64,000 bases of DNA, from positions 1 to 64,000 of the forward strand of contig CALMRZ010000024.1 of assembly GCA_937872225.1 (NCBI GenBank), written 5' to 3'. How positions within the stretch are numbered: the stretch's first letter is position 1; every line of letters begins with the position of its first letter. The position numbers were made by a program, and so were the translations under genes. Of this stretch, positions 1 to 64,000 are shown piece after piece. The notes beneath the pieces are model-generated. The model was not told the origin of the DNA and ran no database searches. It was given only the letters and a program-made list of their open reading frames with translations. The DNA comes from an uncultured Spirochaetota bacterium. GTDB taxonomy: Bacteria > Spirochaetota > UBA4802 > UBA5550.

Positions 1-1169
1 CAAAGGCCGGCGTCGTGGTCCAGGGGAACGACAAGCGCCTCAAGGACGCCACCACGTCCGCCAAGGGCATCGTCGAACTCGCCGAAGACGGCGAAGACGG
101 CCCCGGCGTTGCCGTCCAGGGAAACGATCGTCGTCTCAAAAACGCCACGGAACAGTCCCCGGGCATCGTAACCCTCGCCAGGGACAGCGAGACCAAGCAG
201 GGCTGCGTGGTACAGTCGATCGATCGGCGCCTCAGCAACGCGCGGACTCCCCTCCCCCATAGCCATGATTACGCGCCGGTCAACCATGACCATAACAGCC
301 ATTCCGGAACCATCGCCATCCGCGCGAGCGCGCATGAACCCTTTACCGATGTGACGCCTCCGTCGGACGGGTCCTCGATCATCTTCGCCAGGAATGAGTC
401 GTCGGAATCCGGATCGGTCGGCCTGGCCGGCATCGCCGGCGTCACCTCCGCCGGTCAGAACCGGGCCTACGGCGTGGTCGGCCACGGCGGCCACGTAGGC
501 GTGCGGGGCCAGTCATCGGGAGGGACCGGAGAGAACAACAGGGGCTGCGGGGTCCTGGGCGTTTCCCGCTTCGGCGCCGGCGGCGTCTTTGCCAGCGAGC
601 ATTGTTTTTCCCTGGTGGCCGAGGGCCGCGGCTCCCTCAAGCACTATGATGAATCATTGAACCTTACCGGCAACGGCGACGCCCTGCTGGTGAACGGCAG
701 GGCCCTCTTCAACGGCACCCTGCACATCAACAACACGACCGCGGATGAATCCGGATCATATCCTTCCAACCTCGTGGAGATATTCGAGATCGACGATGCC
801 GAATATGTCCTACCGGGGGACATCCTCGTCGTGAGCGAGGGGGGCAAATCGATTCTCTCAAGGGCAAGGTCTGAATACAACCGCTCCGTGATAGGCGTCG
901 TTTCGGGCAACCCAACGGTCATCATCAATGCCAGCGGCACAAGGCAGAAGGTCTACCCCGTGGCCCTGACCGGGACGGTCCTGTGCAGAATTGACGCCCG
1001 GCAGAAGCCGGTCCGTCCCGGCGATCCGGTCGTTACTTCCGCGACGCCCGGGTGCGGCATGGGGGGCATCATTGATTCCTTTGAAAAAATCGGCACGGTA
1101 ATCGGCAAGGCCCTTGATTCACTCGAGGACGGGATCGCCCTGGTGCCGGTGTTTATCAGCCACTCGTAA
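1..1169 (+). CDS. Tail-fibre/adhesin-like repeat protein, 5' partial
   Basis: The frame is open from the window edge (it enters at base 3), so the true N-terminus is missing. The visible part begins with tandem units of about 32 residues (VQGNDxRLxxAT, then GIVxLAxDxE) of the kind seen in phage tail fibres and collar proteins. A His-rich stretch (HSHDYAPVNHDHNSHSG) and a Gly-rich middle follow. The C-terminal third contains VALTGTVLCRIDA, RPGDPVVTSATPG and GTVIGKAL, a pattern I associate with the ends of fibre and S74-like proteins. No tail, capsid or chaperone genes follow, so it could be a surface adhesin rather than part of a prophage. The function is inferred from repeat style only. Confidence 0.75.
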   Translation, partial: KAGVVVQGNDKRLKDATTSAKGIVELAEDGEDGPGVAVQGNDRRLKNATEQSPGIVTLARDSETKQGCVVQSIDRRLSNARTPLPHSHDYAPVNHDHNSHSGTIAIRASAHEPFTDVTPPSDGSSIIFARNESSESGSVGLAGIAGVTSAGQNRAYGVVGHGGHVGVRGQSSGGTGENNRGCGVLGVSRFGAGGVFASEHCFSLVAEGRGSLKHYDESLNLTGNGDALLVNGRALFNGTLHINNTTADESGSYPSNLVEIFEIDDAEYVLPGDILVVSEGGKSILSRARSEYNRSVIGVVSGNPTVIINASGTRQKVYPVALTGTVLCRIDARQKPVRPGDPVVTSATPGCGMGGIIDSFEKIGTVIGKALDSLEDGIALVPVFISHS

Positions 1170-1190
1170 ATGGTACCGCACATTATGGCA

Positions 1191-1394
1191 TACCCCCCTG
1201 TCCACCCGAGGGAGCATGAGAGAAATGCAATTTTGTTGATAAGGGAACCTCGGACAATCAAATAGTGAAAAAATAAATCAACAGCTGATTGTTCATGGGC
1301 CCATATTTTATCTCGATTCTTTGCAATGATGGTATATTGCTGCAATAATAGGGAAGTGACACGCGCCCCCTCAGGGGGTCGGGGGGCGTTTTGA
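1191..1394. repeat. Interspersed inverted-repeat element, family A copy 1
   Basis: About 200 bp of non-coding sequence bounded by GC-rich ends. The left end is CCCCCCTGTCCACCCGAGGG followed by GCATGAGA. The right end is GCCCCCTCAGGGGG followed by TCGGGGGGCG. The ends are approximate inverted repeats of each other, and each can also fold on itself. The interior is AT-rich. The same layout recurs at 5290-5490 and 42022-42209. Confidence 0.6.
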
Positions 1395-1412
1395 GTTTGG
1401 GGCTACATATAT

Positions 1413-2087
1413 TTACAGCCCCAGCTGCCTCAATATGGCCAGTTCCACCCTGTTGAACACCTTGAACTGGTAATCGCTCAGCTCTTTGGTTATTTTTTTG
1501 TCCACGTAAGTAATGCGCCTGCAGAAGGGCTTGTTCTCATAGCGGTCAACCCACATGATGACTATGGTGTTTTCCCCGTTCCAGGCCACCGCTCCCTGCA
1601 TCTTATGTAAATTTTCGTTCGTCGAAGGGCCGTACTTGGCTTCGATTTTTTTCTTCACTTCATCCATCGACAGGTAGGGGAACTTCAGGGCCACGTAGAA
1701 CAGCTTTCCCTCATCAACCTTTTCCGCGCCATCGGTCTTCTTTTCCCCTTCCTTCGGCTCGGTTTCCTTTTTTTCAGCTGCGTTCTTTGCGGCATCAGCG
1801 CTTTCAAGGGCGGGATCAATATAGAAAAAACCGTAGTAGTATTCAAGATCGCCGTCTTTTGATATGATAATGCTTTTATCGTCGGTATATACCAGCTTGC
1901 CCTTTATCCTGTCCCTGGCGTCAGAAAGCCTGACGCCCCAGGCCACATTTTCATACCCGCCGGGGACACTGGCGATGACCTTTCTTTCTTTTGGTGCTTC
2001 CTTGTATGTATCCTTCATTCCCCTGGTATCCTGTCCGTGTGACACTGACACGAGGAAAAGAATAATTATGAGAAAAAAACGTTTCAT
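1413..2087 (-). CDS. Secreted protein of unknown function
   Basis: 224 residues starting at MKRFFLIIILFLVSVSHGQD, a clear Sec signal peptide with likely cleavage after SHG. GAGGT lies about 8 bases before this ATG, so I prefer it to the in-frame TTG start 50 codons upstream. After a short N-terminal segment (ENVAWGVRLSDARDRI) there is a low-complexity Lys/Glu linker (residues ~105-130) and then a conserved-looking domain with LKFPYLSMDEVKKKIEAKYGP and AVAWNGENTIVIMWVD. This resembles periplasmic proteins that compare a stored value with a structural readout, but I do not recognise a named family. It is convergent with the gene to the left. Confidence 0.75.
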   Translation of the reverse strand: MKRFFLIIILFLVSVSHGQDTRGMKDTYKEAPKERKVIASVPGGYENVAWGVRLSDARDRIKGKLVYTDDKSIIISKDGDLEYYYGFFYIDPALESADAAKNAAEKKETEPKEGEKKTDGAEKVDEGKLFYVALKFPYLSMDEVKKKIEAKYGPSTNENLHKMQGAVAWNGENTIVIMWVDRYENKPFCRRITYVDKKITKELSDYQFKVFNRVELAILRQLGL

Positions 2088-2305
2088 AGGTATACCTCGA
2101 AAAAGCGACAGAATTGGCGCGAAACCGCCGTCTCGCTCCGGGTTCCGAAAACCCCGGCCCGGACAACTATCAGCCCACCACATCAGTTCTTTTATCGGCA
2201 AATTTGCCGTTTTATTATTAAAAAATAGTAGACTCATCGCGGATATTCATTAAAAATAAGCCTTTGAGACGCATATCATTTTCAGCAGCAATTATGGAGG
2301 AGACT

Positions 2306-2623
2306 ATGGCGAAGCTGATCGAGGTCAATGGTTCCAATTTTGACGCCGAGGTCATGAAATCAAGCAATCCGGTCCTGATAGATTTCTGGGCCCCCTGGTG
2401 CGGCCCCTGCAAGATGCAGGTCCCCATACTCGAAAAGCTGGCCCAGTCCCCTGACATCAGCGCCACCATAGCCAAGATAAACACCGACGAGAATCCCGAT
2501 ATCGCCCAGAAATTCGGCATTTCATCCATCCCAACCCTTATCCTGATGAAAGGCGGCGCCGAGGTCGAGCGTTTCGTCGGCGTGCAGCCCGAAGCCGTCT
2601 TAAAGCAGAAGCTGATGAAGTAG
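2306..2623 (+). CDS. trxA: Thioredoxin
   Basis: 105 residues, the normal length for thioredoxin 1. The redox motif WCGPC is at residues 31-35 in the context LIDFWAPWCGPC, and the cis-proline loop is SSIPTL. It reduces protein disulfides in the cytoplasm using thioredoxin reductase, which is not in this window. I chose the ATG at 2306 because GGAGGAG lies just before it; an upstream in-frame start would add 14 residues that thioredoxins do not have. Nine bases separate it from the dtd gene downstream, so the two are probably co-transcribed. Confidence 0.97.
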   Translation: MAKLIEVNGSNFDAEVMKSSNPVLIDFWAPWCGPCKMQVPILEKLAQSPDISATIAKINTDENPDIAQKFGISSIPTLILMKGGAEVERFVGVQPEAVLKQKLMK

Positions 2624-2632
2624 GCCCGGGCC

Positions 2633-3082
<450 letters not shown>

Positions 3083-3087
3083 TCGTC

Positions 3088-4188
3088 CTACAGGCTGTTC
3101 CCGGTTTTCCAGAGAAAATACGAATAGGTGTTGGATTCGCGGCTGTCCAGCTTCATCTTGCCGGCGGCCAGCATGAAATTGATCCTGTGGATGAAGTCGT
3201 TGCCCAGCTGGGAGAGCTTCGGCATGATACGGTCGAAATACTCGCGGGGAAGAAAATCGATCACCTGCACCAGCGTTTTCACCTGCACGTCGACGGCGAG
3301 GAGCTCCTTGAGGATGTCCGTGCCGGCGAAGATAATGATGTTGCAGATGGACAGGTAAAAGTCGGTCAGGTAGGAATTGAAGTATCCGAAATCGAGCATG
3401 GACCGGAGAAGGTCCATGACCCAGGAAAAGCTCCGCGGCCGCATCAGGAGTTCCCTGTTCGATTCAACGTGCTGTAAAACAAATATGGACGAGAAGAGGT
3501 CGCGGGGGATGTCGTTTTTTTCAATCACCGGACAATAGAACCGCCGGGCATAGTCGAGCATCTGGTTGATCTGCCCGTTGTCGGTGGCAAGCTGGCGCCA
3601 CGAGCTGAACCGCGACCCGCATCGTTTCAGCCCCGCGATGGCAAGGGTCTTCATTTCGATATTGGCCGTTTCCTTGGCTATATTGTAGAAGAAATTGAGA
3701 AGATCCTCGTTGTCGAACGTTACCAGGGTATGCAGTATCGGCCTCTGCAGCACCGGCTGTTCGTAGTATTCGCTCATGAGAAGTGATGCGTGCTCCTTCA
3801 TCCCGAACCGGCGCATGATCACGGTATCGTCGTAGGTCAGGAGCCTTTTTTTCAGCGACGCGGCATAGATTTCGCGGCCCCTGAAAATATCGAGGTAAAT
3901 GGCAAGGCGGGCGAACAGCTCCTCGGCGAGATAATCGCGGACCATGGCGTCTGCCGGCATATTTTCAGTGAGCTCGAAAATGATCTGGTCGAGGAGCTCC
4001 ACGAAGAGCATCGACGCCTCATCGAGGTCTTCAAGGGCCTGCCGCGCGTAATCTTCAATGCGTGAGGACGCGATTTCGGCAATGATGCCCAGAGCCTCTA
4101 TTTTTGACGATGCGGGGGATATTTTTTCATAACATAAATTGGCGAATTCCTCGAACCGCTCCCCCCGCAACTGTAATCCACTCTTCAT
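3088..4188 (-). CDS. Conserved hypothetical alpha-helical protein
   Basis: 366 residues from the ATG at 4188 (MKSGLQLRGERFEEF). No signal peptide or membrane span is evident. The whole sequence is predicted helical by eye, with helix pairs of roughly 35-40 residues (for example ALGIIAEIASSRIEDYARQAL, LHTLVTFDNEDLLNFFYNIAKE, LAIAGLKRCG) that look like degenerate HEAT/ARM-type repeats, so a scaffold role is possible. It is convergent with dtd, 5 bases away, and divergent from the nitroreductase gene. The ribosome-binding site is weak. I recognise no catalytic motif and no named family. Confidence 0.7.
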   Translation of the reverse strand: MKSGLQLRGERFEEFANLCYEKISPASSKIEALGIIAEIASSRIEDYARQALEDLDEASMLFVELLDQIIFELTENMPADAMVRDYLAEELFARLAIYLDIFRGREIYAASLKKRLLTYDDTVIMRRFGMKEHASLLMSEYYEQPVLQRPILHTLVTFDNEDLLNFFYNIAKETANIEMKTLAIAGLKRCGSRFSSWRQLATDNGQINQMLDYARRFYCPVIEKNDIPRDLFSSIFVLQHVESNRELLMRPRSFSWVMDLLRSMLDFGYFNSYLTDFYLSICNIIIFAGTDILKELLAVDVQVKTLVQVIDFLPREYFDRIMPKLSQLGNDFIHRINFMLAAGKMKLDSRESNTYSYFLWKTGNSL

Positions 4189-4371
4189 AACAACCCCGGA
4201 AAACGAATGCAACGCCCTCTTTTTGTTCCAATTGGTACCGCCCCCCTGAGATGTCGAGAATTTTTTATGTAATGGTGAAATAAATCAATGCAGAATAATT
4301 GCACAGCATGTATAAAAACAATTGACAGCCGGCCGTACGGAAAGCTGTGGTAGGAGGCAGGGAAAACCGCC

Positions 4372-5265
4372 ATGATTTCAGCACCGATTATTGACCATGA
4401 ACAATGCACCCTCTGCCGGCAGTGCGTTACCGTCTGTCCCCAGCGCGTTTTGACCGTTGAACGCGACGCCATCAAAACCGTCAAGGACGAATGCATGCTC
4501 TGCTCACACTGCTATACTGTCTGCCGCTTCGGAGCAATACGGTTCGATCCCGAAGCGCTCACGGGCATTGCCATGAAATCCTTCCCGTATACGGAAAGAA
4601 TGTACGCTCCCGGCGCCTTCAGCCCTTCTGATCTTGTCAATTTCGTCAGATCGAGGCGGAGCACCAGAAGATTCACGGGTGATCCGGTGGGAGCCGTCGC
4701 CCTCTCGGACCTTATCACGTTTGCCGTGACCGCCCCTTCCGGCAGCAATTGCCAGACCTGGGAATTCCTGGCCATTAACGGCCGGGAAAAGGTATGGAAC
4801 CTGGCCCTGGAAATTCGGAAGTTTTTCATCCGGCTCAATCGCCTTGCCAAGAATCCCCTGGTCCGCTATCTGTCCGTTCCCTTTATCGGGACCGCACTCG
4901 TCCGTTATTTCAACGAGCACCTGGAAAGCGTGGAAATGGGGCTGAAGGATGCCGAAGAAGGAAAGGACATTCTCTTTCATGATGCCCCGGCCCTCATCAT
5001 CATCCATGGCAGGAATGAGGGAAGCACCCCCCTGGAAGACGCGCAATACGCTTCCTACAACATCACGCTCCTGGCCCACGCCCTGGGCCTCGGCACCTGC
5101 TATATCGGCTATGCCGTCGAGTCCATAAACCGGAGTTCCTCCATAAAGGCCTATCTCGGGATACCGTCAGCGAACAGGGTCCATGCGGTCCTCGCGGTGG
5201 GATATCCCGATGTGAAATTCGACAAGCTGGCCCTGAGAAAGCCCTTTCAAGCCCGAATTGTGTAA
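4372..5265 (+). CDS. Ferredoxin-nitroreductase fusion protein
   Basis: 297 residues. Residues ~10-60 carry two 4Fe-4S motifs, CTLCRQCVTVCP and CMLCSHCYTVCR, as in bacterial 2[4Fe-4S] ferredoxins. Residues ~85-297 form a nitroreductase-family FMN domain, with RSRRSTRRFTGDPV and APSGSNCQTWEFL for flavin binding and a C-terminal GYPD. The fused form is known in anaerobes and lets electrons pass from ferredoxin clusters to the flavin. The physiological substrate cannot be told. AGGAGG lies upstream of the ATG. The gene is alone, divergent from the helical protein, and followed by a family A repeat. Confidence 0.93.
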   Translation: MISAPIIDHEQCTLCRQCVTVCPQRVLTVERDAIKTVKDECMLCSHCYTVCRFGAIRFDPEALTGIAMKSFPYTERMYAPGAFSPSDLVNFVRSRRSTRRFTGDPVGAVALSDLITFAVTAPSGSNCQTWEFLAINGREKVWNLALEIRKFFIRLNRLAKNPLVRYLSVPFIGTALVRYFNEHLESVEMGLKDAEEGKDILFHDAPALIIIHGRNEGSTPLEDAQYASYNITLLAHALGLGTCYIGYAVESINRSSSIKAYLGIPSANRVHAVLAVGYPDVKFDKLALRKPFQARIV

Positions 5266-5289
5266 ACCACTTAACAACTGTAATGAATA

Positions 5290-5490
5290 GACCCCCCTGC
5301 CCCCCGAGGGGTCATGAAATAAGAATATTTCCCTTTGTCGGTGTAAACCCCGAAGGGGTGGGAACTCTATTCACATAGCAGTATAAAGATTTCTCGGTCG
5401 TCATACTTCTCCGAAAATGACATTAATTAAGCATGGGGCCATAAGGTCGTATGATACATGCCCCCTCAGGGGGGCGGGGGGGTCATAAGA
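5290..5490. repeat. Interspersed inverted-repeat element, family A copy 2
   Basis: About 200 bp. The left end is ACCCCCCTGCCCCCCGAGGG followed by GTCATGAAAT. The right end, read on the other strand, is TGACCCCCCCGCCCCCCTGA followed by GGGGGCAT. The terminal inverted repeats are therefore nearly identical over about 26 bp. The interior holds a decayed version of a second palindrome (TTTCTCGGTCGTCATAC...AAATGACA). It occupies most of the 339-base gap between 5265 and 5605. No coding potential is seen. Confidence 0.7.
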
Positions 5491-5572
5491 TGGCTTACTC
5501 CAATTCCTATAAGCGTATATTTCATTCCCGGATTTATTCATAATTTTTCCAGCATTTTTTTAACTTCCGCGT

Positions 5573-5611
5573 CCCCCCTTCGTATACCTGTCTGAGGGGG
5601 CGCCATGAAAC
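5573..5611 (+). repeat. Single family A repeat end overlapping a gene start
   Basis: The sequence CCCCCCTTCGTATACCTG then TCTGAGGGGGCGCCATGAAA matches one terminal repeat of family A (CCCCCC...GAGGGG.CATGAAAT). The GAGGGGG sits 6-8 bases before the ATG at 5605, so the repeat appears to provide both the ribosome-binding site and the start codon of the next gene. This is a single end without a partner nearby on the other side. Confidence 0.45.
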
Positions 5612-6627
5612 GAACATGCTTCAGCATCATATTCTTTTTCCTGCTTGCCGGCACGCGCCTTACCGCGGGCCTCATGATCAATGAATTTGTCACCAATACC
5701 GTTTCGGACTGGGTCGAACTGACCCTCACCGGCTCCGCGAAGGAGAAGCGCGACATATCCAGGCTGTTTGTGACCGCTTATTATGGCCGTAATGAACCAC
5801 TGAGCGCCGACCCGGTCACCATATACAGTTATGACAGGCCGGAGACGCCTTACGATGACCGCTTTGTCGTCGTGCACCTTACCAGGCCCGACGAACCTGA
5901 CGAGACTGACCTGACCGGCGACACCAACGGCAACGGGCACATCGACGTTTACTGCAACAACTACTACGCCAGCCTCTGGAACACCGAGGGCGTGATTGCC
6001 GTTGACACTGACGATGACCCGGGCAACGGCGGCATCATCGACTTCGTCTATTATTCCAACCGCGACGGGAGCCCCAACGAAACGGTTGCGTCCTATGTCG
6101 AACGGGCCCGGAGCGCGGGCCAGTGGAAGACGGCCCCGGGACCGGACATACAGGCAGGAGCGGTCTATATCGGCAAAGACGGCCTCATGTCCCACATGAG
6201 CGTTTCGAGAAAAAGCGCGGCTGATTCCAACGGCCCGGCGGACTTCGCCATCAGCAATTACCAGACCCCGGGGAAGGAGAACATGACGGTTCCGCTGTTC
6301 ATGGGCATGCGCCTCTTCAAGCCGCTGCGGAAAACCGTCACCATCATCCCCGGCCACCGGTTCTTCGGCAGCGGCGCCATCCCGCTCTTCGTTTTCTTCC
6401 CCTGCTGCCTGAAGCTCCGCGTCTTTTCCGCGACCGGCATCATGATCCACGAGTCCCCCCTCTTCGTTTCGGTCAATCCGGGCTTCTTCAACCTGTACTG
6501 GATCCCGGCGCTCCAGAGCAGCCGGGCCGCCACCGGCCTGTACCTGTGCAAGATAGAGGCCGTGAACCCGTCGCTGCGCCTCACCGGGGAAGAGGTCATC
6601 TATATCGTGCTGAACAGGTACCAATGA
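5605..6627 (+). CDS. Secreted lamin-tail-like domain protein
   Basis: 340 residues with a signal peptide (MKRTCFSIIFFFLLAGTRLTAG). The mature N-terminus LMINEFVTNTVSDWVELTLTG matches the lamin-tail-domain pattern (LxINEfxtn...DWVELyN). Asp/Asn-rich stretches follow (DTNGNGHIDVYCNN; DTDDDPGNGGIIDFVYYSN), likely calcium-binding or nuclease-like surface loops. The last ~80 residues (LRVFSATGIMIHES...ATGLYLCKIEAVN) resemble FlgD/Por-type C-terminal Ig-like folds. The stop overlaps the next start as ATGA, so it is translationally coupled to the helix-hairpin-helix protein. Probably periplasmic or surface-exposed; the function is unknown. Confidence 0.8.
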   Translation: MKRTCFSIIFFFLLAGTRLTAGLMINEFVTNTVSDWVELTLTGSAKEKRDISRLFVTAYYGRNEPLSADPVTIYSYDRPETPYDDRFVVVHLTRPDEPDETDLTGDTNGNGHIDVYCNNYYASLWNTEGVIAVDTDDDPGNGGIIDFVYYSNRDGSPNETVASYVERARSAGQWKTAPGPDIQAGAVYIGKDGLMSHMSVSRKSAADSNGPADFAISNYQTPGKENMTVPLFMGMRLFKPLRKTVTIIPGHRFFGSGAIPLFVFFPCCLKLRVFSATGIMIHESPLFVSVNPGFFNLYWIPALQSSRAATGLYLCKIEAVNPSLRLTGEEVIYIVLNRYQ

Positions 6628-7919
6628 TAAAGATAGCCGTCATCCTGTGCATATCCGGAAACGTCCTGGGCGCCTTTGACTACCGGACGACGCCGCCGGC
6701 CGCCCTGTTCCCGTTCCGCCAGGCCGCCAACGATGCTTCGCTGCCTGATTCCGTCTCGAATCCGGCGTATCTCCCGCGGATCGCCTATCCCTACCTTCAC
6801 TGCTCCGGCGGGCGGCCCTACACACTTGACGGCCTCATTGCCACGACCCTGCGGGCAGGATACGCGGTGAAGGGATTCGCCGTCCAGGCCCTGTGGGACA
6901 GATTCGGCGCGGAACAGTACATGGAAAATGTCGTTGAACTCAATCTCGCTTTCATGCCGGTCCGGTATGTGTCCCTCGGGGCAGGCGCGTCTTACCTGAA
7001 CCTCTCCATCAGCACGGCCGAGTCATCGCTGAAGACCCACCAGGCCGACTGCAGAGCCTCTCTGCTCGTCGCCCCCTGTGAATGGTTCGAGATCGCCTTC
7101 CAGCAGGAGAACATGGCCTCCCTCTTTATACAAAAAAGACGCGATCTGCTCTACCCGGAATGGATCGCCGGGGCCTCCCTCAAGCCCTTCAGGGGCTTCT
7201 CTCTTCTTTATAATATCAGCAAAACGTCGAACGGGTATGTTAACACCATTGCGGCAACTGCCAATGTGCTTAAATATTTTTCCATTAGAATCGGATATGC
7301 CCGGGAGGCCGCGACCTGTTCCGGCGCCCTTTCCTTTGTGTACAAGTATGCGGCGGTTTCCTACGGAATCAAATATCACCCCCACCTCGGGTATACCCAT
7401 ACCGCCGGAGTCACCCTGTCTGTTTCAGAAATGAACATTGATTCTTTGAGCTATGGTTCAATTTTTTCCCGGATCAGGGAGGTCCGGGGCGATCCCCCGG
7501 TCGACATCAACACCTGCTCCATGGACCAGCTTGCCGCCGTGCCGGGGATGCAGCAGCATATCGCGGAGCGGATCATGAAACACCGCCGGAGCATCGGCCC
7601 CCTGTCCCGCACCTCGCTCCTCCAGATCGGCCTGAGCGGCAGGGAGGTCGACAGCCTCCAGAAACATATAACCGGCCTGGCCCCTGACGAAACCGGCGGC
7701 CGCCACGCCCGGCAGGGCAGGGAGCGCTACGAGGAAGCGCAGAAGGAAATTTTCAAAAAACTTATCGTCCTTGGCGTACCGGCGGCAACGGCCCTTGAGC
7801 TGTCCGACATGGCCATGATGGGAAGGAACACAAGCTGCACCGGGCGGGTCAATTCGCTTACGGACCTTCCGGCTGACAAAAAGAAACAGGCCCTGAAGCT
7901 ATGCGCCGGTTCCCGGTAA
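6624..7919 (+). CDS. Secreted protein with ComEA-like helix-hairpin-helix domain
   Basis: 431 residues from the ATG at 6624 that overlaps the previous stop (ATGA). A signal peptide (MIKIAVILCISGNVLGAFDY) is followed by about 260 residues of alternating hydrophobic strands (GYAVKGFAVQALWDRF, YVSLGAGASYLNLSI, FSIRIGYAREAATCSGALSFVYKYAAVSYGIKY) typical of an outer-membrane barrel. Then comes a helix-hairpin-helix region, VDINTCSMDQLAAVPGMQQHIAERIMKHR, close to the ComEA DNA-binding motif (vNiNtAs...L..lpGIG...A..Ii..R). The last ~80 residues are charged and helical. It overlaps the next gene by 19 bases. A role in DNA binding or uptake at the envelope is possible but inferred. Confidence 0.78.
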   Translation: MIKIAVILCISGNVLGAFDYRTTPPAALFPFRQAANDASLPDSVSNPAYLPRIAYPYLHCSGGRPYTLDGLIATTLRAGYAVKGFAVQALWDRFGAEQYMENVVELNLAFMPVRYVSLGAGASYLNLSISTAESSLKTHQADCRASLLVAPCEWFEIAFQQENMASLFIQKRRDLLYPEWIAGASLKPFRGFSLLYNISKTSNGYVNTIAATANVLKYFSIRIGYAREAATCSGALSFVYKYAAVSYGIKYHPHLGYTHTAGVTLSVSEMNIDSLSYGSIFSRIREVRGDPPVDINTCSMDQLAAVPGMQQHIAERIMKHRRSIGPLSRTSLLQIGLSGREVDSLQKHITGLAPDETGGRHARQGRERYEEAQKEIFKKLIVLGVPAATALELSDMAMMGRNTSCTGRVNSLTDLPADKKKQALKLCAGSR

Positions 7920-9505
7920 TCATCGCGCTTCTGGCCCTGGGCACGCCGGTCTTCGGCAGTGAGGGCGCCGAGACCGCGCCACGGGTCGTAATCACCGCCG
8001 AATACCGGCAGGATACCCTTGATTACGATGACGTGGAAAAGCGGTTTTTCCGGGAAACAGCGCGGCTCACCTTCGGCGGGAGCTCCGCCAGCTTCACCCA
8101 CGTCAACGTGGGCATGACCAGGGAAAACCGTTTCACCTGGCACATCCGCCTTCGCGGCCTGTCTCCCTATTGTGAAGCCATCATCGGCAATTATTTCGCC
8201 AATTTCGGCGCGGGGCTCCTGGTCGGCAGAAAGACGGCCCTCTCGCCGGACCTTTTCAAAAGGACCCTCACCGTATCGCTGGGGAATCCCTTTACTCCGT
8301 GCAGCAGCGGGAATCCCTATTTCTCGTTCCAGGGCATCGCCGCCGGGCTTCGCTATTCATCGGAAGGCGTCTCCCTGTCGCTTGACGGCTATTATTCCTT
8401 CAGAAACCGTTTCGCGAGAACCGACCGCCGGTTTCCCGGCTACACCGGGTCTACCTTCAATTCCATCCTCATGAGAACGAAAAAGGATTATCGCTATTCC
8501 GAGCCGGTGGAGATCCATGACTGCGGATACAGTCTCATTCTGCGAATTGCCGGACACTTGACCATGCAGTCTTATTTTATCTATTCTTCCATAAAACGCT
8601 CCGGCAATCATAACCTGGTATTCAATTATGACACCCGCCCTGCGCCGGGCGGGGAAAAAAATTTTTATGGTTACGGATTCTACTTCCAGTACCGCGATGA
8701 TTACATCCTTATTTTTGTCGATTTCTGTTTTCCCGGCCGGGTAATATCCCGCGGAGACGGCCGGACCAGGACGGTCCGGGGATTCGGCATTATGTACGGC
8801 CTGGCGTTCCGCGCCAGGACCTGTTCGCTCTCCTTCACGGGAAAGCAGACCGATACGGATTATTACTCCCCGTACAGTTCGGGGAAAAGCACTCCCGGGA
8901 CCGCCTGCATGACCTCTTTTTCAGTGCGTCCCTTCAGCAAGTTCACACTGGGCGCCTCTTTTTTTACAGAAAAGAACAGGATGCCGTCAGGGAATGAACA
9001 GTATCTCCGCTTTACCCGACGCGAACAGGTCTTCTTTGGATATGGCGCGCACCTGAAAGGCTCATGCTCGGTCAGGGCCGCTCTTGTTGAATGGGATACC
9101 AAAGAGAAGAAAGAACGTCACCTGCGCATCTCGTCATCATCAAAAATCTACATCATGAAATCCATACTCTTCACATTCGGTGGCGCCGTGCAGCGTAAAA
9201 TTCCGGGCCGCTATTCAGGATACCTCAGCGTTGGGACCAGGTTCACCCTCTTCAATGCTGTGACATTCACATTGCGGTATTCACGGTTCTGTATCGCCTC
9301 CGGGACCCCCCTTTATGCCGCCGCAGACCGGCAGGCCGGCTCTATAAACCGGAGCATGGCGGTGAAATCCTCCTCCAACATCCTTACCGGGGGTCTCGTC
9401 GCCCGTTTTGAAGGATGCCGACTTTCCCTGGAATATCTCCACCAGTTTACCCGCCGGCGGACAATCCGGAACAGCATCGAGGCCGCAGCGACCTGCCTTT
9501 TCTGA
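7901..9505 (+). CDS. Outer-membrane beta-barrel protein
   Basis: 534 residues with a signal peptide (MRRFPVIIALLALGTPVFGS). The body is a run of amphipathic beta-strands ending in aromatic residues (YSSEGVSLSLDGYYSFRNRF, YGYGFYFQYRDDYILIFVDF, FKLTLGASFFTEKN-like segments) without any soluble domain, as in large porin or transporter barrels. The C-terminus ends in a Phe (AATCLF), as is usual for BAM substrates. Its start lies inside the preceding gene, so the three genes 5605-9505 form one translationally coupled set. No TonB box or plug domain was seen. Confidence 0.8.
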   Translation: MRRFPVIIALLALGTPVFGSEGAETAPRVVITAEYRQDTLDYDDVEKRFFRETARLTFGGSSASFTHVNVGMTRENRFTWHIRLRGLSPYCEAIIGNYFANFGAGLLVGRKTALSPDLFKRTLTVSLGNPFTPCSSGNPYFSFQGIAAGLRYSSEGVSLSLDGYYSFRNRFARTDRRFPGYTGSTFNSILMRTKKDYRYSEPVEIHDCGYSLILRIAGHLTMQSYFIYSSIKRSGNHNLVFNYDTRPAPGGEKNFYGYGFYFQYRDDYILIFVDFCFPGRVISRGDGRTRTVRGFGIMYGLAFRARTCSLSFTGKQTDTDYYSPYSSGKSTPGTACMTSFSVRPFSKFTLGASFFTEKNRMPSGNEQYLRFTRREQVFFGYGAHLKGSCSVRAALVEWDTKEKKERHLRISSSSKIYIMKSILFTFGGAVQRKIPGRYSGYLSVGTRFTLFNAVTFTLRYSRFCIASGTPLYAAADRQAGSINRSMAVKSSSNILTGGLVARFEGCRLSLEYLHQFTRRRTIRNSIEAAATCLF

Positions 9506-9534
9506 GTAAAACGCTTGACAAAAAACAGCGTATC

Positions 9535-9564
9535 CTTAAACTTAAAGTTAACTTTAATTTTAAG
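9535..9564. promoter_or_regulatory. 30-bp palindrome, likely operator of the MerR regulator
   Basis: The core TTAAAGTTAACTTTAA (9542-9557) is a perfect 16-bp palindrome. It is extended symmetrically by CTTAAA (9535-9540) and TTTAAG (9559-9564), with only the pair 9541/9558 unpaired. TTGACA at 9515-9520 lies just upstream, so a bound dimer would sit over the -10 region. It ends 10 bases before the MerR start, consistent with autoregulation. The AT-rich palindrome centred on GTTAAC recalls LiuR-type sites of MerR regulators of acyl-CoA catabolism. Confidence 0.75.
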
Positions 9565-9573
9565 GGTTCCCGC

Positions 9574-9969
9574 ATGCCGGACGAAACCTTTACCATATCC
9601 GAGCTTGCCGAACAGCTGGACATCAATCCCTCGACAATCCGCTTTTATGAGCAGAAAGGCCTCATCACCCCGGGCAGGACCAAGGGGAACCAGCGCGTTT
9701 ACACCCGCCAGGACCGCGGGCGCCTTAAGCTGATCCTGCGGGGCAAACGGTTCGGCGCCACCTTGGACCAGATCGCGGAAATGATCGGCATGGCGGACGA
9801 CACTATAAACGAGAAGAGCCAGATCGACACCAGCCTCTATTACATTGACCGGAAAATTGACGACATCGCCAGGCAGAAGAATGAACTCGATCTTTTCCAG
9901 GCCGACCTCATGGCATTGAAGCGCAGGCTTCAGAAAAGGCGGCGGGAGCTGTCGCAGATACACGCGTAA
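9574..9969 (+). CDS. MerR-family transcriptional regulator
   Basis: 131 residues. The N-terminal winged helix-turn-helix has the MerR hallmarks FTISELAEQLDINPSTIRFYEQKGLITPGRTKGNQRVYT. It is followed by a helix (DRGRLKLILRGKRFGATLDQIAEMI) and a long dimerisation helix. There is no C-terminal metal-binding Cys, which fits the subgroup that controls acyl-CoA or leucine catabolism (LiuR-like) rather than metals. I start at ATG 9574, because an upstream start would put the operator inside the gene. The acyl-CoA dehydrogenase begins 19 bases downstream and is the probable target, together with autoregulation through the palindrome at 9535-9564. Confidence 0.9.
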   Translation: MPDETFTISELAEQLDINPSTIRFYEQKGLITPGRTKGNQRVYTRQDRGRLKLILRGKRFGATLDQIAEMIGMADDTINEKSQIDTSLYYIDRKIDDIARQKNELDLFQADLMALKRRLQKRRRELSQIHA

Positions 9970-9988
9970 TACCAACAGGAGGTTCACC

Positions 9989-11236
9989 ATGTTTGATTTT
10001 ATCATGACTGAAGCGCAGAAAAAACTCCGGGACGAAGCGCGCGAGTTTACCCGGTGGGTACCCCGCGAGATGATCCTCGACATGGACTCGGAAAGGCTCC
10101 AGTTCCCCCGCGAATACCTGAAAGAGTGCGGCAGGCGGAACCTGCTCGGCATCAGGATCGCGAAGGAACTGGGGGGCCGGGGACTCGGCTGGGTGGAAGA
10201 CGGCATTGTGGCCGAGGAAATCGGCGTCGCCAGCTATTCCCTCGCCTGCCTCTGGGGCGTGGGCGCCGACATTGTCTGCGAGGCGGTGGCGACCTTTGGA
10301 TCCGAAGAGCTGAAAAATGCCGTCGTGGTGCCGCTGCTCAAGGGCGATGTATACGCCGCCGAGTGCCTCACGGAACCCCGGGGCGGCTCGGACTTTTTCG
10401 GGGCCACGACGACCGCGCGCAGGGACGGCGGCGACTGGATCATCAACGGCCAGAAGCGCTTCATCGTGGGAGCAGAAGGCGCGGACTGGTTCATGACCTA
10501 CGCCGTGACCGACCCGGGGGCGCCGGCCCACAAGCGGCTTACCTGCTTCATGATCCCGCGGGACGCCGGCGTTGAATCGAAGTATCTCTACGGACTCATG
10601 GGAGTGCGGGGGGGAGGAGCGGGCCGGGTGATTTTCAACGACGTGCGCATCCCCGAGCGTTATGCCCTCAACGGCATCAACGGCGGTTTTGACGTCTTTG
10701 TGAAGAACATGATCCCCGAACGGCTGGGAACCGCGCTCATGACCATCGGCTCGGTCCGCCCGGCGGTGGAGATCGCCACCCGTTACACGTCGAAGCGCAA
10801 GGCCTTCGGACAGCCGATAATGAACTTCCAGGCTGTCGGCTTCAAGGTGGCCGATTCGGTCATGATGATGGACGCGATACGCTCGGTCGGCTACACCGCG
10901 GCGCTGGCAGCGGACAACCCGGCGTCCCATCCGGGGCGGGTAAGGCGCATGGCTTCGCAGGCCAAGAAATTCATAACCGAGGGCGCCTGGCAAATCGCCA
11001 ACAACTGCATGCAGGTGATGGGCGGCATCGGCTACACCAACGTGTTCCCCCTCGAGCGCATCGTTCGCGACATCCGGCTGGCCTCAATCTGGGTCGGGAC
11101 CAACGAGATCCAGCAGTCCATCATACAGACTGAATGGTACAAGGAATATGCCAAGGTCTATTCAAAAGAAGCGGTGCGTGACGTGGAGCAGGACGCAGTC
11201 AGCGCCGATCAGGTTGAGGAAAAAGTATACGAATAG
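9989..11236 (+). CDS. Acyl-CoA dehydrogenase (isovaleryl/long-chain-like catalytic position)
   Basis: 415 residues, full ACAD length. It oxidises an acyl-CoA to the 2-enoyl-CoA with FAD and passes electrons to ETF. Motifs include CLTEPRGGSDF, RFIVGAEGADW, RKAFGQPIMNFQ and MQVMGGIGYTN. At the usual C-terminal catalytic position (YEGT in short/medium-chain enzymes) this protein has WVGT (V369), so Glu is missing there. A Glu is instead present at E244 in MIPERLG, which aligns with the catalytic Glu of isovaleryl- and long-chain-acyl-CoA dehydrogenases. A strong AGGAGG precedes the ATG. It is co-transcribed with the MerR regulator; the substrate is not certain. Confidence 0.93.
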   Translation: MFDFIMTEAQKKLRDEAREFTRWVPREMILDMDSERLQFPREYLKECGRRNLLGIRIAKELGGRGLGWVEDGIVAEEIGVASYSLACLWGVGADIVCEAVATFGSEELKNAVVVPLLKGDVYAAECLTEPRGGSDFFGATTTARRDGGDWIINGQKRFIVGAEGADWFMTYAVTDPGAPAHKRLTCFMIPRDAGVESKYLYGLMGVRGGGAGRVIFNDVRIPERYALNGINGGFDVFVKNMIPERLGTALMTIGSVRPAVEIATRYTSKRKAFGQPIMNFQAVGFKVADSVMMMDAIRSVGYTAALAADNPASHPGRVRRMASQAKKFITEGAWQIANNCMQVMGGIGYTNVFPLERIVRDIRLASIWVGTNEIQQSIIQTEWYKEYAKVYSKEAVRDVEQDAVSADQVEEKVYE

Positions 11237-11571
11237 ATGATCCTGCATATATAAAAACACCGGCCGTGTCCGAAAGGCATCGCCCTCGAGACATAATTGC
11301 CGGGAAACCGCATGCATGACCCCATCAGCCGCGCGCAGCACGGTACCGGGATTGGAAAATGCGGTTTTTAATTATACTCAGGAATTATTTTGATTGAAAT
11401 TTTTTTTATAACCATACAAGATGTTTAAGACGTACGATTAATATTGTATAAGTCGTTGTCGCATTCCCCGTTCCCGGCCGGGAAAGGGATGCATGTACAT
11501 AGCAATCTCCAAACTGGTGCTATGATATACGATACCGGCAGCGACATTACACCGAACAAAGGAAATCATTC
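11237..11571 (+). promoter_or_regulatory. Intergenic region with a candidate promoter and leader hairpin
   Basis: 335 bases without a gene. An AT-rich stretch holds TTAAGA (11425-11430), 16 bases, then TATAAG (11447-11452), a plausible sigma-70-type promoter for the downstream MBL gene. In the resulting leader the palindrome TTCCCGGCCGGGAA (11471-11484), flanked by CCC and GGG, would form a stable hairpin about 90 bases before the start codon. No other feature was recognised. Confidence 0.4.
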
Positions 11572-12534
11572 ATGCAGATAAAACTGTGGGGGGTCCGGGG
11601 TTCACTTCCTTCTCCGACAACGAACGATGAATATTCCAAGAAAATAACCATGATCCTGGATCTCGCTATCAAGGCCGGATTGAGAAACACCTCCGGCATT
11701 CCGGAGTTCCTTAAATCCCTGCCGGACGATCTCAGGTATGTGTACGGCGGCAACACCACCTGCGTCAGCGTGACATCCAACAGCGGGAAAATATACATCC
11801 TCGACTGCGGATCCGGGATCAGGCTCCTGGGCTACGAGCTGATGAAAGGGCCCTGCGGCAAAGGCCAGGGCGTCCTCGATATATTCATGACGCATTACCA
11901 CTGGGACCACATCCAGGGACTCCCGTTTTTTACGCCCCTGTACATCAAGGGGAACACGCTCAATTTCCACTCACCCTATAGGGACCAGAAGAAATTCCTG
12001 ACGAACCAGATGGCGGCGCCCTATTTCCCGGCGCTTTTCGACGGCACCGAATCGGCAAAGAATTTCGTCCATCTCGATGTCAACAACCCGGATCCCGTAA
12101 AGCTTGAAGACGATCTCTATGTCGACATCTTCCCGCTGAAGCATCCCGGCGGCAGCTTTGCCTACCGGTTTAAGCAGGCCGGAAAGACCTTTATTTTCGC
12201 CACCGATGCGGAGTTCACCGGCGAAGTGTTCGAGAAGGGCCACGACAAGATTTACGAATTTTTCCAATACGCGGACCTGCTGATCATAGATTCCCAGTAC
12301 ACCCTTGACGAATCCTTCATGAAATTCGACTGGGGACACACAAGCTACACCATGGCGATCAACTGCGGTCTTCGCTGGAAGGTCAAAAATCTCGTCATGA
12401 CGCACCACGAGCCGGCCTATACCGATACCAAGCTTCATGAAAATTACAGAGCCGCGATTGAGCACGGCGAAAACTGCGGGAACGAAACGACCAGAATATA
12501 TATCGCCACCGAGGGCATGACCTTCAGTCTTTGA
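11572..12534 (+). CDS. MBL-fold metallo-hydrolase
   Basis: 320 residues. It opens with MQIKLWGVRGSLPSP, typical of the phosphodiesterase/PhnP-like branch of metallo-beta-lactamase-fold proteins. It carries the metal-binding motif THYHWDHIQG (HxHxDH), with further ligands in KHPGGSFAYR, FATDAEF and the C-terminal THHEPAYTD. It has an unusual insertion between residues ~20 and 60 before VYGGNTTCV. It is cytoplasmic, with no signal peptide. The family hydrolyses phosphodiesters or related substrates; the actual substrate is unknown. AAGGAA precedes the ATG. Confidence 0.9.
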   Translation: MQIKLWGVRGSLPSPTTNDEYSKKITMILDLAIKAGLRNTSGIPEFLKSLPDDLRYVYGGNTTCVSVTSNSGKIYILDCGSGIRLLGYELMKGPCGKGQGVLDIFMTHYHWDHIQGLPFFTPLYIKGNTLNFHSPYRDQKKFLTNQMAAPYFPALFDGTESAKNFVHLDVNNPDPVKLEDDLYVDIFPLKHPGGSFAYRFKQAGKTFIFATDAEFTGEVFEKGHDKIYEFFQYADLLIIDSQYTLDESFMKFDWGHTSYTMAINCGLRWKVKNLVMTHHEPAYTDTKLHENYRAAIEHGENCGNETTRIYIATEGMTFSL

Positions 12535-12585
12535 CGCAGATCAGCAGGAATTGCTGCTGATGCCGTATGGCCCCCGTGAAAAACC

Positions 12586-13443
12586 ATGCAGAAAATGAAA
12601 ATTGGAAATATTCATCACTCCGTCATACCGCTTGTAGCCGTCATTATCATAGCCTTCACCGGAACCGCCCAGGCCCAGAGGACCAAGTCGAGCCTTGCGG
12701 CCGGCAAGCAAAGAAACGCGGAAAAGGGCCTGAAGGACAACCGGTATTTTTTCTATTTTATCAACATGTCCATAACGAACCTGGGCACGGACGAGGAAAA
12801 AAAGGAATTCAAGGAAGCTATACAGCGTGATATAATCGCCCAGAATCTCTACATGAAATTCATGTTCGGCGAGTCCTTCGAAGAAATACTCAAGTCGCAG
12901 AAAATCCTGATCGACCTTTATCGGAAGACCCTGAACAGGGACATTGCCATGTCAAAAAAGCTCCTCAACGGCTTCGCCCCGGCCGTCATCAGGAACAATG
13001 ATTATCTTGCCCGCCACTACCTGCACCTCGGCTACCGGGACACGACCGACGCGCGGATAGACCTGATGATGGCCGATAATTTTGACGAGAGGCTCTACTC
13101 GATGCGGCTGTACCGTTATTCCAAGGCGATCAAGAAGGTTAAGCACGGCAAGCGGTACGCCCTCTTCGCCCTGCTCCAGAATAAATACGCCCAGGACCGG
13201 AAAAAGGGATTGGGACCGCAAGGTTTCAGGGACAAGAAAAAGGAGTTCGGACATCACACCTATGACGAGCTGAAAAAACTCATTGCCGAGGCGTCAAGCG
13301 ATGAACAGCGCGATTACAACCTGCTTATCCACACCGATAACTATTACCGTCCCAAAGACGAAAAGTCATTTTACGACATTATATGGGACAAGCCGGACCT
13401 GTCCGAGATCAAAGAATATAATGAATACCTGCAGATGAAATGA
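12586..13443 (+). CDS. Secreted protein of unknown function
   Basis: 285 residues with a signal peptide ending near TAQAQRT (start at MQKMKIG; the ATG three codons later is equally possible). The mature part is helical and highly charged, with many Lys, Tyr and Asp residues and no Cys. Recognisable stretches are YFFYFINMSITNLGTDEEKKEFKEAIQRD and FAPAVIRNNDYLARHYLHLGYRD. I do not know the family. It is followed immediately, with overlapping or adjacent stop and start, by the lytic transglycosylase, so it is probably part of the same envelope operon. An 8-bp hairpin (ATCAGCAG...CTGCTGAT) sits in front at 12539-12560. Confidence 0.75.
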   Translation: MQKMKIGNIHHSVIPLVAVIIIAFTGTAQAQRTKSSLAAGKQRNAEKGLKDNRYFFYFINMSITNLGTDEEKKEFKEAIQRDIIAQNLYMKFMFGESFEEILKSQKILIDLYRKTLNRDIAMSKKLLNGFAPAVIRNNDYLARHYLHLGYRDTTDARIDLMMADNFDERLYSMRLYRYSKAIKKVKHGKRYALFALLQNKYAQDRKKGLGPQGFRDKKKEFGHHTYDELKKLIAEASSDEQRDYNLLIHTDNYYRPKDEKSFYDIIWDKPDLSEIKEYNEYLQMK

Positions 13444-13444
13444 G

Positions 13445-15736
13445 ATGACCATGAAAACACGCACCATCCTTATTACAGCAATGATCCTGTTGTTTTCCTG
13501 CAGCAATCCGCCCATAAGCGGCAACGGCCTTTCCACCATGGGGTTCTACGCCCCTTCCCGGTCCATCATATCCCTGCTGGAAACCAGGGAGAAGGGTAGC
13601 CATGAACATTTCATGCTCGGCGTCGCGTACAAAAAAGAAAAAAAATACAAGAACGCCATGTTCCATTTTGCCAACAGCTGCTTTGCCGGCCACCGCGACC
13701 CCGGGCTGCGTCTTTTTTCAAATCCGGTGTACCAGTTCGTCAAAGGGTATCACGTGAAATCCGACTACTATGATGATGCCGTATACGAGCTGGCGGACCT
13801 ATTTTTCCTCTACGGCGAGCACGGCTTCGTGGTGAAATTCATTGATCTCATGGGGAGCGGCCGCAGTGCCCTTTACCGCGACGCGATGCTTCTTAAATCG
13901 AAGTCCCTGGCGGTCCAGAAAAAATATGACGAAGCGCTGTCGGTTTTGAAAAAACTCCATGAAGCATATGATGATCCCGAATCGCGGTCCGTCATCCTCC
14001 TCAGGACAGGGTCCATCCTGGAAAAAAAATCGGATTATATAGGCGCCGTCGACCATTATATCCGCGTATTCGAGGTCGATGTCAAGGGGTGGCAGGCGGC
14101 ATCCGCCGCAGACCTTCTTGCGGCCCTGATGGAAAAAAAACCTCGTGAACTGAACGGGAGGGAAAAACTGCTCTTTGCCAAGGCCCTCTATCACGGTAAA
14201 ATGTACCGGGAGTCCATAGCCCTCCTCAGCGCCATCAAGCCGGAACCGGCGGACCGGGCCGAGGCCGACACCTACCTGGTGCGGGCCCTCACCCGCGACA
14301 ACGCCACCGCCGCCGTCCAGGCCCTCATCAGGGAACGATCTGGCGACCCGGCCCTTCTCAAGGCACAGGGGGACGAGTTCTGGGACATGGGCAGCAAGAA
14401 CAGCGCCATTACGGCATACCTGCAGGTGATACAATCCGGGAAGGAACCCTACGCCCAGGCCGCTCTCCAGAGAACCGCCAGGTTTCTCGAGGAGAATAAA
14501 CGCGCCGGTCACGAACAATACCTCATTGATTACAAGAACAAATATTCTGACGACCACGCGGGCCATTTCCTGTGGCTCATGGGGCGCAACATGATCCGGG
14601 GCAAAAACAACGACCGGGCCGTCCAGTACCTGGAAGAATCGGTTTCGAAATATCCGAAGGGAAGCCATTCCGACGAATGCCGTTTCTGGCTCCACAAGAT
14701 CCACGCCGGATCAGGCAGCGGCGAAAAGGCGCTGGCGGCTGCCACGCAGCTTGTCGCGATGAACCCTGACTCGCCCTATACCTGGCTCCTGATAAAGCAG
14801 CAGGCCGCGCTTTTTTCCGAGCAGGACCTCGAGCGGCAGTTCAGCAGGGCCCTCCAGGAACAGAAGAGCGATGCCGCCCTGTACTGGCATTCCCTCCTTC
14901 TGGCGAAACAGAAATCGATGAAGAAGCGGACGGAACGCATCGGCTCGCTTGATTCACCCGATATCGGCCGGTACCGGGAGATGGAAAAATTGATATCATC
15001 CATGAAAACAACTTCCGGATACGGCGGGGCGTTCAAGAAGCTTGACGCCTATTTCCTTGTGGGATACAGCGCGGGGATCAACCGGGAAATGAAGCTGCTT
15101 CCGAAGACCGATGAAGCGCGGAAAGACAAATTTATCGCGCTGGCCCATTACAGCAGAAAATACGGCTATGCCTACCTCGAGGTCTTTTCCTGTCTGGAGC
15201 TTTTCAAGCTGCTGGGCCTGAAGGAGAACATAGCCCTCATGCCCGAAGAGATGGCCGCAATGCTGTTCCCCACACCGTTTGACGACTGCGTCTCAAAGTA
15301 CAGCGCCCTCTACTCGGTGGATCGGAACATCATCTATGCCCTGGCGAAGGCCGAATCCCTCTTCAAGCAGAACGCCGTATCTTCAGCCGGCGCCTCCGGG
15401 CTCATGCAGCTCATGCCGTCCACGGCGCGGGGGATAGCGCGGGGCCTGCGCCTCGAAAACTATGACCTCGCGGACCCGTGCACGTCGATACAGCTTGGCG
15501 CCAAGTATATAGCCGGCCTCCTGAAGGAATTCAAGGGTAACTACCAGTACGCGGTCGCGGCTTACAACGCCGGCGCCGGCAACGTCGCCAAGTGGAAGGA
15601 CCGGTACAAAAACGAGGACATGGATTATTTCACCGAATTCACGCCGTTTATCGAAACCCGCTACTACATCCTTCGCACCGATAAGTTCCTGACGCAGTAC
15701 GGCATCATTCACGGAGGAAAAACAGCTGCCCGATGA
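13445..15736 (+). CDS. TPR-containing lytic transglycosylase (Slt family), probable lipoprotein
   Basis: 763 residues. The N-terminus MKTRTILITAMILLFSCSNP looks like a lipoprotein signal with Cys as the modified residue. Residues ~40-560 are helical TPR-like repeats, as in the doughnut domain of soluble lytic transglycosylase. The C-terminal ~150 residues form the catalytic SLT domain: IIYALAKAESLFKQNAVSSAGASGLMQLMPSTARGIA contains the catalytic Glu (AKAES) and the GLMQLMPSTA signature, followed by AVAAYNAGAGNVAKW. It cleaves peptidoglycan glycan strands, forming 1,6-anhydro ends, in the periplasm. The stop overlaps a possible start of the HEAT lipoprotein (ATGA). Confidence 0.93.
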   Translation: MTMKTRTILITAMILLFSCSNPPISGNGLSTMGFYAPSRSIISLLETREKGSHEHFMLGVAYKKEKKYKNAMFHFANSCFAGHRDPGLRLFSNPVYQFVKGYHVKSDYYDDAVYELADLFFLYGEHGFVVKFIDLMGSGRSALYRDAMLLKSKSLAVQKKYDEALSVLKKLHEAYDDPESRSVILLRTGSILEKKSDYIGAVDHYIRVFEVDVKGWQAASAADLLAALMEKKPRELNGREKLLFAKALYHGKMYRESIALLSAIKPEPADRAEADTYLVRALTRDNATAAVQALIRERSGDPALLKAQGDEFWDMGSKNSAITAYLQVIQSGKEPYAQAALQRTARFLEENKRAGHEQYLIDYKNKYSDDHAGHFLWLMGRNMIRGKNNDRAVQYLEESVSKYPKGSHSDECRFWLHKIHAGSGSGEKALAAATQLVAMNPDSPYTWLLIKQQAALFSEQDLERQFSRALQEQKSDAALYWHSLLLAKQKSMKKRTERIGSLDSPDIGRYREMEKLISSMKTTSGYGGAFKKLDAYFLVGYSAGINREMKLLPKTDEARKDKFIALAHYSRKYGYAYLEVFSCLELFKLLGLKENIALMPEEMAAMLFPTPFDDCVSKYSALYSVDRNIIYALAKAESLFKQNAVSSAGASGLMQLMPSTARGIARGLRLENYDLADPCTSIQLGAKYIAGLLKEFKGNYQYAVAAYNAGAGNVAKWKDRYKNEDMDYFTEFTPFIETRYYILRTDKFLTQYGIIHGGKTAAR

Positions 15737-15801
15737 CAGCGGAAGCCTGCCGGTACTGCCTTTTTTTCTCACCTTACCGGCAGGGAACGGGCCATATCCG
15801 C

Positions 15802-16593
15802 GTGAAAAACCTGGCTTTATTTCTGCTATTTTTCTTCTGTATCCAGCCGGCGGGGTGCGGCGTGTTCCAGAAATCAGACTTCGTGCGGGTGCAGAAACAG
15901 AGGGAGGCCGCCCTGCGGTATCCGGGCGCGAACTGGATTGAGCGGCGCGATATCGTCCGCGCCGTGGTTGATTACTACGGCAAGGACAGGAACGACCTGG
16001 TCATCGGTATCCTGACCTATGCGGCGCAGGACCCGCAGCCCGCGGTGAGGATTGAGGCCGTTCAGAGCCTTGCGAAAATAAAATCAGACCGCACCCTGCC
16101 CCTTGTTAAAAAAACAGCCCTTGAAGACAGGAACGACAACGTCCGGTGGTATGCGATCAGGGCCCTGAGGTCCTTCAGGGACCCGTCCTCGGCTGATGTG
16201 TTCATCCGGGGCCTTGAAAGCAGAGACTGGCTTATCAGGGAGGAATCCATAAAGGGCATATGTTCACTGGATGACACGACCGTAAGATCCAGGCTCATCC
16301 CTTTCATCATCAGGGCGCTGAACGATCCCAGCACCAGCGTCATGCTGACAACACTGCGCTGGATCAGGACCAGGGACGACCGGCTGTATGCGGCGATATC
16401 GGAAAAACTGAGGAACGCAACGGAGTACAATTACTCCCTCATCCAGGCCTCCCTCCTCGCGTTGAGGGGATATCAGCTCGACTCAAAAACAAAAGAGAAG
16501 GTCATAGGCCTTCTCCTTCACAATAATCCGCAGATCCGGGTCCTTGCCCTCAGGGTGTTGAAGAAGGACAGTGCCCTTGAAAAACAGGAATGA
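15802..16593 (+). CDS. HEAT-repeat lipoprotein
   Basis: About 263 residues from the GTG at 15802, which gives a compact lipoprotein signal (KNLALFLLFFFCIQPAGC). An ATG at 15733 overlapping the preceding stop would add 23 residues and an unusually long signal region, so I prefer the GTG, though neither has a strong ribosome-binding site. Residues ~60-200 hold four or more HEAT/PBS-lyase-type repeats (AVRIEAVQSLAKI, NVRWYAIRALRSF, LIREESIKGICSL, SVMLTTLRWIRT). It probably acts as a scaffold at the membrane, next to the lytic transglycosylase. Confidence 0.82.
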   Translation: MKNLALFLLFFFCIQPAGCGVFQKSDFVRVQKQREAALRYPGANWIERRDIVRAVVDYYGKDRNDLVIGILTYAAQDPQPAVRIEAVQSLAKIKSDRTLPLVKKTALEDRNDNVRWYAIRALRSFRDPSSADVFIRGLESRDWLIREESIKGICSLDDTTVRSRLIPFIIRALNDPSTSVMLTTLRWIRTRDDRLYAAISEKLRNATEYNYSLIQASLLALRGYQLDSKTKEKVIGLLLHNNPQIRVLALRVLKKDSALEKQE

Positions 16594-16608
16594 TGCCGGC
16601 GCTGAATC

Positions 16609-17430
16609 TTATTTCTCTTTCTCCTTGGAAACGTACACCAGGTTCTTGTTGTCGATCATGTCGCGGGCGTATTTATCCAAGTACTTGGCCTCCAGGTCCT
16701 TCCTTTTTTGCTCGGCCTTTTCCTGTATCGTTTCCTCCTTCCTGGAGCGCTGCAACTGTTTCTTGGCTATCAATTCATTCACTTCCGCTTCAGCCTGGGA
16801 CTTGCTCTGGTAGTCGGCGATGATTCTCATCATCTGGAACATGCTGTCCTTCGCGCCGCGGTAATAATAGATGGAGCTGATAAGGTCCATGGCCGACGCC
16901 GATTTGGCGTCCTTGAACCGCTCGTAATAATCATTGGCCTTCAGGACTCCCGCCTGTCCCTGGTCCAGCAGCTTGTCGGTGGCGGAACGGCCCTCGCTCT
17001 GTTTCAATTTCAGCTTCAGTTTCGCCCGCACGTTCATGTTGATGCTGTCCTTAAGGAGCGCGTTCGTGTCCTGGTTGTATTTCTGTGACAGCTGTTTCGC
17101 AGTGTTGAGTATCGCCGCCTGGTTCTCCTTGAATGCCTTCGCGGACTCCAGCATTTTATTCTGAAAGTACAGGGCGCTGGCCTCGGCATACTGGTCGACG
17201 AGCTTGTCTATTTCGGCCTCGCCGCCGCCGAAATTCATGACCGCCGTGTTGAGCAGCTTGATGGAGCGGAAATTCTCGTAACTGAGCTGCTGGGCTATCG
17301 ACTTAGGATTGCCCCCCATGGGCGCCGGTCCGTAGGAAGGATGATAATCGAATTTATAGGATTGCGCGTATGCTGTCGAAACGATGACCGACATCACACA
17401 TGACATAATCAAGAGCATTCCATTTCTCAT
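16609..17430 (-). CDS. Secreted coiled-coil protein of unknown function
   Basis: 273 residues from the ATG at 17430 (GGGAG precedes it), with signal peptide MRNGMLLIMSCVMSVIVSTAYAQ. The mature chain is rich in Lys, Gln and Ala. It has a Gly-rich junction (MNFGGGEAE) and a long heptad-like C-terminal helix (residues ~200-270, AEVNELIAKKQLQRSRKEETIQEKAEQKRKDLEAKY). No enzymatic motif is seen. It is convergent with the HEAT lipoprotein; a GC-rich inverted repeat separates it from pth behind it. It could be a periplasmic scaffold or chaperone; this is a guess from composition. Confidence 0.78.
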   Translation of the reverse strand: MRNGMLLIMSCVMSVIVSTAYAQSYKFDYHPSYGPAPMGGNPKSIAQQLSYENFRSIKLLNTAVMNFGGGEAEIDKLVDQYAEASALYFQNKMLESAKAFKENQAAILNTAKQLSQKYNQDTNALLKDSINMNVRAKLKLKLKQSEGRSATDKLLDQGQAGVLKANDYYERFKDAKSASAMDLISSIYYYRGAKDSMFQMMRIIADYQSKSQAEAEVNELIAKKQLQRSRKEETIQEKAEQKRKDLEAKYLDKYARDMIDNKNLVYVSKEKEK

Positions 17431-17560
17431 GCTGGCATCTCCCTTATAATTGAATAGAATAATTTCCCCATCCGGGTTCCCGTAAGGAAAGTCTGCATGA
17501 ATGAACAATTAAGTCAAGAAAAAATGCATCCCCCGATGACTTTCCAGGATTAAAATAAAC

Positions 17561-17650
17561 GGGGGGCTGTCTCACAAGTCGTTTTCATGCGATTGATCCC
17601 GATCGGGCTGTTCACGGAATCGCGACGAAACGACTTGCAAAACAGCCCCC
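17561..17650. repeat. 90-bp inverted-repeat element
   Basis: The arms 17562-17584 and 17628-17650 are inverted copies matching at 20 of 23 positions (GGGGGCTGTCTCACAAGTCG / CGACTTGCAAAACAGCCCCC). An inner stem GCGATT/AATCGC adds to the fold. It lies between two minus-strand genes. It has no T-tract, so it is more like a small mobile or palindromic element than an intrinsic terminator. Confidence 0.65.
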
Positions 17651-17665
17651 GGCTCGGCAGGGCGG

Positions 17666-18292
17666 CTATCTCTTTTTCCTGTGGTCGATGTGTATGGCTT
17701 TGACTTTCCTCTTTTTTATCTTGACGGCCCCTTCCGGGTTGCACTTGTCCTGCACCTCTTCGATCGACTGCGTGATGAGGAGGTTGACCACCTTTTCCGT
17801 TTTATTGAGCACATCGATGAGGATGAGGTTCTCATCATCGGTGAAATCCTGAAGGAGATAGTCTTCCATCGTCACCCCTTTCGGCGGGGTCCCGATGCCG
17901 ACCCGTATCTTCGCGAACCTCTCCGACTTGAGGGCCCTGGTCATAGACTCGATCCCGGCATGGGCCAGGTTGGAAAAGAGGTGGTCGACGCGGAGCTCGC
18001 CCAGTTTGAGCGATGAATCCTCCACGATGCAGATGATGTCCCGCACATTGATCAGCAGAAACGAAGCTATGTACAGCACCGATTCGCCGATCAGGTTGAC
18101 AAAGGTCTGGGGCTTCAGGAGAACAACTTCGGTTCCCTTTATCTTGCCCCTGCCGATTACAGATTTCTTCTTCTTTATCCGGACATCAATATTCTCGTTG
18201 TTGCCTATGATGTCAATAACCTTGAAACCGATATTCTGCCTGTTATTCGCAAATTTCTCGCCAGGATTTCCAAAACCAACGATTAACTTCAA
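17666..18292 (-). CDS. pth: Peptidyl-tRNA hydrolase homologue with altered active site
   Basis: 208 residues with the Pth fold throughout: LIVGFGNPGEKF at the N-terminus, KPQTFVNLIGESV, and RVGIGTPPKGV. It is placed after rplY, as is common for pth, in a run of minus-strand genes. However, three canonical active-site residues differ: E. coli His20 is Gln19 (NNRQNIGF), Asp93 is Glu91 (IVEDSSLKLG) and Asn114 of GGHNG is Ala112 (NLAHAG). Asn9 and Asn66, which match E. coli Asn10 and Asn68, are kept. A basic tail (KIKKRKVKAIHIDHRKKR) follows. It may be a divergent enzyme or a repurposed paralogue. Confidence 0.85.
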   Translation of the reverse strand: MKLIVGFGNPGEKFANNRQNIGFKVIDIIGNNENIDVRIKKKKSVIGRGKIKGTEVVLLKPQTFVNLIGESVLYIASFLLINVRDIICIVEDSSLKLGELRVDHLFSNLAHAGIESMTRALKSERFAKIRVGIGTPPKGVTMEDYLLQDFTDDENLILIDVLNKTEKVVNLLITQSIEEVQDKCNPEGAVKIKKRKVKAIHIDHRKKR

Positions 18293-18361
18293 TAATACCG
18301 CTCCCTGTAGTAATATAATCTCGGCCCCTCGGCCGGGTGCAGTAATGAAACGATTCCGGAA

Positions 18362-19045
18362 TTATTTCTTATCCTTCTCCTTGTCTTTATCCTTGGTCTC
18401 TTCGCCCTCGGCCGCCTTCTTGGCCTCTTCGCCTTCGCCTTCAACCGCAACGGCCTCTTCGACTTTCACCTCTTCAGTGACGACCTTCGGCACGTGGACC
18501 GACGCTATCGAAGCGTCGGGATTTCCCAGGAGCTTGACGCCCTCGGCAACGACAACGTCCTTTACATGAATGGAGTCCCCGATCTCCATGTTTGTTACAT
18601 TGATCTCGATCTTCTCCGGAAGGGCCTGCGGCAGACACTCCACCTCAATTTCCCGGAGGTCAACTTCGAGGATGCCCCCCAGTTTCACGCCCTTGGCGGT
18701 CCCAGTGAATACTATCGGCACATGGGTGTGAATTTTTTCACCCTTGGTGACCTTGAAGAGGTCGACATGCAGGATCTCGCCGGACATCGGATCCGCAAGG
18801 TAATCCTTGACATAGGCCATCTTCTCGGTGTCGTCTTTCTTTGCGGTGCTGTATATGTCGAAAATGACGCTCTCGGATATCTTCCCCTTGAAAAGCTTGA
18901 AGAATTCCTTGCGGGGGATCTGTATGGATTCAGACTCGCCGTGAGAGTAGATGACCCCGGGAATGAACCCGTTTCTCCGCGCCCTGCGGCTCGCGTTCTT
19001 TCCGAAATCGGTTCTCGGTTCTACGGTTAAACTTTTTGCTTCCAT
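18362..19045 (-). CDS. rplY: 50S ribosomal protein L25 / general stress protein Ctc
   Basis: 227 residues, the long (Ctc/TL5) form. The N-terminal ~90 residues form the 5S-rRNA-binding L25 domain (TDFGKNASRRARRNGFIPGVIYSHG, YVKDYLADPMSGEILHVDLFKV). Residues ~95-185 form the beta-rich C-terminal domain (GILEVDLREIEVECLPQALPEKIEINVTNMEIGDSIHV). The chain ends in a low-complexity Glu/Lys/Ala tail. It sits between prs and pth on the minus strand, a conserved arrangement in many bacteria. Confidence 0.96.
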   Translation of the reverse strand: MEAKSLTVEPRTDFGKNASRRARRNGFIPGVIYSHGESESIQIPRKEFFKLFKGKISESVIFDIYSTAKKDDTEKMAYVKDYLADPMSGEILHVDLFKVTKGEKIHTHVPIVFTGTAKGVKLGGILEVDLREIEVECLPQALPEKIEINVTNMEIGDSIHVKDVVVAEGVKLLGNPDASIASVHVPKVVTEEVKVEEAVAVEGEGEEAKKAAEGEETKDKDKEKDKK

Positions 19046-19089
19046 GGTTTTCCTCTTTTAATTATCTGTATATTCATGTACCTTTGTTT

Positions 19090-20031
19090 CTATACGAACA
19101 GGGAGCTTACCGATTCCCCGTTATGGATCCTTCTAATCGCCTCGCCGAACAGGGGGGCTATCGACAGGATCTTCATGCCCTTCATTTCCCGCTCCGCCCG
19201 GTACGGTATCGTGTTGGTGAATATGATCTCCTTGAAACCCGCCGATTCCATCTTGCCGATGGCGTCGCCGGAAAGCACCGGGTGCGTGAACAGGCAATAG
19301 ACGTCGTTCGCTCCCTGATCGCGGAGCGCCCCGGCGGCCTTCGAAATCGAACCGCCGGTGTCCACCATGTCATCCACCAAGATGCAGTTCTTGCCCTTGA
19401 CGTCGCCGATGACGTACTGCACCTCGGCAACGTTCGGCTCCGGCCGCCGCTTGTCGATGATGGCCAGGCCCGCGTATATGTTCTTCGCATAGGACCGGGC
19501 CCGCTCGGCCCCGCCGGAATCCGGAGAGACCATGACCGCGTCCTTTATGTGCAGCTGCTTGATATACTCGATGGCAACGGGCTTCGAGTAGAGGTTGTCC
19601 ACCGGTATGTCAAAAAAGCCCTGGATCTGCTCGGCGTGCAGCTCCATGGTGAGGACCCTGTCGGCGCCGGTGGCCTGTATGATATTGGCCATCACCTTCG
19701 ACGAGATGGGGACCCGGGGCTCCACCTTCCGGTCCTGGCGGGCATAGCCGAAATAGGGTATGACCGCCGTGATCCTTCCCGCCGACGCCCTGAGCGCCGC
19801 GTCAATCATGAGCAGCAGCTCGATAATGTGGTCGTTGGTGGGGTTGCAGGTTGACTGTATGATGAAGACGTCATGCCCGCGGACATTCTCTTTTATCTTG
19901 ACCGAAATTTCACCGTCCTTGAAACGCTTTAGCTCAACCTTGGACAGCTCGATATTGAGATAGCCTGCTATTTCCTGCGCCAGGTCCGGATTTGACGATC
20001 CGGAGAACAATTTAAGCAAACTGTCGCCCAT
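19090..20031 (-). CDS. prs: Ribose-phosphate pyrophosphokinase
   Basis: 313 residues, full class I length. It makes PRPP from ribose 5-phosphate and ATP for nucleotide, His and Trp synthesis. Signatures are LFSGSSNPDLA at the N-terminus, YARQDRKVEPRVPISSK for ATP binding, TMELHAEQIQGFFDIPVDNLYSKP, the PRPP-binding loop ILVDDMVDTGGS, and the flexible loop DKRRPEPNVAEV. It is 6 bases downstream of the nucleotidyltransferase gene and upstream of rplY, forming one operon. Confidence 0.98.
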   Translation of the reverse strand: MGDSLLKLFSGSSNPDLAQEIAGYLNIELSKVELKRFKDGEISVKIKENVRGHDVFIIQSTCNPTNDHIIELLLMIDAALRASAGRITAVIPYFGYARQDRKVEPRVPISSKVMANIIQATGADRVLTMELHAEQIQGFFDIPVDNLYSKPVAIEYIKQLHIKDAVMVSPDSGGAERARSYAKNIYAGLAIIDKRRPEPNVAEVQYVIGDVKGKNCILVDDMVDTGGSISKAAGALRDQGANDVYCLFTHPVLSGDAIGKMESAGFKEIIFTNTIPYRAEREMKGMKILSIAPLFGEAIRRIHNGESVSSLFV

Positions 20032-20037
20032 AGTGGT

Positions 20038-20757
20038 TTATCCTCTCGACGTTGATCTGCAGTACTCCTCCAGCCGCAGGAGCTCCTCGGGGGTGTTGAT
20101 CCCGCTTCCCTCGATGGGGTCTTTCATGAGCAGTGTCTTTACCGTGTATCCGGATGTCCTGATATATTGCAGCGCATCGGGCAGATAGTACTCGCCCTGA
20201 GCGTTATTGGTGTCGACGCGTTTCAGCCCCTCGAAGAGGAACTGCTTGTCGAATACATAGGTCCCTGAATTCACTTCCCGGATCTTCTTCTCCTCGGGGT
20301 CCGCGTCCTTCTCTTCCACGATCCGCTCAAACCGGCCGGCACCGTCCTTGACCACCCTGCCGTACCCGTGGGGATTATCAAGCACCATGGTCAGCACCGC
20401 GGCCTTTACGCCGTCCTCTTCTGTCTCCTGGACGAGGGAACGGAATGTTTCCGGCCGGATGAGGGGGACGTCGCCGCAGGCTATGACGATCCTGCCGTTG
20501 AAGCCCGCGAGGGCCTCCTCCGCCTGCATGACCGCATGGCCGGTGCCCAGCTGTTCGCGCTGCCATACCGGCACGGCGCGGCCGCCTATCGCATCGATGA
20601 CCAGTTCGCCGCGGTACCCCACGATGACGAAAATTTCGGATATGCCCGCCTTCTCAATATTGTCGAGGACATGGGCGATCAATGGCTTGCCCAGAAAAGG
20701 CTGGAGCACCTTCGGCAGGTCGGATTTCATCCGGACTCCCTTGCCGCCCGCCAGCAC
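20038..20757 (-). CDS. GlmU-type sugar nucleotidyltransferase, uridylyltransferase domain only
   Basis: 239 residues from a GTG at 20757. Motifs are LAGGKGVRMKSDLPKVLQPFLGKPLI, QLGTGHAVMQA, ACGDVPLI, EEKDADPEEKKIREVNSGTYVF and NAQGEYYLPD, all as in the N-terminal UDP-GlcNAc pyrophosphorylase half of GlmU. The C-terminal acetyltransferase half is absent. The GTG start leaves out about four residues of the first beta-strand. An in-frame ATC at 20776-20778 with AGGGAG seven bases upstream gives the expected length (xSNLSSIVLAGGKG) and may be the real initiator. The tRNA-Gln gene ends just upstream, and prs follows. Confidence 0.9.
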   Translation of the reverse strand: MLAGGKGVRMKSDLPKVLQPFLGKPLIAHVLDNIEKAGISEIFVIVGYRGELVIDAIGGRAVPVWQREQLGTGHAVMQAEEALAGFNGRIVIACGDVPLIRPETFRSLVQETEEDGVKAAVLTMVLDNPHGYGRVVKDGAGRFERIVEEKDADPEEKKIREVNSGTYVFDKQFLFEGLKRVDTNNAQGEYYLPDALQYIRTSGYTVKTLLMKDPIEGSGINTPEELLRLEEYCRSTSRG

Positions 20758-20802
20758 GATTGAAGATAAGTTGCTGATACGTAAACTCCCTGCGTCAGAT
20801 AT

Positions 20803-20873
20803 CTGAGGTGCCAGGATTCGAACCTGGGGTCACGGGACCAAAACCCGATGCCTTACCGCTTGGCCACACCTCA
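20803..20873 (-). tRNA. tRNA-Gln (anticodon TTG)
   Basis: 71 bases folding as a cloverleaf: acceptor stem TGAGGTG/CACCTCA, D-arm GGCCAAGCGGTAAGGC, anticodon loop TTTTGGT (anticodon TTG), and T-arm CCAGGTTCGAATCCTGG with a perfect 5-bp stem. The discriminator base is G, as in tRNA-Gln, and CCA is not encoded. It lies directly upstream of the GlmU-like gene on the same strand and may share its transcript. Confidence 0.95.
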
Positions 20874-20949
20874 ATATGTATGCATATACATAATTAATAC
20901 TTCACCGGTCTCACTCATTGAAGCATTGATCATGTATACCGAAAAAACC

Positions 20950-21864
20950 TCATTGGACGAACTGCGTCAGGATCACCTCTCTGTATGTTCCGGCCAGTTT
21001 TGACCGGGCCTGCTCCGCCGTTTCCTTCTGCTGAAAGAGGCCTATCACGCTCGACCCCGATCCGGTCATAATGGCGAAGGCCGCTCCCGAGCCATACAGC
21101 TCTTCTTTAATATGGCGGATCCGGGGATACTGTCTGAACACCGGTTTTTCGAAATCATTCTCCGCCGCATCCTTCAGGTCATTCAGGGACCCCTTCGACA
21201 GGGCGCTTGTGAGCCGCCGGATTGTCCTGCCCACTGCCGCCTCCTGCCCGGCATCTGCTTCGGTGCCCCTGTTCAGGGAACGGTACGCAGCGCCGGTATC
21301 GACATGGATTGCGTCGTTGATGATCAGCACCCAGGGCGGCAGTTTCCCGGGGACCGGCATGATCAGCTCGCCAATGCCGCGCCCAATGGCGAAACCGCCG
21401 TGGAGGCAGTACGGAACATCGGCGCCGATTTTCGATCCCAGGTCCGCCAACTCATCATCCCTGAATTTGCCGAACCGTCCGTTGAGGAGCTTCAGCGCCG
21501 CCGCAGCGTCGCTGCTGCCGCCGCCGAGGCCTGCCCCGGCCGGGATGTTCTTTTCGACGGAGAAGACCGCCCTTCCGTTGATGCCGGCCCTTTCATAGTA
21601 GAGCGTCGCCGCCCGGGCAATTAGGTTCTCGTGGGCAGGGATTGAATCGGTCAGGCTGCCGTATACGCCGCCGCCGTTCTTTACGGCAATGGCAATGTCG
21701 ATCCCGCCGGATAATTCCCTCGCGCTACTCTCTTCGAGTTTTAAAAGATCATGCAGGGCAACACTTGCCATGAGGCTTACAATATTGTGGTACCCGTCAT
21801 CCCGTCGATTCAGTACCTCAAGATGGAGATTTACCTTCGCGTGTGCTCTGATTGAATCGGTCAA
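20950..21864 (-). CDS. ispE: 4-diphosphocytidyl-2-C-methyl-D-erythritol kinase
   Basis: 304 residues from the TTG at 21864. IspE phosphorylates CDP-methylerythritol in the MEP pathway for isoprenoids. GHMP-kinase motifs are present: the N-terminal AHAKVNLHLEVLNRRDDGYHNI, the ATP-binding loop PAGAGLGGGSSDAAAALKLLN, GADVPYCLHGG and the C-terminal MTGSGSSVIGLF. A farther in-frame TTG at 21924 is TTGACA and looks like a -35 box rather than a start. The gene precedes the tRNA-Gln on the minus strand, as the first gene of the housekeeping block. Confidence 0.96.
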   Translation of the reverse strand: MTDSIRAHAKVNLHLEVLNRRDDGYHNIVSLMASVALHDLLKLEESSARELSGGIDIAIAVKNGGGVYGSLTDSIPAHENLIARAATLYYERAGINGRAVFSVEKNIPAGAGLGGGSSDAAAALKLLNGRFGKFRDDELADLGSKIGADVPYCLHGGFAIGRGIGELIMPVPGKLPPWVLIINDAIHVDTGAAYRSLNRGTEADAGQEAAVGRTIRRLTSALSKGSLNDLKDAAENDFEKPVFRQYPRIRHIKEELYGSGAAFAIMTGSGSSVIGLFQQKETAEQARSKLAGTYREVILTQFVQ

Positions 21865-22027
21865 TACTGCCTGTACTCGTCCTTTTGGAGAGGCAAAACT
21901 ATTATGTTGGACTTTTTTTGTCAAGAATTAATTATTATTTAAATAACTTATTGACAAGGCAGTCGATGATAAATTTTTTGGATATTTTGAGATTTTTTTC
22001 CATAAAATTGACTTTTATAGCGGCGCC

Positions 22028-22636
22028 ATGGATCCATTACGGAACAAACATCTGATAATATTCGATTGCGACGGCGTCCTTATCGATTCCCATGACGCAA
22101 ACCTGAATTTTTTCAACAGCTGCCTCGTGCAGGGAGGACATCCGCCCCTCAGGAAAGAAGACCGGGAAAAGGTGGTTTTCATGTCCACGCGGCAACTGAT
22201 GTTCGAGCTCTTCCCGGACCCTGCCGAAGCCGATCGGCTCTTCCGCATCAGCCAAGAAACGGATTACACTCCTTTTTTGAAGGATGTCCATCCTCTCTTT
22301 GACTTCACCAGGGTCTTCGATTCTCTCCGAAGCCGTTTCCATCTTGCCATGGCGACCAACCGCGGGAGGTCCCTTGACAGGCTCTTCAAGTATTTTAACC
22401 TCGATGCCTGGTTTGAATTTCGAATTTCCACCGTTGATGCAGAGCCCAAGCCCCATCCGGAGATGCTTATTAAATGCATCGAATTTTTCGGTATACAAAA
22501 GACAGAAGCCATCTACCTGGGCGACACGGCCTCGGACCAGGCCGCGGCCGCCAATGCCGGCATGGATTACCTGTGGGTCGGAGGGGATAACGCACCCGGT
22601 ATACAATCAGTGGAAGACTTGCTTCAATTTCTATAA
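22028..22636 (+). CDS. HAD-family phosphatase (phosphoglycolate phosphatase-like)
   Basis: 202 residues. The four HAD motifs are in order: IIFDCDGVLIDS (I, nucleophile Asp), MATNR (II), EPKPHPEML (III, Lys) and YLGDTASDQAAA (IV). An alpha-helical cap of about 70 residues lies between I and II, as in the Gph/PGMB subfamily. It is cytoplasmic and divergent from ispE, so the two may share the AT-rich region 21865-22027. The substrate cannot be decided from sequence. Confidence 0.9.
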   Translation: MDPLRNKHLIIFDCDGVLIDSHDANLNFFNSCLVQGGHPPLRKEDREKVVFMSTRQLMFELFPDPAEADRLFRISQETDYTPFLKDVHPLFDFTRVFDSLRSRFHLAMATNRGRSLDRLFKYFNLDAWFEFRISTVDAEPKPHPEMLIKCIEFFGIQKTEAIYLGDTASDQAAAANAGMDYLWVGGDNAPGIQSVEDLLQFL

Positions 22637-22736
22637 TTATATATCCGAAACAGGCGATTGTCTCGGGGGCAGAGCAAAACAGACACAGCGGACTTGACCG
22701 ACGGAAAAAACTGACACGTCAGAATTATTCCATCCC

Positions 22737-22765
22737 TTGAAAAAATTAATATTGATTTTTATCAT
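22737..22765 (+). promoter_or_regulatory. Candidate sigma-70-type promoter
   Basis: TTGAAA (22737-22742), 17-base spacer, TATCAT (22760-22765), in an AT-rich stretch 60 bases before the lipoprotein gene at 22827. Confidence 0.45.
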
Positions 22766-22826
22766 ATCTTTTTTAGCATCAGATCGTGATTAAACATATA
22801 CATAACAGATCAGATGGAGGATTACA

Positions 22827-23951
22827 ATGAAAATTGCAAAACATGCCCAGGTCTTGTCCTTGTGCCTGCTGGCCGCGGCCGGCACCATCGGCTGCGATAT
22901 GAGTTACGACAAACAGGACGATCAAATGGGCCCTCTCCTCGCGGTCGGCGCCGGCTGCATGGCCACCAGCCCCATCACCATGAAATCGACCACCTATGAC
23001 ATGGACAACAACATCATAAGCGCATCCGAGCAGGTAATAGCAAACATGTCGGTGCAGAGCTCGCAGCCCAACATGAAAACCATGTACGAGATGTACGCAG
23101 GCGTCGAGCTGGAAGTCAACCTTATGGGGATTATCACCCACCTTGACAACCCCATGCCGTATGTAAAGCAGAACCCCCTGCTGACGCAATTCTGGGCATT
23201 GAATAAAATGGCGTCATCGATAAACGCCGGGACCGACGGCGTGTGGATGAATTCCGATGATACCATCGACCCCCTCTACGGTTATTTTCAAACGACCAGG
23301 CTCAAAGACCGCTACCGCCAGATCGTGTACAGCGATTTCGGCGTGACACCGGCCGCCATGATCGATTATATTGTCGAAAACAACAGAAAGACCAAGACCT
23401 ATCACTACACCGCCGGCGACGACGGGGAATTCGGCACCGATGACGACGTTCTGACAAAAACAACGGTGTACCAGTATAACAGCGCGGGCAAAATGCAGCG
23501 CGCCATCAACTATTCCGATGATGGAACGACCTTTGTGAGCTCCTACGTCTTTGCCTACGACGAAAATGGCAGGATACTGTCAATGACGAGCTACAGCGAC
23601 GTCGGCGAGACAAAGAGACTGGTCTGGGGCTCGTATTCCACCTGCACCTGGAACGACTCCGGAGCGACCCCGGTCCTTGATATTACTCTTGGATTGAGGA
23701 TCCCGGGTCTCATTGGAAGCTTCAACATGAGCCTGATCAAATTTCATTACGAATTCAACGGGAACGGCACCATACACAAGATGATCCAGTACAAACCCAT
23801 GAGCACTTCAACTATCGATACCTGTTACGTGTACGTCTATTCCGAGAACAGCATGCTCGGCATGGGCTTCATGAATGACGAATCATTGAACTATTCCGAT
23901 GACGAGACCACCCAGGTTTCACATACGGTGAACGAGCTCATACTGTTCTAG
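22827..23951 (+). CDS. Lipoprotein with RHS/YD-like strand repeats
   Basis: 374 residues. The signal MKIAKHAQVLSLCLLAAAGTIGC ends in a lipobox Cys. Residues ~180-280 have repeated beta-hairpin units with tyrosine (YHYTAGDDGEFGTDDDVLTKTTVYQYNSAGKMQRAINYSDDG, YVFAYDENGRILSMTSYSD) resembling RHS/YD repeats of surface proteins. The stretch DDGEFGTDDD is a likely calcium-binding loop. A ribosome-binding site GGAGG is 7 bases before the ATG, and a strong terminator follows at 23981, so the gene is transcribed alone. Exposure at the outer membrane is inferred. Confidence 0.82.
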   Translation: MKIAKHAQVLSLCLLAAAGTIGCDMSYDKQDDQMGPLLAVGAGCMATSPITMKSTTYDMDNNIISASEQVIANMSVQSSQPNMKTMYEMYAGVELEVNLMGIITHLDNPMPYVKQNPLLTQFWALNKMASSINAGTDGVWMNSDDTIDPLYGYFQTTRLKDRYRQIVYSDFGVTPAAMIDYIVENNRKTKTYHYTAGDDGEFGTDDDVLTKTTVYQYNSAGKMQRAINYSDDGTTFVSSYVFAYDENGRILSMTSYSDVGETKRLVWGSYSTCTWNDSGATPVLDITLGLRIPGLIGSFNMSLIKFHYEFNGNGTIHKMIQYKPMSTSTIDTCYVYVYSENSMLGMGFMNDESLNYSDDETTQVSHTVNELILF

Positions 23952-23980
23952 GGTAACCAGTTTTTTCCCCGATGATCACG

Positions 23981-24016
23981 CGAAAGCGCCGCCCCGTGAC
24001 GGCGCTTTCGGTTTTT
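23981..24016 (+). terminator. Rho-independent terminator
   Basis: A hairpin with 11-bp arms (CGAAAGCGCCG / CGGCGCTTTCG), loop CCCCGTGA, followed by GTTTTT. It lies 30 bases after the lipoprotein stop. Confidence 0.9.
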
Positions 24017-24250
24017 CCTGCCCGCCGGCCCCGCGCATTATGTTTCCGGTCATGAAAAATCGAGTCCATCCTTAGCGGGATAGTCGATTTCATCGTCAAT
24101 GTTCATTTTCTCATGTGCAGGTCATGCTACGGCAGGCAAGGTCATGCATAAAAAAGAACTTGAAATTATCACCCGTTAAGCCAAGCATGCAATGAAGGCC
24201 TTCGCTTTCCCCTCACCCTGGCCGGAGAACAATTGACGGAAGGTACAGCC

Positions 24251-26080
24251 ATGACAACCGCACAGAAATCATCAGGAAGAGGCGTCACTGTTGCCCTGGG
24301 TCTCGGCGTGGCTGCCGTAACCCTGATCATTCTCAGTTTCGTCATGCATCTATGGCGCATGGATATATCCGTTCCCTTCACCTATTCAGGAGACGCGCTG
24401 CTATTCCATCAGGTTGCAAAATCAATGATCGACACCGGGTGGTACATGCACAACGGATTCCTGGGAGCGCCCGCGGGCATGGACATACATGATTTTCCCC
24501 AGCCCGAAATTCTTAACATCCTGATAATCAAGCTCATATCGCTCTTCACCGGTGATTACGCAGCAACGATGAACCTGTTCCTTATCATTACCTATCCCCT
24601 GACGTCCCTTATCGCATTCTATGCGCTGATGAAACTCGACCTGTCACGGACCGCTTCTTTCGCCGGCGCCGTCCTGTACGCCTTTATCCCCTATCATTAT
24701 CTCAAGGGCCAGACCCATATATTCCTGGCAACGTATTTCATGCTTCCCCTGGCTCTACTGGTCATCATGCGTATTTATTCCGGAGCATTGAATTTCTTCA
24801 ACGCCGGTGCCGGCGCATCGCAGACCGGCAGAAAAAGCACGCGCATCTCGGCGCTGGTCATTGCCGCGCTGATCTCACTGACGGGGATCTATTACTCCTT
24901 TTTTACCTGCTTTTTCCTTATCATCGCGGGGGCAGGCAGGTCTTTCATCGAAAGAAAGATAACGCCCTTCCTGTCATCACTGATCCTCTCTGTTGTAATA
25001 ACCACCGGGCTGGTCGCATGCCTCTCCCCCTCTTTATTATACAACATACGAAACGGATATAATCCAGACGCAACACACCGGGTGTTCCATGATACGGAAT
25101 TATACTCCCTGAAAATAACCAAGCTTCTGTTGCCTGTCAATGATCATCGCGTGAAGTTTATGGCCGCCATCAAAGACCAGTACAACCGGGAATCTTCATA
25201 TATCTACAGAAGTCCGGAGCATGAAAGCACTTGTTCGACCCTGGGACTCCTGGGAAGCGCTGGTTTTATCCTATCACTGACGGCTCTCCTGTTTTTTCTG
25301 GAAAGCCCGGACAGGAAACAGACCGCTCTCAAGCTGCGCCAGCAGGGATCCTTGAACGTCTCCGCCGTCCTGCTGGCCGTCACGGCCGGATTCAGCTCCT
25401 TCGTTGCCCCTCTGGTAAAGTTCCGCATACGGAGTTACAGCAGGATAAGCATCTTCATCGCACTATTTTCGATCTACGCGCTGATGATCGTAACGGACTT
25501 CGTCTACGAGTCCTACCTGAAAGACCGGTGGGTTACAAGCGTACGATTCGCAGGACGAGTCCTCCCGCTGAACCTTTCAAAACTCCTCGCCGCAGCTGTG
25601 GTCATCATCGTGCTCATTGCGGGGCTATACGATCAATCAGGTCTCTCCGCCATACCCGATTATCAGACGACAAAAAAGATTTACGAAAATGACGGCGCAT
25701 TTGTTGCCGAGGTTGAGCGCGCACTGCCCAGCGGCACAATGATATTCATGCTTCCCTATATGCAATTTCCCGAGATAGCGACCCCTCCGCATCACTTGAG
25801 AAATTTTGAATATTTTAAATACTATCTTCATTCAAAGCACCTGCGGTGGAGCTATGGGGCCGTAAACGGCAGGGAAGCCGCGGCCTGGCAAAAACGGGTA
25901 TCCGGCATGGAGCCCGGCGAAATGGTCCGCGAAATAAAACAGGCAGGGTTCAGCGCACTGTGCATCAGCACCGATGGTTATCCGGACGGCGGGATTGACA
26001 TCCTACGGAAGCTTCAGCGCCATGCTGCGTCCAAGCCGATCATCAGTCCCGACGGCAGAGCGGTCCTTATTAAAATATAA
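24251..26080 (+). CDS. Multi-spanning membrane protein, GT-C glycosyltransferase-like
   Basis: 609 residues from the ATG at 24251 (GGAAGG seven bases upstream). The first ~480 residues contain around ten hydrophobic segments, beginning VALGLGVAAVTLIILSFVMHLW. An extracytoplasmic loop, FTYSGDALLFHQVAKSMIDTGWYMHNGFLGAPAGMDIHDFPQPE, carries a conserved Asp, as in polyprenyl-phosphate-dependent GT-C transferases and YfhO-like proteins. The last ~130 residues form a soluble domain. It may build or modify a surface glycan, consistent with the MBOAT/SGNH genes that follow. The exact substrate is unknown. Confidence 0.78.
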   Translation: MTTAQKSSGRGVTVALGLGVAAVTLIILSFVMHLWRMDISVPFTYSGDALLFHQVAKSMIDTGWYMHNGFLGAPAGMDIHDFPQPEILNILIIKLISLFTGDYAATMNLFLIITYPLTSLIAFYALMKLDLSRTASFAGAVLYAFIPYHYLKGQTHIFLATYFMLPLALLVIMRIYSGALNFFNAGAGASQTGRKSTRISALVIAALISLTGIYYSFFTCFFLIIAGAGRSFIERKITPFLSSLILSVVITTGLVACLSPSLLYNIRNGYNPDATHRVFHDTELYSLKITKLLLPVNDHRVKFMAAIKDQYNRESSYIYRSPEHESTCSTLGLLGSAGFILSLTALLFFLESPDRKQTALKLRQQGSLNVSAVLLAVTAGFSSFVAPLVKFRIRSYSRISIFIALFSIYALMIVTDFVYESYLKDRWVTSVRFAGRVLPLNLSKLLAAAVVIIVLIAGLYDQSGLSAIPDYQTTKKIYENDGAFVAEVERALPSGTMIFMLPYMQFPEIATPPHHLRNFEYFKYYLHSKHLRWSYGAVNGREAAAWQKRVSGMEPGEMVREIKQAGFSALCISTDGYPDGGIDILRKLQRHAASKPIISPDGRAVLIKI

Positions 26081-26259
26081 CCCGTGCGGCATGAGCGCCC
26101 CCTGCCGCAGGACCGTCATGATTGGATCGCATACCCGAAAAACTGAAACGATTAATAATGATTTGAGCATCATACCCCGGCATATTTTATTATTGACTTT
26201 TAGGCGCGTATCAAAACATTTTTCAAAAGTTCGATTTTACCCTGTGTAATAGTACGCTA

Positions 26260-27720
26260 ATGCTCTTTAATTCATTCGAATACATCTTTTTATTTCTTCC
26301 GGTAACGGTGGTGCTCTACTTCATACTCAACCACCGCGGCATGTCCGCGCCGGCCCGTATCTGGCTTTTACTGTGCAGCCTTTTTTACTACAGCTACTGG
26401 AACACCCTGTACCTGCCCCTTCTGCTCGGCTCGATACTCATCAATTTCGGCTTCGGCCGGGCACTCGTCAGCAGCGGCGCCCTGAAAAAAGTTCCTCGCA
26501 TGGCCATTCTCTGGTGCGGCATACTCTTCAACGTGGGGCTCCTCGGTTACTTTAAATATACGGACTTTCTCATAACAACCGTAAATTCAACGTTCAATAC
26601 GCACATCGGACTTCTGCGAATAGCCCTGCCCCTGGGCATCAGCTATTTCACCTTCATCCAGATATCGTTTCTGACCGCCGTGTACCGGGGAGTCTGCCGG
26701 GAGAGCAACATCCTGAATTACGGCCTGTACGTCTCCTTTTTCCCGCAGCTCCTGTCAGGTCCTATCGTGTACCACGGGGAGATGATGCCCCAGTTCACCG
26801 ATCCGGACAGAAGCAGGATCAATTACGACAATGTCATGAAAGGGCTTCTGATGTTTTCCATCGGCCTGTTCAAGAAAACGGTCATTGCCGACAACCTGGC
26901 CGCCTGGGCGGTTCAGGGTTTCGACCAGGCGCCGACTCTGAACTTTTTCGAGGCATGGTTCACGTCCCTGTCCTATACTTTCCAGCTCTACAATGACTTC
27001 AGCGGATACATTGACATGGCCAACGGCGTGGCCCTGATGCTGAACATCAATCTTCCGATCAACTTCAACTCCCCTTACAAGGCGACCAGTATCCAGGATT
27101 ACTGGCGCCGTTTCCATATCACGCTCATCCGATTCCTGAGGGACCACGTGTACATTCCGCTGGGGGGAAGCAAGAAGGGGAATATCCGGCTCTACATCAA
27201 CATCACGCTCATCTTCATCGTGGCCGGCGTATGGCACGGCACGCTCTTCTCCTACATCGCCTGGGCGCTGTTGAGCAGCGCCGCCATGATAGTGCACCGC
27301 CTGTGGAGCAAATCGGGCAGGCACATGAACAAATATCTCGCATGGTTCGTCACCTTCAATTTCGTCAACGTTGCCAACCTGGTGTTCAGGTCGAACAGCC
27401 TGCGCGACACCTGGAAGGTACTCAGGGGAATGCTGGGGATGAATGGCATCATGCTCTCTGACAAGCTTGCCGGCCTCTCCTTCCTGAAGGCCGGTGGCGT
27501 CACCTTCGGCAAATGGCTTAACAACATCGGCGGGGACAAGTATTATCTCATATACTTCATTATAGGGGCGGCGATGATCGCCTTCCTGTGCAAGAACGCC
27601 AGGGAACTGGCGGAAGAGATGAAGCCGAACATCAGGTGGGCACTGTTCACCGGGCTGGTGCTTGGCGTGGGGTTGATACACATGACCCAGGTCAGGGTTT
27701 TTCTCTATTTCAATTACTGA
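26260..27720 (+). CDS. MBOAT-family O-acyltransferase (AlgI-like)
   Basis: 486 residues with about ten membrane segments. The family is recognised from MLFNSFEYIFLFLPVTVVLYF, the SYFTFIQISFL region, FFPQLLSGPIVYHGEMMPQF, SIQDYWRRFHITLIRFLRDHVYIPLGGSKKG, and the catalytic His in VAGVWHGTLF. These enzymes carry acetyl groups across the inner membrane for O-acetylation of exopolysaccharides (AlgI) or peptidoglycan (PatA). The next gene encodes the SGNH partner, as in alginate and Dlt/Pat systems. Confidence 0.95.
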   Translation: MLFNSFEYIFLFLPVTVVLYFILNHRGMSAPARIWLLLCSLFYYSYWNTLYLPLLLGSILINFGFGRALVSSGALKKVPRMAILWCGILFNVGLLGYFKYTDFLITTVNSTFNTHIGLLRIALPLGISYFTFIQISFLTAVYRGVCRESNILNYGLYVSFFPQLLSGPIVYHGEMMPQFTDPDRSRINYDNVMKGLLMFSIGLFKKTVIADNLAAWAVQGFDQAPTLNFFEAWFTSLSYTFQLYNDFSGYIDMANGVALMLNINLPINFNSPYKATSIQDYWRRFHITLIRFLRDHVYIPLGGSKKGNIRLYINITLIFIVAGVWHGTLFSYIAWALLSSAAMIVHRLWSKSGRHMNKYLAWFVTFNFVNVANLVFRSNSLRDTWKVLRGMLGMNGIMLSDKLAGLSFLKAGGVTFGKWLNNIGGDKYYLIYFIIGAAMIAFLCKNARELAEEMKPNIRWALFTGLVLGVGLIHMTQVRVFLYFNY

Positions 27721-27736
27721 TAACGTGATTAAGGAC

Positions 27737-28816
27737 ATGGAAAAGAAACAGTGGCTGATAACAACGGCGCTCATCGCGCTCATACTGCCCGCCATCATCA
27801 TGGGTTTCAACTATTACATGGATCCTCTCTGGTGCTTCAATATCTCGCATAAATACAACCAGGTCCAGGCCGAGATCAACGAGCGTAAGCAGAAAACCAA
27901 CTACATCACGTTCCGCGATTTCAATTACCGTGGCCTGCTGATCGGGTCGAGCCGGAGCGCATTCATCTCGCAGTATTCATTCAAGGGTCTTTCTGTGTAC
28001 AATTACTCGGTGAACGGCTTCAGGATGGACGAGCTCTTCCCCTTTACCGAGTACGCCAAAAAACGGAACGGCAGGGACTTCGAGTATATTTTCCTGGGCC
28101 TGGACTTCGAGAACGCCGCCAGGTACGCCATTGACGAGGCAACGCTCGCAGTAACAAAGCAAAACTTCGATGAAACAAATTCCCTCCTGTACCGGGTGAA
28201 GACCCTGCTCAGCATCGACACGGCCCGGTATTCATGGCAGAACCTGAAGAACTACCGGAAGGGATTCTGGCGCTACTATGACCGCAACAACGTTGAGCAC
28301 ATAAAAAAGCATACCAGGGAGGAGCAGCTCGGCATCTTCACCATGCACATGACCGAATATGCCGACAAGAAGAAATCGCGGTACCTCAATTTCACGTACA
28401 ACGAGAATTACAAAGCAGACCTTGAGAAGTTCAAAATGGAAAATCCCCGGAGCAGGATAGTCGTCTTCCTGACGCCAGCGTCCCTTCCGCTGCTGGAAAT
28501 GATCGTTGCGTACGGTCTTCTTGACGATTATTTCCGTTGGATTGGCGATGTGGTCGACGTGTTCGGCCAGGTTTATCTGTTCATGTACCCGAACAGGATC
28601 AGCGAAGACTACCTGGATAATTTCTTCGACCCGAGCCACGCCAATCCCGAGGTCGGGATCATGATTGTGGATGCCATTTACAACAAGCCGATAACCGGAG
28701 ATACCGATTTCGGCATGCTGATAACCAGGTCAAACCTCAAGGAAAAACTGCAGCTTCTTGAACGGCTGATGAAAAACGCACGCGACCCGTGCTTTGAACC
28801 ACTTATAAAAAAGTAA
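27737..28816 (+). CDS. SGNH-like O-acyltransferase partner of MBOAT (DltD/AlgX-like)
   Basis: About 359 residues. A single N-terminal membrane anchor (WLITTALIALILPAIIMGFNYYM) is followed by a periplasmic domain with the block I Ser in LLIGSSRSAFIS and a C-terminal Asp-His pair in FFDPSHANPEVG, the SGNH hydrolase triad. It likely receives the acyl group from the MBOAT protein 16 bases upstream and transfers it to a glycan. I start at the ATG at 27737; a GTG at 27725 is also in frame. It has a long helical insertion (residues ~130-230). Confidence 0.85.
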   Translation: MEKKQWLITTALIALILPAIIMGFNYYMDPLWCFNISHKYNQVQAEINERKQKTNYITFRDFNYRGLLIGSSRSAFISQYSFKGLSVYNYSVNGFRMDELFPFTEYAKKRNGRDFEYIFLGLDFENAARYAIDEATLAVTKQNFDETNSLLYRVKTLLSIDTARYSWQNLKNYRKGFWRYYDRNNVEHIKKHTREEQLGIFTMHMTEYADKKKSRYLNFTYNENYKADLEKFKMENPRSRIVVFLTPASLPLLEMIVAYGLLDDYFRWIGDVVDVFGQVYLFMYPNRISEDYLDNFFDPSHANPEVGIMIVDAIYNKPITGDTDFGMLITRSNLKEKLQLLERLMKNARDPCFEPLIKK

Positions 28817-28879
28817 TCCCGGCACCAACCGGAATCATCGGCTATCCCCCTGCACGCTCGCAGATGGACGACGAACGAG

Positions 28880-29269
28880 CTATTCGGCTGAAGAGGGAAA
28901 TCCGTCTTTTTCCCGCGCAGCATCGAGGTATTTTTCCAGGAACTTGCGCGTTGCCCAGCGAAGAAAGATGTAGGTGTACCGGGCGCCGGCAAGGTACATC
29001 CCCGCCAGGAACACCAGGTGCGAGGTCCCGTATATCGCCGGACCTCCCAGGATGACGATAAGGGGCTCCTTGAAATAAATGGAGAGGGCCCCGAAGAGGG
29101 CCACCGCGGGCCAGCCGATGACGTAACTGAAGGCCATGAGAAAAATGCCGAAGAGGATCCTCGCCGAAGGCTTTTCCCTGAAGGGGCTTAAGTCGGCTTT
29201 TTCCTCCAGGGCCTTCCGGGCAAATTCAGTACGGGCCGCCCCCCGGGCAATGATGGCTAATATGTTCAT
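28880..29269 (-). CDS. Small membrane protein of unknown function
   Basis: 129 residues with three hydrophobic segments (ARILFGIFLMAFSYVIGW, AVALFGALSIYFKEPLIVILGG, LVFLAGMYLAGARYTYIFL) and charged ends. The middle turn YFKEPLIVILGGPAIYGTSHLVFLAGMYLAG is distinctive, but I cannot name the family. It is divergent from the ammonia-lyase gene and convergent with the SGNH gene. Confidence 0.7.
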   Translation of the reverse strand: MNILAIIARGAARTEFARKALEEKADLSPFREKPSARILFGIFLMAFSYVIGWPAVALFGALSIYFKEPLIVILGGPAIYGTSHLVFLAGMYLAGARYTYIFLRWATRKFLEKYLDAAREKDGFPSSAE

Positions 29270-29438
29270 CCGGTTATCTCCACAGCGTGGGATACGCGGC
29301 AGTCGCAGCGCAACGCACCGTACTCATAGTCCCCATGGCGCCGATAAAGGCAACAAAAAAACCTTGACAAAAACCGGAGAGACTTACAAAGGATTAAGTC
29401 TGTTTTTTATACGTCATTTCCAATCCGGACATCTTTCC

Positions 29439-30989
29439 ATGAACAGCGATACGGGCGAAATCATCATTGAAGGGCGAAGGCTAACCCTGGGCGAAATACT
29501 AGACGTGGCCCGGGGAAGGCGCGGCGTGGCAATCAGTTCCGACCCAGGTTTTGCCGCGAAGATAAAGCGGTCGCAGGACGTGCTCATGGCAGCCCTTGAA
29601 AAGGGGGCCCCCGTCTACGGCGTCAACACCGGGTATGGAAAGTCATGCGGGAAGCGCATGGCCATGGAAGTGTCGACCAGGAACGGCTCCAACCTCATCA
29701 GGTTTCACGGCTGCGGCACCGGCGCGGCCGTCGGCATCCAGGAAGTGCGCGCGGCCATGCTGACGCGCATCCTCTGTTTTTCCCGGGGATACTCCGGTGC
29801 CTCGATGGAACTGATCCGGCACCTGGCCGAATTCCTCAACCGCGGGATCACTCCGGTCGTGCCCTGCGAGGGATCGGTGGGCGCGTCGGGCGACCTGACC
29901 CCGCTGTCGTACATCGCGGCGGCCCTCATGGGCGAGGGCGAGGTCTTTTACCGCGACAGCCGAGTGCCGGCCGCCGAGGCCCTGCGGCTGGAAGGACTCG
30001 CCCCCTACACCTTCGCGCCCAAGGAACCCCTGGCCATGATGAACGGCACCTCGATCATGACGGGGATCGCTGCCCTGGCCATAGACCGCATGCGCAGGAT
30101 TCTGGATGCGTCGATATGCGCCACGGCCCTCTCCATCCATGCCCTCATGGGCAACGCCCATCATTACGACCCGGTCATTGCCAGGGCAAAGCCACATCCC
30201 GGCCAGGATCATGTTGCGCGGAAAATATCCGAGCTGCTGCAATCCAATGAAGACCACGAGAAGCTGGCGGCCACAACGCTGGAATCCCTCCAGGACCCCT
30301 ATTCCCTCCGCTGCTCGCCGCAGATACTGGGCGTGGCCTACGATGCCCTGGAATGGATCACCCGGTGGGTTGAGATAGAAGCCAACAGCGCCAACGACAA
30401 TCCCCTCTTCGATCCCGACGCCGGGACCGTGCTCATGGGAGGTAATTTTTACGGCGGGCACATCGTCTTTGCCATGGATTCGCTGAAAGCCGCCGTCGCT
30501 TCCGCCGCCGACATGTCCGACCGCCAGGTCGCCCTCATGGTCGACCCCCACGTGAACCGGGGCCTTCCCGCCGACCTGGTGCGGGCGCCCGGCGACGACG
30601 CCATGTACAACCACGGATTCAAGGCCATGTCGATAGCCTCTTCGGCGCTCACCGCGGAGGCCCTGAAGGCCACCATGCCGGCCTCATCCTTCTCCCGCTC
30701 GACGGAATCGCACAACCAGGACAAGGTAAGCATGGGAACCATCGGCGCCCGGGACGCGGCCCGCATATGCGAGCTCACGGAACGGGTCACCGCCATCCAC
30801 CTGCTGGCTGCCGCCCAGGCCTGCGAGATCCGCGGGAACATCGGGACCCGGCCGCGGCTGGCCGCGATACTGGAGAAGATCCGCTCCATGGCCGGCCCGG
30901 TAATAACGGACCGCCCCATGGACAGGGACATAGCCGCTGTCGCCAGGGCGATATCTGACGGCGGCCTCTTCAACCTGGACACGCCATAA
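29439..30989 (+). CDS. Aromatic amino acid ammonia-lyase (HAL/PAL/TAL family)
   Basis: 516 residues. The MIO cofactor triad is A149-S150-G151 in VGASGDLTPLSY. Catalytic Tyr60 (VYGVNTGYG) and the Asn of MMNGTSIMTG are present. The family removes ammonia from His, Phe or Tyr to give urocanate, cinnamate or coumarate. Selectivity residues are mixed: F89-H90 in NLIRFHGCG combines a PAL-like Phe with a HAL-like His. The C-terminal motif is ESHNQDKVSMG, closer to PAL/TAL (HNQD) than to HutH (NQEDHVSM). No other hut genes are nearby. I therefore do not call it hutH. Lipid-linked GT2 and LpxL-like genes follow within 5 kb. Confidence 0.93.
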   Translation: MNSDTGEIIIEGRRLTLGEILDVARGRRGVAISSDPGFAAKIKRSQDVLMAALEKGAPVYGVNTGYGKSCGKRMAMEVSTRNGSNLIRFHGCGTGAAVGIQEVRAAMLTRILCFSRGYSGASMELIRHLAEFLNRGITPVVPCEGSVGASGDLTPLSYIAAALMGEGEVFYRDSRVPAAEALRLEGLAPYTFAPKEPLAMMNGTSIMTGIAALAIDRMRRILDASICATALSIHALMGNAHHYDPVIARAKPHPGQDHVARKISELLQSNEDHEKLAATTLESLQDPYSLRCSPQILGVAYDALEWITRWVEIEANSANDNPLFDPDAGTVLMGGNFYGGHIVFAMDSLKAAVASAADMSDRQVALMVDPHVNRGLPADLVRAPGDDAMYNHGFKAMSIASSALTAEALKATMPASSFSRSTESHNQDKVSMGTIGARDAARICELTERVTAIHLLAAAQACEIRGNIGTRPRLAAILEKIRSMAGPVITDRPMDRDIAAVARAISDGGLFNLDTP

Positions 30990-31053
30990 TATTTTTGCAT
31001 ACACCGGCCCTGCACCCTTGCGCCAAAATCTTCATCGTCAGGAACGTAAAACA

Positions 31054-31989
31054 ATGGACTTCACCATACATTCAATCGGAACGGTCATTAACGGCAGACA
31101 TGACGTTTCAGACGATTTCTGGGGGGGCATAGTCTCTGAAATAAGGCTGGATCCCTCGTTCAGCGAGGACGCCCTTGCTGGAATAGAAGCGTTTTCCCAC
31201 CTTGAGATCATTTTCGTTTTTCATGAAGCGGTCAACGGGCGTCCCCTGACCGGATCGGGCCGTCCCCGGGAAAATACCCGGTGGCCCGAAACCGGCATCT
31301 TCGCCCAGAGGAAAAAAACCAGGCCCAACTTCATCGGCACCGCCATGGCAGCACTTGTTAAAAAAGAAGGAACCAGCATCTTCGTAAGAGACCTCGACGC
31401 CATCAACGGAACACCGGTCATGGATATCAAGCCGGTCATGAAGGGGTTCCTGCCCCGCGGGCCGGTGACACAGCCGGCCTGGGCCGACGAGATTATGGAG
31501 GACTACTGGAAAGACCGGGGCCCGGGCAAGACGGTCCCCATCATCCTGGAGGACCTCCTGCGGGCCGTTGACGATCATTGCGATTTCGCCCATTATTACC
31601 TGGACCGTGAAACCGGGGAGATCATATTCCAGTCCGAACGCGAATTGGATGACCTCGCCGCAGACGACGATAAAGATCCCGGGTTCAATCCGGAATACCT
31701 GGGCGAACGATTTATCCCGATTGAGCCGATGGAGTCCCGCCGCGGCCATGGAATTATCCGGAAGTTCATCGGCACCCTTCCCGGCGGAAGCGCCGCCGGA
31801 GAACTCATCCGGGCCCTGTCAATGCGGAAATCCTTCGCGCAGTTCAAAGACGCCCTGCATAACCACGCGGACCTTGAGGAGAAATGGAGGGCAGACTGTC
31901 GAGATGAAATAAAAAGAGTGGCCGAAGAATGGCTCCGCTATTATGGAATTGATTTTGAATTCATATCGCTTAAGGACCCGATGAAATGA
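31054..31989 (+). CDS. TrmO-like domain fused to UPF0158 domain
   Basis: 311 residues from the ATG at 31054. Residues 1-~140 match the TrmO/TsaA (YaeB) beta-barrel: IHSIGTVINGRHDV, IEAFSHLEIIFVFH, IFAQRKKTRPNFIGTAMAAL, VRDLDAINGTPVMDIKPV. TrmO methylates t6A37 in tRNA using SAM, but the usual RPNPIGLS is RPNFIGTA here. Residues ~165-305 match UPF0158 (HYYLDRETGEIIFQSE, FIPIEPMESRRGHGIIRKFIGTL, FAQFKDALHNHADLEEKW), a family of unknown function. I know of no such fusion. It overlaps or touches the next gene (1 base apart). Confidence 0.82.
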   Translation: MDFTIHSIGTVINGRHDVSDDFWGGIVSEIRLDPSFSEDALAGIEAFSHLEIIFVFHEAVNGRPLTGSGRPRENTRWPETGIFAQRKKTRPNFIGTAMAALVKKEGTSIFVRDLDAINGTPVMDIKPVMKGFLPRGPVTQPAWADEIMEDYWKDRGPGKTVPIILEDLLRAVDDHCDFAHYYLDRETGEIIFQSERELDDLAADDDKDPGFNPEYLGERFIPIEPMESRRGHGIIRKFIGTLPGGSAAGELIRALSMRKSFAQFKDALHNHADLEEKWRADCRDEIKRVAEEWLRYYGIDFEFISLKDPMK

Positions 31990-31990
31990 C

Positions 31991-33715
31991 ATGAACGACC
32001 CGATCCAACAGGCCTTCATCACCGGAGCCGAGCGGGTGGCCGCCTGGGCCGACCTCCTCGACAGCATCAACGTCTTTCCCATAGCCGACGGCGACACCGG
32101 CAGGAACATGAAGATCAGCCTGGCGCCGCTGCGCGATCCCGGCCCTGACCCCGACGCCACCATCCACCGCCTCCTCATGAACGCCCGGGGCAATTCGGGC
32201 AACATAGCCGCCCGTTTCTTCTCGGGTTTTTTCAGGGCCGGGACCCCGGAGGGCATACCGGCGGCGGCGCGCCTCGGCAGGGACCGCGCATGGGAGGCGG
32301 TCCATGATCCGAAGCCCGGCACCATGCTCACGGTTTTTGACGCCCTGTCGGACGTGCTCGAGGAACAACGATCCGTCGCGGCATCGGAAGACTTCGCCAC
32401 CGCCGTCATTGACCGCCTTGAACAGGCGGTGCGATCCACCCCGGACCTGCTGCCGAAGCTGAAAGAAGCCGGCGTGGTCGATTCCGGCGCCCTGGGGATG
32501 TTTATTTTCTTCGAGGGATTTTTCAGGTCCCTCTCCGGCGACAGGGAAAACTTCCGTCCCATCATGGCTGCCTTCGGCAGCCTGCTCACCGTGGCCCCCT
32601 CTTTTGCCCCTGACCGGGAGGAGGGCTTCTGCGTGGATATCACCCTGGATGCCGGAAGCGGCGGCGACGGGGCGTTCCGGAAGCTGGCCGGCCTGGGGGA
32701 AAGCGTGGTGGTCATTCCCGAAGACCGGTACGTCAAGGTCCATCTCCATACCGGCGACAGGGCCGGGGTGAAGAAACAGGTTGAAGCCATGGGCTCCATA
32801 GTCCGGTGGACCGACGAGGACCTGGGAGAGCAGGTCAGGGGATTCGGCAGGACGGCGCAGGGAGGGGCGATCCACGTCATGACCGATGCCGCCGGGTCGG
32901 TGACCCGCGACGACGCCCGCCGCCTGGGCCTCACCCTCCTGGACAGCTACATCACCGTGGGAGACATTTCCGCTCCGGAAACCTGCGTGGACCCCGAAGC
33001 TGTGTACACCGCCATGCGCGGCGGCGCCAGGGCCGTGACATCGCAGGCTTCCGAATTCGAACGCCATGAGCTGTACCGCAGCGTCACCGACCTGCACCCC
33101 CGGGTCCTCTACCTCTGCGTGGGCTCGGCCTTCACCGGCAATTACGGCGTAGCCCTGGCCTGGAAAAAGAGGCACGATCCGGAAGACCGCCTGACCGTCA
33201 TCGACACCGGCGCGGCATCGGGAAGGCTCGGGATACTGGCCCTCGCCGTCGGCCGTTTTGCCGCCAAATCCGGCGACGCGGGGGCCGTGACGGATTTCGC
33301 CCGCAGGGCCATGGACCTCTGCCGGGAATACATATTCATCGACAATCTCAAGTACCTGGCCGCCGGAGGCCGGATTTCCAAAAGCAAGGCCTTCTTCGGC
33401 ACCATGCTGAACATGAAGCCGGTGGTGACGCCTACCGCCGGGGGGGTCATCACCGCGGGCAGACTGAGGAACTTTGACGAGCAGCTCGAATTCGCACTGC
33501 TGAAAATCAGGCAGGGCACTGTCCAGGGTTCCCGGCCATTTATCATGGTGCAGTACACCGACAACCGCGAAAAGATTGAAAACACGATTATGCCCGAGGT
33601 GACAAAACATTACCCTGCCGCCGAACTCATGCTCCAGCCGCTGTCCCTGACCACGGGGGTTCACACGGGGCCGGGCACCTGGTCCCTGGCCTTTTTACCG
33701 GAGATGGCCCCCTAA
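31991..33715 (+). CDS. FakA-FakB-type fusion (DhaL/DAK2 domain plus DegV domain)
   Basis: 574 residues. Residues ~1-185 are a DhaL/DAK2 nucleotide-binding domain with INVFPIADGDTGRNM (metal-binding Asps), ARGNSGNIAARFFSGF, KPGTMLTV and AGVVDSGALGM. A FakA-like middle domain follows (residues ~215-280). Residues ~295-570 are a DegV/FakB fatty-acid-binding domain (IHVMTDAAGSVTRDDARRLGLTLLDSYITVGD, SAFTGNYGVA, AAGGRISKSKAFFGTMLNMKPVV). In Firmicutes FakA and FakB are separate and make acyl-phosphate from fatty acid; here both steps sit on one chain. The stop codon lies inside a palindromic repeat. Confidence 0.92.
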   Translation: MNDPIQQAFITGAERVAAWADLLDSINVFPIADGDTGRNMKISLAPLRDPGPDPDATIHRLLMNARGNSGNIAARFFSGFFRAGTPEGIPAAARLGRDRAWEAVHDPKPGTMLTVFDALSDVLEEQRSVAASEDFATAVIDRLEQAVRSTPDLLPKLKEAGVVDSGALGMFIFFEGFFRSLSGDRENFRPIMAAFGSLLTVAPSFAPDREEGFCVDITLDAGSGGDGAFRKLAGLGESVVVIPEDRYVKVHLHTGDRAGVKKQVEAMGSIVRWTDEDLGEQVRGFGRTAQGGAIHVMTDAAGSVTRDDARRLGLTLLDSYITVGDISAPETCVDPEAVYTAMRGGARAVTSQASEFERHELYRSVTDLHPRVLYLCVGSAFTGNYGVALAWKKRHDPEDRLTVIDTGAASGRLGILALAVGRFAAKSGDAGAVTDFARRAMDLCREYIFIDNLKYLAAGGRISKSKAFFGTMLNMKPVVTPTAGGVITAGRLRNFDEQLEFALLKIRQGTVQGSRPFIMVQYTDNREKIENTIMPEVTKHYPAAELMLQPLSLTTGVHTGPGTWSLAFLPEMAP

Positions 33716-33750
33716 ATCCCCCGGTGGGGGACTCCGCCGGGGGATTCGGA
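33706..33750. repeat. Palindromic repeat overlapping a stop codon
   Basis: AATCCCCCGG (33715-33724) pairs perfectly with CCGGGGGATT (33737-33746). With the leading GGCCCCCTA it has the look of the common CCCCCTAAATCCCCC-type intergenic repeats. The TAA stop of the FakA-FakB fusion gene (33713-33715) is part of it. It may also act as a transcription barrier, but there is no T-tract. Confidence 0.6.
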
Positions 33751-33779
33751 TACATAGTTAAAACAAGGAAAAATCAAGA

Positions 33780-34523
33780 ATGAACAAAGGGAGATTTGCG
33801 GTCATCATACCGGTATACAACCATGAACAGCGCGTGGCGGACGTGGTCCGCAGCGCCCTGAAACTAGGGTTCCCAGTCTATGTCGTGGACGACGGCTCCA
33901 CCGACGGGACATATGATAAAATTAAAAGCATGGCGGTCGAAATCATCCGCCATGAAAAAAACAGGGGCAAGGGCGCGGCCTTGAAAAGCGGTTTCGCCGC
34001 CGCGGCGGAAAAGGCGGACTGGGCCATAACCATAGACGCCGACGGCCAGCATGACCCGGACAACGCCCTGAACCTCATACGGGCCATACCCGACAACGCC
34101 CTGGGGAAAAAACCACGGCCTATCGTAATCGGCATGCGGGAGAACATGGTGGGGGACGACGTGCCCTGGACCAGCCGTTTCGGAAGGAAATTTTCAAACT
34201 TCTGGGTATGGTCCTCGGGCGGCCCCCGGGTGATGGATTCACAGAGCGGCTTCCGCGTATACCCCCTGCCCCAGAGCGCGAAGATGAAGGTGAGGGCCAA
34301 CCGGTTCCAGTTCGAGGTGGAAATCCTGGCCAAGGCCGGGTGGAACAGGTTCCCCGTCATCGAGGCCCCGGTCAGCGTGAGCTACACGCCGGGCACGCCG
34401 CGCATATCCCACTTCAGGCCCTTCGTTGATTTCTGGAGGAATTCCGGGACTTTCATGCGTCTCATATTCCAGCGGATCCTGATCCCGCGGTTTATCAGGA
34501 GGAAAATCTGGTATAAAGAATAA
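33780..34523 (+). CDS. Family 2 glycosyltransferase
   Basis: 247 residues, GT-A fold. It has the nucleotide-binding start FAVIIPVYNHEQRV, VVDDGSTDGT, KNRGKGAALKSGF, the metal-binding DADGQHDP, and DSQSGFRVY. It lacks membrane segments, apart from a short basic, hydrophobic C-terminus. The size and motifs match dolichol-phosphate-mannose-synthase/ArnC-like and small lipid-linked GT2 enzymes. It is followed by an LpxL-like acyltransferase. That pairing, often fused, is seen in aryl polyene and flexirubin clusters. Confidence 0.93.
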   Translation: MNKGRFAVIIPVYNHEQRVADVVRSALKLGFPVYVVDDGSTDGTYDKIKSMAVEIIRHEKNRGKGAALKSGFAAAAEKADWAITIDADGQHDPDNALNLIRAIPDNALGKKPRPIVIGMRENMVGDDVPWTSRFGRKFSNFWVWSSGGPRVMDSQSGFRVYPLPQSAKMKVRANRFQFEVEILAKAGWNRFPVIEAPVSVSYTPGTPRISHFRPFVDFWRNSGTFMRLIFQRILIPRFIRRKIWYKE

Positions 34524-34527
34524 TGAC

Positions 34528-34628
34528 CTCATCCCCCTGCCCCCTTCTCCGGGGGAGATGGGGGTGTTGCAAAAAGGACTTTGTATTGAACACCCCTCTC
34601 CCTGCGGGAGTGGGGCCGGGGGTGTGGT
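34528..34628. repeat. 101-bp inverted-repeat element between GT2 and acyltransferase
   Basis: The left arm (34528-34567, CTCATCCCCCTGCCCCCTTC and on) and the right arm (34589-34628, read on the other strand as CCACACCCCCGGCCCCACTC and on) are imperfect inverted copies that both end in GGTGTT next to a short AT-rich centre. It is a GC-rich intergenic element of the small non-coding mobile type. It is unrelated in sequence to family A, although built the same way. Confidence 0.55.
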
Positions 34629-34655
34629 CAAATAAACCGGACACATTGCTTTATC

Positions 34656-35537
34656 ATGATACAACTCTTCTACAAATTCATCACCTTCTTCTCCCGCCTC
34701 CTCGGTCCCTGGTTCTTTATGGTCTTTTCCCGGTTTGTCTCCACCGGCTACTTCATCCTTTTCCCGAAGCGGGTCGCCATCGGCATGCGCTTCTACGGCG
34801 CCCTGTTTCCGGAGAGGGGCGGGCTCTACCATCTCTGGTGCACCTGGCGGCAGTTCCACAGCTTTACCGACGTCTTCCTTGACCGGTTCCTCCTCCAGTT
34901 AAAGGGAGATATGTCCTATACTTCCGAGGGGTGGGAGCTCATCGAAGAAGCGGTCAACAAAAAGACCGGCGGCATCATAGTCATGTCCCACATGGGGAAC
35001 TGGGACGTGGCGGCCCACCTTCTGCGGAAGAAGGGCCTGCGGCTCCTGCTGTACATGGGGTCCCGCGAGAAGGAACAGCTTGAAAAAATGCAGAAGGAGA
35101 ATCTCGCCGAACAGGGCCTGAAGATCGTGGCCGTCGAACAGGACGGAGGGTCCCCCTTTGACATCCTGGAGGGACTGAATTTCCTCAAGGAGGGGGGGCT
35201 CGTCACCCTCACCGGCGACCGGGCCTGGTCCGCGGCCCAGCGGACCGTCACCGTGGACTTCCTGGGGCACCGCGTGTCCCTGCCGGAAGCCCCCCACAGC
35301 ATTGCGCTCATCTCCGGCGTGCCCCTCTATATCTTCTTCGCCTTCCGCACCGGCAGGGGGACGTACCACATGTCCCTGTCGGGGCCCATTGCCGTGAGCG
35401 CCGCGTCCCGGGCCGATAGGCCCGGGGCGATCCGGGAATCGGCCCAGCGCTACGCGGACATCCTCGCGGCAAAGGCCCGGGAATATCCGCGGCAATGGTA
35501 CCACTTCGAAGAGTTCCTCGGACCGAAATGCGGCTGA
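34656..35537 (+). CDS. LpxL/HtrB-like acyltransferase
   Basis: 293 residues. Hallmarks of the lysophospholipid/lipid A acyltransferase family are the H-x4-D/E motif in VMSHMGNWDVAAHLL, the block DGGSPFDILEGLNFLKEGGLVTLTGDRAW, and LPEAPHSIALISGVPLYIFF. A hydrophobic N-terminus (FITFFSRLLGPWFFMVFSRFVSTGYFILF) anchors it to the inner membrane. Such enzymes use acyl-ACP to acylate lipid A precursors, ornithine lipids or polyene lipids. Proximity to a GT2 and an ammonia-lyase suggests a specialised lipid rather than standard lipid A. Confidence 0.92.
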   Translation: MIQLFYKFITFFSRLLGPWFFMVFSRFVSTGYFILFPKRVAIGMRFYGALFPERGGLYHLWCTWRQFHSFTDVFLDRFLLQLKGDMSYTSEGWELIEEAVNKKTGGIIVMSHMGNWDVAAHLLRKKGLRLLLYMGSREKEQLEKMQKENLAEQGLKIVAVEQDGGSPFDILEGLNFLKEGGLVTLTGDRAWSAAQRTVTVDFLGHRVSLPEAPHSIALISGVPLYIFFAFRTGRGTYHMSLSGPIAVSAASRADRPGAIRESAQRYADILAAKAREYPRQWYHFEEFLGPKCG

Positions 35538-35703
35538 CCAGGAGCCGTTCCCCTTCCGCGGGCCCCTCTTTTTTCGTCACGGTACTCCCTGACATTTTGA
35601 ATACCTGCGCCTGGAAATGAATTGACTTTAAGAAACAGATAGAGCAGGATTAATTAATTATAGAATTGTTTGATGCAGCTTGGTTTTTTATCGCAGGAAG
35701 ACC

Positions 35704-37431
35704 ATGACCTTAACAGAAAAGCTCCTTCGTAATTATGACAATTCCAATTTCGTTGTCAAATATAAAGCACGTTTTCTTCTTTACCTCAGCCTGTCGAGCC
35801 TGGTGACCGTTCCCGTTGTTATTCTATATTCAATGTATCTTCAATCCCGTGCTCCTGAGCTCAATTACAGCATCAATTGGCTCATGTTCCTTCCGGTCAT
35901 CGCCGGCTATGGCATACTGATAGTGTCAACCGTTCTTCTCCTGCGGGGATATTTTTTCGCATCAGCACATTTTTCCATTTCCATACTATTTGGGATTATC
36001 TGGATTGCCATGTTCCTCGATCAATCAGGCATGGTCACACAGCTCGATACGATAGTCATGATAATCGCAGTTCTCGCCGCAATGCCGATTTTTATAACCA
36101 GGAAAAAGCTTCTGGTATTCATGTATGCCGGCATCAACCTGTGTATCCTTTATGTATTCATGTTTTATTTCCGTGACAGCTTCACCGGTATTTCCTTTGC
36201 CGATTACCTTGCCGATAATACGGTAGCATTCCTTTTCACCACCATAGTAACGTACAATATCCTCTCCATCAACAACCGCGCGCTGGGCCAGTATGAAACG
36301 GCCAACACCAAGCTGCAGAAGTACAACGAAGAGCTCCAGGCAACCTCGGAGGAGCTGACCGCGGCCAACGAAGAGTTCGAGGCGCAAAACGAGGAACTGA
36401 TGCGATCCGAGGAGGCCCTGCGCTTCTCCGAGGCCGAGCTTCTATCAATATTCAACAGCACCCATGACGCCATGATCATCTTCGATACCGAGGGAAACAT
36501 CCTGGACGTCAATGACCGGATGCTTGAGATGTATGGCGTTGACCGCGCCCGGGCCCTGCAGTTGAAGGTCCATGACCTCTCGGCCCCGGTTGACGACAGC
36601 GCGATCATCAGCGACGGCATGCGAAAAATCGCCAGCGGAGGAAGATCCCTTTACGAATGGAAGGCAAAACGGCAGCGGGACCAGACGACCTTCGATGTTG
36701 AAGCCGGGGTGCGGCGCATAAGGCGCCGCGGCAAGGACGTTATCCTGGCGGTGGTGAGGGACATTTCCGACAGGAAAAAGACCGAGGAAGCCCTCAGGGA
36801 ATCGTTAAACGAGAAGATCGTTCTCATCAAGGAGATCCACCACCGGGTCAAAAACAACATGCAGGTCATATCGAGCCTTCTGAACATGCAGGCGGACCAG
36901 CTGGAAGAGCCCCGGGCCAACCAGGCGCTCAGGGACGCCATCGGGCGCATCCATTCCATGGCCAGCATCCATGAAAGGATCTACAGCACCGAGAACCTTT
37001 CCCGGGTCGACATGGCCGCCTATATCGACGAGCTTGCAAGGGACCTCGTAACGCTCCATACCGGAAGCGGCGTTCATGTGCAGATCAATTATGCGGGGAC
37101 GCCCGTGTTTCTGGAGATCAACCGGGCGATCCCCTGCGGTCTTCTCATCAACGAGATACTCACCAACGCCATCAAGCACGGCTGCTGCGAGTCGGATATA
37201 TGCACTATCGATCTGAGCATTGAGGAGGCCGATGGCTGGATTACCCTGGTCATCGCGGACAACGGCCCCGGCATGGAGCCGGAGATATTCAATGCGGGGC
37301 AAAAGACCTCCATGGGCATGCAGATCATCGATGCTCTGGCACGGCAGATCAGCGCGGCGATCAGTCTTGACGTCGACCACGGCACCCGGTTCACCATGCG
37401 CATGCGCTCGGAAGATGAGCCTCACACGTGA
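35704..37431 (+). CDS. Membrane sensor histidine kinase (PAS, HisKA_2)
   Basis: 575 residues from the ATG at 35704 (CAGGAAG upstream). About six N-terminal membrane helices (residues ~25-195) are followed by a coiled coil (YNEELQATSEELTAANEEFEAQNEELMRSEEAL), a PAS domain (LLSIFNSTHDAMIIFDTEGNILDVNDRMLEMYGV to VVRDISDRKK), a HisKA_2 phosphoacceptor (IVLIKEIHHRVKNNMQVISSLLNMQ) and an HATPase_c domain (NEILTNAIKHG, IADNGPGM). It belongs to the HWE/HisKA_2 group, whose partners are often stand-alone receivers. No regulator is adjacent; one lies at the right edge of the window. Confidence 0.94.
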   Translation: MTLTEKLLRNYDNSNFVVKYKARFLLYLSLSSLVTVPVVILYSMYLQSRAPELNYSINWLMFLPVIAGYGILIVSTVLLLRGYFFASAHFSISILFGIIWIAMFLDQSGMVTQLDTIVMIIAVLAAMPIFITRKKLLVFMYAGINLCILYVFMFYFRDSFTGISFADYLADNTVAFLFTTIVTYNILSINNRALGQYETANTKLQKYNEELQATSEELTAANEEFEAQNEELMRSEEALRFSEAELLSIFNSTHDAMIIFDTEGNILDVNDRMLEMYGVDRARALQLKVHDLSAPVDDSAIISDGMRKIASGGRSLYEWKAKRQRDQTTFDVEAGVRRIRRRGKDVILAVVRDISDRKKTEEALRESLNEKIVLIKEIHHRVKNNMQVISSLLNMQADQLEEPRANQALRDAIGRIHSMASIHERIYSTENLSRVDMAAYIDELARDLVTLHTGSGVHVQINYAGTPVFLEINRAIPCGLLINEILTNAIKHGCCESDICTIDLSIEEADGWITLVIADNGPGMEPEIFNAGQKTSMGMQIIDALARQISAAISLDVDHGTRFTMRMRSEDEPHT

Positions 37432-37433
37432 AA

Positions 37434-37817
37434 TCAGAGCGCCAGGGCAAGGAACCCGGTTATGACGAGTACCGCCATAACGATGCCGACAATGACATGG
37501 GCCACCCCGGTGAATATCCATATAAGCAGCGCCGATCCCCACTCCGTGTCATAGACCGATTTCAGAATCCCCAGGGTCACCACGATCCCAAGAAGCCATC
37601 CCGCAATGGAGCCGATACCAAAGAACGCCGTGGCCAGACCGGTGAGCGCCCACACGGCCACGCTTGAGAGAAAGGCCGCGTAAAAGGCCCTGCCGAAGGT
37701 GGCATTGGGGACGCCGGCGAACCTGGACCCGATCCAAATGAAGAACGCCGAAAAGGCCGTCGCGATCAGAATACATATCGCTATTATTATGATCAGCGTT
37801 AAACCTATCAGTTTCAT
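37434..37817 (-). CDS. Small four-helix membrane protein of unknown function
   Basis: 127 residues from the ATG at 37817, with GAGGT just before it. It has four hydrophobic segments (LTLIIIIAICILIATAFSAFFIWIG, FYAAFLSSVAVWALTGLATAFFG, IAGWLLGIVVTLGILKSVYD, LIWIFTGVAHVIVGIVMAVLVIT) and nothing else. It is convergent with the sensor kinase, with stops 2 bases apart. No family was recognised. Confidence 0.72.
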   Translation of the reverse strand: MKLIGLTLIIIIAICILIATAFSAFFIWIGSRFAGVPNATFGRAFYAAFLSSVAVWALTGLATAFFGIGSIAGWLLGIVVTLGILKSVYDTEWGSALLIWIFTGVAHVIVGIVMAVLVITGFLALAL

Positions 37818-38243
37818 ATATACCTCGCAAAAATACTTGATAAACAATGATCTCAACAATCGGCAATTCTTATTTTATCTGTACATGAACAGCATATTTT
37901 GGCACGGTTTTTTATCAATAATTAACAAATTTTAGGGATAAAATAGCGGCTAAAATTAGTTGACAACACAGGCTTATCTTCGCTTATGGAAATGAAAAGC
38001 TCTATAAGTATGCAAAAAATCCGGAGGGCCTTTCGAGCAGCATTGATCCTCAATCATTTAAGGATCATATTTAAAAAATCAAGGTAACAACCCATACGGA
38101 TGCGTTAACCCGCATTCTGCTATAAACTTCCTTAAGGATATAATATTCATAATCTGAATAAGGAAGAATAATTAGAGTTCCGGTATCAGTAAAGGATACC
38201 TTTATATATAGTATATAATACAATTCTTTACGGAGGTTACACT
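37818..38243 (+). promoter_or_regulatory. 426-base regulatory region before the pyrophosphatase gene
   Basis: No gene is seen here. Two dyads stand out: CTTCCTTA (38127-38134) with TAAGGAAG (38159-38166), enclosing a TATAAT (38139-38144), and GGTATC (38182-38187) with GATACC (38195-38200), just before another TATAAT (38214-38219). No good -35 box accompanies either -10. The layout suggests a regulated promoter with one or two operators. A TTGACA also occurs near 37960. Confidence 0.4.
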
Positions 38244-40823
38244 TTGAAAGTTTTTAAACGAATACTGCTTTCATCTGCGTTTTTGTTCTCCGCAGTCAAC
38301 GTATTCGCCAGCGAAGCGGATCTTGCGATTCCGGATCTCCATGATGGCAGCTATACGCTTTTCGGTGGGACAATAACCGCGTGGCAGCTGCTTTTCTACG
38401 GCGCGCTCGTTATATGCGGTACCCTTGGCATCAGCTTGTTCCAGTTTTTCATGATTAAAAAGGAAAAAGCCCATGAGTCAATGCTCAAGGTTGCTGAAAT
38501 CATTTACCAGACCTGCCGCACCTATCTGTTACAGCAAGGTAAGTTTTTATTAATGCTGTTTGCATTCATCGCAGTGGCAATGGCCTTCTACTTCCTGGTG
38601 ATGAAAGGCGAGGGGGTTCCGGTTCTTCTCCAGATACTCCTCTTCTCTGTCATCGGTATGGCCGGTTCCTACTCTGTTGCATGGTACGGCATCCGGGTCA
38701 ACACCCTTGCCAACGCCCGCACGGCCTTCGCATCCCTTGAAGGCAAACCCTGGAACGTGGTCAATATTCCGCTCCGCGCCGGCATGAGCGTCGGTCTCTT
38801 CCTGATTTCACTCGAACTGGTCATGATGGTTATCATCCTCCTCTTCGTTCCCCGCACTATCGTCGGTTACTGCTTCCTCGGCTTCGCCATCGGCGAGTCC
38901 CTGGGCGCGTCAGCCCTTCGTATCGCCGGGGGTATCTTCACGAAGATCGCGGACATCGGCTCCGACCTGATGAAGATCGTCTTTAAAGTTAAAGAAGACG
39001 ATCCGCGGAACCCGGGTGTTATCGCCGACTGTACCGGTGACAACGCGGGCGACAGCGTCGGCCCCACGGCTGACGGTTTTGAAACATACGGCGTTACCGG
39101 CGTTGCTCTGATCTCCTTCATCACGCTGGCCATCACCGTTCCCGACATCATGGGACGGATTGACGTAGCCAAGATTCTTGCCGCCGCCGGCGTCGCCACC
39201 GTGAGCGCTGAAACCGTTGACGCGATAGCGAAACTCTTCCAGGCCGAGCTCCAGTCGAAGCTCATCGTCTGGATCTTCGCCATGCGGTTCCTGATGGACT
39301 TCCTCTCCGGTTGTTCATATTTCGTGAACCAGGCGATCTCTACTGTTAAGTATAAAGGCAAAACTGAATTCGATTTCGAAGAGCCCCTCATGCGGCTCAT
39401 CTGGATCGCCGCCGTTCTCTGCATCAGCGTATCCTTCGGCATGAGCTACCTGCTGCTGGGCAACCTTGACCTTACCATGTCCGCTGCCGCACTGGAAAAA
39501 CTAGGCGTCAAGGTAACTGAAACTGTTGTTTTCGCGCAATACCCCGGTATCTGGTGGAAGCTGGCCATGATCATCAGCTGCGGGACCCTCGCCGCTGTGC
39601 TCATCCCCGAGTTTACCAAAATATTCACCAGTTCCAAGTCGAAGCATGTTAACGAAATCGTTACCGCGACCCGCGAGGGCGGTTCTTCTCTGACGATCCT
39701 TTCCGGTATCGTTGCCGGTAACTTCAGCGCCTTCTGGATGGGCATCCTGATCGCCGGCCTCATGACCGGCGCCTATGTCACCAGCCTCTATGGCCTGGCC
39801 GACGTTATGGGTCCCTACGCGTCGATCTTCGCCTTCGGTATGGTCGCCTTCGGCTTCCTCTGCATGGGCCCGGTCACCATAGCTGTTGACAGTTACGGCC
39901 CTGTTACCGACAACGCGCAGTCGATCTTTGAGCTGTCCCAGATAGAAGCCGTTCCCAATATCAAGGCCGACATCAAGAAGAACTACGGTTTTGACCCCAA
40001 CTTTGAACTGGGCAAGCACTATCTCGAGGCCAATGACGGCGCGGGCAACACCTTTAAAGCTACCGCCAAACCGGTTCTTATCGGTACCGCTGTTGTCGGG
40101 GCAACGACCATGATCTTCGCGATCATCCTGCTTCTCAAGAAGGTCGGGTTCCTGAAGCTCTCCCTCACCGACGCTCCGGTCATCCTCGGTTTCATCTGCG
40201 GCGGCGCGGTAATCTTCTGGTTTGCCGGCGCTTCCATGCAGGCGGTCACCACCGGCGCATACCGGGCGGTCGAGTTCATCAAAAAGAACCTGAACTTGGA
40301 CAAAACTGAAGCCGACCTTGAAGACTCCAAGACGGTCGTCAGGATCTGCACCCAGTACGCCCAGAAGGGCATGTGGAACATCTTCATCGCCCTGATGACC
40401 CTGACCCTGGCTTTCGCCTTCGTGGATCCTAACTTCTTTGTAGCGTACCTGATCTCCATCGCCTGCTTCGGCCTCTTCGAAGCCATCTACATGGCAAACG
40501 CCGGCGGCGCGTGGGATAACGCGAAGAAAGTCGTTGAAGTAGACCTGAAAGAAAAAGGTTCGGAGCTCCATGCCGCTTCAGTCGTTGGCGACACTGTCGG
40601 TGACCCGTTTAAAGATACTTCTTCCGTATCCATGAACCCGATCATCAAGTTCTCCACCCTGTTCGGCCTTCTGGCGACCGAAATCGCCATCGAAATGAAG
40701 CTGCATGCCATCAAGGCTGCAACGACGGACTGGACGATTTTCATAGCGATCCCGTTCTTCGTCATCGGCCTGATCTTCGTATGGCGGTCATTCTACGCCA
40801 TGAGGATCCCTCCCAGAATATAG
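38244..40823 (+). CDS. hppA: Membrane-bound H+-translocating pyrophosphatase
   Basis: 859 residues, longer than the usual ~660-770. It starts at a TTG with GGAGG seven bases upstream. It has an N-terminal signal-like segment (MKVFKRILLSSAFLFSAVNVFASEAD) and about 16 membrane helices. Substrate motifs are present but divergent: EDDPRNPGVIADCTGDNAGDSVGPTADGFETYGV and, near the C-terminus, VVGDTVGDPFKDTSSVSMN. It hydrolyses PPi and pumps H+ (or Na+) across the inner membrane. K605 in GNTFKAT occupies the position where Lys indicates the K+-independent class. Codon use is visibly biased to C/T-ending preferred codons, which suggests high expression. A terminator follows. Confidence 0.97.
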   Translation: MKVFKRILLSSAFLFSAVNVFASEADLAIPDLHDGSYTLFGGTITAWQLLFYGALVICGTLGISLFQFFMIKKEKAHESMLKVAEIIYQTCRTYLLQQGKFLLMLFAFIAVAMAFYFLVMKGEGVPVLLQILLFSVIGMAGSYSVAWYGIRVNTLANARTAFASLEGKPWNVVNIPLRAGMSVGLFLISLELVMMVIILLFVPRTIVGYCFLGFAIGESLGASALRIAGGIFTKIADIGSDLMKIVFKVKEDDPRNPGVIADCTGDNAGDSVGPTADGFETYGVTGVALISFITLAITVPDIMGRIDVAKILAAAGVATVSAETVDAIAKLFQAELQSKLIVWIFAMRFLMDFLSGCSYFVNQAISTVKYKGKTEFDFEEPLMRLIWIAAVLCISVSFGMSYLLLGNLDLTMSAAALEKLGVKVTETVVFAQYPGIWWKLAMIISCGTLAAVLIPEFTKIFTSSKSKHVNEIVTATREGGSSLTILSGIVAGNFSAFWMGILIAGLMTGAYVTSLYGLADVMGPYASIFAFGMVAFGFLCMGPVTIAVDSYGPVTDNAQSIFELSQIEAVPNIKADIKKNYGFDPNFELGKHYLEANDGAGNTFKATAKPVLIGTAVVGATTMIFAIILLLKKVGFLKLSLTDAPVILGFICGGAVIFWFAGASMQAVTTGAYRAVEFIKKNLNLDKTEADLEDSKTVVRICTQYAQKGMWNIFIALMTLTLAFAFVDPNFFVAYLISIACFGLFEAIYMANAGGAWDNAKKVVEVDLKEKGSELHAASVVGDTVGDPFKDTSSVSMNPIIKFSTLFGLLATEIAIEMKLHAIKAATTDWTIFIAIPFFVIGLIFVWRSFYAMRIPPRI

Positions 40824-40861
40824 CGGGCGGCGGATTCTTACCGCTCAGCGTGAAACACCGA

Positions 40862-40889
40862 AGGGCGTCTCTTTGAGACGCCCTTTTTT
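40862..40889 (+). terminator. Rho-independent terminator
   Basis: A 10-bp perfect stem AGGGCGTCTC/GAGACGCCCT with loop TTT, followed by a run of six T, 39 bases after the pyrophosphatase stop. Confidence 0.93.
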
Positions 40890-41026
40890 ATTTCCCTGCC
40901 TGATATTCCGAAGACAACCTTTGACCGTTGGTTATTTCGGACATTTTTATAATCATCTCATTTTTTTATTGAATTGTTCCCTGTGCCCTGTATGCATGTC
41001 TTTCAGGCAACCCAAGATAATGCATC

Positions 41027-41269
41027 ATGAAAATAGATGTGGACAAGATCATCGATACAGCCGCGAAAAAAATGGAGGATAACGCGGCAAAATTTTCCGT
41101 AGTCCTGCGCAAGGTGAGGAACGTTCTTCTCCTTATCATCGTTGTGATCGCCAGCATATACCTTATCAAATACGAGCACACCAGGATATGGGGCGTCGTC
41201 ATATTTCTCCTTTCCTTCGCATGGCTCTATTCCTATGTCGTCAAACGCCGCGGCACCAGGAAAAAATAA
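41027..41269 (+). CDS. Small single- or double-span membrane protein
   Basis: 80 residues: a charged helical N-terminus (MKIDVDKIIDTAAKKMEDNAAKF), two closely spaced hydrophobic segments (VLLLIIVVIASIYLI, GVVIFLLSFAWLYSYVV) and a basic tail (KRRGTRKK). It lies 11 bases before birA on the same strand and is probably co-transcribed with it. No family was recognised. Confidence 0.65.
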   Translation: MKIDVDKIIDTAAKKMEDNAAKFSVVLRKVRNVLLLIIVVIASIYLIKYEHTRIWGVVIFLLSFAWLYSYVVKRRGTRKK

Positions 41270-41280
41270 GCCGGTCCACC

Positions 41281-42024
41281 GTGAAACCAGCCCCTTTCAT
41301 CATACGGCTCGAGACCGTGGACTCAACCAGCACCTATATCAGGACCCATCCCGAGCTGTGGGACCGCCAGTTCTGCGCCGTTGTGGCCCGGGAGCAGACC
41401 GCCGGCAGGGGGCGTTTTGACCGTACATGGCTGTCGGAACCGGACCTGGACCTGACCTTTTCCATGGTGTATCGTCCTTCCGGAAGCGTTTCTGACCTGT
41501 CCTGCGTGACCATCATCGCGGGACTGGCAGTATACCGCGCGTTGAAACCATTCTGCGGCAGCGGTTTGAACCTCAAGTGGCCCAATGATATCCGGTGGGA
41601 AAATAAAAAAATCGGCGGCATTCTCTGCGAACTGCTCCCGGGGCCCGGAGGACCAATCGTCATCATAGGCATCGGCATAAACGTGAACAGGACGCGGTTC
41701 CCTGAAGAAATCGAAGCCTCGGCCGCATCAATCAAAACCGCCGCCGGCGCCGGTCAATCCGTGGAAACCATTTTCAACGAGACCGTCCGGAGCTTAATTG
41801 AACTGCTAGCGGATTTCAGGATCCCGCTGGACGAGTCCCTGATCGTCGAATGGGAGGAGACGTCGCAATCAATCGGATCCCCGATCAGGTTTGTCCTCCG
41901 TGACAGGGAAGAAACGGGCGTTTTTTCCTCCATAAAAACGGACGGATCGCTTCGTCTCATCACCGCCCAGGGCACCGTGGTCGATGGATACCGCGGGGAA
42001 GTTCTTTTTCAGGACGATGAGTAG
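41281..42024 (+). CDS. birA: Biotin-[acetyl-CoA-carboxylase] ligase (no DNA-binding domain)
   Basis: 247 residues from a GTG at 41281. It activates biotin with ATP and attaches it to the carrier Lys. Motifs are ETVDSTSTYIRT, REQTAGRGRFDRTW (biotinyl-AMP loop GRGRxxR), LKWPNDIRWENKKIGGILCE and IIGIGINVNR. The N-terminal helix-turn-helix of repressor-type BirA is missing, so this is a monofunctional class I ligase. Its likely substrate, the giant biotin carboxylase, is the next gene. The TAG stop falls within the left end of a family A repeat. Confidence 0.95.
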   Translation: MKPAPFIIRLETVDSTSTYIRTHPELWDRQFCAVVAREQTAGRGRFDRTWLSEPDLDLTFSMVYRPSGSVSDLSCVTIIAGLAVYRALKPFCGSGLNLKWPNDIRWENKKIGGILCELLPGPGGPIVIIGIGINVNRTRFPEEIEASAASIKTAAGAGQSVETIFNETVRSLIELLADFRIPLDESLIVEWEETSQSIGSPIRFVLRDREETGVFSSIKTDGSLRLITAQGTVVDGYRGEVLFQDDE

Positions 42025-42209
42025 GCCCCCTGTCCCGAAGGGGCATGAAATAGAAACATAGTTCCAGTGTCATTCCGAACTCCGGAGGGGGGAATCTTTT
42101 ATAGCAACAAAAAAATTTCTCATTCATTGCGCTCATTCGAAATGACATTGAGGAAGCAAGGCGGTATAAGGTTGCATTCTCTGTGCCCCTCGGGACACGG
42201 GGGCCTATA
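42022..42209. repeat. Interspersed inverted-repeat element, family A copy 3
   Basis: The best-preserved copy, 188 bp. Left end: TAGGCCCCCTGTCCCGAAGG then GGCATGAAAT. Right end on the other strand: TAGGCCCCCGTGTCCCGAGG then GGCA. A nested second palindrome has TGTCATTCCGAA and, on the other side, TTCGAAATGACA. It fills most of the gap between birA and the carboxylase, and its first three bases are the birA stop codon. Confidence 0.75.
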
Positions 42210-42281
42210 ATGATGATACGATTGCAAAAAGATTGCTTTACAAACAAAGAATAAGTCATAAGATACCATATATTTTCAAAA

Positions 42282-45200
42282 ATGGACGCCATCTCTATAA
42301 ATACCGGCATCGATGAAGCCCTCGCGATGCTTCACGAACTGAACCCGAACATTTCCGGCAGCAGGAAATCGGACAACAGTGTCCCTACCGGGATGCGGCG
42401 GCACCGCCTTCAGAAGGTCGTGGTGGCAAACCGGGGGGAGATAGCTAAGCGTTTCTTCCTGGCCCTTCATGAAGAGGGGATCCCTTCCGTGGCCGTCGTC
42501 ACCGACCCGGACCGGGGACAGTCCTGGTACGAATTCGCCGACGAAGTGATCTTCATAGGCGACCAGGATCATTATGCCAGCATCGCGGTGATTATCGCCG
42601 TGGCCATTCTCGTGAAGGCCAACGCCATATATTCAGGCTACGGCTTTTTGTCCGAAAACATGGATTTCGTTCTGGCCGTCGAGTCCATGGCTGAACTCCG
42701 GGGACATGAAATAATCTTCATGGGCCCGAGCCACGAGACAATCAGCATGGTCGGTGACAAGATGAACGCGCGCAGCCTTGCCCGGTTGCATGACATCCCT
42801 CTCTTCGAAAGCTCCGATGTGATACGCAACGGCGATTTTGAAACGGCCGCAAAGGAAGCCGCCCGTATCGGATACCCGGTCATGGTAAAACCCTGCTCCG
42901 GCGGCGGCGGCAAGGGTATCTACCCCGCGGCTGACGAAGCAGAGCTATCGGCGGCCGCGGCATCGGCGGCCCGCATAGGGCTCAACCTCTACCATGATCC
43001 GTCATTCTATCTTGAAAAATTCATTTCGAAACCGGTCCACATCGAGGTCCAGATTTTTAACGGGTGGGCACTCGGCATACGCAAGTGCGCCGTGCAGCGG
43101 CGGAACCAGAAGATCATAGAGGAAAGCGGCCATGCCTTCCTGAGCGACCATGTCGCCCTGTCGCTCCTGGCCGCGGCGGAAAAAATCGCCGAACTGTCCG
43201 GTTACAGCAGGGGCGCCGGCGCCGGGACGGTGGAGTTTCTCATCGACACCGAAACGGGAAAATTCGGATTCATGGAGATGAATACGCGCCTCCAGGTCGA
43301 GTATGCCGTCACCGACCAGTCCCTGGGGATCGATATCGCAAAATGGCAGATTCTTTTTTTCGATGGACGCGAACATGAAATAACGGGCCTTGACAAGCTG
43401 AAAAACCGGGTCTCGGAAAACGACCATTCCATCGAGTGCCGGATTTACGCCGAGGAGCCGGAGAACGATTATCTCCCTTCTCCGGGGACCATCATCGAGC
43501 TTGATCTCCCGACCTTCAACGGCATCCGGTGCGATTTCGGCTTCATGGAAGGCGATACCATCCTTCCCATGTACGACCCTATGATCGGAAAGCTGATCGC
43601 CCACGGCTCGACCAGGAAGGAGGCCATAATACGCCTTGAGCGCGCCCTCCAGGAACTGTATATCAACGGCGTCAAGACCAACATCCCGCAGCTGCTGCGG
43701 ATAGTCAGGCACCCAGCCTTCCTCCAGGGGGATTATACCAACAACCTGCTGAAAGAGCACGCCGCTCTCAACTACAGCGGGGGGGCGGCCGAACCCGACC
43801 TTCCCGATGACCGCCGTTTTCTGAAGCACGTGGTTTTCGGCGCATTCACTGAGCACCTTCTCATGCTGCAGCAGGCGGTCAAGGAGTTCATCGTCATTGC
43901 GGCCCTGGGCAACATTGCCGAGGTGCCCTCGGCGTCAGACACGCCGAGCCGGTACACGCTGGAATACCGCGGCCGTCGCTACGTGCTGGAATTCATCCAG
44001 ACCGCCATCGATTCCTTCTATGCCATCGTGAACGGCGCCTACAACGGCGAGATTGTCCTCACGTCCATGAATGACCGCTGCGATGACATCCTGCTGATCT
44101 TCGGATCACGGTCGTACCGTGTCAGGGTAAACCGGCATGGCGGCCTCATCGACCTCAGGATGAAGGACGAATCCAACAAGATAAACTACTACCGGATCAG
44201 GGTAATCCCCGAGGGCTATTCCGATGACCAGCGGATACGGAGAATCATGTCGCCGTTCCAGGGCTCCTTCGTCTCCTTCTGCCGCGACCTCAGCGTCGGC
44301 GACACGGTCGAAGCGGACGAACAGCTGCTGATCCTCTCCTCCATGAAGATGGAGACGGCCATCGTCTCCCCGGCGCGGGGTCGCCTCGTCTATCTTATAG
44401 AGGACGGCGACAGTTCCCGGCTCCAGGTGGCGAGGACCCCCGGCGGGCGCATTATCGGCAGAAGCATCCAGGAAGGTGAACTCCTTGCCGCCGTTGAAAT
44501 TGAATCAGGGGAAGGCGCCGCAGCCGGCGGCCCTGCGCCTGACGAGGGCGCCGGTATCGGCATCTTCAGGCCTTCCTCGATCATTGAGAACCTGTTACGC
44601 GGCACCATCGACGGCGGGGAGAGGGAATCCCGGGAAACGCGTTTCAGCTCCGCCGTTGAACTCATCTACGCGGCCGTGCAGGGGTACATCTATCAGCCCC
44701 CTATCATTGACTTTCTTGAAGAACTTCTGAAAAATTTTTCCTCCGACCTGGACAGCTCGGAGCTGACCGACAAAACCCTCGACCTGATGAACGCCATCAT
44801 CATTCACTACATCAACATAAAAAAGCTCTTTTCCCCGGTCGTTTCAAACGAAGGCCTGTCATTCCAGGAGGAGCTTGGCCTTCATATCGCGGGACGCGAG
44901 GAAAACCTTGACGCGTCGACCCGGCCCTTCGAGCAGCTGCTGAAGACCCTCTTTGAAGCCTACGGCATCCCCCGCTGGGAAGGCAGATCTGAGATGCGGC
45001 AGATGACGCGGCAGTACGTGTTTGTCCTTTTCAAGCGCGCCTACCAGTTCTGCCTGGAACGGACCGACGCCATAAAAACCATCGTCCATATCATATCCGG
45101 CATACGGCGTCCCGGCAGGAACATGTTCATGACCCTTGCGCGGCTGATGGAGCATGAGCAGGCGGAGCGCGACGACTCCCTCCTCAAATTCATAAAAAGG

Positions 45201-48146
45201 GTCCTTTCGTCTCAATCTCATGATACGGGGATGGCGTCTTACCATCACATGGACATGGACCTTCCCCGTGCCCTCAAGGGTCTGCACGGTTATCTCCATG
45301 ACAGGTTCAGGGATATATCCGTTGGTCCCTGCGCCGAATCCCTTGCCGCCCCGGCGGGTGAAGCGGCCCTTATCGCTGATATCCCCGAATCGACCCGGCC
45401 AGATATTGAAGCCGGAATCGCGCTCCTTGAAAAAAACTTCGTGATCAAGCGCCTTTTCTCCCCGGTCAAAACCGTGGCAATGTTTCTGCTGGAGTCGCCC
45501 GATGCCCAATCCGGCCGTTCATACATGGCCTACTCTTCCGCCGATTACGCGCATTATGCGGGCAGGGGCGACGCGCTGGAGTCGGCCTTTACCGAGGCCG
45601 CGCAGGTGGTCCAGCTCTACCAGCAGATCGAAAAGTGCGACACCGCCTGGGTGGAAATCATCGTGCGGGGCAGGTCCCTTGGGTGGGAGGGCGACGAAAA
45701 CACGATTTCCTACAAGGAACTCAAGGACCTCTGCACGTCATCGATCAATATCGTCAGGGACGGCGCTTCCATCAGGGGCATCATCACCATGGACATGCAG
45801 ATGCCCTGTTCGGGAGAGGTCCGCACCCGGAGCCTGATTTTTTACCGCAGCAACGACTCCGTGCAGTTCGATCTCCTTATCCCCTCGGACCGCAACAACC
45901 CCTACCATGCGAAAGAAGAAGTCAACGCGCCCGACCAGCGTCTCTTCGATATAGGCAAATGGCCCATCGAGGTCTGGGCCGGCGAGTGCTTTGACCGGGG
46001 ATCGGCACGGGAAATCCGGATACCGTCCATCGACGACATGAGTGAAGGGCCGGCGCGGGAGCTGCAGATCATCAACAGGCCCGTGGGCGCGAAAATATTC
46101 CAGGGCACCATCGGCGGCGCTCCCGCCTGCTTCTACATGAAGGATTCCCGGGTCAGCGGCGGCTCCACCGGGAGCCGCGAGGGCCTCAAATACATTGCCG
46201 CTGCGTACCTGTCATACCTGAAAGACTGGCCCCTGTACGTGTGGAACGACAGCGCCGGAGCCAACATCATGGAGGGGGTCATTTCCCTTAACCGCGGCGC
46301 CGAAGGATTCATGATGAACACGCTCCTCACCGAACGGAGCGGAGCGCAGGCCTTCAGCAACTATGTTGAAAATACGGCCGACGCCGACCTGGTAAAACTC
46401 TTCCGTGAACTCGACACGGAATTCGGCCTTGTCCGGGGCGATCTTGACAGGCCCCACCGCTCGTTTCAGCTCACCGCCGTGGGGATCGGCTCGTCGGCCG
46501 GTCTCGACGTGTACGGTTCCAGCCAGGCCTCCATCCAGATACTCCTGGACTCCGAGGAATCGTACCGAGTCCTGACCGGCTCAAAGGTGGTACACACGGT
46601 CATCGGCGAGGATATAACCAATTACGACATCGGCGGCGCCAAGATCCTGGGGACCTGGACCGGCATCGTTGACATCGTGGCCTGCGACAAACTCCACCTG
46701 GCGCACTGCATCGGCAAGGTACAGCGTATATTCTGCACGCCGTCCCGGGCTCCCTCCATTGCGAGAAAAGTAAAAGAGGCCCCGCTTTATGACAAGGCCT
46801 CCGGCCCGATCGTGTTCAATGAATCGGACATACGGGCCACTGTTGACGACGGCGAGTTCTGGCCCTTCAAGGAGAATTATTATGCCGCCGAAGCCCTCAT
46901 CGGCGGCTTTGCCAGGCTCGGAGGTAGGCGCGTACTCATCATGGGACCGCGAACCCATTCGGGCCTCCGTTCCCTGGCCAGCATCATCAAGGCGCGGGAA
47001 CTCCTGAGGACCGCGTACCGGACCGGCTCTCACCAGGTTCTCATACTGGGCAAGAAGTGGCACCAGACGCCGGACATCCATGAGAACATACAGATGCGCC
47101 CACGCATGGATTTCATCAATACCCTGCAGAAAAAATCGGGCCTGAAAATTCACATCATCACCCATCCCGAGGGGCTCAAATGCTTTGACATCAACAGCGC
47201 CGCTGACGCCATCATCTGCCTCAAAAACCCTGCTTCACCGCAGTCGGAAACCGTTTTCACCGAGAAGAACGCGGCATTCCTGGCCGGGTCCCTCGCCGAG
47301 GCCTTTGACCTGGCGCACCGGCTTATTTCCATGATCGATCCCCTCGATGTGCCGGCGCCCTTCGCGGCTCCCGCGACGGAGCCGTCCATACCGGACGACC
47401 CGGCGGAGCCCTATGATATCATCGGGTCGGTCATAGCCCATGCCTTCGACCAGGGGACCTTCCTCGAATTCTACCGCGACATGAACAACCCCGTCACGGG
47501 ACCGAACCTGATCACCGGCCTTGCCGGCCTGGAAGGACGCACGGTCGGCATCATAGCGGACCAGCCCCTCATTAAGGGCGGCGGGGCCGATGCCATCGGC
47601 ACGGAGAAATTCCGCGTCTTCACGGAGTTTCTGAATTTGCACCGGATACCGCTTATCATGCTCTCCAATTCATCGGGGTTCGTACCGGGATCCCAGCAGG
47701 AGCGCCACCGGATCCAGGCCATCGGCGCCGAATCCCTCGATACGAATATCCTAGGGACAATCCCGGTCGTGAGCGTGGTGCTGAACCAGAACTACGGCGG
47801 CAGGCTCATCCATGCCTTCAACAAATTCCTGAGGCCCGGCATCGTGTACCTGGCCCTTGAACAGGCGATCATGGCGGTCATTGGCGTTGACGCCGCCTTT
47901 GACCTGCTGTTCGGGAAAAAGTACGGCCGCCTCATGGATAAAGGCGAAACCGAGCGGGCCGAGGACCTGAGGAAAAGCTTCGTGGCCACCTATCTCGACA
48001 GGGCCCGGGCGTCCCAGGACGGTCTGGAATCAAACCTGGTCGACTGGACGATCCCCTCGGTGAAGGAATTACGGCGCCACCTGGTCACGGGGCTGGAACT
48101 GGCGGCACAAAGATGCGCCGGGGCCTTTGGCAAAAAAGAAGGGTGA
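42282..48146 (+). CDS. Multidomain acetyl/propionyl-CoA carboxylase-type protein (BC-BCCP-CT on one chain)
   Basis: 1954 residues. Residues ~42-500 are biotin carboxylase: VVVANRGEIAKRFF, ATP-grasp KPCSGGGGKGIY, EMNTRLQVEYAVTD. Residues ~655-735 are the biotin carrier; LSSMKMETAI carries the biotinyl Lys at 689. Residues ~740-1270 form a helical middle region comparable in placement to the central domain of eukaryotic ACC. Residues ~1275-1600 and ~1720-1945 are the N- and C-terminal carboxyltransferase halves (WNDSAGANIMEGVISL; IADQPLIKGGGADAIGTEKFRVF, NSSGFVPGSQQERHRI). It probably makes malonyl-CoA. QVEY replaces the usual QVEH. No Shine-Dalgarno precedes the ATG; a start at 42393 is possible. 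Confidence 0.93.
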   Translation: MDAISINTGIDEALAMLHELNPNISGSRKSDNSVPTGMRRHRLQKVVVANRGEIAKRFFLALHEEGIPSVAVVTDPDRGQSWYEFADEVIFIGDQDHYASIAVIIAVAILVKANAIYSGYGFLSENMDFVLAVESMAELRGHEIIFMGPSHETISMVGDKMNARSLARLHDIPLFESSDVIRNGDFETAAKEAARIGYPVMVKPCSGGGGKGIYPAADEAELSAAAASAARIGLNLYHDPSFYLEKFISKPVHIEVQIFNGWALGIRKCAVQRRNQKIIEESGHAFLSDHVALSLLAAAEKIAELSGYSRGAGAGTVEFLIDTETGKFGFMEMNTRLQVEYAVTDQSLGIDIAKWQILFFDGREHEITGLDKLKNRVSENDHSIECRIYAEEPENDYLPSPGTIIELDLPTFNGIRCDFGFMEGDTILPMYDPMIGKLIAHGSTRKEAIIRLERALQELYINGVKTNIPQLLRIVRHPAFLQGDYTNNLLKEHAALNYSGGAAEPDLPDDRRFLKHVVFGAFTEHLLMLQQAVKEFIVIAALGNIAEVPSASDTPSRYTLEYRGRRYVLEFIQTAIDSFYAIVNGAYNGEIVLTSMNDRCDDILLIFGSRSYRVRVNRHGGLIDLRMKDESNKINYYRIRVIPEGYSDDQRIRRIMSPFQGSFVSFCRDLSVGDTVEADEQLLILSSMKMETAIVSPARGRLVYLIEDGDSSRLQVARTPGGRIIGRSIQEGELLAAVEIESGEGAAAGGPAPDEGAGIGIFRPSSIIENLLRGTIDGGERESRETRFSSAVELIYAAVQGYIYQPPIIDFLEELLKNFSSDLDSSELTDKTLDLMNAIIIHYINIKKLFSPVVSNEGLSFQEELGLHIAGREENLDASTRPFEQLLKTLFEAYGIPRWEGRSEMRQMTRQYVFVLFKRAYQFCLERTDAIKTIVHIISGIRRPGRNMFMTLARLMEHEQAERDDSLLKFIKRVLSSQSHDTGMASYHHMDMDLPRALKGLHGYLHDRFRDISVGPCAESLAAPAGEAALIADIPESTRPDIEAGIALLEKNFVIKRLFSPVKTVAMFLLESPDAQSGRSYMAYSSADYAHYAGRGDALESAFTEAAQVVQLYQQIEKCDTAWVEIIVRGRSLGWEGDENTISYKELKDLCTSSINIVRDGASIRGIITMDMQMPCSGEVRTRSLIFYRSNDSVQFDLLIPSDRNNPYHAKEEVNAPDQRLFDIGKWPIEVWAGECFDRGSAREIRIPSIDDMSEGPARELQIINRPVGAKIFQGTIGGAPACFYMKDSRVSGGSTGSREGLKYIAAAYLSYLKDWPLYVWNDSAGANIMEGVISLNRGAEGFMMNTLLTERSGAQAFSNYVENTADADLVKLFRELDTEFGLVRGDLDRPHRSFQLTAVGIGSSAGLDVYGSSQASIQILLDSEESYRVLTGSKVVHTVIGEDITNYDIGGAKILGTWTGIVDIVACDKLHLAHCIGKVQRIFCTPSRAPSIARKVKEAPLYDKASGPIVFNESDIRATVDDGEFWPFKENYYAAEALIGGFARLGGRRVLIMGPRTHSGLRSLASIIKARELLRTAYRTGSHQVLILGKKWHQTPDIHENIQMRPRMDFINTLQKKSGLKIHIITHPEGLKCFDINSAADAIICLKNPASPQSETVFTEKNAAFLAGSLAEAFDLAHRLISMIDPLDVPAPFAAPATEPSIPDDPAEPYDIIGSVIAHAFDQGTFLEFYRDMNNPVTGPNLITGLAGLEGRTVGIIADQPLIKGGGADAIGTEKFRVFTEFLNLHRIPLIMLSNSSGFVPGSQQERHRIQAIGAESLDTNILGTIPVVSVVLNQNYGGRLIHAFNKFLRPGIVYLALEQAIMAVIGVDAAFDLLFGKKYGRLMDKGETERAEDLRKSFVATYLDRARASQDGLESNLVDWTIPSVKELRRHLVTGLELAAQRCAGAFGKKEG

Positions 48147-48156
48147 GCGGGCACCC

Positions 48157-48516
48157 CTACCCGATCAATTCATCGATTCGGTCCCGGGTCACGCGCTCCC
48201 ACTCCGGGTCACTGAACCGGCCGCCATTCCTCTGGAAATAAACAATGTCAAAGGATTCCCTGTAATGGTCCAGCTTTGAGCCCCGGTCCGGGTTATGCTC
48301 AATGAACAACAGTTTTTCCGGATCAAGGCTGAATTCCCTGACAATGATGTCCGCCAGTTTCGTGTTGAATTCGGTCACAGACGTCCCCGGGTTCTCTTCG
48401 AAGAGCTCGGTGACGATGACGATGTGACGGTCCTGTTTTTTCACGACCTTGAGACCGCACCGGGACGGGGCGTCCCAGCGGCCCTTGAAGTCAAAGATTT
48501 GGTCAATGTAGTTCAT
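48157..48516 (-). CDS. Hypothetical cytoplasmic protein
   Basis: 119 residues. No signal or membrane span. Readable motifs are HIVIVTELFEENPGTSVTEFNTKLADIIVREF and FIEHNPDRGSKLDHYRESFDIVYFQRNGGRF, then DPEWERVTRDRIDELIG. This pattern occurs in small proteins of unknown function that I cannot name. It is convergent with the carboxylase gene (10 bases) and divergent from the ABC transporter operon. Confidence 0.75.
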   Translation of the reverse strand: MNYIDQIFDFKGRWDAPSRCGLKVVKKQDRHIVIVTELFEENPGTSVTEFNTKLADIIVREFSLDPEKLLFIEHNPDRGSKLDHYRESFDIVYFQRNGGRFSDPEWERVTRDRIDELIG

Positions 48517-48754
48517 GTTTCATCTCTGGCTGTTTCGAAAAAAACATACGGTGCTTTTTTTTCAATATTTTTTTTAATAATCAAAAATTATTACGGTCTC
48601 CTCTCCCATGTGCTGCCGAGACCATACGACGCTCACCGTCAGCCAGTCATCCCGCGGTATTTTGAATTTGAGTTGACAGTTGCTTTCAGTTTGTTGTACG
48701 TTTTTAAAAACGGCCGTGAAAGTCCGACACCCGGGGAGGGGTCCCGTCCATCAC

Positions 48755-49678
48755 ATGATAAAGATAGAGCGTCTGCACAAAGCGTATGATGATGTTACCG
48801 CCCTGGACGGAATTGACCTATGCATCAGCGAGGGATCGATAACGGGCCTCCTTGGTCCCAACGGGGCCGGTAAAACGACCCTCGTGTCTATCCTGACAGG
48901 GATAATAAAAAAAAACAGCGGCAAGGTAACCATACAGGGTTTCGACCTGGACAACGATCTTGGCGGGATACAATCGATTACCGGCATGGTCCCCCAGACG
49001 CTTGCCATCTATCCCCTGCTGACATCCTACGAAAACCTTGAATACTTCGGCGCCCTCTACGGCCTCAGGGGCAGTAAATTGAGGGAACGCATTGATTTCT
49101 CAATCGAGGTCGCGTCCCTCAAGCCATTTCTGCACAGACGCGCCGGGAAATGTTCCGGCGGCATGCAGCGAAGGCTGAATCTCGCCATCGGGATGCTGAA
49201 TGATCCGAAAATACTGTACCTTGACGAGCCCACCGTGGGGGTCGACGCCCAGTCCCGGCAATACATGCTGGACATGATACGCAGCATTAATATCGAGCGT
49301 CACACGACCATCATCTATACCTCCCATTACATTACCGAGATCGAACAGATATCTGACGAAATCGTCATGATCGATAACGGCAAAATCATTCTGAGCGGAA
49401 AAAAAGAAGAGATATTATCCGCCAGTGACACCCTGGCTATTCATGCAAAAGTGCCGGACGTTGCCATTCTTGAGCAGATAAAAAACGTACCCGGCGTGAC
49501 TATAGTGGCAGACACTGTCTATATTGACCGCAATGAACATCTCAGCAACAACATCATTCAAGCCATTACATTGCTGCGGGATAATAATATCAATATAACC
49601 AATATTCAATTCAGCGGCAACAGGCTGGAAGAGCTCTATCTGCATCTTACCAGCGCCAGCCTGAGGGATGACCAATGA
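48755..49678 (+). CDS. ABC transporter ATP-binding protein
   Basis: 307 residues from the ATG at 48755 (GGGGAGGGG upstream). Walker A GPNGAGKTT, signature CSGGMQRRLNLA, Walker B ILYLDEPTVGVD and the H-loop SHYITE are intact. The ~80-residue C-terminal extension is typical of CcmA/DrrA-type exporters. It powers the ABC-2 permease encoded next (4-base overlap). It is the first gene of the six-gene ketosynthase operon; TTGACA at 48673 is a possible -35 box. It probably exports the product of the operon. Confidence 0.95.
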   Translation: MIKIERLHKAYDDVTALDGIDLCISEGSITGLLGPNGAGKTTLVSILTGIIKKNSGKVTIQGFDLDNDLGGIQSITGMVPQTLAIYPLLTSYENLEYFGALYGLRGSKLRERIDFSIEVASLKPFLHRRAGKCSGGMQRRLNLAIGMLNDPKILYLDEPTVGVDAQSRQYMLDMIRSINIERHTTIIYTSHYITEIEQISDEIVMIDNGKIILSGKKEEILSASDTLAIHAKVPDVAILEQIKNVPGVTIVADTVYIDRNEHLSNNIIQAITLLRDNNINITNIQFSGNRLEELYLHLTSASLRDDQ

Positions 49679-50889
49679 ACAGACTATTGTATATAATTAA
49701 GAAAGAAATTACCGAGTTAACCCGCGACATACAAACGTACGTGCTGCTGATTGTGATGCCGTCGGCCTTCATCCTGGTCATGTCCCTGTCAATGCAGGCA
49801 TTGTTTCAATCCAATCAGAACTTCACCGTCAATACAATCGTTGCCGACAACAGTAACAGCAATGAATCGAAGCGATTTATTGACGCATTGCGGAAAATTG
49901 AAAATCTTTCCATCACTGAACCGGCAACCAGCCTTACCCACGAAGCCGTCTCCGGTAATGTTCAATCTGGCCGATATAAATTCGGCCTGGTTATCAACCC
50001 GTCCTTTTCCCAATATGTTAAAGACATAAAGACTGGACCTGATACGACACCCGTGACCCTCCATATCGATCCGTCAATGCAGACATCTGTCCAGATCGGC
50101 CTAACCCAGCAGATGGAACAGCAGCTTATTATTTTAAGGCTCAATGCTTTTTATGACAATTACGCCGCGGTTCTGGCATATGCCGGTTTCTCAAGAAGCA
50201 GCATCGTCCCCTCTGAAAAGGGCGTTATAAAGACCGAATTTGTGTATAAGGACAGCAGTGAGTCGATCAAGCCAAACGCGGCCCAGCAGAGCGTGCCGGC
50301 ATGGCTTGTTTTCTCAATGTATTTTATCACCATTCCCATCGCCCTGGTGTTCCACACCGAAAAGAGCAATGGAACATATCAGCGCATCCGAAGCATCAAT
50401 ATTCGAAGCCATTATCTTATAGCCGGCAAGATGGTGTCCTATTACATACTCAGCATGATACAGGTCGTCGCGATGCTCTGCGTCGGCCGCTACGTGGTTC
50501 CACTCCTGGGAGGCGACACCATCCAGTTTGGCAATTCTTACTTCGGTCTTTTCGTTATCGCGTCCTGCACATCGGTCAATGCCATTTCCTATGGACTTCT
50601 GGTGTCTTCTTTTTCAAAAAACACCCAGATGGCCGGGGCCATGGGAGCTGTCCTCGTTATCATTTTTGCCGCCATCGGCGGCATCATGGTGCCTAAATTC
50701 ATCATGCCGAAAAACCTTCAGCTGCTTACGAATATATCACCCCTTTCTTGGGGAATGGAGGGGTTCCTTGATATCATGCTCCGGAAAGGGTCTCTCATTG
50801 ACATCATCCCGGAATGCCTGCTCCTCCTCGGGGCAGGATTGCTTATGCTTTGTATTACCGGACTAATCTTAAGAAAAAAAATATATTAA
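49675..50889 (+). CDS. ABC-2 type permease
   Basis: 404 residues. One N-terminal membrane helix (YVLLIVMPSAFILVMSLSMQALF) is followed by a ~180-residue periplasmic domain, then five C-terminal helices (WLVFSMYFITIPIALVFH, MVSYYILSMIQVVAMLCVG, AGAMGAVLVIIFAAIGGIMVP, CLLLLGAGLLMLCITGLIL and one more). This is the YhhJ/YbhR-type architecture of ABC-2 exporters. The start overlaps the ATPase stop (ATGA). The ACP gene begins 13 bases downstream. Confidence 0.94.
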   Translation: MNRLLYIIKKEITELTRDIQTYVLLIVMPSAFILVMSLSMQALFQSNQNFTVNTIVADNSNSNESKRFIDALRKIENLSITEPATSLTHEAVSGNVQSGRYKFGLVINPSFSQYVKDIKTGPDTTPVTLHIDPSMQTSVQIGLTQQMEQQLIILRLNAFYDNYAAVLAYAGFSRSSIVPSEKGVIKTEFVYKDSSESIKPNAAQQSVPAWLVFSMYFITIPIALVFHTEKSNGTYQRIRSINIRSHYLIAGKMVSYYILSMIQVVAMLCVGRYVVPLLGGDTIQFGNSYFGLFVIASCTSVNAISYGLLVSSFSKNTQMAGAMGAVLVIIFAAIGGIMVPKFIMPKNLQLLTNISPLSWGMEGFLDIMLRKGSLIDIIPECLLLLGAGLLMLCITGLILRKKIY

Positions 50890-50902
50890 GAAAAGGACAG
50901 CC

Positions 50903-51169
50903 ATGAAAGGATCACTGGATGAAAGACTCAAAACAGAATTAAAGGAACTGATCATCGCTGAGTGCGACCTGGACATCGGCACGGACGAAATCGGCGATGA
51001 CGACACACTTTTCGGGTCGGATTCCCCCATCGGCCTTGACTCGGTCGATGCCCTGCAAATTTCCATTGCCGTGCAGAACAAGTACGGCGTGGTCATCACC
51101 GACAGCAAGGTTCTGAGAAGGGTAATGAAAACCATCAATACCTTCGCAGATTACATTCAGCCGGAGTGA
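50903..51169 (+). CDS. Acyl carrier protein
   Basis: 88 residues. The phosphopantetheine attachment Ser47 lies in IGLDSVDALQI, as in acyl carrier proteins. The acidic helices II-III follow (VDALQISIAVQNKYGVVITD). The stretch DDDTLFGSDSPIGLDS is typical of specialised ACPs in polyene or polyketide loci. It sits between the exporter and the ketosynthase with 1-13 base gaps, so it carries the growing or finished acyl chain of this pathway rather than serving bulk fatty acid synthesis. Confidence 0.95.
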   Translation: MKGSLDERLKTELKELIIAECDLDIGTDEIGDDDTLFGSDSPIGLDSVDALQISIAVQNKYGVVITDSKVLRRVMKTINTFADYIQPE

Positions 51170-51170
51170 C

Positions 51171-52334
51171 ATGGCCATGGAAAAGGTATTCATACGCGGA
51201 TCGGCAGTCACCTGTTCCCTGGGCCATGATATGGACGACATCATCGCCCGCGTTAAACGCAAGGAATGCATGACGACCAGCCTTCCGATCCGCATCGCGT
51301 CGCTGGATTACACGCGGCCCTATTATCGCATTCCCGGCGGTGAGGAACGGAACAAGGACCTGGAAGGCTATTTTTACGATGTGCTTCACAATACAGTTTC
51401 CCGGGCCATCGACGATTCCGGCCTCTCCGCAGAAGAGATTCGTCAAAGCGCTCTGTTTTTCGGCTCAACTTCAATAGACATGCCCATGTTCGAGACAACC
51501 TACCGCCGTGACGGTGAAAACGGCACAAAGAGGCTTTCCTACGAGTCCCCGGGATACGGCAAAATCGCCGCCATTGTCGCCGAACGATTCAATGTCAGCG
51601 GGCCTTGCTACACCTTCACCACCGCCTGCACCTCCAGCGCGAACTGCCTTCTCTATGCCTCGTCCATGATCAGGACGGGGCAAATCGAGCGGGCGATAGT
51701 AATCGGGTATGACCTCTTCAACGAGGTCGGCTTCTACGGCTTCGAGTCGATGAAGCTCATCGAACCCTTCGCCTATAAGCCCTTTGACAAGAACAGGATC
51801 GGCATAATCATGGGTGAAGGATGCGGTGCCGTGGTTCTGGACGGAAAGCGGGGCGTGGACCATGGATTCCGCTTCCTCGGCGGTTCCAATGCCTGTGACA
51901 CCTTCAACGTCACCACCCACAACATAGAGGGAGATGACATCGCCTTCGTGATCGGGGACGCCCTGAAAAACAGCGGCCTGACCATCCATGACATTGACGC
52001 GGTAAAGGCCCACGCGACCGGGAGCCCCGCCAACGACATCACGGAATTCAACGGCATGAGAAAAGCCTTCGGCGATTCACTGCCCCCCTTTACCGGGATC
52101 AAGCCCTTTATCGGCCACACCGTTGGGGCTTGCGGTGTGATCGAACTCATCATAATAACAGAGTGCGTCAACCGCGGGTTTTTCCCTGCCACCCCGGGGT
52201 TCGAGCAGGTTGATGAGGAAATAAACGCCCGCCCCATTACTGAAGCCCTGGACATGTCCAGGGGCACCGTCATGCTTAATTACTTCGGCTTCGGCGGTAA
52301 CTGCACATCGTATATAATCACCAACAAGGAATGA
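51171..52334 (+). CDS. Beta-ketoacyl-ACP synthase (catalytically complete)
   Basis: 387 residues, FabF-like thiolase fold. The active-site triad is complete: C153 in TFTTACTSSANC, H282 in VKAHATGSPANDITE and H317 in IKPFIGHTVGACG. FGFGGNCTSYII at the end is the usual glycine-rich motif. It condenses an acyl group with malonyl-ACP. It starts 1 base after the ACP stop and precedes a Cys-less partner, the arrangement of KS-CLF pairs in type II polyketide and aryl polyene systems. It is slightly short (FabF ~410 residues). Confidence 0.95.
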   Translation: MAMEKVFIRGSAVTCSLGHDMDDIIARVKRKECMTTSLPIRIASLDYTRPYYRIPGGEERNKDLEGYFYDVLHNTVSRAIDDSGLSAEEIRQSALFFGSTSIDMPMFETTYRRDGENGTKRLSYESPGYGKIAAIVAERFNVSGPCYTFTTACTSSANCLLYASSMIRTGQIERAIVIGYDLFNEVGFYGFESMKLIEPFAYKPFDKNRIGIIMGEGCGAVVLDGKRGVDHGFRFLGGSNACDTFNVTTHNIEGDDIAFVIGDALKNSGLTIHDIDAVKAHATGSPANDITEFNGMRKAFGDSLPPFTGIKPFIGHTVGACGVIELIIITECVNRGFFPATPGFEQVDEEINARPITEALDMSRGTVMLNYFGFGGNCTSYIITNKE

Positions 52335-52339
52335 TCATC

Positions 52340-53209
52340 ATGTATGTCCATGCCGTTTCACCATTCATCTGCGATCCCTTAGACAATATTGACGGTTTGA
52401 AGGCGGACCTGAAAAACTACACCGACTTCTTTTTCCGCAGAGTGAACAAGTTTATCCTCCTCTCCCTCATGGGGGTGCACCGCTGCGTCCATGGAAAGGA
52501 GATTGATAAATCCATTGCCGTGTATCTTGCCACGGAGAACGGCAATCTGGGCGACACGGAAAACGTCCTGCACCAGATGTACCGGGAGAACTCCTTCCCC
52601 AAGCCCTTCAACTTCATCAACACCATGAGCAATACAGCTTCTTTTTATGTGGCGCAGAGCCTGAAATCCCTGGGAAGAAGCATCACAGTCTCGAGTAAAA
52701 ACGTTTCCTTTGAACGGGCCTTGGAGCTTGCGATGGTTGACTTCAAGCAGGGCCAGGTCAAAGAGGCCCTGGTGGGGGGCGTTGACGAAGCAGTACTATC
52801 CCGGGAATATTTTATGGAGAAATACGATCAAGCCTATCATGATGTCAAGCTGGTGGAAGGAAGCGGATGGCTTTACCTTACCGCTGACGCGGCAGGGGCT
52901 CTGGGAAAAGTGGATGACGTGCGAACCTTCGAGGACCGGGATGAAGCCATCAAATGGACACACGACAATGCAGGGACCGGCTTCACTATCGCCTTCGGGA
53001 TACTCATGACGCCGCAGGAAAAGGAGATATGGAAGAAGGCCTGCACCCCGAAGGAGGAGCTTGATTATATCGGCATGAACGGTTTTTATGATACCGCCGC
53101 CGCTTTCGCGGTAAGCACATTCTTTGGGACATGCAAAGAGAATGCCCTGGTTCACATAAACAGGAACACCCAGGGTCAGTATGTAATCATTTTATGCAGC
53201 AGGGGATGA
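52340..53209 (+). CDS. Ketosynthase-like protein lacking the active-site Cys (chain-length-factor-like)
   Basis: 289 residues. It resembles the N-terminal half of ketosynthases: AVYLATENGNLGDTENVL, PKPFNFINTMSNTASFYVAQSL and ALVGGVDEAVLS. The nucleophile region reads NTMSNTAS, with no Cys, and the second-half His motifs are not recognisable. This is what is expected of a chain-length factor or structural partner of the KS encoded just upstream. I chose the ATG at 52340 because AAGGA is 8 bases before it; the ATG at 52331 overlaps the KS stop but has no room for a ribosome-binding site. Confidence 0.82.
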   Translation: MYVHAVSPFICDPLDNIDGLKADLKNYTDFFFRRVNKFILLSLMGVHRCVHGKEIDKSIAVYLATENGNLGDTENVLHQMYRENSFPKPFNFINTMSNTASFYVAQSLKSLGRSITVSSKNVSFERALELAMVDFKQGQVKEALVGGVDEAVLSREYFMEKYDQAYHDVKLVEGSGWLYLTADAAGALGKVDDVRTFEDRDEAIKWTHDNAGTGFTIAFGILMTPQEKEIWKKACTPKEELDYIGMNGFYDTAAAFAVSTFFGTCKENALVHINRNTQGQYVIILCSRG

Positions 53210-53213
53210 TATA

Positions 53214-54026
53214 ATGGGACGCCTCATTTCACGCGGAGAAGGACGCACCGCCCTTATAACCGGCGCATCGAGCGGCATCGGAGCCGCCTTCGCAGACCGC
53301 CTGGCCGGGAAAGGCTTCAATTGCATCCTGGTGGCGCGCCGCACCGATGCAATGAAAGAGCTCGCGCGGCATCTAGAGGACACGCACCACGTTTCCGTCA
53401 ATGTGCTGACTGCCGATCTATCAACCGACGCCGGCATAGCAGCGGTTGAACGGCGCATCAGCGATGATTCCTCAATCGACGTACTGGTGAACGCCGCAGG
53501 ATTCGGCATGCGCGGCATGTTCGCGGAAACTGATCCCCGGAAAATTGAATCGATGATAATCCTTCACGCCCTGGCGACGGCCCGTCTCTGTCGCGCGGCA
53601 CTTCCCGCGATGATACGGAACCGGCGCGGATGGATTATCAACGTTTCATCGATGGGTGCCTATTTCACCGCGCCTCACTACGTGACTTACTCGGCGACGA
53701 AGTCATTCATCACCATGCTTACCCGGGGACTCCGCTCCGAGTTGGTCGGCACCGGAGTGCGGGTACAGGCCCTCAGCCCCGGCCTCACCCGCAGCGAATT
53801 TCTCTTTACCGATGAATTCAGGGACATCAATTACAACAATATACCGTTCTTCTTCTGGATGTCGGCCGACACCGTGGCACGCAAGTCCCTCGCGGCACTT
53901 CGATGGAACCGGGCTGTCGTGGTACCCGGGCTGGGCAACAAGCTGTGGGTGATCTACATGAAACTGCCCGTCATCGGACCGTTGTTCCAGTGGATGATGG
54001 GCCGCCTCGCCGGTGCCTCGTATTAA
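53214..54026 (+). CDS. Short-chain dehydrogenase/reductase
   Basis: 270 residues, classical SDR. Cofactor motif TGASSGIGAAFA, NAAGFGM (the NNAG equivalent), Ser in NVSSMGAYF and the catalytic YSATK are all there. The C-terminal ~40 residues are hydrophobic (LWVIYMKLPVIGPLFQWMMGRL), as in membrane-associated SDRs acting on lipids. The arginine-containing RRTDA after beta-2 favours NADPH. It ends the operon; it probably reduces the 3-keto group formed by the KS. The start is 4 bases after the preceding stop. Confidence 0.93.
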   Translation: MGRLISRGEGRTALITGASSGIGAAFADRLAGKGFNCILVARRTDAMKELARHLEDTHHVSVNVLTADLSTDAGIAAVERRISDDSSIDVLVNAAGFGMRGMFAETDPRKIESMIILHALATARLCRAALPAMIRNRRGWIINVSSMGAYFTAPHYVTYSATKSFITMLTRGLRSELVGTGVRVQALSPGLTRSEFLFTDEFRDINYNNIPFFFWMSADTVARKSLAALRWNRAVVVPGLGNKLWVIYMKLPVIGPLFQWMMGRLAGASY

Positions 54027-54069
54027 TCAGACCGCGCTGAGCGCCGGAGATGCAGGAAAGATGACTATA

Positions 54070-55089
54070 TCATTTCCACTTGATTTTTTTCAGCATCAGA
54101 TATACATCTTTCTCCGCTTTCGCGCATTTCCTGAAGGCGGCGGCTATCGGGATCGTGTCTATTGATCCCGCTTTTTCACTGAAGGCTTTGGCGCACCCCA
54201 GTGCCGCCTGCCGCCACAGGTCGCCGACGGCAACCATTTTCCGGGAAGCCTCCAGAAGCTCAGGCATCCCCAGCAGCTGCGAGGCCTCCTTTAGAAAGGC
54301 CGCATATATGAAGCGGAACCCGCCGCCGCCGGTACCCACCTCTTCCTGGAAGGTCATGATGTTTCCCAGGTAATTCTTCACGTACTTTGTGTCGGGGGAG
54401 CCGTTCAGTTTTTCTATCCTTCTCGCCATGGTATAAATAGCCTTGATCCCGACCCAGGGCATCATCGGCTGCAGCATCATGGTAACGCTCTTCTTTATCG
54501 CTTTCCTGATCGCCTTGCGGTAATCGATCGTTTCGGGAAAATATTCCGGATAAAAGCAGTAGCCCTTGGGGGCGTTCTGCCCCAGGGCAAAGCGGGCCTT
54601 CCGGACCTGGTCACGGGTCACCCTGGTCGTATACTCGAAAATAGGATCGCTCACCAGGTACTCATCCCCCTCCCGGCCGTAGATTATTGTGGTGTGGGCA
54701 TTAAAGGGCATATTAAAATCGGGACAGAAATACGCGAGAAAACTCGCCGATACCTGCAGGCCCACCGGCTTTCCCCCGTCCAGCAGATCGTCCAGCTCCT
54801 TCATGGCGACATCCTGGTCCTTATAGGTCCTGGTGAAGAACCGGATTCCCAGGTTCTTCTGCACCCCGTTGATGATGCTGCGGGGCATCATGCGGTATGA
54901 TATGAGGGGCATCCCCCATACCTTGACAAAGGGGAAGTAGATGAACATGATGCTGTTGGATACGCCAAAAGCCATGGGCTCTGAGAGGTCCAGGCCGTAA
55001 TTGGTAACCAGTGACGAGACGCCGGCCGATTCACAATGCCCGCCCTGGTAATGCGTCCATTCAACGTTTTGCTGCAGTTTATGGTTCAT
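54070..55089 (-). CDS. BtrH-like papain-fold acyltransferase, copy 1
   Basis: 339 residues. The N-terminal half has the layout of the BtrH N-terminal domain: Cys19 in YQGGHCESAGVSSLVTNYG, LSEPMAFG, His132 in FNAHTTIIYGR and Asp148 in YLVSDPI form a likely Cys-His-Asp triad. The C-terminal ~150 residues are helical (DUF4872-like), containing the Gly-rich EEVGTGGGGFRFIYAAFL. BtrH moves an acyl group from a carrier protein to an aminoglycoside, so an acyl acceptor role with the ACP at 50903 is plausible. The start overlaps the stop of the 134-residue gene (ATGA). It converges on the SDR gene. Confidence 0.88.
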   Translation of the reverse strand: MNHKLQQNVEWTHYQGGHCESAGVSSLVTNYGLDLSEPMAFGVSNSIMFIYFPFVKVWGMPLISYRMMPRSIINGVQKNLGIRFFTRTYKDQDVAMKELDDLLDGGKPVGLQVSASFLAYFCPDFNMPFNAHTTIIYGREGDEYLVSDPIFEYTTRVTRDQVRKARFALGQNAPKGYCFYPEYFPETIDYRKAIRKAIKKSVTMMLQPMMPWVGIKAIYTMARRIEKLNGSPDTKYVKNYLGNIMTFQEEVGTGGGGFRFIYAAFLKEASQLLGMPELLEASRKMVAVGDLWRQAALGCAKAFSEKAGSIDTIPIAAAFRKCAKAEKDVYLMLKKIKWK

Positions 55090-55490
55090 AGGAGTCCCTT
55101 TTTAAAATTCTTTATGGTGTCGAGGTCAACGAGGAGGACCGTGGCGTACGTCTGGAGTGTCGCGTCATCCAGCTGTTCGAACCCCCGGGGATCGAAATGC
55201 TTTTTTACCTTTCTCTGCGACAGACCGGTCATCTGGGCCAGGGTCGAAAGTTCCATGTAGGCCCGGTGCATGAAATACTCGATGGGCGATGTCTGTCCCC
55301 TTTTCACCCGCTCCTTTGCGTCCTCGGCGCGGGCATCAAAATCCTCTCGGAGATTTATGAGGGCCCGGTATCCCGGCTCCCAGCCATTGGATCCGACCTT
55401 GACGAACTCGCCGTTGTCATCAACGGCATACTGCACCATCCTGGTGCGCATGGTTCTTTTGCCATCTTGAGGAACTTCATTGACTTTCAT
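55086..55490 (-). CDS. Helical protein coupled to BtrH-like enzyme, copy 1
   Basis: 134 residues, cytoplasmic. It begins MKVNEVPQDGKRTM, then YAVDDNGEFVKVGSNGWEPGY. Its last ~65 residues (YFMHRAYMELSTLAQMTGLSQRKVKKHFDPRGFEQLDDATLQTYATVL) look like a helix-turn-helix of the Xre/Cro type. It could be a DNA-binding regulator, an adaptor, or the acceptor for the acyltransferase; I cannot decide. It is coupled by an ATGA overlap to the 339-residue gene. AAGGAG precedes the ATG. About half of its positions match copy 2. Confidence 0.82.
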   Translation of the reverse strand: MKVNEVPQDGKRTMRTRMVQYAVDDNGEFVKVGSNGWEPGYRALINLREDFDARAEDAKERVKRGQTSPIEYFMHRAYMELSTLAQMTGLSQRKVKKHFDPRGFEQLDDATLQTYATVLLVDLDTIKNFKKGLL

Positions 55491-55549
55491 TTCCGGCTCC
55501 TTGTTTATGCAGAAATCAGCGTCGCTTCAATTACATAATGTACATAATG

Positions 55550-56566
55550 CTATTTCCACTTTATCTTTTTCAACAGCAGGTATGCCTCTTTCTCTTCCAT
55601 GGCGCATTCGCGGTATAATTGGGCCGTCTTCTCCAAGTCAACGTCATCGGTTTTTCCCTGGATGAATTTCCCGCATGATGAAGCGGCAAGCCTCCACTTG
55701 TCGCCGATGGCCACAAATTTTTTCGAGGCTTCCAGCAGTTCAGGGATCTTCAGCAGGTCATAGGCTTCCCTGAGGAAGGCTGCGTACATGTACCGGAACC
55801 CCCCTCCGCCGGTGCCGACCTCCTCCTGAAAAAGAACAATGTGATAGAAGAGCCCTCTCACGGCCTTTATGTCCGGATTTTTCCGGAGCCGCTTTACCAT
55901 CCTGGCAAAGGTTTTCATGCCCAGGACTCCGTAATAGGGAAACATAGGCTGCAGCATCATGAACAAAACACGCTTAATCGATTTTTTTACCGCTTTTTTA
56001 TAATCTACTGTTTCAGGAAACTCGAGAGGATAAAACATGAACCCCTTTGGCGCAGTGGGCCCTTTGGAAAAACGGGCATTCTGAAGATCTTCACGATGGA
56101 CCCTTGTTTGATGGTCCCACAGGGGATCGTTGATCAGGTATTCATCCCCTTCCCTGCCGGTGACAATGGTCATGTGGCTGTTGTTGGGAATGCGGAAATC
56201 CCCCAGAAAATATCTGAGATATGCCACGGAAGCCTGGATACCCACCGGCTTGCCTTCATCCAGCAGCCGGTCCAGTTCATCCATGGCTTCCTGCTCATTA
56301 TTGTATGTCTTGATGCAGAATTTGATTCCCAGGCGCTTCTGCACTCCCCTGACTATGCTCTGCGGAAGCATCCGCCACGCAAGGAGGGGCCGACCCCAAA
56401 TTTTGACAAAGGGCAGATACACGAAGCCGATATTACTCGAGATACCGAAGGCCATGGGCTCAGATAGATTAAAGCCGTAATTGGTTACGATTGAAGAGAC
56501 AGAGCCCGATTCGCAGTGCCCCCCCTGGTAGTGTTTGTATGGTTTCTGCGCTATTGCTTTTTTCAT
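55550..56566 (-). CDS. BtrH-like papain-fold acyltransferase, copy 2
   Basis: 338 residues, clearly a paralogue of the 339-residue protein over its full length. The triad is conserved as Cys18 (YQGGHCESGSVSSIVTNYG), His131 (NNSHMTIVTGR) and Asp147 (YLINDPL). EEVGTGGGGFRYMYAAFL and the C-terminal LLKKIKWK are the same as in copy 1. It overlaps the 133-residue gene by one base (TAATG). The pocket-lining stretches after the His differ (YGREGDEYLVSDPIFEY against TGREGDEYLINDPLWDH), so the two copies may use different acceptors. Confidence 0.88.
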   Translation of the reverse strand: MKKAIAQKPYKHYQGGHCESGSVSSIVTNYGFNLSEPMAFGISSNIGFVYLPFVKIWGRPLLAWRMLPQSIVRGVQKRLGIKFCIKTYNNEQEAMDELDRLLDEGKPVGIQASVAYLRYFLGDFRIPNNSHMTIVTGREGDEYLINDPLWDHQTRVHREDLQNARFSKGPTAPKGFMFYPLEFPETVDYKKAVKKSIKRVLFMMLQPMFPYYGVLGMKTFARMVKRLRKNPDIKAVRGLFYHIVLFQEEVGTGGGGFRYMYAAFLREAYDLLKIPELLEASKKFVAIGDKWRLAASSCGKFIQGKTDDVDLEKTAQLYRECAMEEKEAYLLLKKIKWK

Positions 56567-56967
56567 TACAGGGTACTCTTGAATTTTTTTATAGTTTCAA
56601 CGTCGGTGTGAAGAACATGGGCGTACCGGGCAAGGGTCTTATCATCCAGCTTTTCAAATCCCCGAGGTGTTAAATGCTTTTTCACTTTTCGCCATGGCAT
56701 CCCGGTAAATTGGGCCAGGCCGATAGGATCCAGAAATGCCTTGTACATGAAGTATTCAAGCGTTGATGACTGACCGTTCTTGACTTTTATCTTTGCCTCT
56801 TCGGCCAGTTCGGTGAATTCTTTCTGAAGATTGAGCCCCGCATAGTATCCCGGGTCCCATCCATCTGATTGAACTTTTTCAAATTTTCCCTCGTCGTTCT
56901 CCGCGTAGTGGACCAAGGTCGTTTTGAGCATTCGTTTGCCGTCCTGGGGAACTTCTTTTAATTTCAT
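56566..56967 (-). CDS. Helical protein coupled to BtrH-like enzyme, copy 2
   Basis: 133 residues. It begins MKLKEVPQDGKRMLKTTLVHYAENDEGKF and ends with the same helix-turn-helix-like region as copy 1 (LAQFTGMPWRKVKKHLTPRGFEKLDDKTLARYAHVLHTDVETIKKF). The ribosome-binding site TTTAACAGGA before its ATG is also found before the broken copy at 60.9 kb. It is the first gene of the four-gene minus-strand unit; its stop and the next start share one base. Confidence 0.84.
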   Translation of the reverse strand: MKLKEVPQDGKRMLKTTLVHYAENDEGKFEKVQSDGWDPGYYAGLNLQKEFTELAEEAKIKVKNGQSSTLEYFMYKAFLDPIGLAQFTGMPWRKVKKHLTPRGFEKLDDKTLARYAHVLHTDVETIKKFKSTL

Positions 56968-57265
56968 ACCAGTATCCTGTTAAATGATTTAGTAGCCTTA
57001 TCGCTAATAAATATTTTGTCAACAAAAAATACCGCAACTGAACATCTGAAGCAGTTTATGAATTAATTGATGTTACATGTTTATTTATCGTTCATTATAA
57101 AAATCTAGAAATCAGTATCTGCTCCAATACCGTCCCATCAAACACCCTGGGTCCTCTTTGATCAAGAGGGCTTTCCTTAATGTTAAGTCTTGAAATATCA
57201 TTTTTTATGGTTGATTTATTTCAAATTTCCCGTCAGGTATGGGGAATACTTTCGAGGGAGGGACC

Positions 57266-57757
57266 ATGAGAGATACATTTCGGCGGTATTTAATGGGTTA
57301 TAGTTTAACAGCGCTCTGTATTCTGCTGCTTTGCGGCTGCTACCCTAAGGCGGTGGGACCTGCCGGTCCTGACGGCAAGCGTTTGACCTGGGACATGATG
57401 AATACAGAACAGCGCACGGTGCACATGAAAAATATCGTGATGCCGCGCGCGGCTGAAGTGTTCCGGACCTGGCGTCCGAAGAAATATGCCGTGGTGAACT
57501 GCACTCTGTGTCACGGCCGCGGAACAGCAACCGGAAATTTCAACATGCCCACCGGGCATCTTCCGCGACTCAGTGGCGATTGGACCCTGGGGCCCGAGTT
57601 TAAAAAATACCCGGACACAACGAGGCTGAAACTGGACCGGCTGGTCCCCTTGATGGCCAAAGCCCTGGGAAAGAAGTCCTTTAGCATTACAACCCGGCGC
57701 GGATTCGGATGTTATTCCTGCCACCTGGGCCCGGAAGGACCGCTGTTCGGGAACTGA
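57266..57757 (+). CDS. Cytochrome c-like lipoprotein with two CxxCH sites
   Basis: 163 residues from the ATG at 57266 (GAGGGAGG upstream). The signal ends LTALCILLLCGC, a lipobox. Two haem c attachment sites are visible: CTLCHG (middle) and CYSCHLG (near the C-terminus). The first is followed by GTATGNFNMPTGHLPRLSG, which could supply an axial Met. It is probably a periplasmic, lipid-anchored electron carrier. No cytochrome c biogenesis gene is in the window. The neighbours do not explain its job. Confidence 0.85.
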   Translation: MRDTFRRYLMGYSLTALCILLLCGCYPKAVGPAGPDGKRLTWDMMNTEQRTVHMKNIVMPRAAEVFRTWRPKKYAVVNCTLCHGRGTATGNFNMPTGHLPRLSGDWTLGPEFKKYPDTTRLKLDRLVPLMAKALGKKSFSITTRRGFGCYSCHLGPEGPLFGN

Positions 57758-57855
57758 TCTTTCCACTGGTTTGCGAATGCCGTATAATCGACGGCAGGGA
57801 TATTGTTCTCATCAGTTCCTGGTTCCGGGGCCGGAACCCGCGCATCTCTTTCTTG

Positions 57856-58615
57856 TCAGGATTCCCGTTTCCCTTCACCCCGGGCAATGAGCTCTGCGAG
57901 GATGACCCCGCGCGCCAGCTCTTTCAACCCGTCAAGCCGGTCCTCGCCGTAGCCGTCGGTCTCAATGGCGGGGTGTATCGTCATGATCGCGGTGCCAGGG
58001 AACACGTTCCAGCCCCCCGGCGGCAGGATGCGCCGGGTGCCGGTGATGGTGACGGGAAGCAGGGGCAGGTTGAGTTCCCGGGCGATCACGAATGCACCGT
58101 TCTTGAACTCACCGAGGGCGCCGGTCCGGGTCCCTTCCGGGAGCATGATGATCGAGGTGCCGCCGACGATTTTAGAACGGGCGCTATCGAGGGTTCTCCT
58201 GAGTGCCTCGGGGCTTGAGCGATCGATATAGATATTGCCGCCCTTCTCGCCCGCATATCCGAACAGGGGGACTTTCCGCAGCTCTGACTTCATCACCCAC
58301 TTGATGTTGATGCCGAGCCAGCCATAGTGCACCAGGATATCATACTGGCCCTGATGGTTGGCGATGACCATGTACGAGCGGCCTTTCTCCCTTGTTCTCC
58401 CTGCCGATTACCTTCACCCGTATCGGCGTGATGCAGATGATAAACCGCGACCACCAGACCCCGGTCGTGCGGTGCGCTACCCGGTCATTGAACAGGAACA
58501 CGATGGCGATGCCCAGGAGCACGAAGAAGCAGGTCGCGAGCACGGTCAGGGGAATGAGCACCAGGAACTAGTACGGCTGATACAGGAGACGGAGGAGTTT
58601 TCGCATGAAACCCAT
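57856..58615 (-). pseudogene. plsC-type 1-acylglycerol-3-phosphate acyltransferase, disrupted
   Basis: Read together, the pieces give a whole PlsC-like protein: MGFMRKLLRLLYQPY, then FLVLIPLTVLATCFFVLLGIAIVFLF, then the active-site NHQGQYD and the MLPEGTR motif. Two lesions break it. The first is an in-frame TAG (58568-58570) between QPY and FLV. The second is a one-base insertion near 58380, after IGRENKGER, after which the frame of MVIANHQGQYD takes over. Two independent lesions in a 250-codon gene point to decay rather than one sequencing error, although assembly error cannot be excluded. Confidence 0.8.
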
Positions 58616-58676
58616 AACCACTATCCTTTATACAAAAAAAAGAGACTCTGCCCGCAGCGCGCCGTGACGGCGGCCG

Positions 58677-59222
58677 CTAGTTAGTTGGAAAGTATGCCGT
58701 CCATACCAGGGCGTCGAGAAGGGCGGTCTGCACGCAGAACGCTGCGCACCCGATCACCGCGAGCCGGTGCGCCCACACCGGCGCGGCCGGCTGAACCGTT
58801 ATGAGGGCCCCCAGGAGCAGCAGTGACGCTATGCCGGTAATTCCCAGCACCGCGCGGATTCCTATCCAGCAAATGCGCGATGGGTTCCCGAGCATGACGA
58901 ACGTAAGCGGCATCCAGAGCGCCGAGGGCACAAGGACCAGGGCATAGAGCCAGGGGAAAAGCCCGTATGAAAAATGACCGGCGATCGTGGCCCCGTCCGG
59001 GTTCAGGCGGAACATGATAAAATACGTAAAGGCAAGGTATCCGGCCGCAGCGGTGAACATCGAGATGGTGTATACGGGCATGATAGCGCGGGGAACTTCG
59101 CCCCAGAGGGCGCCGCGTGTTTCAGGGTGGTTCATGATGCCGATCACATAGCTGGCAAGCACGGCCGCGCCGCCGACCAGGTTTATCAGCAACAGGTAGA
59201 GCTTGTGCGGATGCATGTTCAT
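58677..59222 (-). CDS. Polytopic membrane protein of unknown function
   Basis: 181 residues with five or six hydrophobic helices (LYLLLINLVGGAAVLASYVIGI, IMPVYTISMFTAAAGYLAFTYFIMF, YALVLVPSALWMPLTFVML, AVLGITGIASLLLLGALIT, LAVIGCAAFCVQTALLDALVW). GGAGGA precedes the ATG. It lies upstream of the broken plsC on the minus strand. I recognise no family. Confidence 0.75.
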   Translation of the reverse strand: MNMHPHKLYLLLINLVGGAAVLASYVIGIMNHPETRGALWGEVPRAIMPVYTISMFTAAAGYLAFTYFIMFRLNPDGATIAGHFSYGLFPWLYALVLVPSALWMPLTFVMLGNPSRICWIGIRAVLGITGIASLLLLGALITVQPAAPVWAHRLAVIGCAAFCVQTALLDALVWTAYFPTN

Positions 59223-59530
59223 AGGTTCCTCCCGGATTTAGTGCTCACCAATTAAAAAAGTATGGTATCGGTTATATCAATCTAATATACAACACTATCT
59301 GCCCGTCGTGTATAGCGCAAAAAAATTATTAATTACTGCATAATGATGGCTTCGCCCTCAACCCAAATAAAAGGAGCAGGGAGCCCTGCGGGGCTTTTAA
59401 GGGGCTGCGCCCCTTAGAACCCGAAAAAATTTACGCGAAATACGCAGAAAAAAAAGAGTATTACTATAATACCCTGGAACACTGCCCGGAAGACGTTGAC
59501 ATCCATAACTAAAATGAATATCTTTATCAC
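59223..59530. repeat. Intergenic region with tandem hairpin repeat
   Basis: 308 bases without a gene. Two adjacent GC-rich hairpins, AGCCCTGCGGGGCT (59382-59395) and AAGGGGCTGCGCCCCTT (59399-59415), followed by AGAACCC, look like a common REP-type element. A run of A and AT-rich sequence follows, then the lipocalin promoter. Confidence 0.55.
59496..59524 (+). promoter_or_regulatory. Promoter of the lipocalin gene, possibly leaderless
   Basis: TTGACA (59496-59501), 17-base spacer, TATCTT (59519-59524). The ATG begins 6 bases after the -10 box, and no Shine-Dalgarno lies between them, so transcription would begin at or next to the start codon. Confidence 0.55.
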
Positions 59531-60079
59531 ATGAAAAACAAACGCTTAAAGAATCCGCTCACACTAATCGCATCGTCCATACTGCTGCTCGCCGGGTGCA
59601 GCGCTGCGCCCCCCACGCTCGGGACCGTTCCCGGCGTGGACATCAAGCGCTTCATGGGCGACTGGTACGTGATCGCGAACATACCGACCTTTCTGGAAAA
59701 GGAGGCCCACAACGCGGTCGAGTCCTACAAGCTTGATGCCGACGGCACGATCGCAACGACCTTCGCCTTCCGCAAGGGCAGTTTCGACGGTCCGGTCAAG
59801 ACCTATCATCCGCGCGGTTTTATCCGCGATACCGGGTCAAACTCGGTATGGGACATGCAGTTCCTCTGGCCCTTCAAGTCCGAGTTCCTGATAATCTATC
59901 TGAAGAACGACTACTCGGTTACGGTGATCGGCCGCAGCAAGCGCGATTACGTCTGGATCATGGCCCGCACCCCCGCGATCCCCGGGGCCGATTATCAGAA
60001 GATACTCACCCTCCTGAAGGGTGCGGGGTATGACACAGAAAAGATCCGGAAAGTGCCCCAGAAATGGGGCGCGCCCTGA
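59531..60079 (+). CDS. blc: Outer-membrane lipocalin lipoprotein (Blc-like)
   Basis: 182 residues. The signal ends LLLAGC, a lipobox. The lipocalin motif GDWYVIANIPTFLEK (GxWY) begins the barrel, with TYHPRGFIRDTGSNSVWDMQFLWPFKSEFLIIYL and the closing YVWIMARTPAI following. Blc-type lipocalins bind lysophospholipids or fatty acids at the outer membrane and respond to envelope stress. It is next to a broken phospholipid acyltransferase gene, which hints at a former lipid-turnover group. Confidence 0.93.
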   Translation: MKNKRLKNPLTLIASSILLLAGCSAAPPTLGTVPGVDIKRFMGDWYVIANIPTFLEKEAHNAVESYKLDADGTIATTFAFRKGSFDGPVKTYHPRGFIRDTGSNSVWDMQFLWPFKSEFLIIYLKNDYSVTVIGRSKRDYVWIMARTPAIPGADYQKILTLLKGAGYDTEKIRKVPQKWGAP

Positions 60080-60237
60080 TTCATCCCGGTTCGCACGACG
60101 ATAATAATATCCATCTTTTGGCGCAGACCCGCCCCTGCCGCGACTTTGGAGCATAGAGGCCGTGCGGTAGCCCGCTAGTCCTCGGAAGAAGAGTCCGCAA
60201 GGTTCGGCTGTTTATCCCGGAAAATGCCGCTGCACAA

Positions 60238-60795
60238 TCAGAAGGCGTAGAGGCGCTGGCCGGCTATGATCATGACACCCTGCCTGAAATCGATATCTTT
60301 TCCCCTGCCGGCGACTCCGCAGCCGCCCATTTCCACGAAAAAGGTCCAGTGCTTCATGACATAGATTTCAATGGCACCGAAGAAACGGGAGGCGAAGAAC
60401 GGGCCGCGCTTGCGCGTGATGTCGTACACGATGCCGCCCGTGACGCCGATGTAGAGCCTGCTCTGAAGGTAGATGGGCGTCTTCCACAGGATCCCCGCGG
60501 AAGGCATAACCGCGGTACTCCAGTGACGCGACTTCATCATACCGGTTGATGATTGACGAAAATAATACTGATTGGTAATGACCGGCGAGTCGAGGCGGAT
60601 GGCGAAGCCTTTACCCAGAAAGATATGAAAATCGAGACCGTACATCGGGTCTTCGTTATACAGGCCCACGGGGATCCCGATACCGAAGCGCTGATTATAA
60701 ATCGGCTCTTCCCCCGGTTTGATCGGCTGAGCCACGGCGGTTGTAGCCACCGCAATGAAGAGAAAAAAAAGCAATGCACACACGCGAAAAACCAT
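60238..60795 (-). CDS. Small outer-membrane beta-barrel-like protein
   Basis: 185 residues with signal peptide MVFRVCALLFFLFIAVATTAVAQ. Short beta-strands follow (YGLDFHIFLGKGFAIRLDS, LYIGVTGGIVYDITRK, FGAIEIYVMKHWTFFVEMGGCG), consistent with an eight-strand barrel ending in Phe (RLYAF). GAGGAGG lies before the ATG. Immediately upstream is the broken copy of the 133-residue gene family. Confidence 0.78.
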   Translation of the reverse strand: MVFRVCALLFFLFIAVATTAVAQPIKPGEEPIYNQRFGIGIPVGLYNEDPMYGLDFHIFLGKGFAIRLDSPVITNQYYFRQSSTGMMKSRHWSTAVMPSAGILWKTPIYLQSRLYIGVTGGIVYDITRKRGPFFASRFFGAIEIYVMKHWTFFVEMGGCGVAGRGKDIDFRQGVMIIAGQRLYAF

Positions 60796-60821
60796 ACCGT
60801 TACCTCCTCGTTAAAAAAAGG

Positions 60822-60916
60822 AATTCGTTCAAATAAGCCCTTATCATTGATCGCATACAGCGACAGTGTTTTCTTGAACATTTTTTCCCGTCTTGAGGAA
60901 CTACTTGAACTTTCAT
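60822..60916 (-). pseudogene. Truncated, frameshifted third copy of the BtrH-coupled helical protein gene
   Basis: From the ATG at 60916 the sequence reads MKVQVVPQDGKK. After loss of one A in an A-run, the other frame continues MFKKTLSLYAINDKGLFERI. This matches the start of the 133-residue protein (MKLKEVPQDGKR MLKTTLVHYAENDEGKFEKV) nearly position by position. The upstream TTTAACAGGA plus GGTATGAAA is also shared with the intact copy at 56967. Similarity stops where the ribosome-binding site of the small barrel gene begins. No BtrH-like remnant follows. Confidence 0.8.
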
Positions 60917-61035
60917 ACCTGCGTCCTGTTAAAGGATAAAGCATCAATATTGCAAACATGCCTTTGCCAACACAAATCCCGTGGAACAATAAGCAATGCA
61001 CTGTGAAATCAGTATGGCTTCTGGTAAAACATTTA

Positions 61036-61068
61036 GAAGACCCCTCTATGCCTCTGAGGGGGCATTAT
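61036..61068. repeat. Single family A repeat end
   Basis: AGACCCCTCTATGCCTCTGA then GGGGGCATTATG resembles a lone family A terminal repeat. No second end was found nearby. Confidence 0.45.
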
Positions 61069-61151
61069 GTTCAGGAGAATTGACAAAAATAGAGAATTAC
61101 TGCCTTCTATTAAAGTCGACCAAAAATTTATATTAGGAAGAAGGCAACCAC

Positions 61152-61268
61152 ATGAAAAGAATACAGGATTATATTTTGAAAGGTCAAGAAATATTTGTAG
61201 GATTGGAAGATTCCAAGAAGACATGAAAGGTTTGTGTCCGCAGCAGCGGCAGGGGGGCGTGTATTTGA
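61152..61268 (+). pseudogene. 5' remnant of a transposase, probably IS110-like
   Basis: ATG at 61152 with a good ribosome-binding site gives MKRIQDYILKGQEIFVGLED then SKKT, a TGA codon (61224-61226), then KVCVRSSG. The VGLEDSKKT(W)KVCVRS pattern resembles the DEDD-type N-terminus of IS110-family transposases (VGiDvSKxtwxv), with the Trp codon TGG turned into TGA. The rest of the gene is gone. The family assignment rests on this short motif. Confidence 0.5.
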
Positions 61269-61357
61269 ATTTATGTTGACTTTATTACCATAAAAACTAT
61301 TAAATCAATACATTGTTGGCAATTTATTCTTATAATAAAATTATCACGAGGCAACCA

Positions 61358-62182
61358 ATGGATGCTGAAAAATGGTGGAGCACCTGGGCCCCGGTATGGG
61401 ACCATATAGAAGACAGGCATTTCGGCACCACGACCACCGAATCTCTTATGGAGCATATTAAACCCGATGTCCTGGTAGTCGGCGCAGGTCAAGGACTCAT
61501 TGTACGGCATTTAATGAACAAAGGCATCAGCGCAACGGGCCTTGATATAAATCCGAACATGGTTAAAGTCGCGAAAGAAAAATATAATCTCGACATAGTT
61601 GAAGGAGATGCCGGAAAACTTCCCTTCAGTGATGATTCATACTCCACGGTCATCATTTCCTCAGGCGTGGTCGATTACGGCGCCGATGAGGCGGCCATTG
61701 CGACCTTCATAAACGAGGCGAAACGAGTATGCCGCAGGGGCGGCAAGGTCCTGGTTGCTTTTTATAAAATCAAGGAACGCATTGAAAGGATATACAGGAA
61801 GATCGGCGTCATCGACTCAGACAGCAACTACCGCATGCGGAGGATCTTCGAGATAAACGAAATTGCCGAGAAATTCCCCCCCCTCTGCGCCATCCCGATA
61901 CAGAAATGGACGGGCAAAAGCATGGCGCGGGTCAATTTCGAATGGCTCATTGTCGGCCTGACGCAGCCGAAGGAATTCAGGACCGAAAGAAAATGGATCA
62001 ATGCCCTGTTTAAAAACGCCAAAGAAAAAGGCCTTGATAAAAAAGTCATGATCGACAGCGTCCCGGGATCTATCCCCTACCGCGATACGGCACAGGTCAA
62101 GGAATTAATGGATAAGATCCGCGAGGGGTACAGTGAAATACAAAAATATGATGATTCCTCGGTTGTGATCATCGAAAAATAG
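61358..62182 (+). CDS. SAM-dependent class I methyltransferase
   Basis: 274 residues from the ATG at 61358 (GAGG upstream). Methyltransferase motifs are VLVVGAGQGLIVRHL (I), GLDINPNMVKVA (II), DAGKLPFSDDSYSTVIISSGVVDYG and the EAKRVCRRGGKVLVAFY post-motif (III). It resembles UbiE/type-11 enzymes. The C-terminal ~90 residues are specific to this protein. It is convergent with the radical SAM gene, 2 bases away. The substrate is unknown. Confidence 0.9.
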   Translation: MDAEKWWSTWAPVWDHIEDRHFGTTTTESLMEHIKPDVLVVGAGQGLIVRHLMNKGISATGLDINPNMVKVAKEKYNLDIVEGDAGKLPFSDDSYSTVIISSGVVDYGADEAAIATFINEAKRVCRRGGKVLVAFYKIKERIERIYRKIGVIDSDSNYRMRRIFEINEIAEKFPPLCAIPIQKWTGKSMARVNFEWLIVGLTQPKEFRTERKWINALFKNAKEKGLDKKVMIDSVPGSIPYRDTAQVKELMDKIREGYSEIQKYDDSSVVIIEK

Positions 62183-62184
62183 AA

Positions 62185-63444
62185 TCACAGCTTCTCGCCG
62201 AAGGCTTTCCGGATCAGGTCGCGGCGCCGCGGCCTGTAGGTGCCCAGGGCCATCTCCCGTTCCGCCACCTTCTTGATGAGCTTGTACATCTTCACCTGCT
62301 GCGGCTCGTCCTGGTAGAAGCGCTCCCAGGCAAAGTAATAGAGCTCCTGGAGGCGTTCCGGACTCATCAGCTTCGGCTGAAACACCACCTTCCCGGCGTT
62401 GTAGTCATTCCAGTCATGGCTTATAAGCCGCTTCTCCTTGCGCATGTCGTCGTAGGCCTTGGTGTGGGGGAAGGGCGTGAGGACCGTGAATTCCGCCAGG
62501 TCCAGTTCTATTTCCAGGAGGAAATCGATGAAGCGCTTGATGTACTCCTCGTCATGGTTGTCCATGCCCAGAAGGATGGTCCCTTCCACGGCAATGTCGT
62601 GGTCATGGTAGCGTTTGATGCGCTCCCTGATAAAATCCGAGGTGTCGAACACGGCCTGGTACACATACCAGGCGCCGGCCTGGCGCGCCAGGTCGAGGAC
62701 CTCCGGCTTGTCCTCTATGGTATGGCTGCACCAGTTCTTTTTCAGCGGTATCATCTCGCGGAAAAGGTCCATCTCCCACTGCGTGTCCTGGGCAAGGGAA
62801 TTATCCACCACGAAGAGGCGGTTGTTGTCCGTGAGGGCCATTTCTTCAATGGCCCTGTCTATGGGCCGGGGGCGGAATTTCCTGCCGCCCAGGTAGGCCA
62901 CCGCGCAGGGGTAGCAGTTGAACCGGCATCCCCGCGACGCGTGCACCAGGTCCACCATCTGCACGCCCTTGTAGTAATAGAGGTCGCGCTTGTAAATGCT
63001 CCGCCGGGCCGGACCCACGCTCTCTATGGGTGGGAGGTCAGCGAGATAGTTATAGACCTTCTTGAGGCTGCCCTTCCTGAAATCGGAAAACACCTCTTCC
63101 ATGCGGCCTTCCGCCTCGCCCAGGAACACGGCATCGGCGTGCTCCATGGTCTCTTCGGCATGGAGCATGGCCGAAATGCCGCCGAACAAGACCTTCTTCC
63201 CGCGGCGCCGGTACTCGTCCGCTATCTCCCAGCCGCGCTTCACCTGGGTCGTGAGCATCATGGATATGCCCACAAAATCAACCGGGTCGTCGTAGCTGAA
63301 ACGCTCGAGATTTTCGTCGATGAATTCAACCTCGACGTAATCCGGCAGCGCGGCGGCCATCACCGCCGGTCCGTGGGGCGGCAGGTTGAATGTTGTCTGT
63401 TCCGGGAGTTTCTCCCAGCGGGGATAGATAAGTCTGAATTTCAT
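62185..63444 (-). CDS. B12-binding radical SAM protein
   Basis: 419 residues from the ATG at 63444 (GAGGAG upstream). The N-terminal ~150 residues form a cobalamin-binding-like domain (PPHGPAVMAAALPDYVEVEFIDEN, VDFVGISMMLTTQVKRGWEIADEYRRRGKKVLFGGI). The cluster motif is CRFNCYPC in HASRGCRFNCYPCAVAYLGG (CxxxCxxC), followed by a TIM-barrel region (FVVDNSLAQD, VEGTILLGMDNHDEEYIKRFIDF). This matches the BchE/HpnP/HpnR class that methylates or rearranges lipids and other inert carbon atoms. A methyltransferase gene converges on it. Confidence 0.92.
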   Translation of the reverse strand: MKFRLIYPRWEKLPEQTTFNLPPHGPAVMAAALPDYVEVEFIDENLERFSYDDPVDFVGISMMLTTQVKRGWEIADEYRRRGKKVLFGGISAMLHAEETMEHADAVFLGEAEGRMEEVFSDFRKGSLKKVYNYLADLPPIESVGPARRSIYKRDLYYYKGVQMVDLVHASRGCRFNCYPCAVAYLGGRKFRPRPIDRAIEEMALTDNNRLFVVDNSLAQDTQWEMDLFREMIPLKKNWCSHTIEDKPEVLDLARQAGAWYVYQAVFDTSDFIRERIKRYHDHDIAVEGTILLGMDNHDEEYIKRFIDFLLEIELDLAEFTVLTPFPHTKAYDDMRKEKRLISHDWNDYNAGKVVFQPKLMSPERLQELYYFAWERFYQDEPQQVKMYKLIKKVAEREMALGTYRPRRRDLIRKAFGEKL

Positions 63445-63697
63445 AAGGTGCTCCTCGCGCAGACAAAAGCTTCTCTGTACCGACCTGTCACTGTCAAGCA
63501 TTTAACAATTTTATGCCACCGCCGCCGGTTCAATGGCAGAGGTTTGCATCCCGCTCTTCACTGTTTTATATTCACCAGACTTGAACATCCCGACAGGATC
63601 GGGCCAAGTTTTTAATTGAAATATATTATGGCTGTATATATTTTTAAAGAGCTGTCATTATCGAATGAATACACGTAGACACAGGGAATCCGAGTGA

Positions 63698-64000
63698 ATG
63701 ACCGGAAAAAAGGGAAAAACCATCCTTCTTGTTGACGATGAAGCCATCATTGCCATGGCTGAGGCCCGGATGCTGGAAAAGCACGGGTATGACGTCATTA
63801 CCGCCTATACCGGCGAGCAGGCGATCAACACTGCTTCAGAAACCCCCTCCCTTGACCTCATATTAATGGACATAGATCTCGGTTCCGGCATGGACGGCAC
63901 CCAGGCCGCTGACATTATTTTAAAAAACATGGATATCCCCGTGCTTTTTCTTTCGAGCCACACAGAGCCGGAGATGGTGGACAAAACCGAGAAAATCACC
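63698..64000 (+). CDS. Response regulator receiver domain, 3' partial
   Basis: 101 residues before the window ends. MTGKKGKTILLVDDEAIIAM has the acidic pair (DDE), ILMDIDLGSGMDG the phosphoacceptor Asp, and PVLFLSSHTEPEMV the conserved Ser/Thr region. The Lys motif lies at or just beyond the edge. Receivers of this ‘multisensor’ style (DLGSGMDGTQAA, SSHTEPE) are often followed by PAS and HisKA_2 kinase domains, so the full gene may be a hybrid protein. Confidence 0.92.
   Translation, partial: MTGKKGKTILLVDDEAIIAMAEARMLEKHGYDVITAYTGEQAINTASETPSLDLILMDIDLGSGMDGTQAADIILKNMDIPVLFLSSHTEPEMVDKTEKIT

Follow-up and report, generated by a model that had tools for sequence, protein, structure and literature searches.

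A dar-type gene set without DarA or DarB beside aryl-polyene genes in an uncultured Spirochaetota bacterium

Architecture of the ten-gene unit

The window analyzed here, a 64,000-nucleotide stretch of contig CALMRZ010000024.1 (C24), contains a unit of ten open reading frames at 48755–56967, six on the (+) strand and four converging on them from the (–) strand (Table 1). ORF calling reproduces the coordinates and strands assigned to all ten genes in an earlier, sequence-only reading, as well as the tight spacing of its six-gene run, in which the successive junctions are –4, +13, +1, –4, and +4 bp. Its assignment of an ABC ATPase, an ABC-2 permease, an acyl carrier protein (ACP), a ketosynthase (KS), a KS-like partner, a short-chain dehydrogenase/reductase (SDR), and two BtrH-type enzymes, the latter both comprising BtrH_N and DUF4872, is likewise supported by Pfam and NCBIfam, with E-values far beyond chance. 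The two small (–)-strand genes, left nameless in that reading, encode DarG-family proteins (NF053536), and both DarH copies and both DarG-family copies exceed the curated NCBIfam cut-offs. The ACP serine is placed correctly in the sequence-only reading, whereas the KS triad that it numbered C153-H282-H317 is C153-H281-H316.

Table 1. Features of the unit and of aryl-polyene-related genes in the window
Feature	Coordinates	Strand	Evidence and remarks
Aromatic amino acid ammonia-lyase	29436..30989	+	PF00221, 533 bits; sole copy in genome
GT2 glycosyltransferase	33780..34523	+	88 bits to GT2 protein of E. coli APE cluster
Lipid A-type acyltransferase	34656..35537	+	39 bits to the same E. coli APE protein as the GT2 at 33780..34523
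Single-chain biotin carboxylase-BCCP-carboxyltransferase	42282..48146	+	Adjoins unit in G000, G003, G005
DarF-like ABC transporter ATPase	48755..49678	+	PF00005, 1.3e-28; first gene of unit, kept in five Spirochaetota genomes
DarI-like ABC-2 permease	49675..50889	+	PF12698, 2.2e-28; 4 bp overlap with ATPase gene
DarC-like acyl carrier protein	50903..51169	+	PF00550, 1.2e-6; PRK09184-like; Ser47
DarJ-like ketosynthase	51171..52334	+	PF00109/PF02801; C153-H281-H316
DarK-like Cys-less KS partner (chain-length-factor-like)	52331..53209	+	PF00109 N-domain only; Asn at active-site Cys position
SDR oxidoreductase	53214..54026	+	PF00106, 2.3e-44; co-directional, non-conserved member
DarH (BtrH-type acyltransferase), copy a	54070..55089	–	NF053550, 387 bits (cut-off 300)
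DarG-family partner, copy a	55086..55490	–	NF053536, 125.6 bits (cut-off 70)
DarH (BtrH-type acyltransferase), copy b	55550..56566	–	NF053550, 358 bits (cut-off 300)
DarG-family partner, copy b	56566..56967	–	NF053536, 113 bits (cut-off 70)

The C19-H132-D148 residues of DarH are kept in all complete homologues aligned. Copy b is the copy found in all relatives that carry the unit (62–84% identity in G003, G004, G005, and G010), and the DarC-like ACP is 82–93% identical in relatives. Between genus members, dN (0.04–0.38) is far below dS (0.9–2.5) for every gene tested; the module genes are under purifying selection. Searches of PDB sequences returned no matches to DarH and no meaningful ones to the KS partner, and neither DarG nor the KS partner has a PADLOC match. 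A tblastn search of plasmids with DarH yielded distant BtrH-like proteins only, with <30% identity among the matches listed. The AlphaFold model of DarH is too poor for use (pLDDT 57); in that of DarG copy a, the C-terminal half weakly resembles an XRE helix-turn-helix. The DarK-like partner aligns (hhalign, 97.5%) with the C-terminal half of a fused KS-CLF encoded at 69.3–71.4 kb of the contig, and its direct comparison with ApeC alone is not significant. In a quick tree that includes no Azoarcus or Bacteroidota sequences, the window KS falls into one clade with the KSs of darB-containing operons (SH-aLRT 99–100), away from FabF, ApeR, and the fused KS of APE type. This placement rules out an ordinary FabF, in agreement with the separate KS that had been proposed.

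Conservation of the module and absence of DarA and DarB

The five-gene core and DarG-DarH are linked in all five Spirochaetota genomes that have the unit (G000, which is this genome, and G003, G004, G005, and G010), and the same holds when Spirochaetota genomes are counted by the KS partner (5/5). Many genomes of a second phylum, that of G393, also carry the linked unit; on this linkage, the sequence-only reading is supported. The KS partner turned up at only four loci in a scan of the named genomes, which underestimates its spread because exact peptide patterns were required; profile searches found more. The whole unit is missing from two of the six genus members, one of which, G001, still has the APE, carboxylase, and lyase genes that surround it here.

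Two features that had been read as part of the unit are not shared by relatives. The SDR gene is adjacent to and co-directional with the other five but is not at the syntenic site in G003, G004, G005, or G010, which rules it out as part of the operon core. DarG-DarH is doubled here and in G005, and a single pair occupies the site in G003, G004, and G010, which rules out the doubling as a defining trait. In the second phylum, two to three DarH copies are found in G623, G705, and G741.

The hallmarks of a dialkylresorcinol cluster are a DarB-type ketosynthase and the condensing enzyme/aromatase DarA, and the locus has neither. In profile searches, no DarB exceeds the cut-off of 450 bits in this genome or in the four module-bearing relatives, and the best KAS III of the genome itself scores 99.6 bits as DarB. 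No DarA match was found in this genome with a narrow profile of five related rows, which a diverged DarA could escape. With neither DarA nor DarB, a dialkylresorcinol is an improbable acceptor, and the polyene of this genome is probably linked to something other than the usual resorcinol partner.

Could the product be a resorcinol-type ester after all, with the resorcinol made by diverged or unlinked enzymes? A candidate is the KAS III at C46:131143, whose best family is StlD/DarB (84–100 bits). A third DarG-DarH-ACP set accompanies it, and the locus is conserved. In the second phylum, moreover, G393, G424, G623, and G644 lack a local darB and have a strong DarB elsewhere in the genome. However, within one search the Spirochaetota KAS III proteins score 99–113 bits compared with 510–610 bits for bona fide DarB, G005 has no KAS III even at that level, and DarA is without a match here; we regard this explanation as unlikely.

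A radical SAM replacement for DarAB was also considered. The B12-radical SAM enzyme encoded at 88.2–89.6 kb of C24 is ruled out, being present in all genus members, including the module-less ones, having no orthologue in G010, and occurring at 37–50% identity in most DarB-bearing genomes. From this distribution, it tracks the wider lipid cluster. It had looked promising because a homologue (65–69% identity) lies directly 3′ of the gene for the KS partner in six operons that have no local darB.

Aryl-polyene genes and the proposed role of the module

Between 29 and 90 kb, the contig encodes an ammonia-lyase, an AMP-ligase, FabD, dehydratases, a thioesterase, the fused KS-CLF, LolA, and a carboxylase. 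Of these, the ammonia-lyase gene is within the window (~29.4–31.0 kb), and the ligase, AT, dehydratase, and thioesterase genes are mostly to the right of its edge. The earlier statement that a CoA ligase, AT, dehydratase, and thioesterase are lacking thus holds within 48755–56967 and fails for the contig, and the proposal that the pathway borrows from primary metabolism is not supported. The ammonia-lyase, whose start is set from relatives (the ORF reaches 29136), carries the TAL/PAL-type NQD motif (motif 2) and is likely the polyene starter enzyme; it scores 311 bits against the FlxA tyrosine ammonia-lyase equivalog (cut-off 700). Because it and the AMP-ligase fall under all equivalog cut-offs, they do not prove an aromatic starter. 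The LolA2-flexirubin-like protein, at 117 bits, is just under its cut-off of 125. The biotin carboxylase-BCCP-carboxyltransferase, which is also present in G001 without the unit, is the probable source of malonyl-CoA, and homologues of the lipid A-type acyltransferase lie beside DarGH in G644, G623, G705, and G741.

Homologues of the E. coli CFT073 APE proteins (the KS-CLF pair, KR, DH, ACPs, AMP-ligase, and LolA) are spread over 33.8–88.1 kb, so the aryl-polyene genes do not form one compact cluster. G010 has the unit and no match to the fused KS-CLF. Radical-SAM FASII clusters of Desulfotalea and Kuenenia are similar to the fatty-acid-like cluster at 66.9–89.6 kb as well, and the chain could therefore be a non-aryl polyene.

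The sequence-only reading proposed a stand-alone pathway, in which the KS, its partner, and the SDR build a short β-hydroxy or β-keto chain on the ACP from primary-metabolism precursors, the BtrH-like enzymes transfer it to an acceptor, and the ABC transporter exports the product. Consistent with this proposal, the ACP, KS, Cys-less partner, transferase, and exporter form one linked unit. It is nevertheless improbable: the SDR is not conserved, the contig holds aryl-polyene functions for starter formation, activation, malonyl transfer, dehydration, thioester hydrolysis, and outer-membrane transport, and the unit belongs to darAB operons in relatives of another phylum. A decayed dar operon, left as a non-functional remnant after loss of its resorcinol genes, would account for the missing DarA and DarB and for the two genus members without the unit but is very hard to reconcile with intact ORFs, conserved active sites, the dN and dS values above, and a DarG-DarH pair that is duplicated rather than lost in two genomes.

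In other bacteria, the dar gene set goes with the esterification and export of yellow-orange aryl-polyene pigments, and the unit is its spirochaete version. We favor, with moderate confidence, a dar-type module without DarA and DarB inside a dispersed aryl-polyene (flexirubin/APE-type) locus, working as described below; in our best reading, it is the esterification and export part of the pathway, with a probable non-resorcinol acceptor. The sequence data establish which genes are present, their order, families, and linkage, the conserved active sites, the purifying selection, and the lack of DarB; all of the reactions, as well as the identity of the chain and of its acceptor, are what we infer. 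The ammonia-lyase would provide a cinnamate- or coumarate-type starter for activation by the AMP-ligase, and the FASII-like enzymes (66.9–86.7 kb) would assemble an (aryl-)polyenoyl chain on ACPs, with malonyl-CoA supplied by the neighboring carboxylase. DarC, with DarJ-DarK, would make or hold an acyl chain. DarH, assisted by DarG, may then move an acyl group from the ACP to its catalytic Cys and on to a hydroxyl or amine acceptor, and DarF-DarI would carry the product across the inner membrane. The aryl-polyene genes on the contig make a polyene-type chain a likelier acyl donor than a short β-hydroxy or β-keto chain.

In this naturally occurring form, which has neither DarA nor DarB, the two halves of the dar pathway are separated, which implies that the role of DarG, DarH, DarC, DarJ, DarK, and the exporter needs no resorcinol formation. 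The acyl-transfer role of DarH is thereby directly testable; we found no published in vitro activity for any dar-module member in the literature. More tentatively, DarA/DarB-free modules of anaerobic-type spirochaetes, and possibly of some second-phylum genomes, might esterify (aryl-)polyenes that radical SAM enzymes have modified, using an acceptor other than a resorcinol; if so, DarH would be a general acyltransferase from ACP to acceptor, and the products would be a new class of pigment or membrane lipid. With this locus, the range of the dar module comes to include uncultivated spirochaetes. Loci of this kind would presumably be overlooked by cluster-finding rules that depend on the resorcinol enzymes.

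Relation to known systems

The sequence-only reading took the system to be undescribed, but it has the gene content and gene order of the published operon for arcuflavin in Azoarcus sp. BH72, darA,B,D,E,F,I,C,J,K (PMC3949708). As judged from the published gene list rather than from protein sequences, both have, in the same order, a small conserved protein and a BtrH-like protein (darD-darE in Azoarcus naming, DarG-DarH here), an ABC ATPase, a permease, an ACP, a KS, and a further protein (PMC3949708). The ABC, ACP, KS, and BtrH-like dar genes are named there by domain only (PMC3949708), and the Azoarcus genome also has aryl-polyene genes. The main differences are that the Spirochaetota unit is without darA, darB, and the PilT/Phd pair, has darD-darE doubled and convergent, and carries the extra SDR gene.

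Operons of Deltaproteobacteria-type MAGs (G610, G484, G614, G535, and G769, of the phylum of G393) contain all module genes in the same order, with a KS of the same clade as the window KS. In these operons, the DarG/DarH-ABC-KS genes come directly after two genes that are missing here, one DarA-like and one for a KAS III scoring 569–610 bits as DarB, and DarG-DarH is a single pair rather than two.

The exclusion of a butirosin cluster stands. The window DarH proteins share with BtrH of butirosin biosynthesis (PF14399) the papain-like BtrH_N domain and the conserved Cys-His-Asp; passage of the DarH cut-off and the lack of aminoglycoside biosynthesis genes among those called or scanned around the unit rule out a butirosin-like reading. 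The accompanying exclusion of aryl-polyene and flexirubin clusters is not supported, since the unit corresponds to the dialkylresorcinol-side module of those clusters. Similar to the E. coli CFT073 aryl-polyene cluster, the contig encodes KR, DH, KS and CLF (fused here), ACPs, thioesterase, LolA, GT2, and AMP-ligase. The E. coli cluster has no dar module. Here the genes are spread over ~60 kb, and the stretch read has no MMPL exporter gene; MMPL proteins are encoded on contigs other than C24. With the flexirubin clusters of Chitinophaga pinensis and Flavobacterium johnsoniae, the locus shares an aromatic ammonia-lyase, an AMP-ligase, FASII-like polyene genes, LolA, a polysaccharide deacetylase, an acyltransferase, and a glycosyltransferase (PMC3992019). 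The window DarG proteins match the NCBIfam flexirubin DarG model under its cut-off. The locus differs from the flexirubin clusters in lacking DarA/DarB, in its extra radical SAM enzymes, and in scores under the flexirubin-specific equivalog cut-offs; in the flexirubin clusters, the ester-forming step has been given to a different gene, FlxW (PMC3992019).

Families and catalytic residues of the unit

The window covers bases 1–64000 of a 110,504-base contig, C24, in a 4.69 Mb assembly. All ten genes that the sequence-only reading had placed at 48755–56967 are present in the ORF list, and a family scan recognizes an ABC ATPase, an ABC-2 permease, an ACP, a ketosynthase (KS), an SDR, two BtrH_N/DUF4872 proteins, and, in the KS-like partner, an N-terminal ketosynthase domain only. 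The BtrH-like proteins score 387 and 358 bits against NCBIfam DarH_acyl (cut-off 300), and their small neighbors score 125.6 and 113 bits against the NCBIfam DarG family (cut-off 70). Of the catalytic residues proposed earlier, ACP Ser47 and KS Cys153 stand, whereas the KS histidines are His281 and His316, each one residue from the position first assigned. All unit genes tested are under purifying selection. The unit is real, conserved, and under selection, and it belongs to the dar accessory module, not to dialkylresorcinol (DAR) biosynthesis, for which DarA and DarB are the defining enzymes.

In DarH, His132 and Asp148 are invariant among 30 aligned homologues and Cys19 is found in 28 of the 28 with a complete start, as would be expected for a papain-like acyltransferase. 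In the literature, BtrH_N proteins are grouped close to the papain-like families C39 and C70, and BtrH itself acts as an ACP:aminoglycoside acyltransferase (PMC10318531). For DarG, no Pfam domain exceeds the threshold. The AlphaFold model of DarG contains a confident C-terminal part that is weakly similar to XRE-type HTH proteins (best E, 3e-3), a likeness by which DarG may be a partner or regulator.

The window KS falls in one clade with the KS of darB-containing and darB-less operons (SH-aLRT 99–100) in a quick-search tree with some long branches flagged. It lies apart from E. coli FabF, ApeR, the fused aryl polyene (APE)-type KS-CLF, and the other KS proteins of its own genome. The KS partner, with Asn aligned in place of the active-site Cys, and the C-terminal half of the fused KS-CLF are homologues (hhalign, 97.5%), which supports assignment of the partner as a putative chain-length-factor-like protein.

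Linkage and distribution

Profile searches gave strong matches to the KS partner in 5 of 393 Spirochaetota genomes (this genome, G003, G004, G005, and G010). In all five, the ABC-ABC-ACP-KS-partner block adjoins DarG-DarH; the linkage of the two operons in relatives, proposed as a test by the sequence-only reading, thus holds. The SDR, which that reading counted as an operon member, is missing at the syntenic site in all four relatives. DarG-DarH copy b is conserved in every relative with the unit, and the nearest counterpart of copy a is in G005. The Spirochaetota genome G001 lacks the entire module and retains the flanking ammonia-lyase, glycosyltransferase, biotin ligase, carboxylase, B12 protein, and polyene-type genes, and therefore, among these draft assemblies, the module is present or absent as a whole. 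G010 has a second, isolated KS and KS-partner pair of the same family (G010:C248:16366–18399; L080), without ABC, ACP, or DarG/DarH neighbors.

Outside the window, contig C46 of the same genome carries a second, divergent DarG-DarH-ACP set near KAS III, FabD-like, FabF-type KS, thioesterase, and B12-radical SAM genes. Sets of this type, found in G001, G002, G004, and (by a DarG match and partial output) G003, are more widespread than the window module; in G010, one comes after an ABC transporter pair.

In a second phylum, that of G393 (Deltaproteobacteria-type MAGs), the KS partner occurs in 15 of 395 genomes. In G610, G484, G614, G535, and G769, the DarG/DarH-ABC-ABC-ACP-KS-partner genes come immediately after a DarA-like gene and a KAS III, although the gene caller missed some of the short genes in places. 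The KAS III proteins score 598 bits (G610), 569 bits (G614), and 571–610 bits (G484, G535, and G769) with the StlD/DarB model (cut-off 450); that of G440, with one in-frame stop, scores 557 bits. No local darB accompanies the operons of G424, G524, G623, G644, G705, and G741, in which the number of DarG/DarH genes ranges from one to three. DarB is found elsewhere in G424, G623, and G644, and also in G393, so the lack of a local darB does not show that a genome has none. Among the five Spirochaetota genomes with the module, no KAS III exceeds 113 bits against the same model. A DarA profile built from five similar proteins reaches 590 bits in G610 and has no match in the window's genome, although a diverged DarA could escape it.

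Surroundings on the contig and nature of the chain

The ligase, AT, dehydratase, and thioesterase that the earlier reading declared missing have candidates on the same contig; that reading had stopped at the window edge. Protein comparison places homologues of the E. coli CFT073 APE cluster along C24 (see table), with gene calls outside the window made by a simple script that may have misplaced some starts and miscalled some short genes.

Features of contig C24 and the second DarG-DarH-ACP locus
Feature	Position	Strand	Remark
Ammonia-lyase ORF	29136–30989	+	inside window
GT2	33780		CFT073 APE homologue; inside window
Acyltransferase	34656		CFT073 APE homologue; inside window
Probable biotin ligase	41281	+	beside carboxylase
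Biotin carboxylase-BCCP-carboxyltransferase	42282–48146	+	single chain, 1954 aa
DarG-DarH copy a	55086–55490, 54070–55089	-
DarG-DarH copy b	56566–56967, 55550–56566	-
LolA	66911		CFT073 APE homologue
KR	67668		CFT073 APE homologue
DH	68402		CFT073 APE homologue
ACPs	68992, 74807		CFT073 APE homologues
Fused KS-CLF	69285		CFT073 APE homologue
B12-binding radical SAM protein	71430–72776		L025:14430–15776; outside window
Polysaccharide deacetylase-methyltransferase fusion	72773–74248	+	L025:15773–17248
Small hotdog protein	74383		CFT073 APE homologue
Further radical SAM genes	75146, 76291, 88220		in FASII-like cluster
Thioesterase	82414		CFT073 APE homologue
PS-DH-type dehydratase fused to 4'-phosphopantetheinyl transferase	82872–84374	+	L026:5872–7374
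FabD	85820
AMP-ligase	86746		CFT073 APE homologue
DarG-DarH-ACP set	C46:120509–122270		L027

G003 and G005 likewise have the biotin ligase and carboxylase genes next to the dar module, and G001 has them without it. The aromatic amino acid ammonia-lyase (about 29.4–31.0 kb) is the only one in the genome. Its ORF begins with some 97 residues that the relatives lack, and the true start is therefore probably near 29436. Motif 2 contains the TAL/PAL-type Gln (NQD) rather than the HAL Glu, the residue by which these groups are separated (PMC3992019), and the best model is tyrosine ammonia-lyase, with a score below cut-off.

The B12-binding radical SAM protein, encoded directly after the fused KS-CLF, scores 383.7 bits against the ladderane-named TIGR04072 (rSAM_ladder_B12; cut-off 360). 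With its several radical SAM enzymes, the FASII-like cluster is similar to those described, also with radical SAM genes, from Desulfotalea and Kuenenia (PMC2649909), and the chain may therefore be other than a plain aryl polyene.

Proposed function and comparison with the Azoarcus dar operon

DarH would transfer an acyl chain, probably an (aryl-)polyene, from an ACP to an acceptor that in this genus is probably not a dialkylresorcinol, and the ABC pair would move the product across the inner membrane.

Azoarcus sp. BH72 produces arcuflavin, an aryl-polyene/dialkylresorcinol hybrid, and its dar operon is composed of darA, darB, darD (conserved hypothetical), darE (BtrH-like), darF (ABC ATPase), a PilT/Phd pair, darI (ABC permease), darC (ACP), darJ (KS), and darK (hypothetical) (PMC3949708, Table 1). 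The proteins named DarD and DarE in Azoarcus appear to be the counterparts of NCBIfam DarG and DarH. The deacetylase-methyltransferase fusion on C24 matches by annotation both arcN and arcM, which are separate in Azoarcus. Judged by domains and gene order, and supported by the second-phylum operons with a DarA-like gene and KAS III, the window unit has the gene set and order of the Azoarcus operon, except that darA and darB are missing and that darD-darE is present twice, in convergent orientation to the remaining genes.
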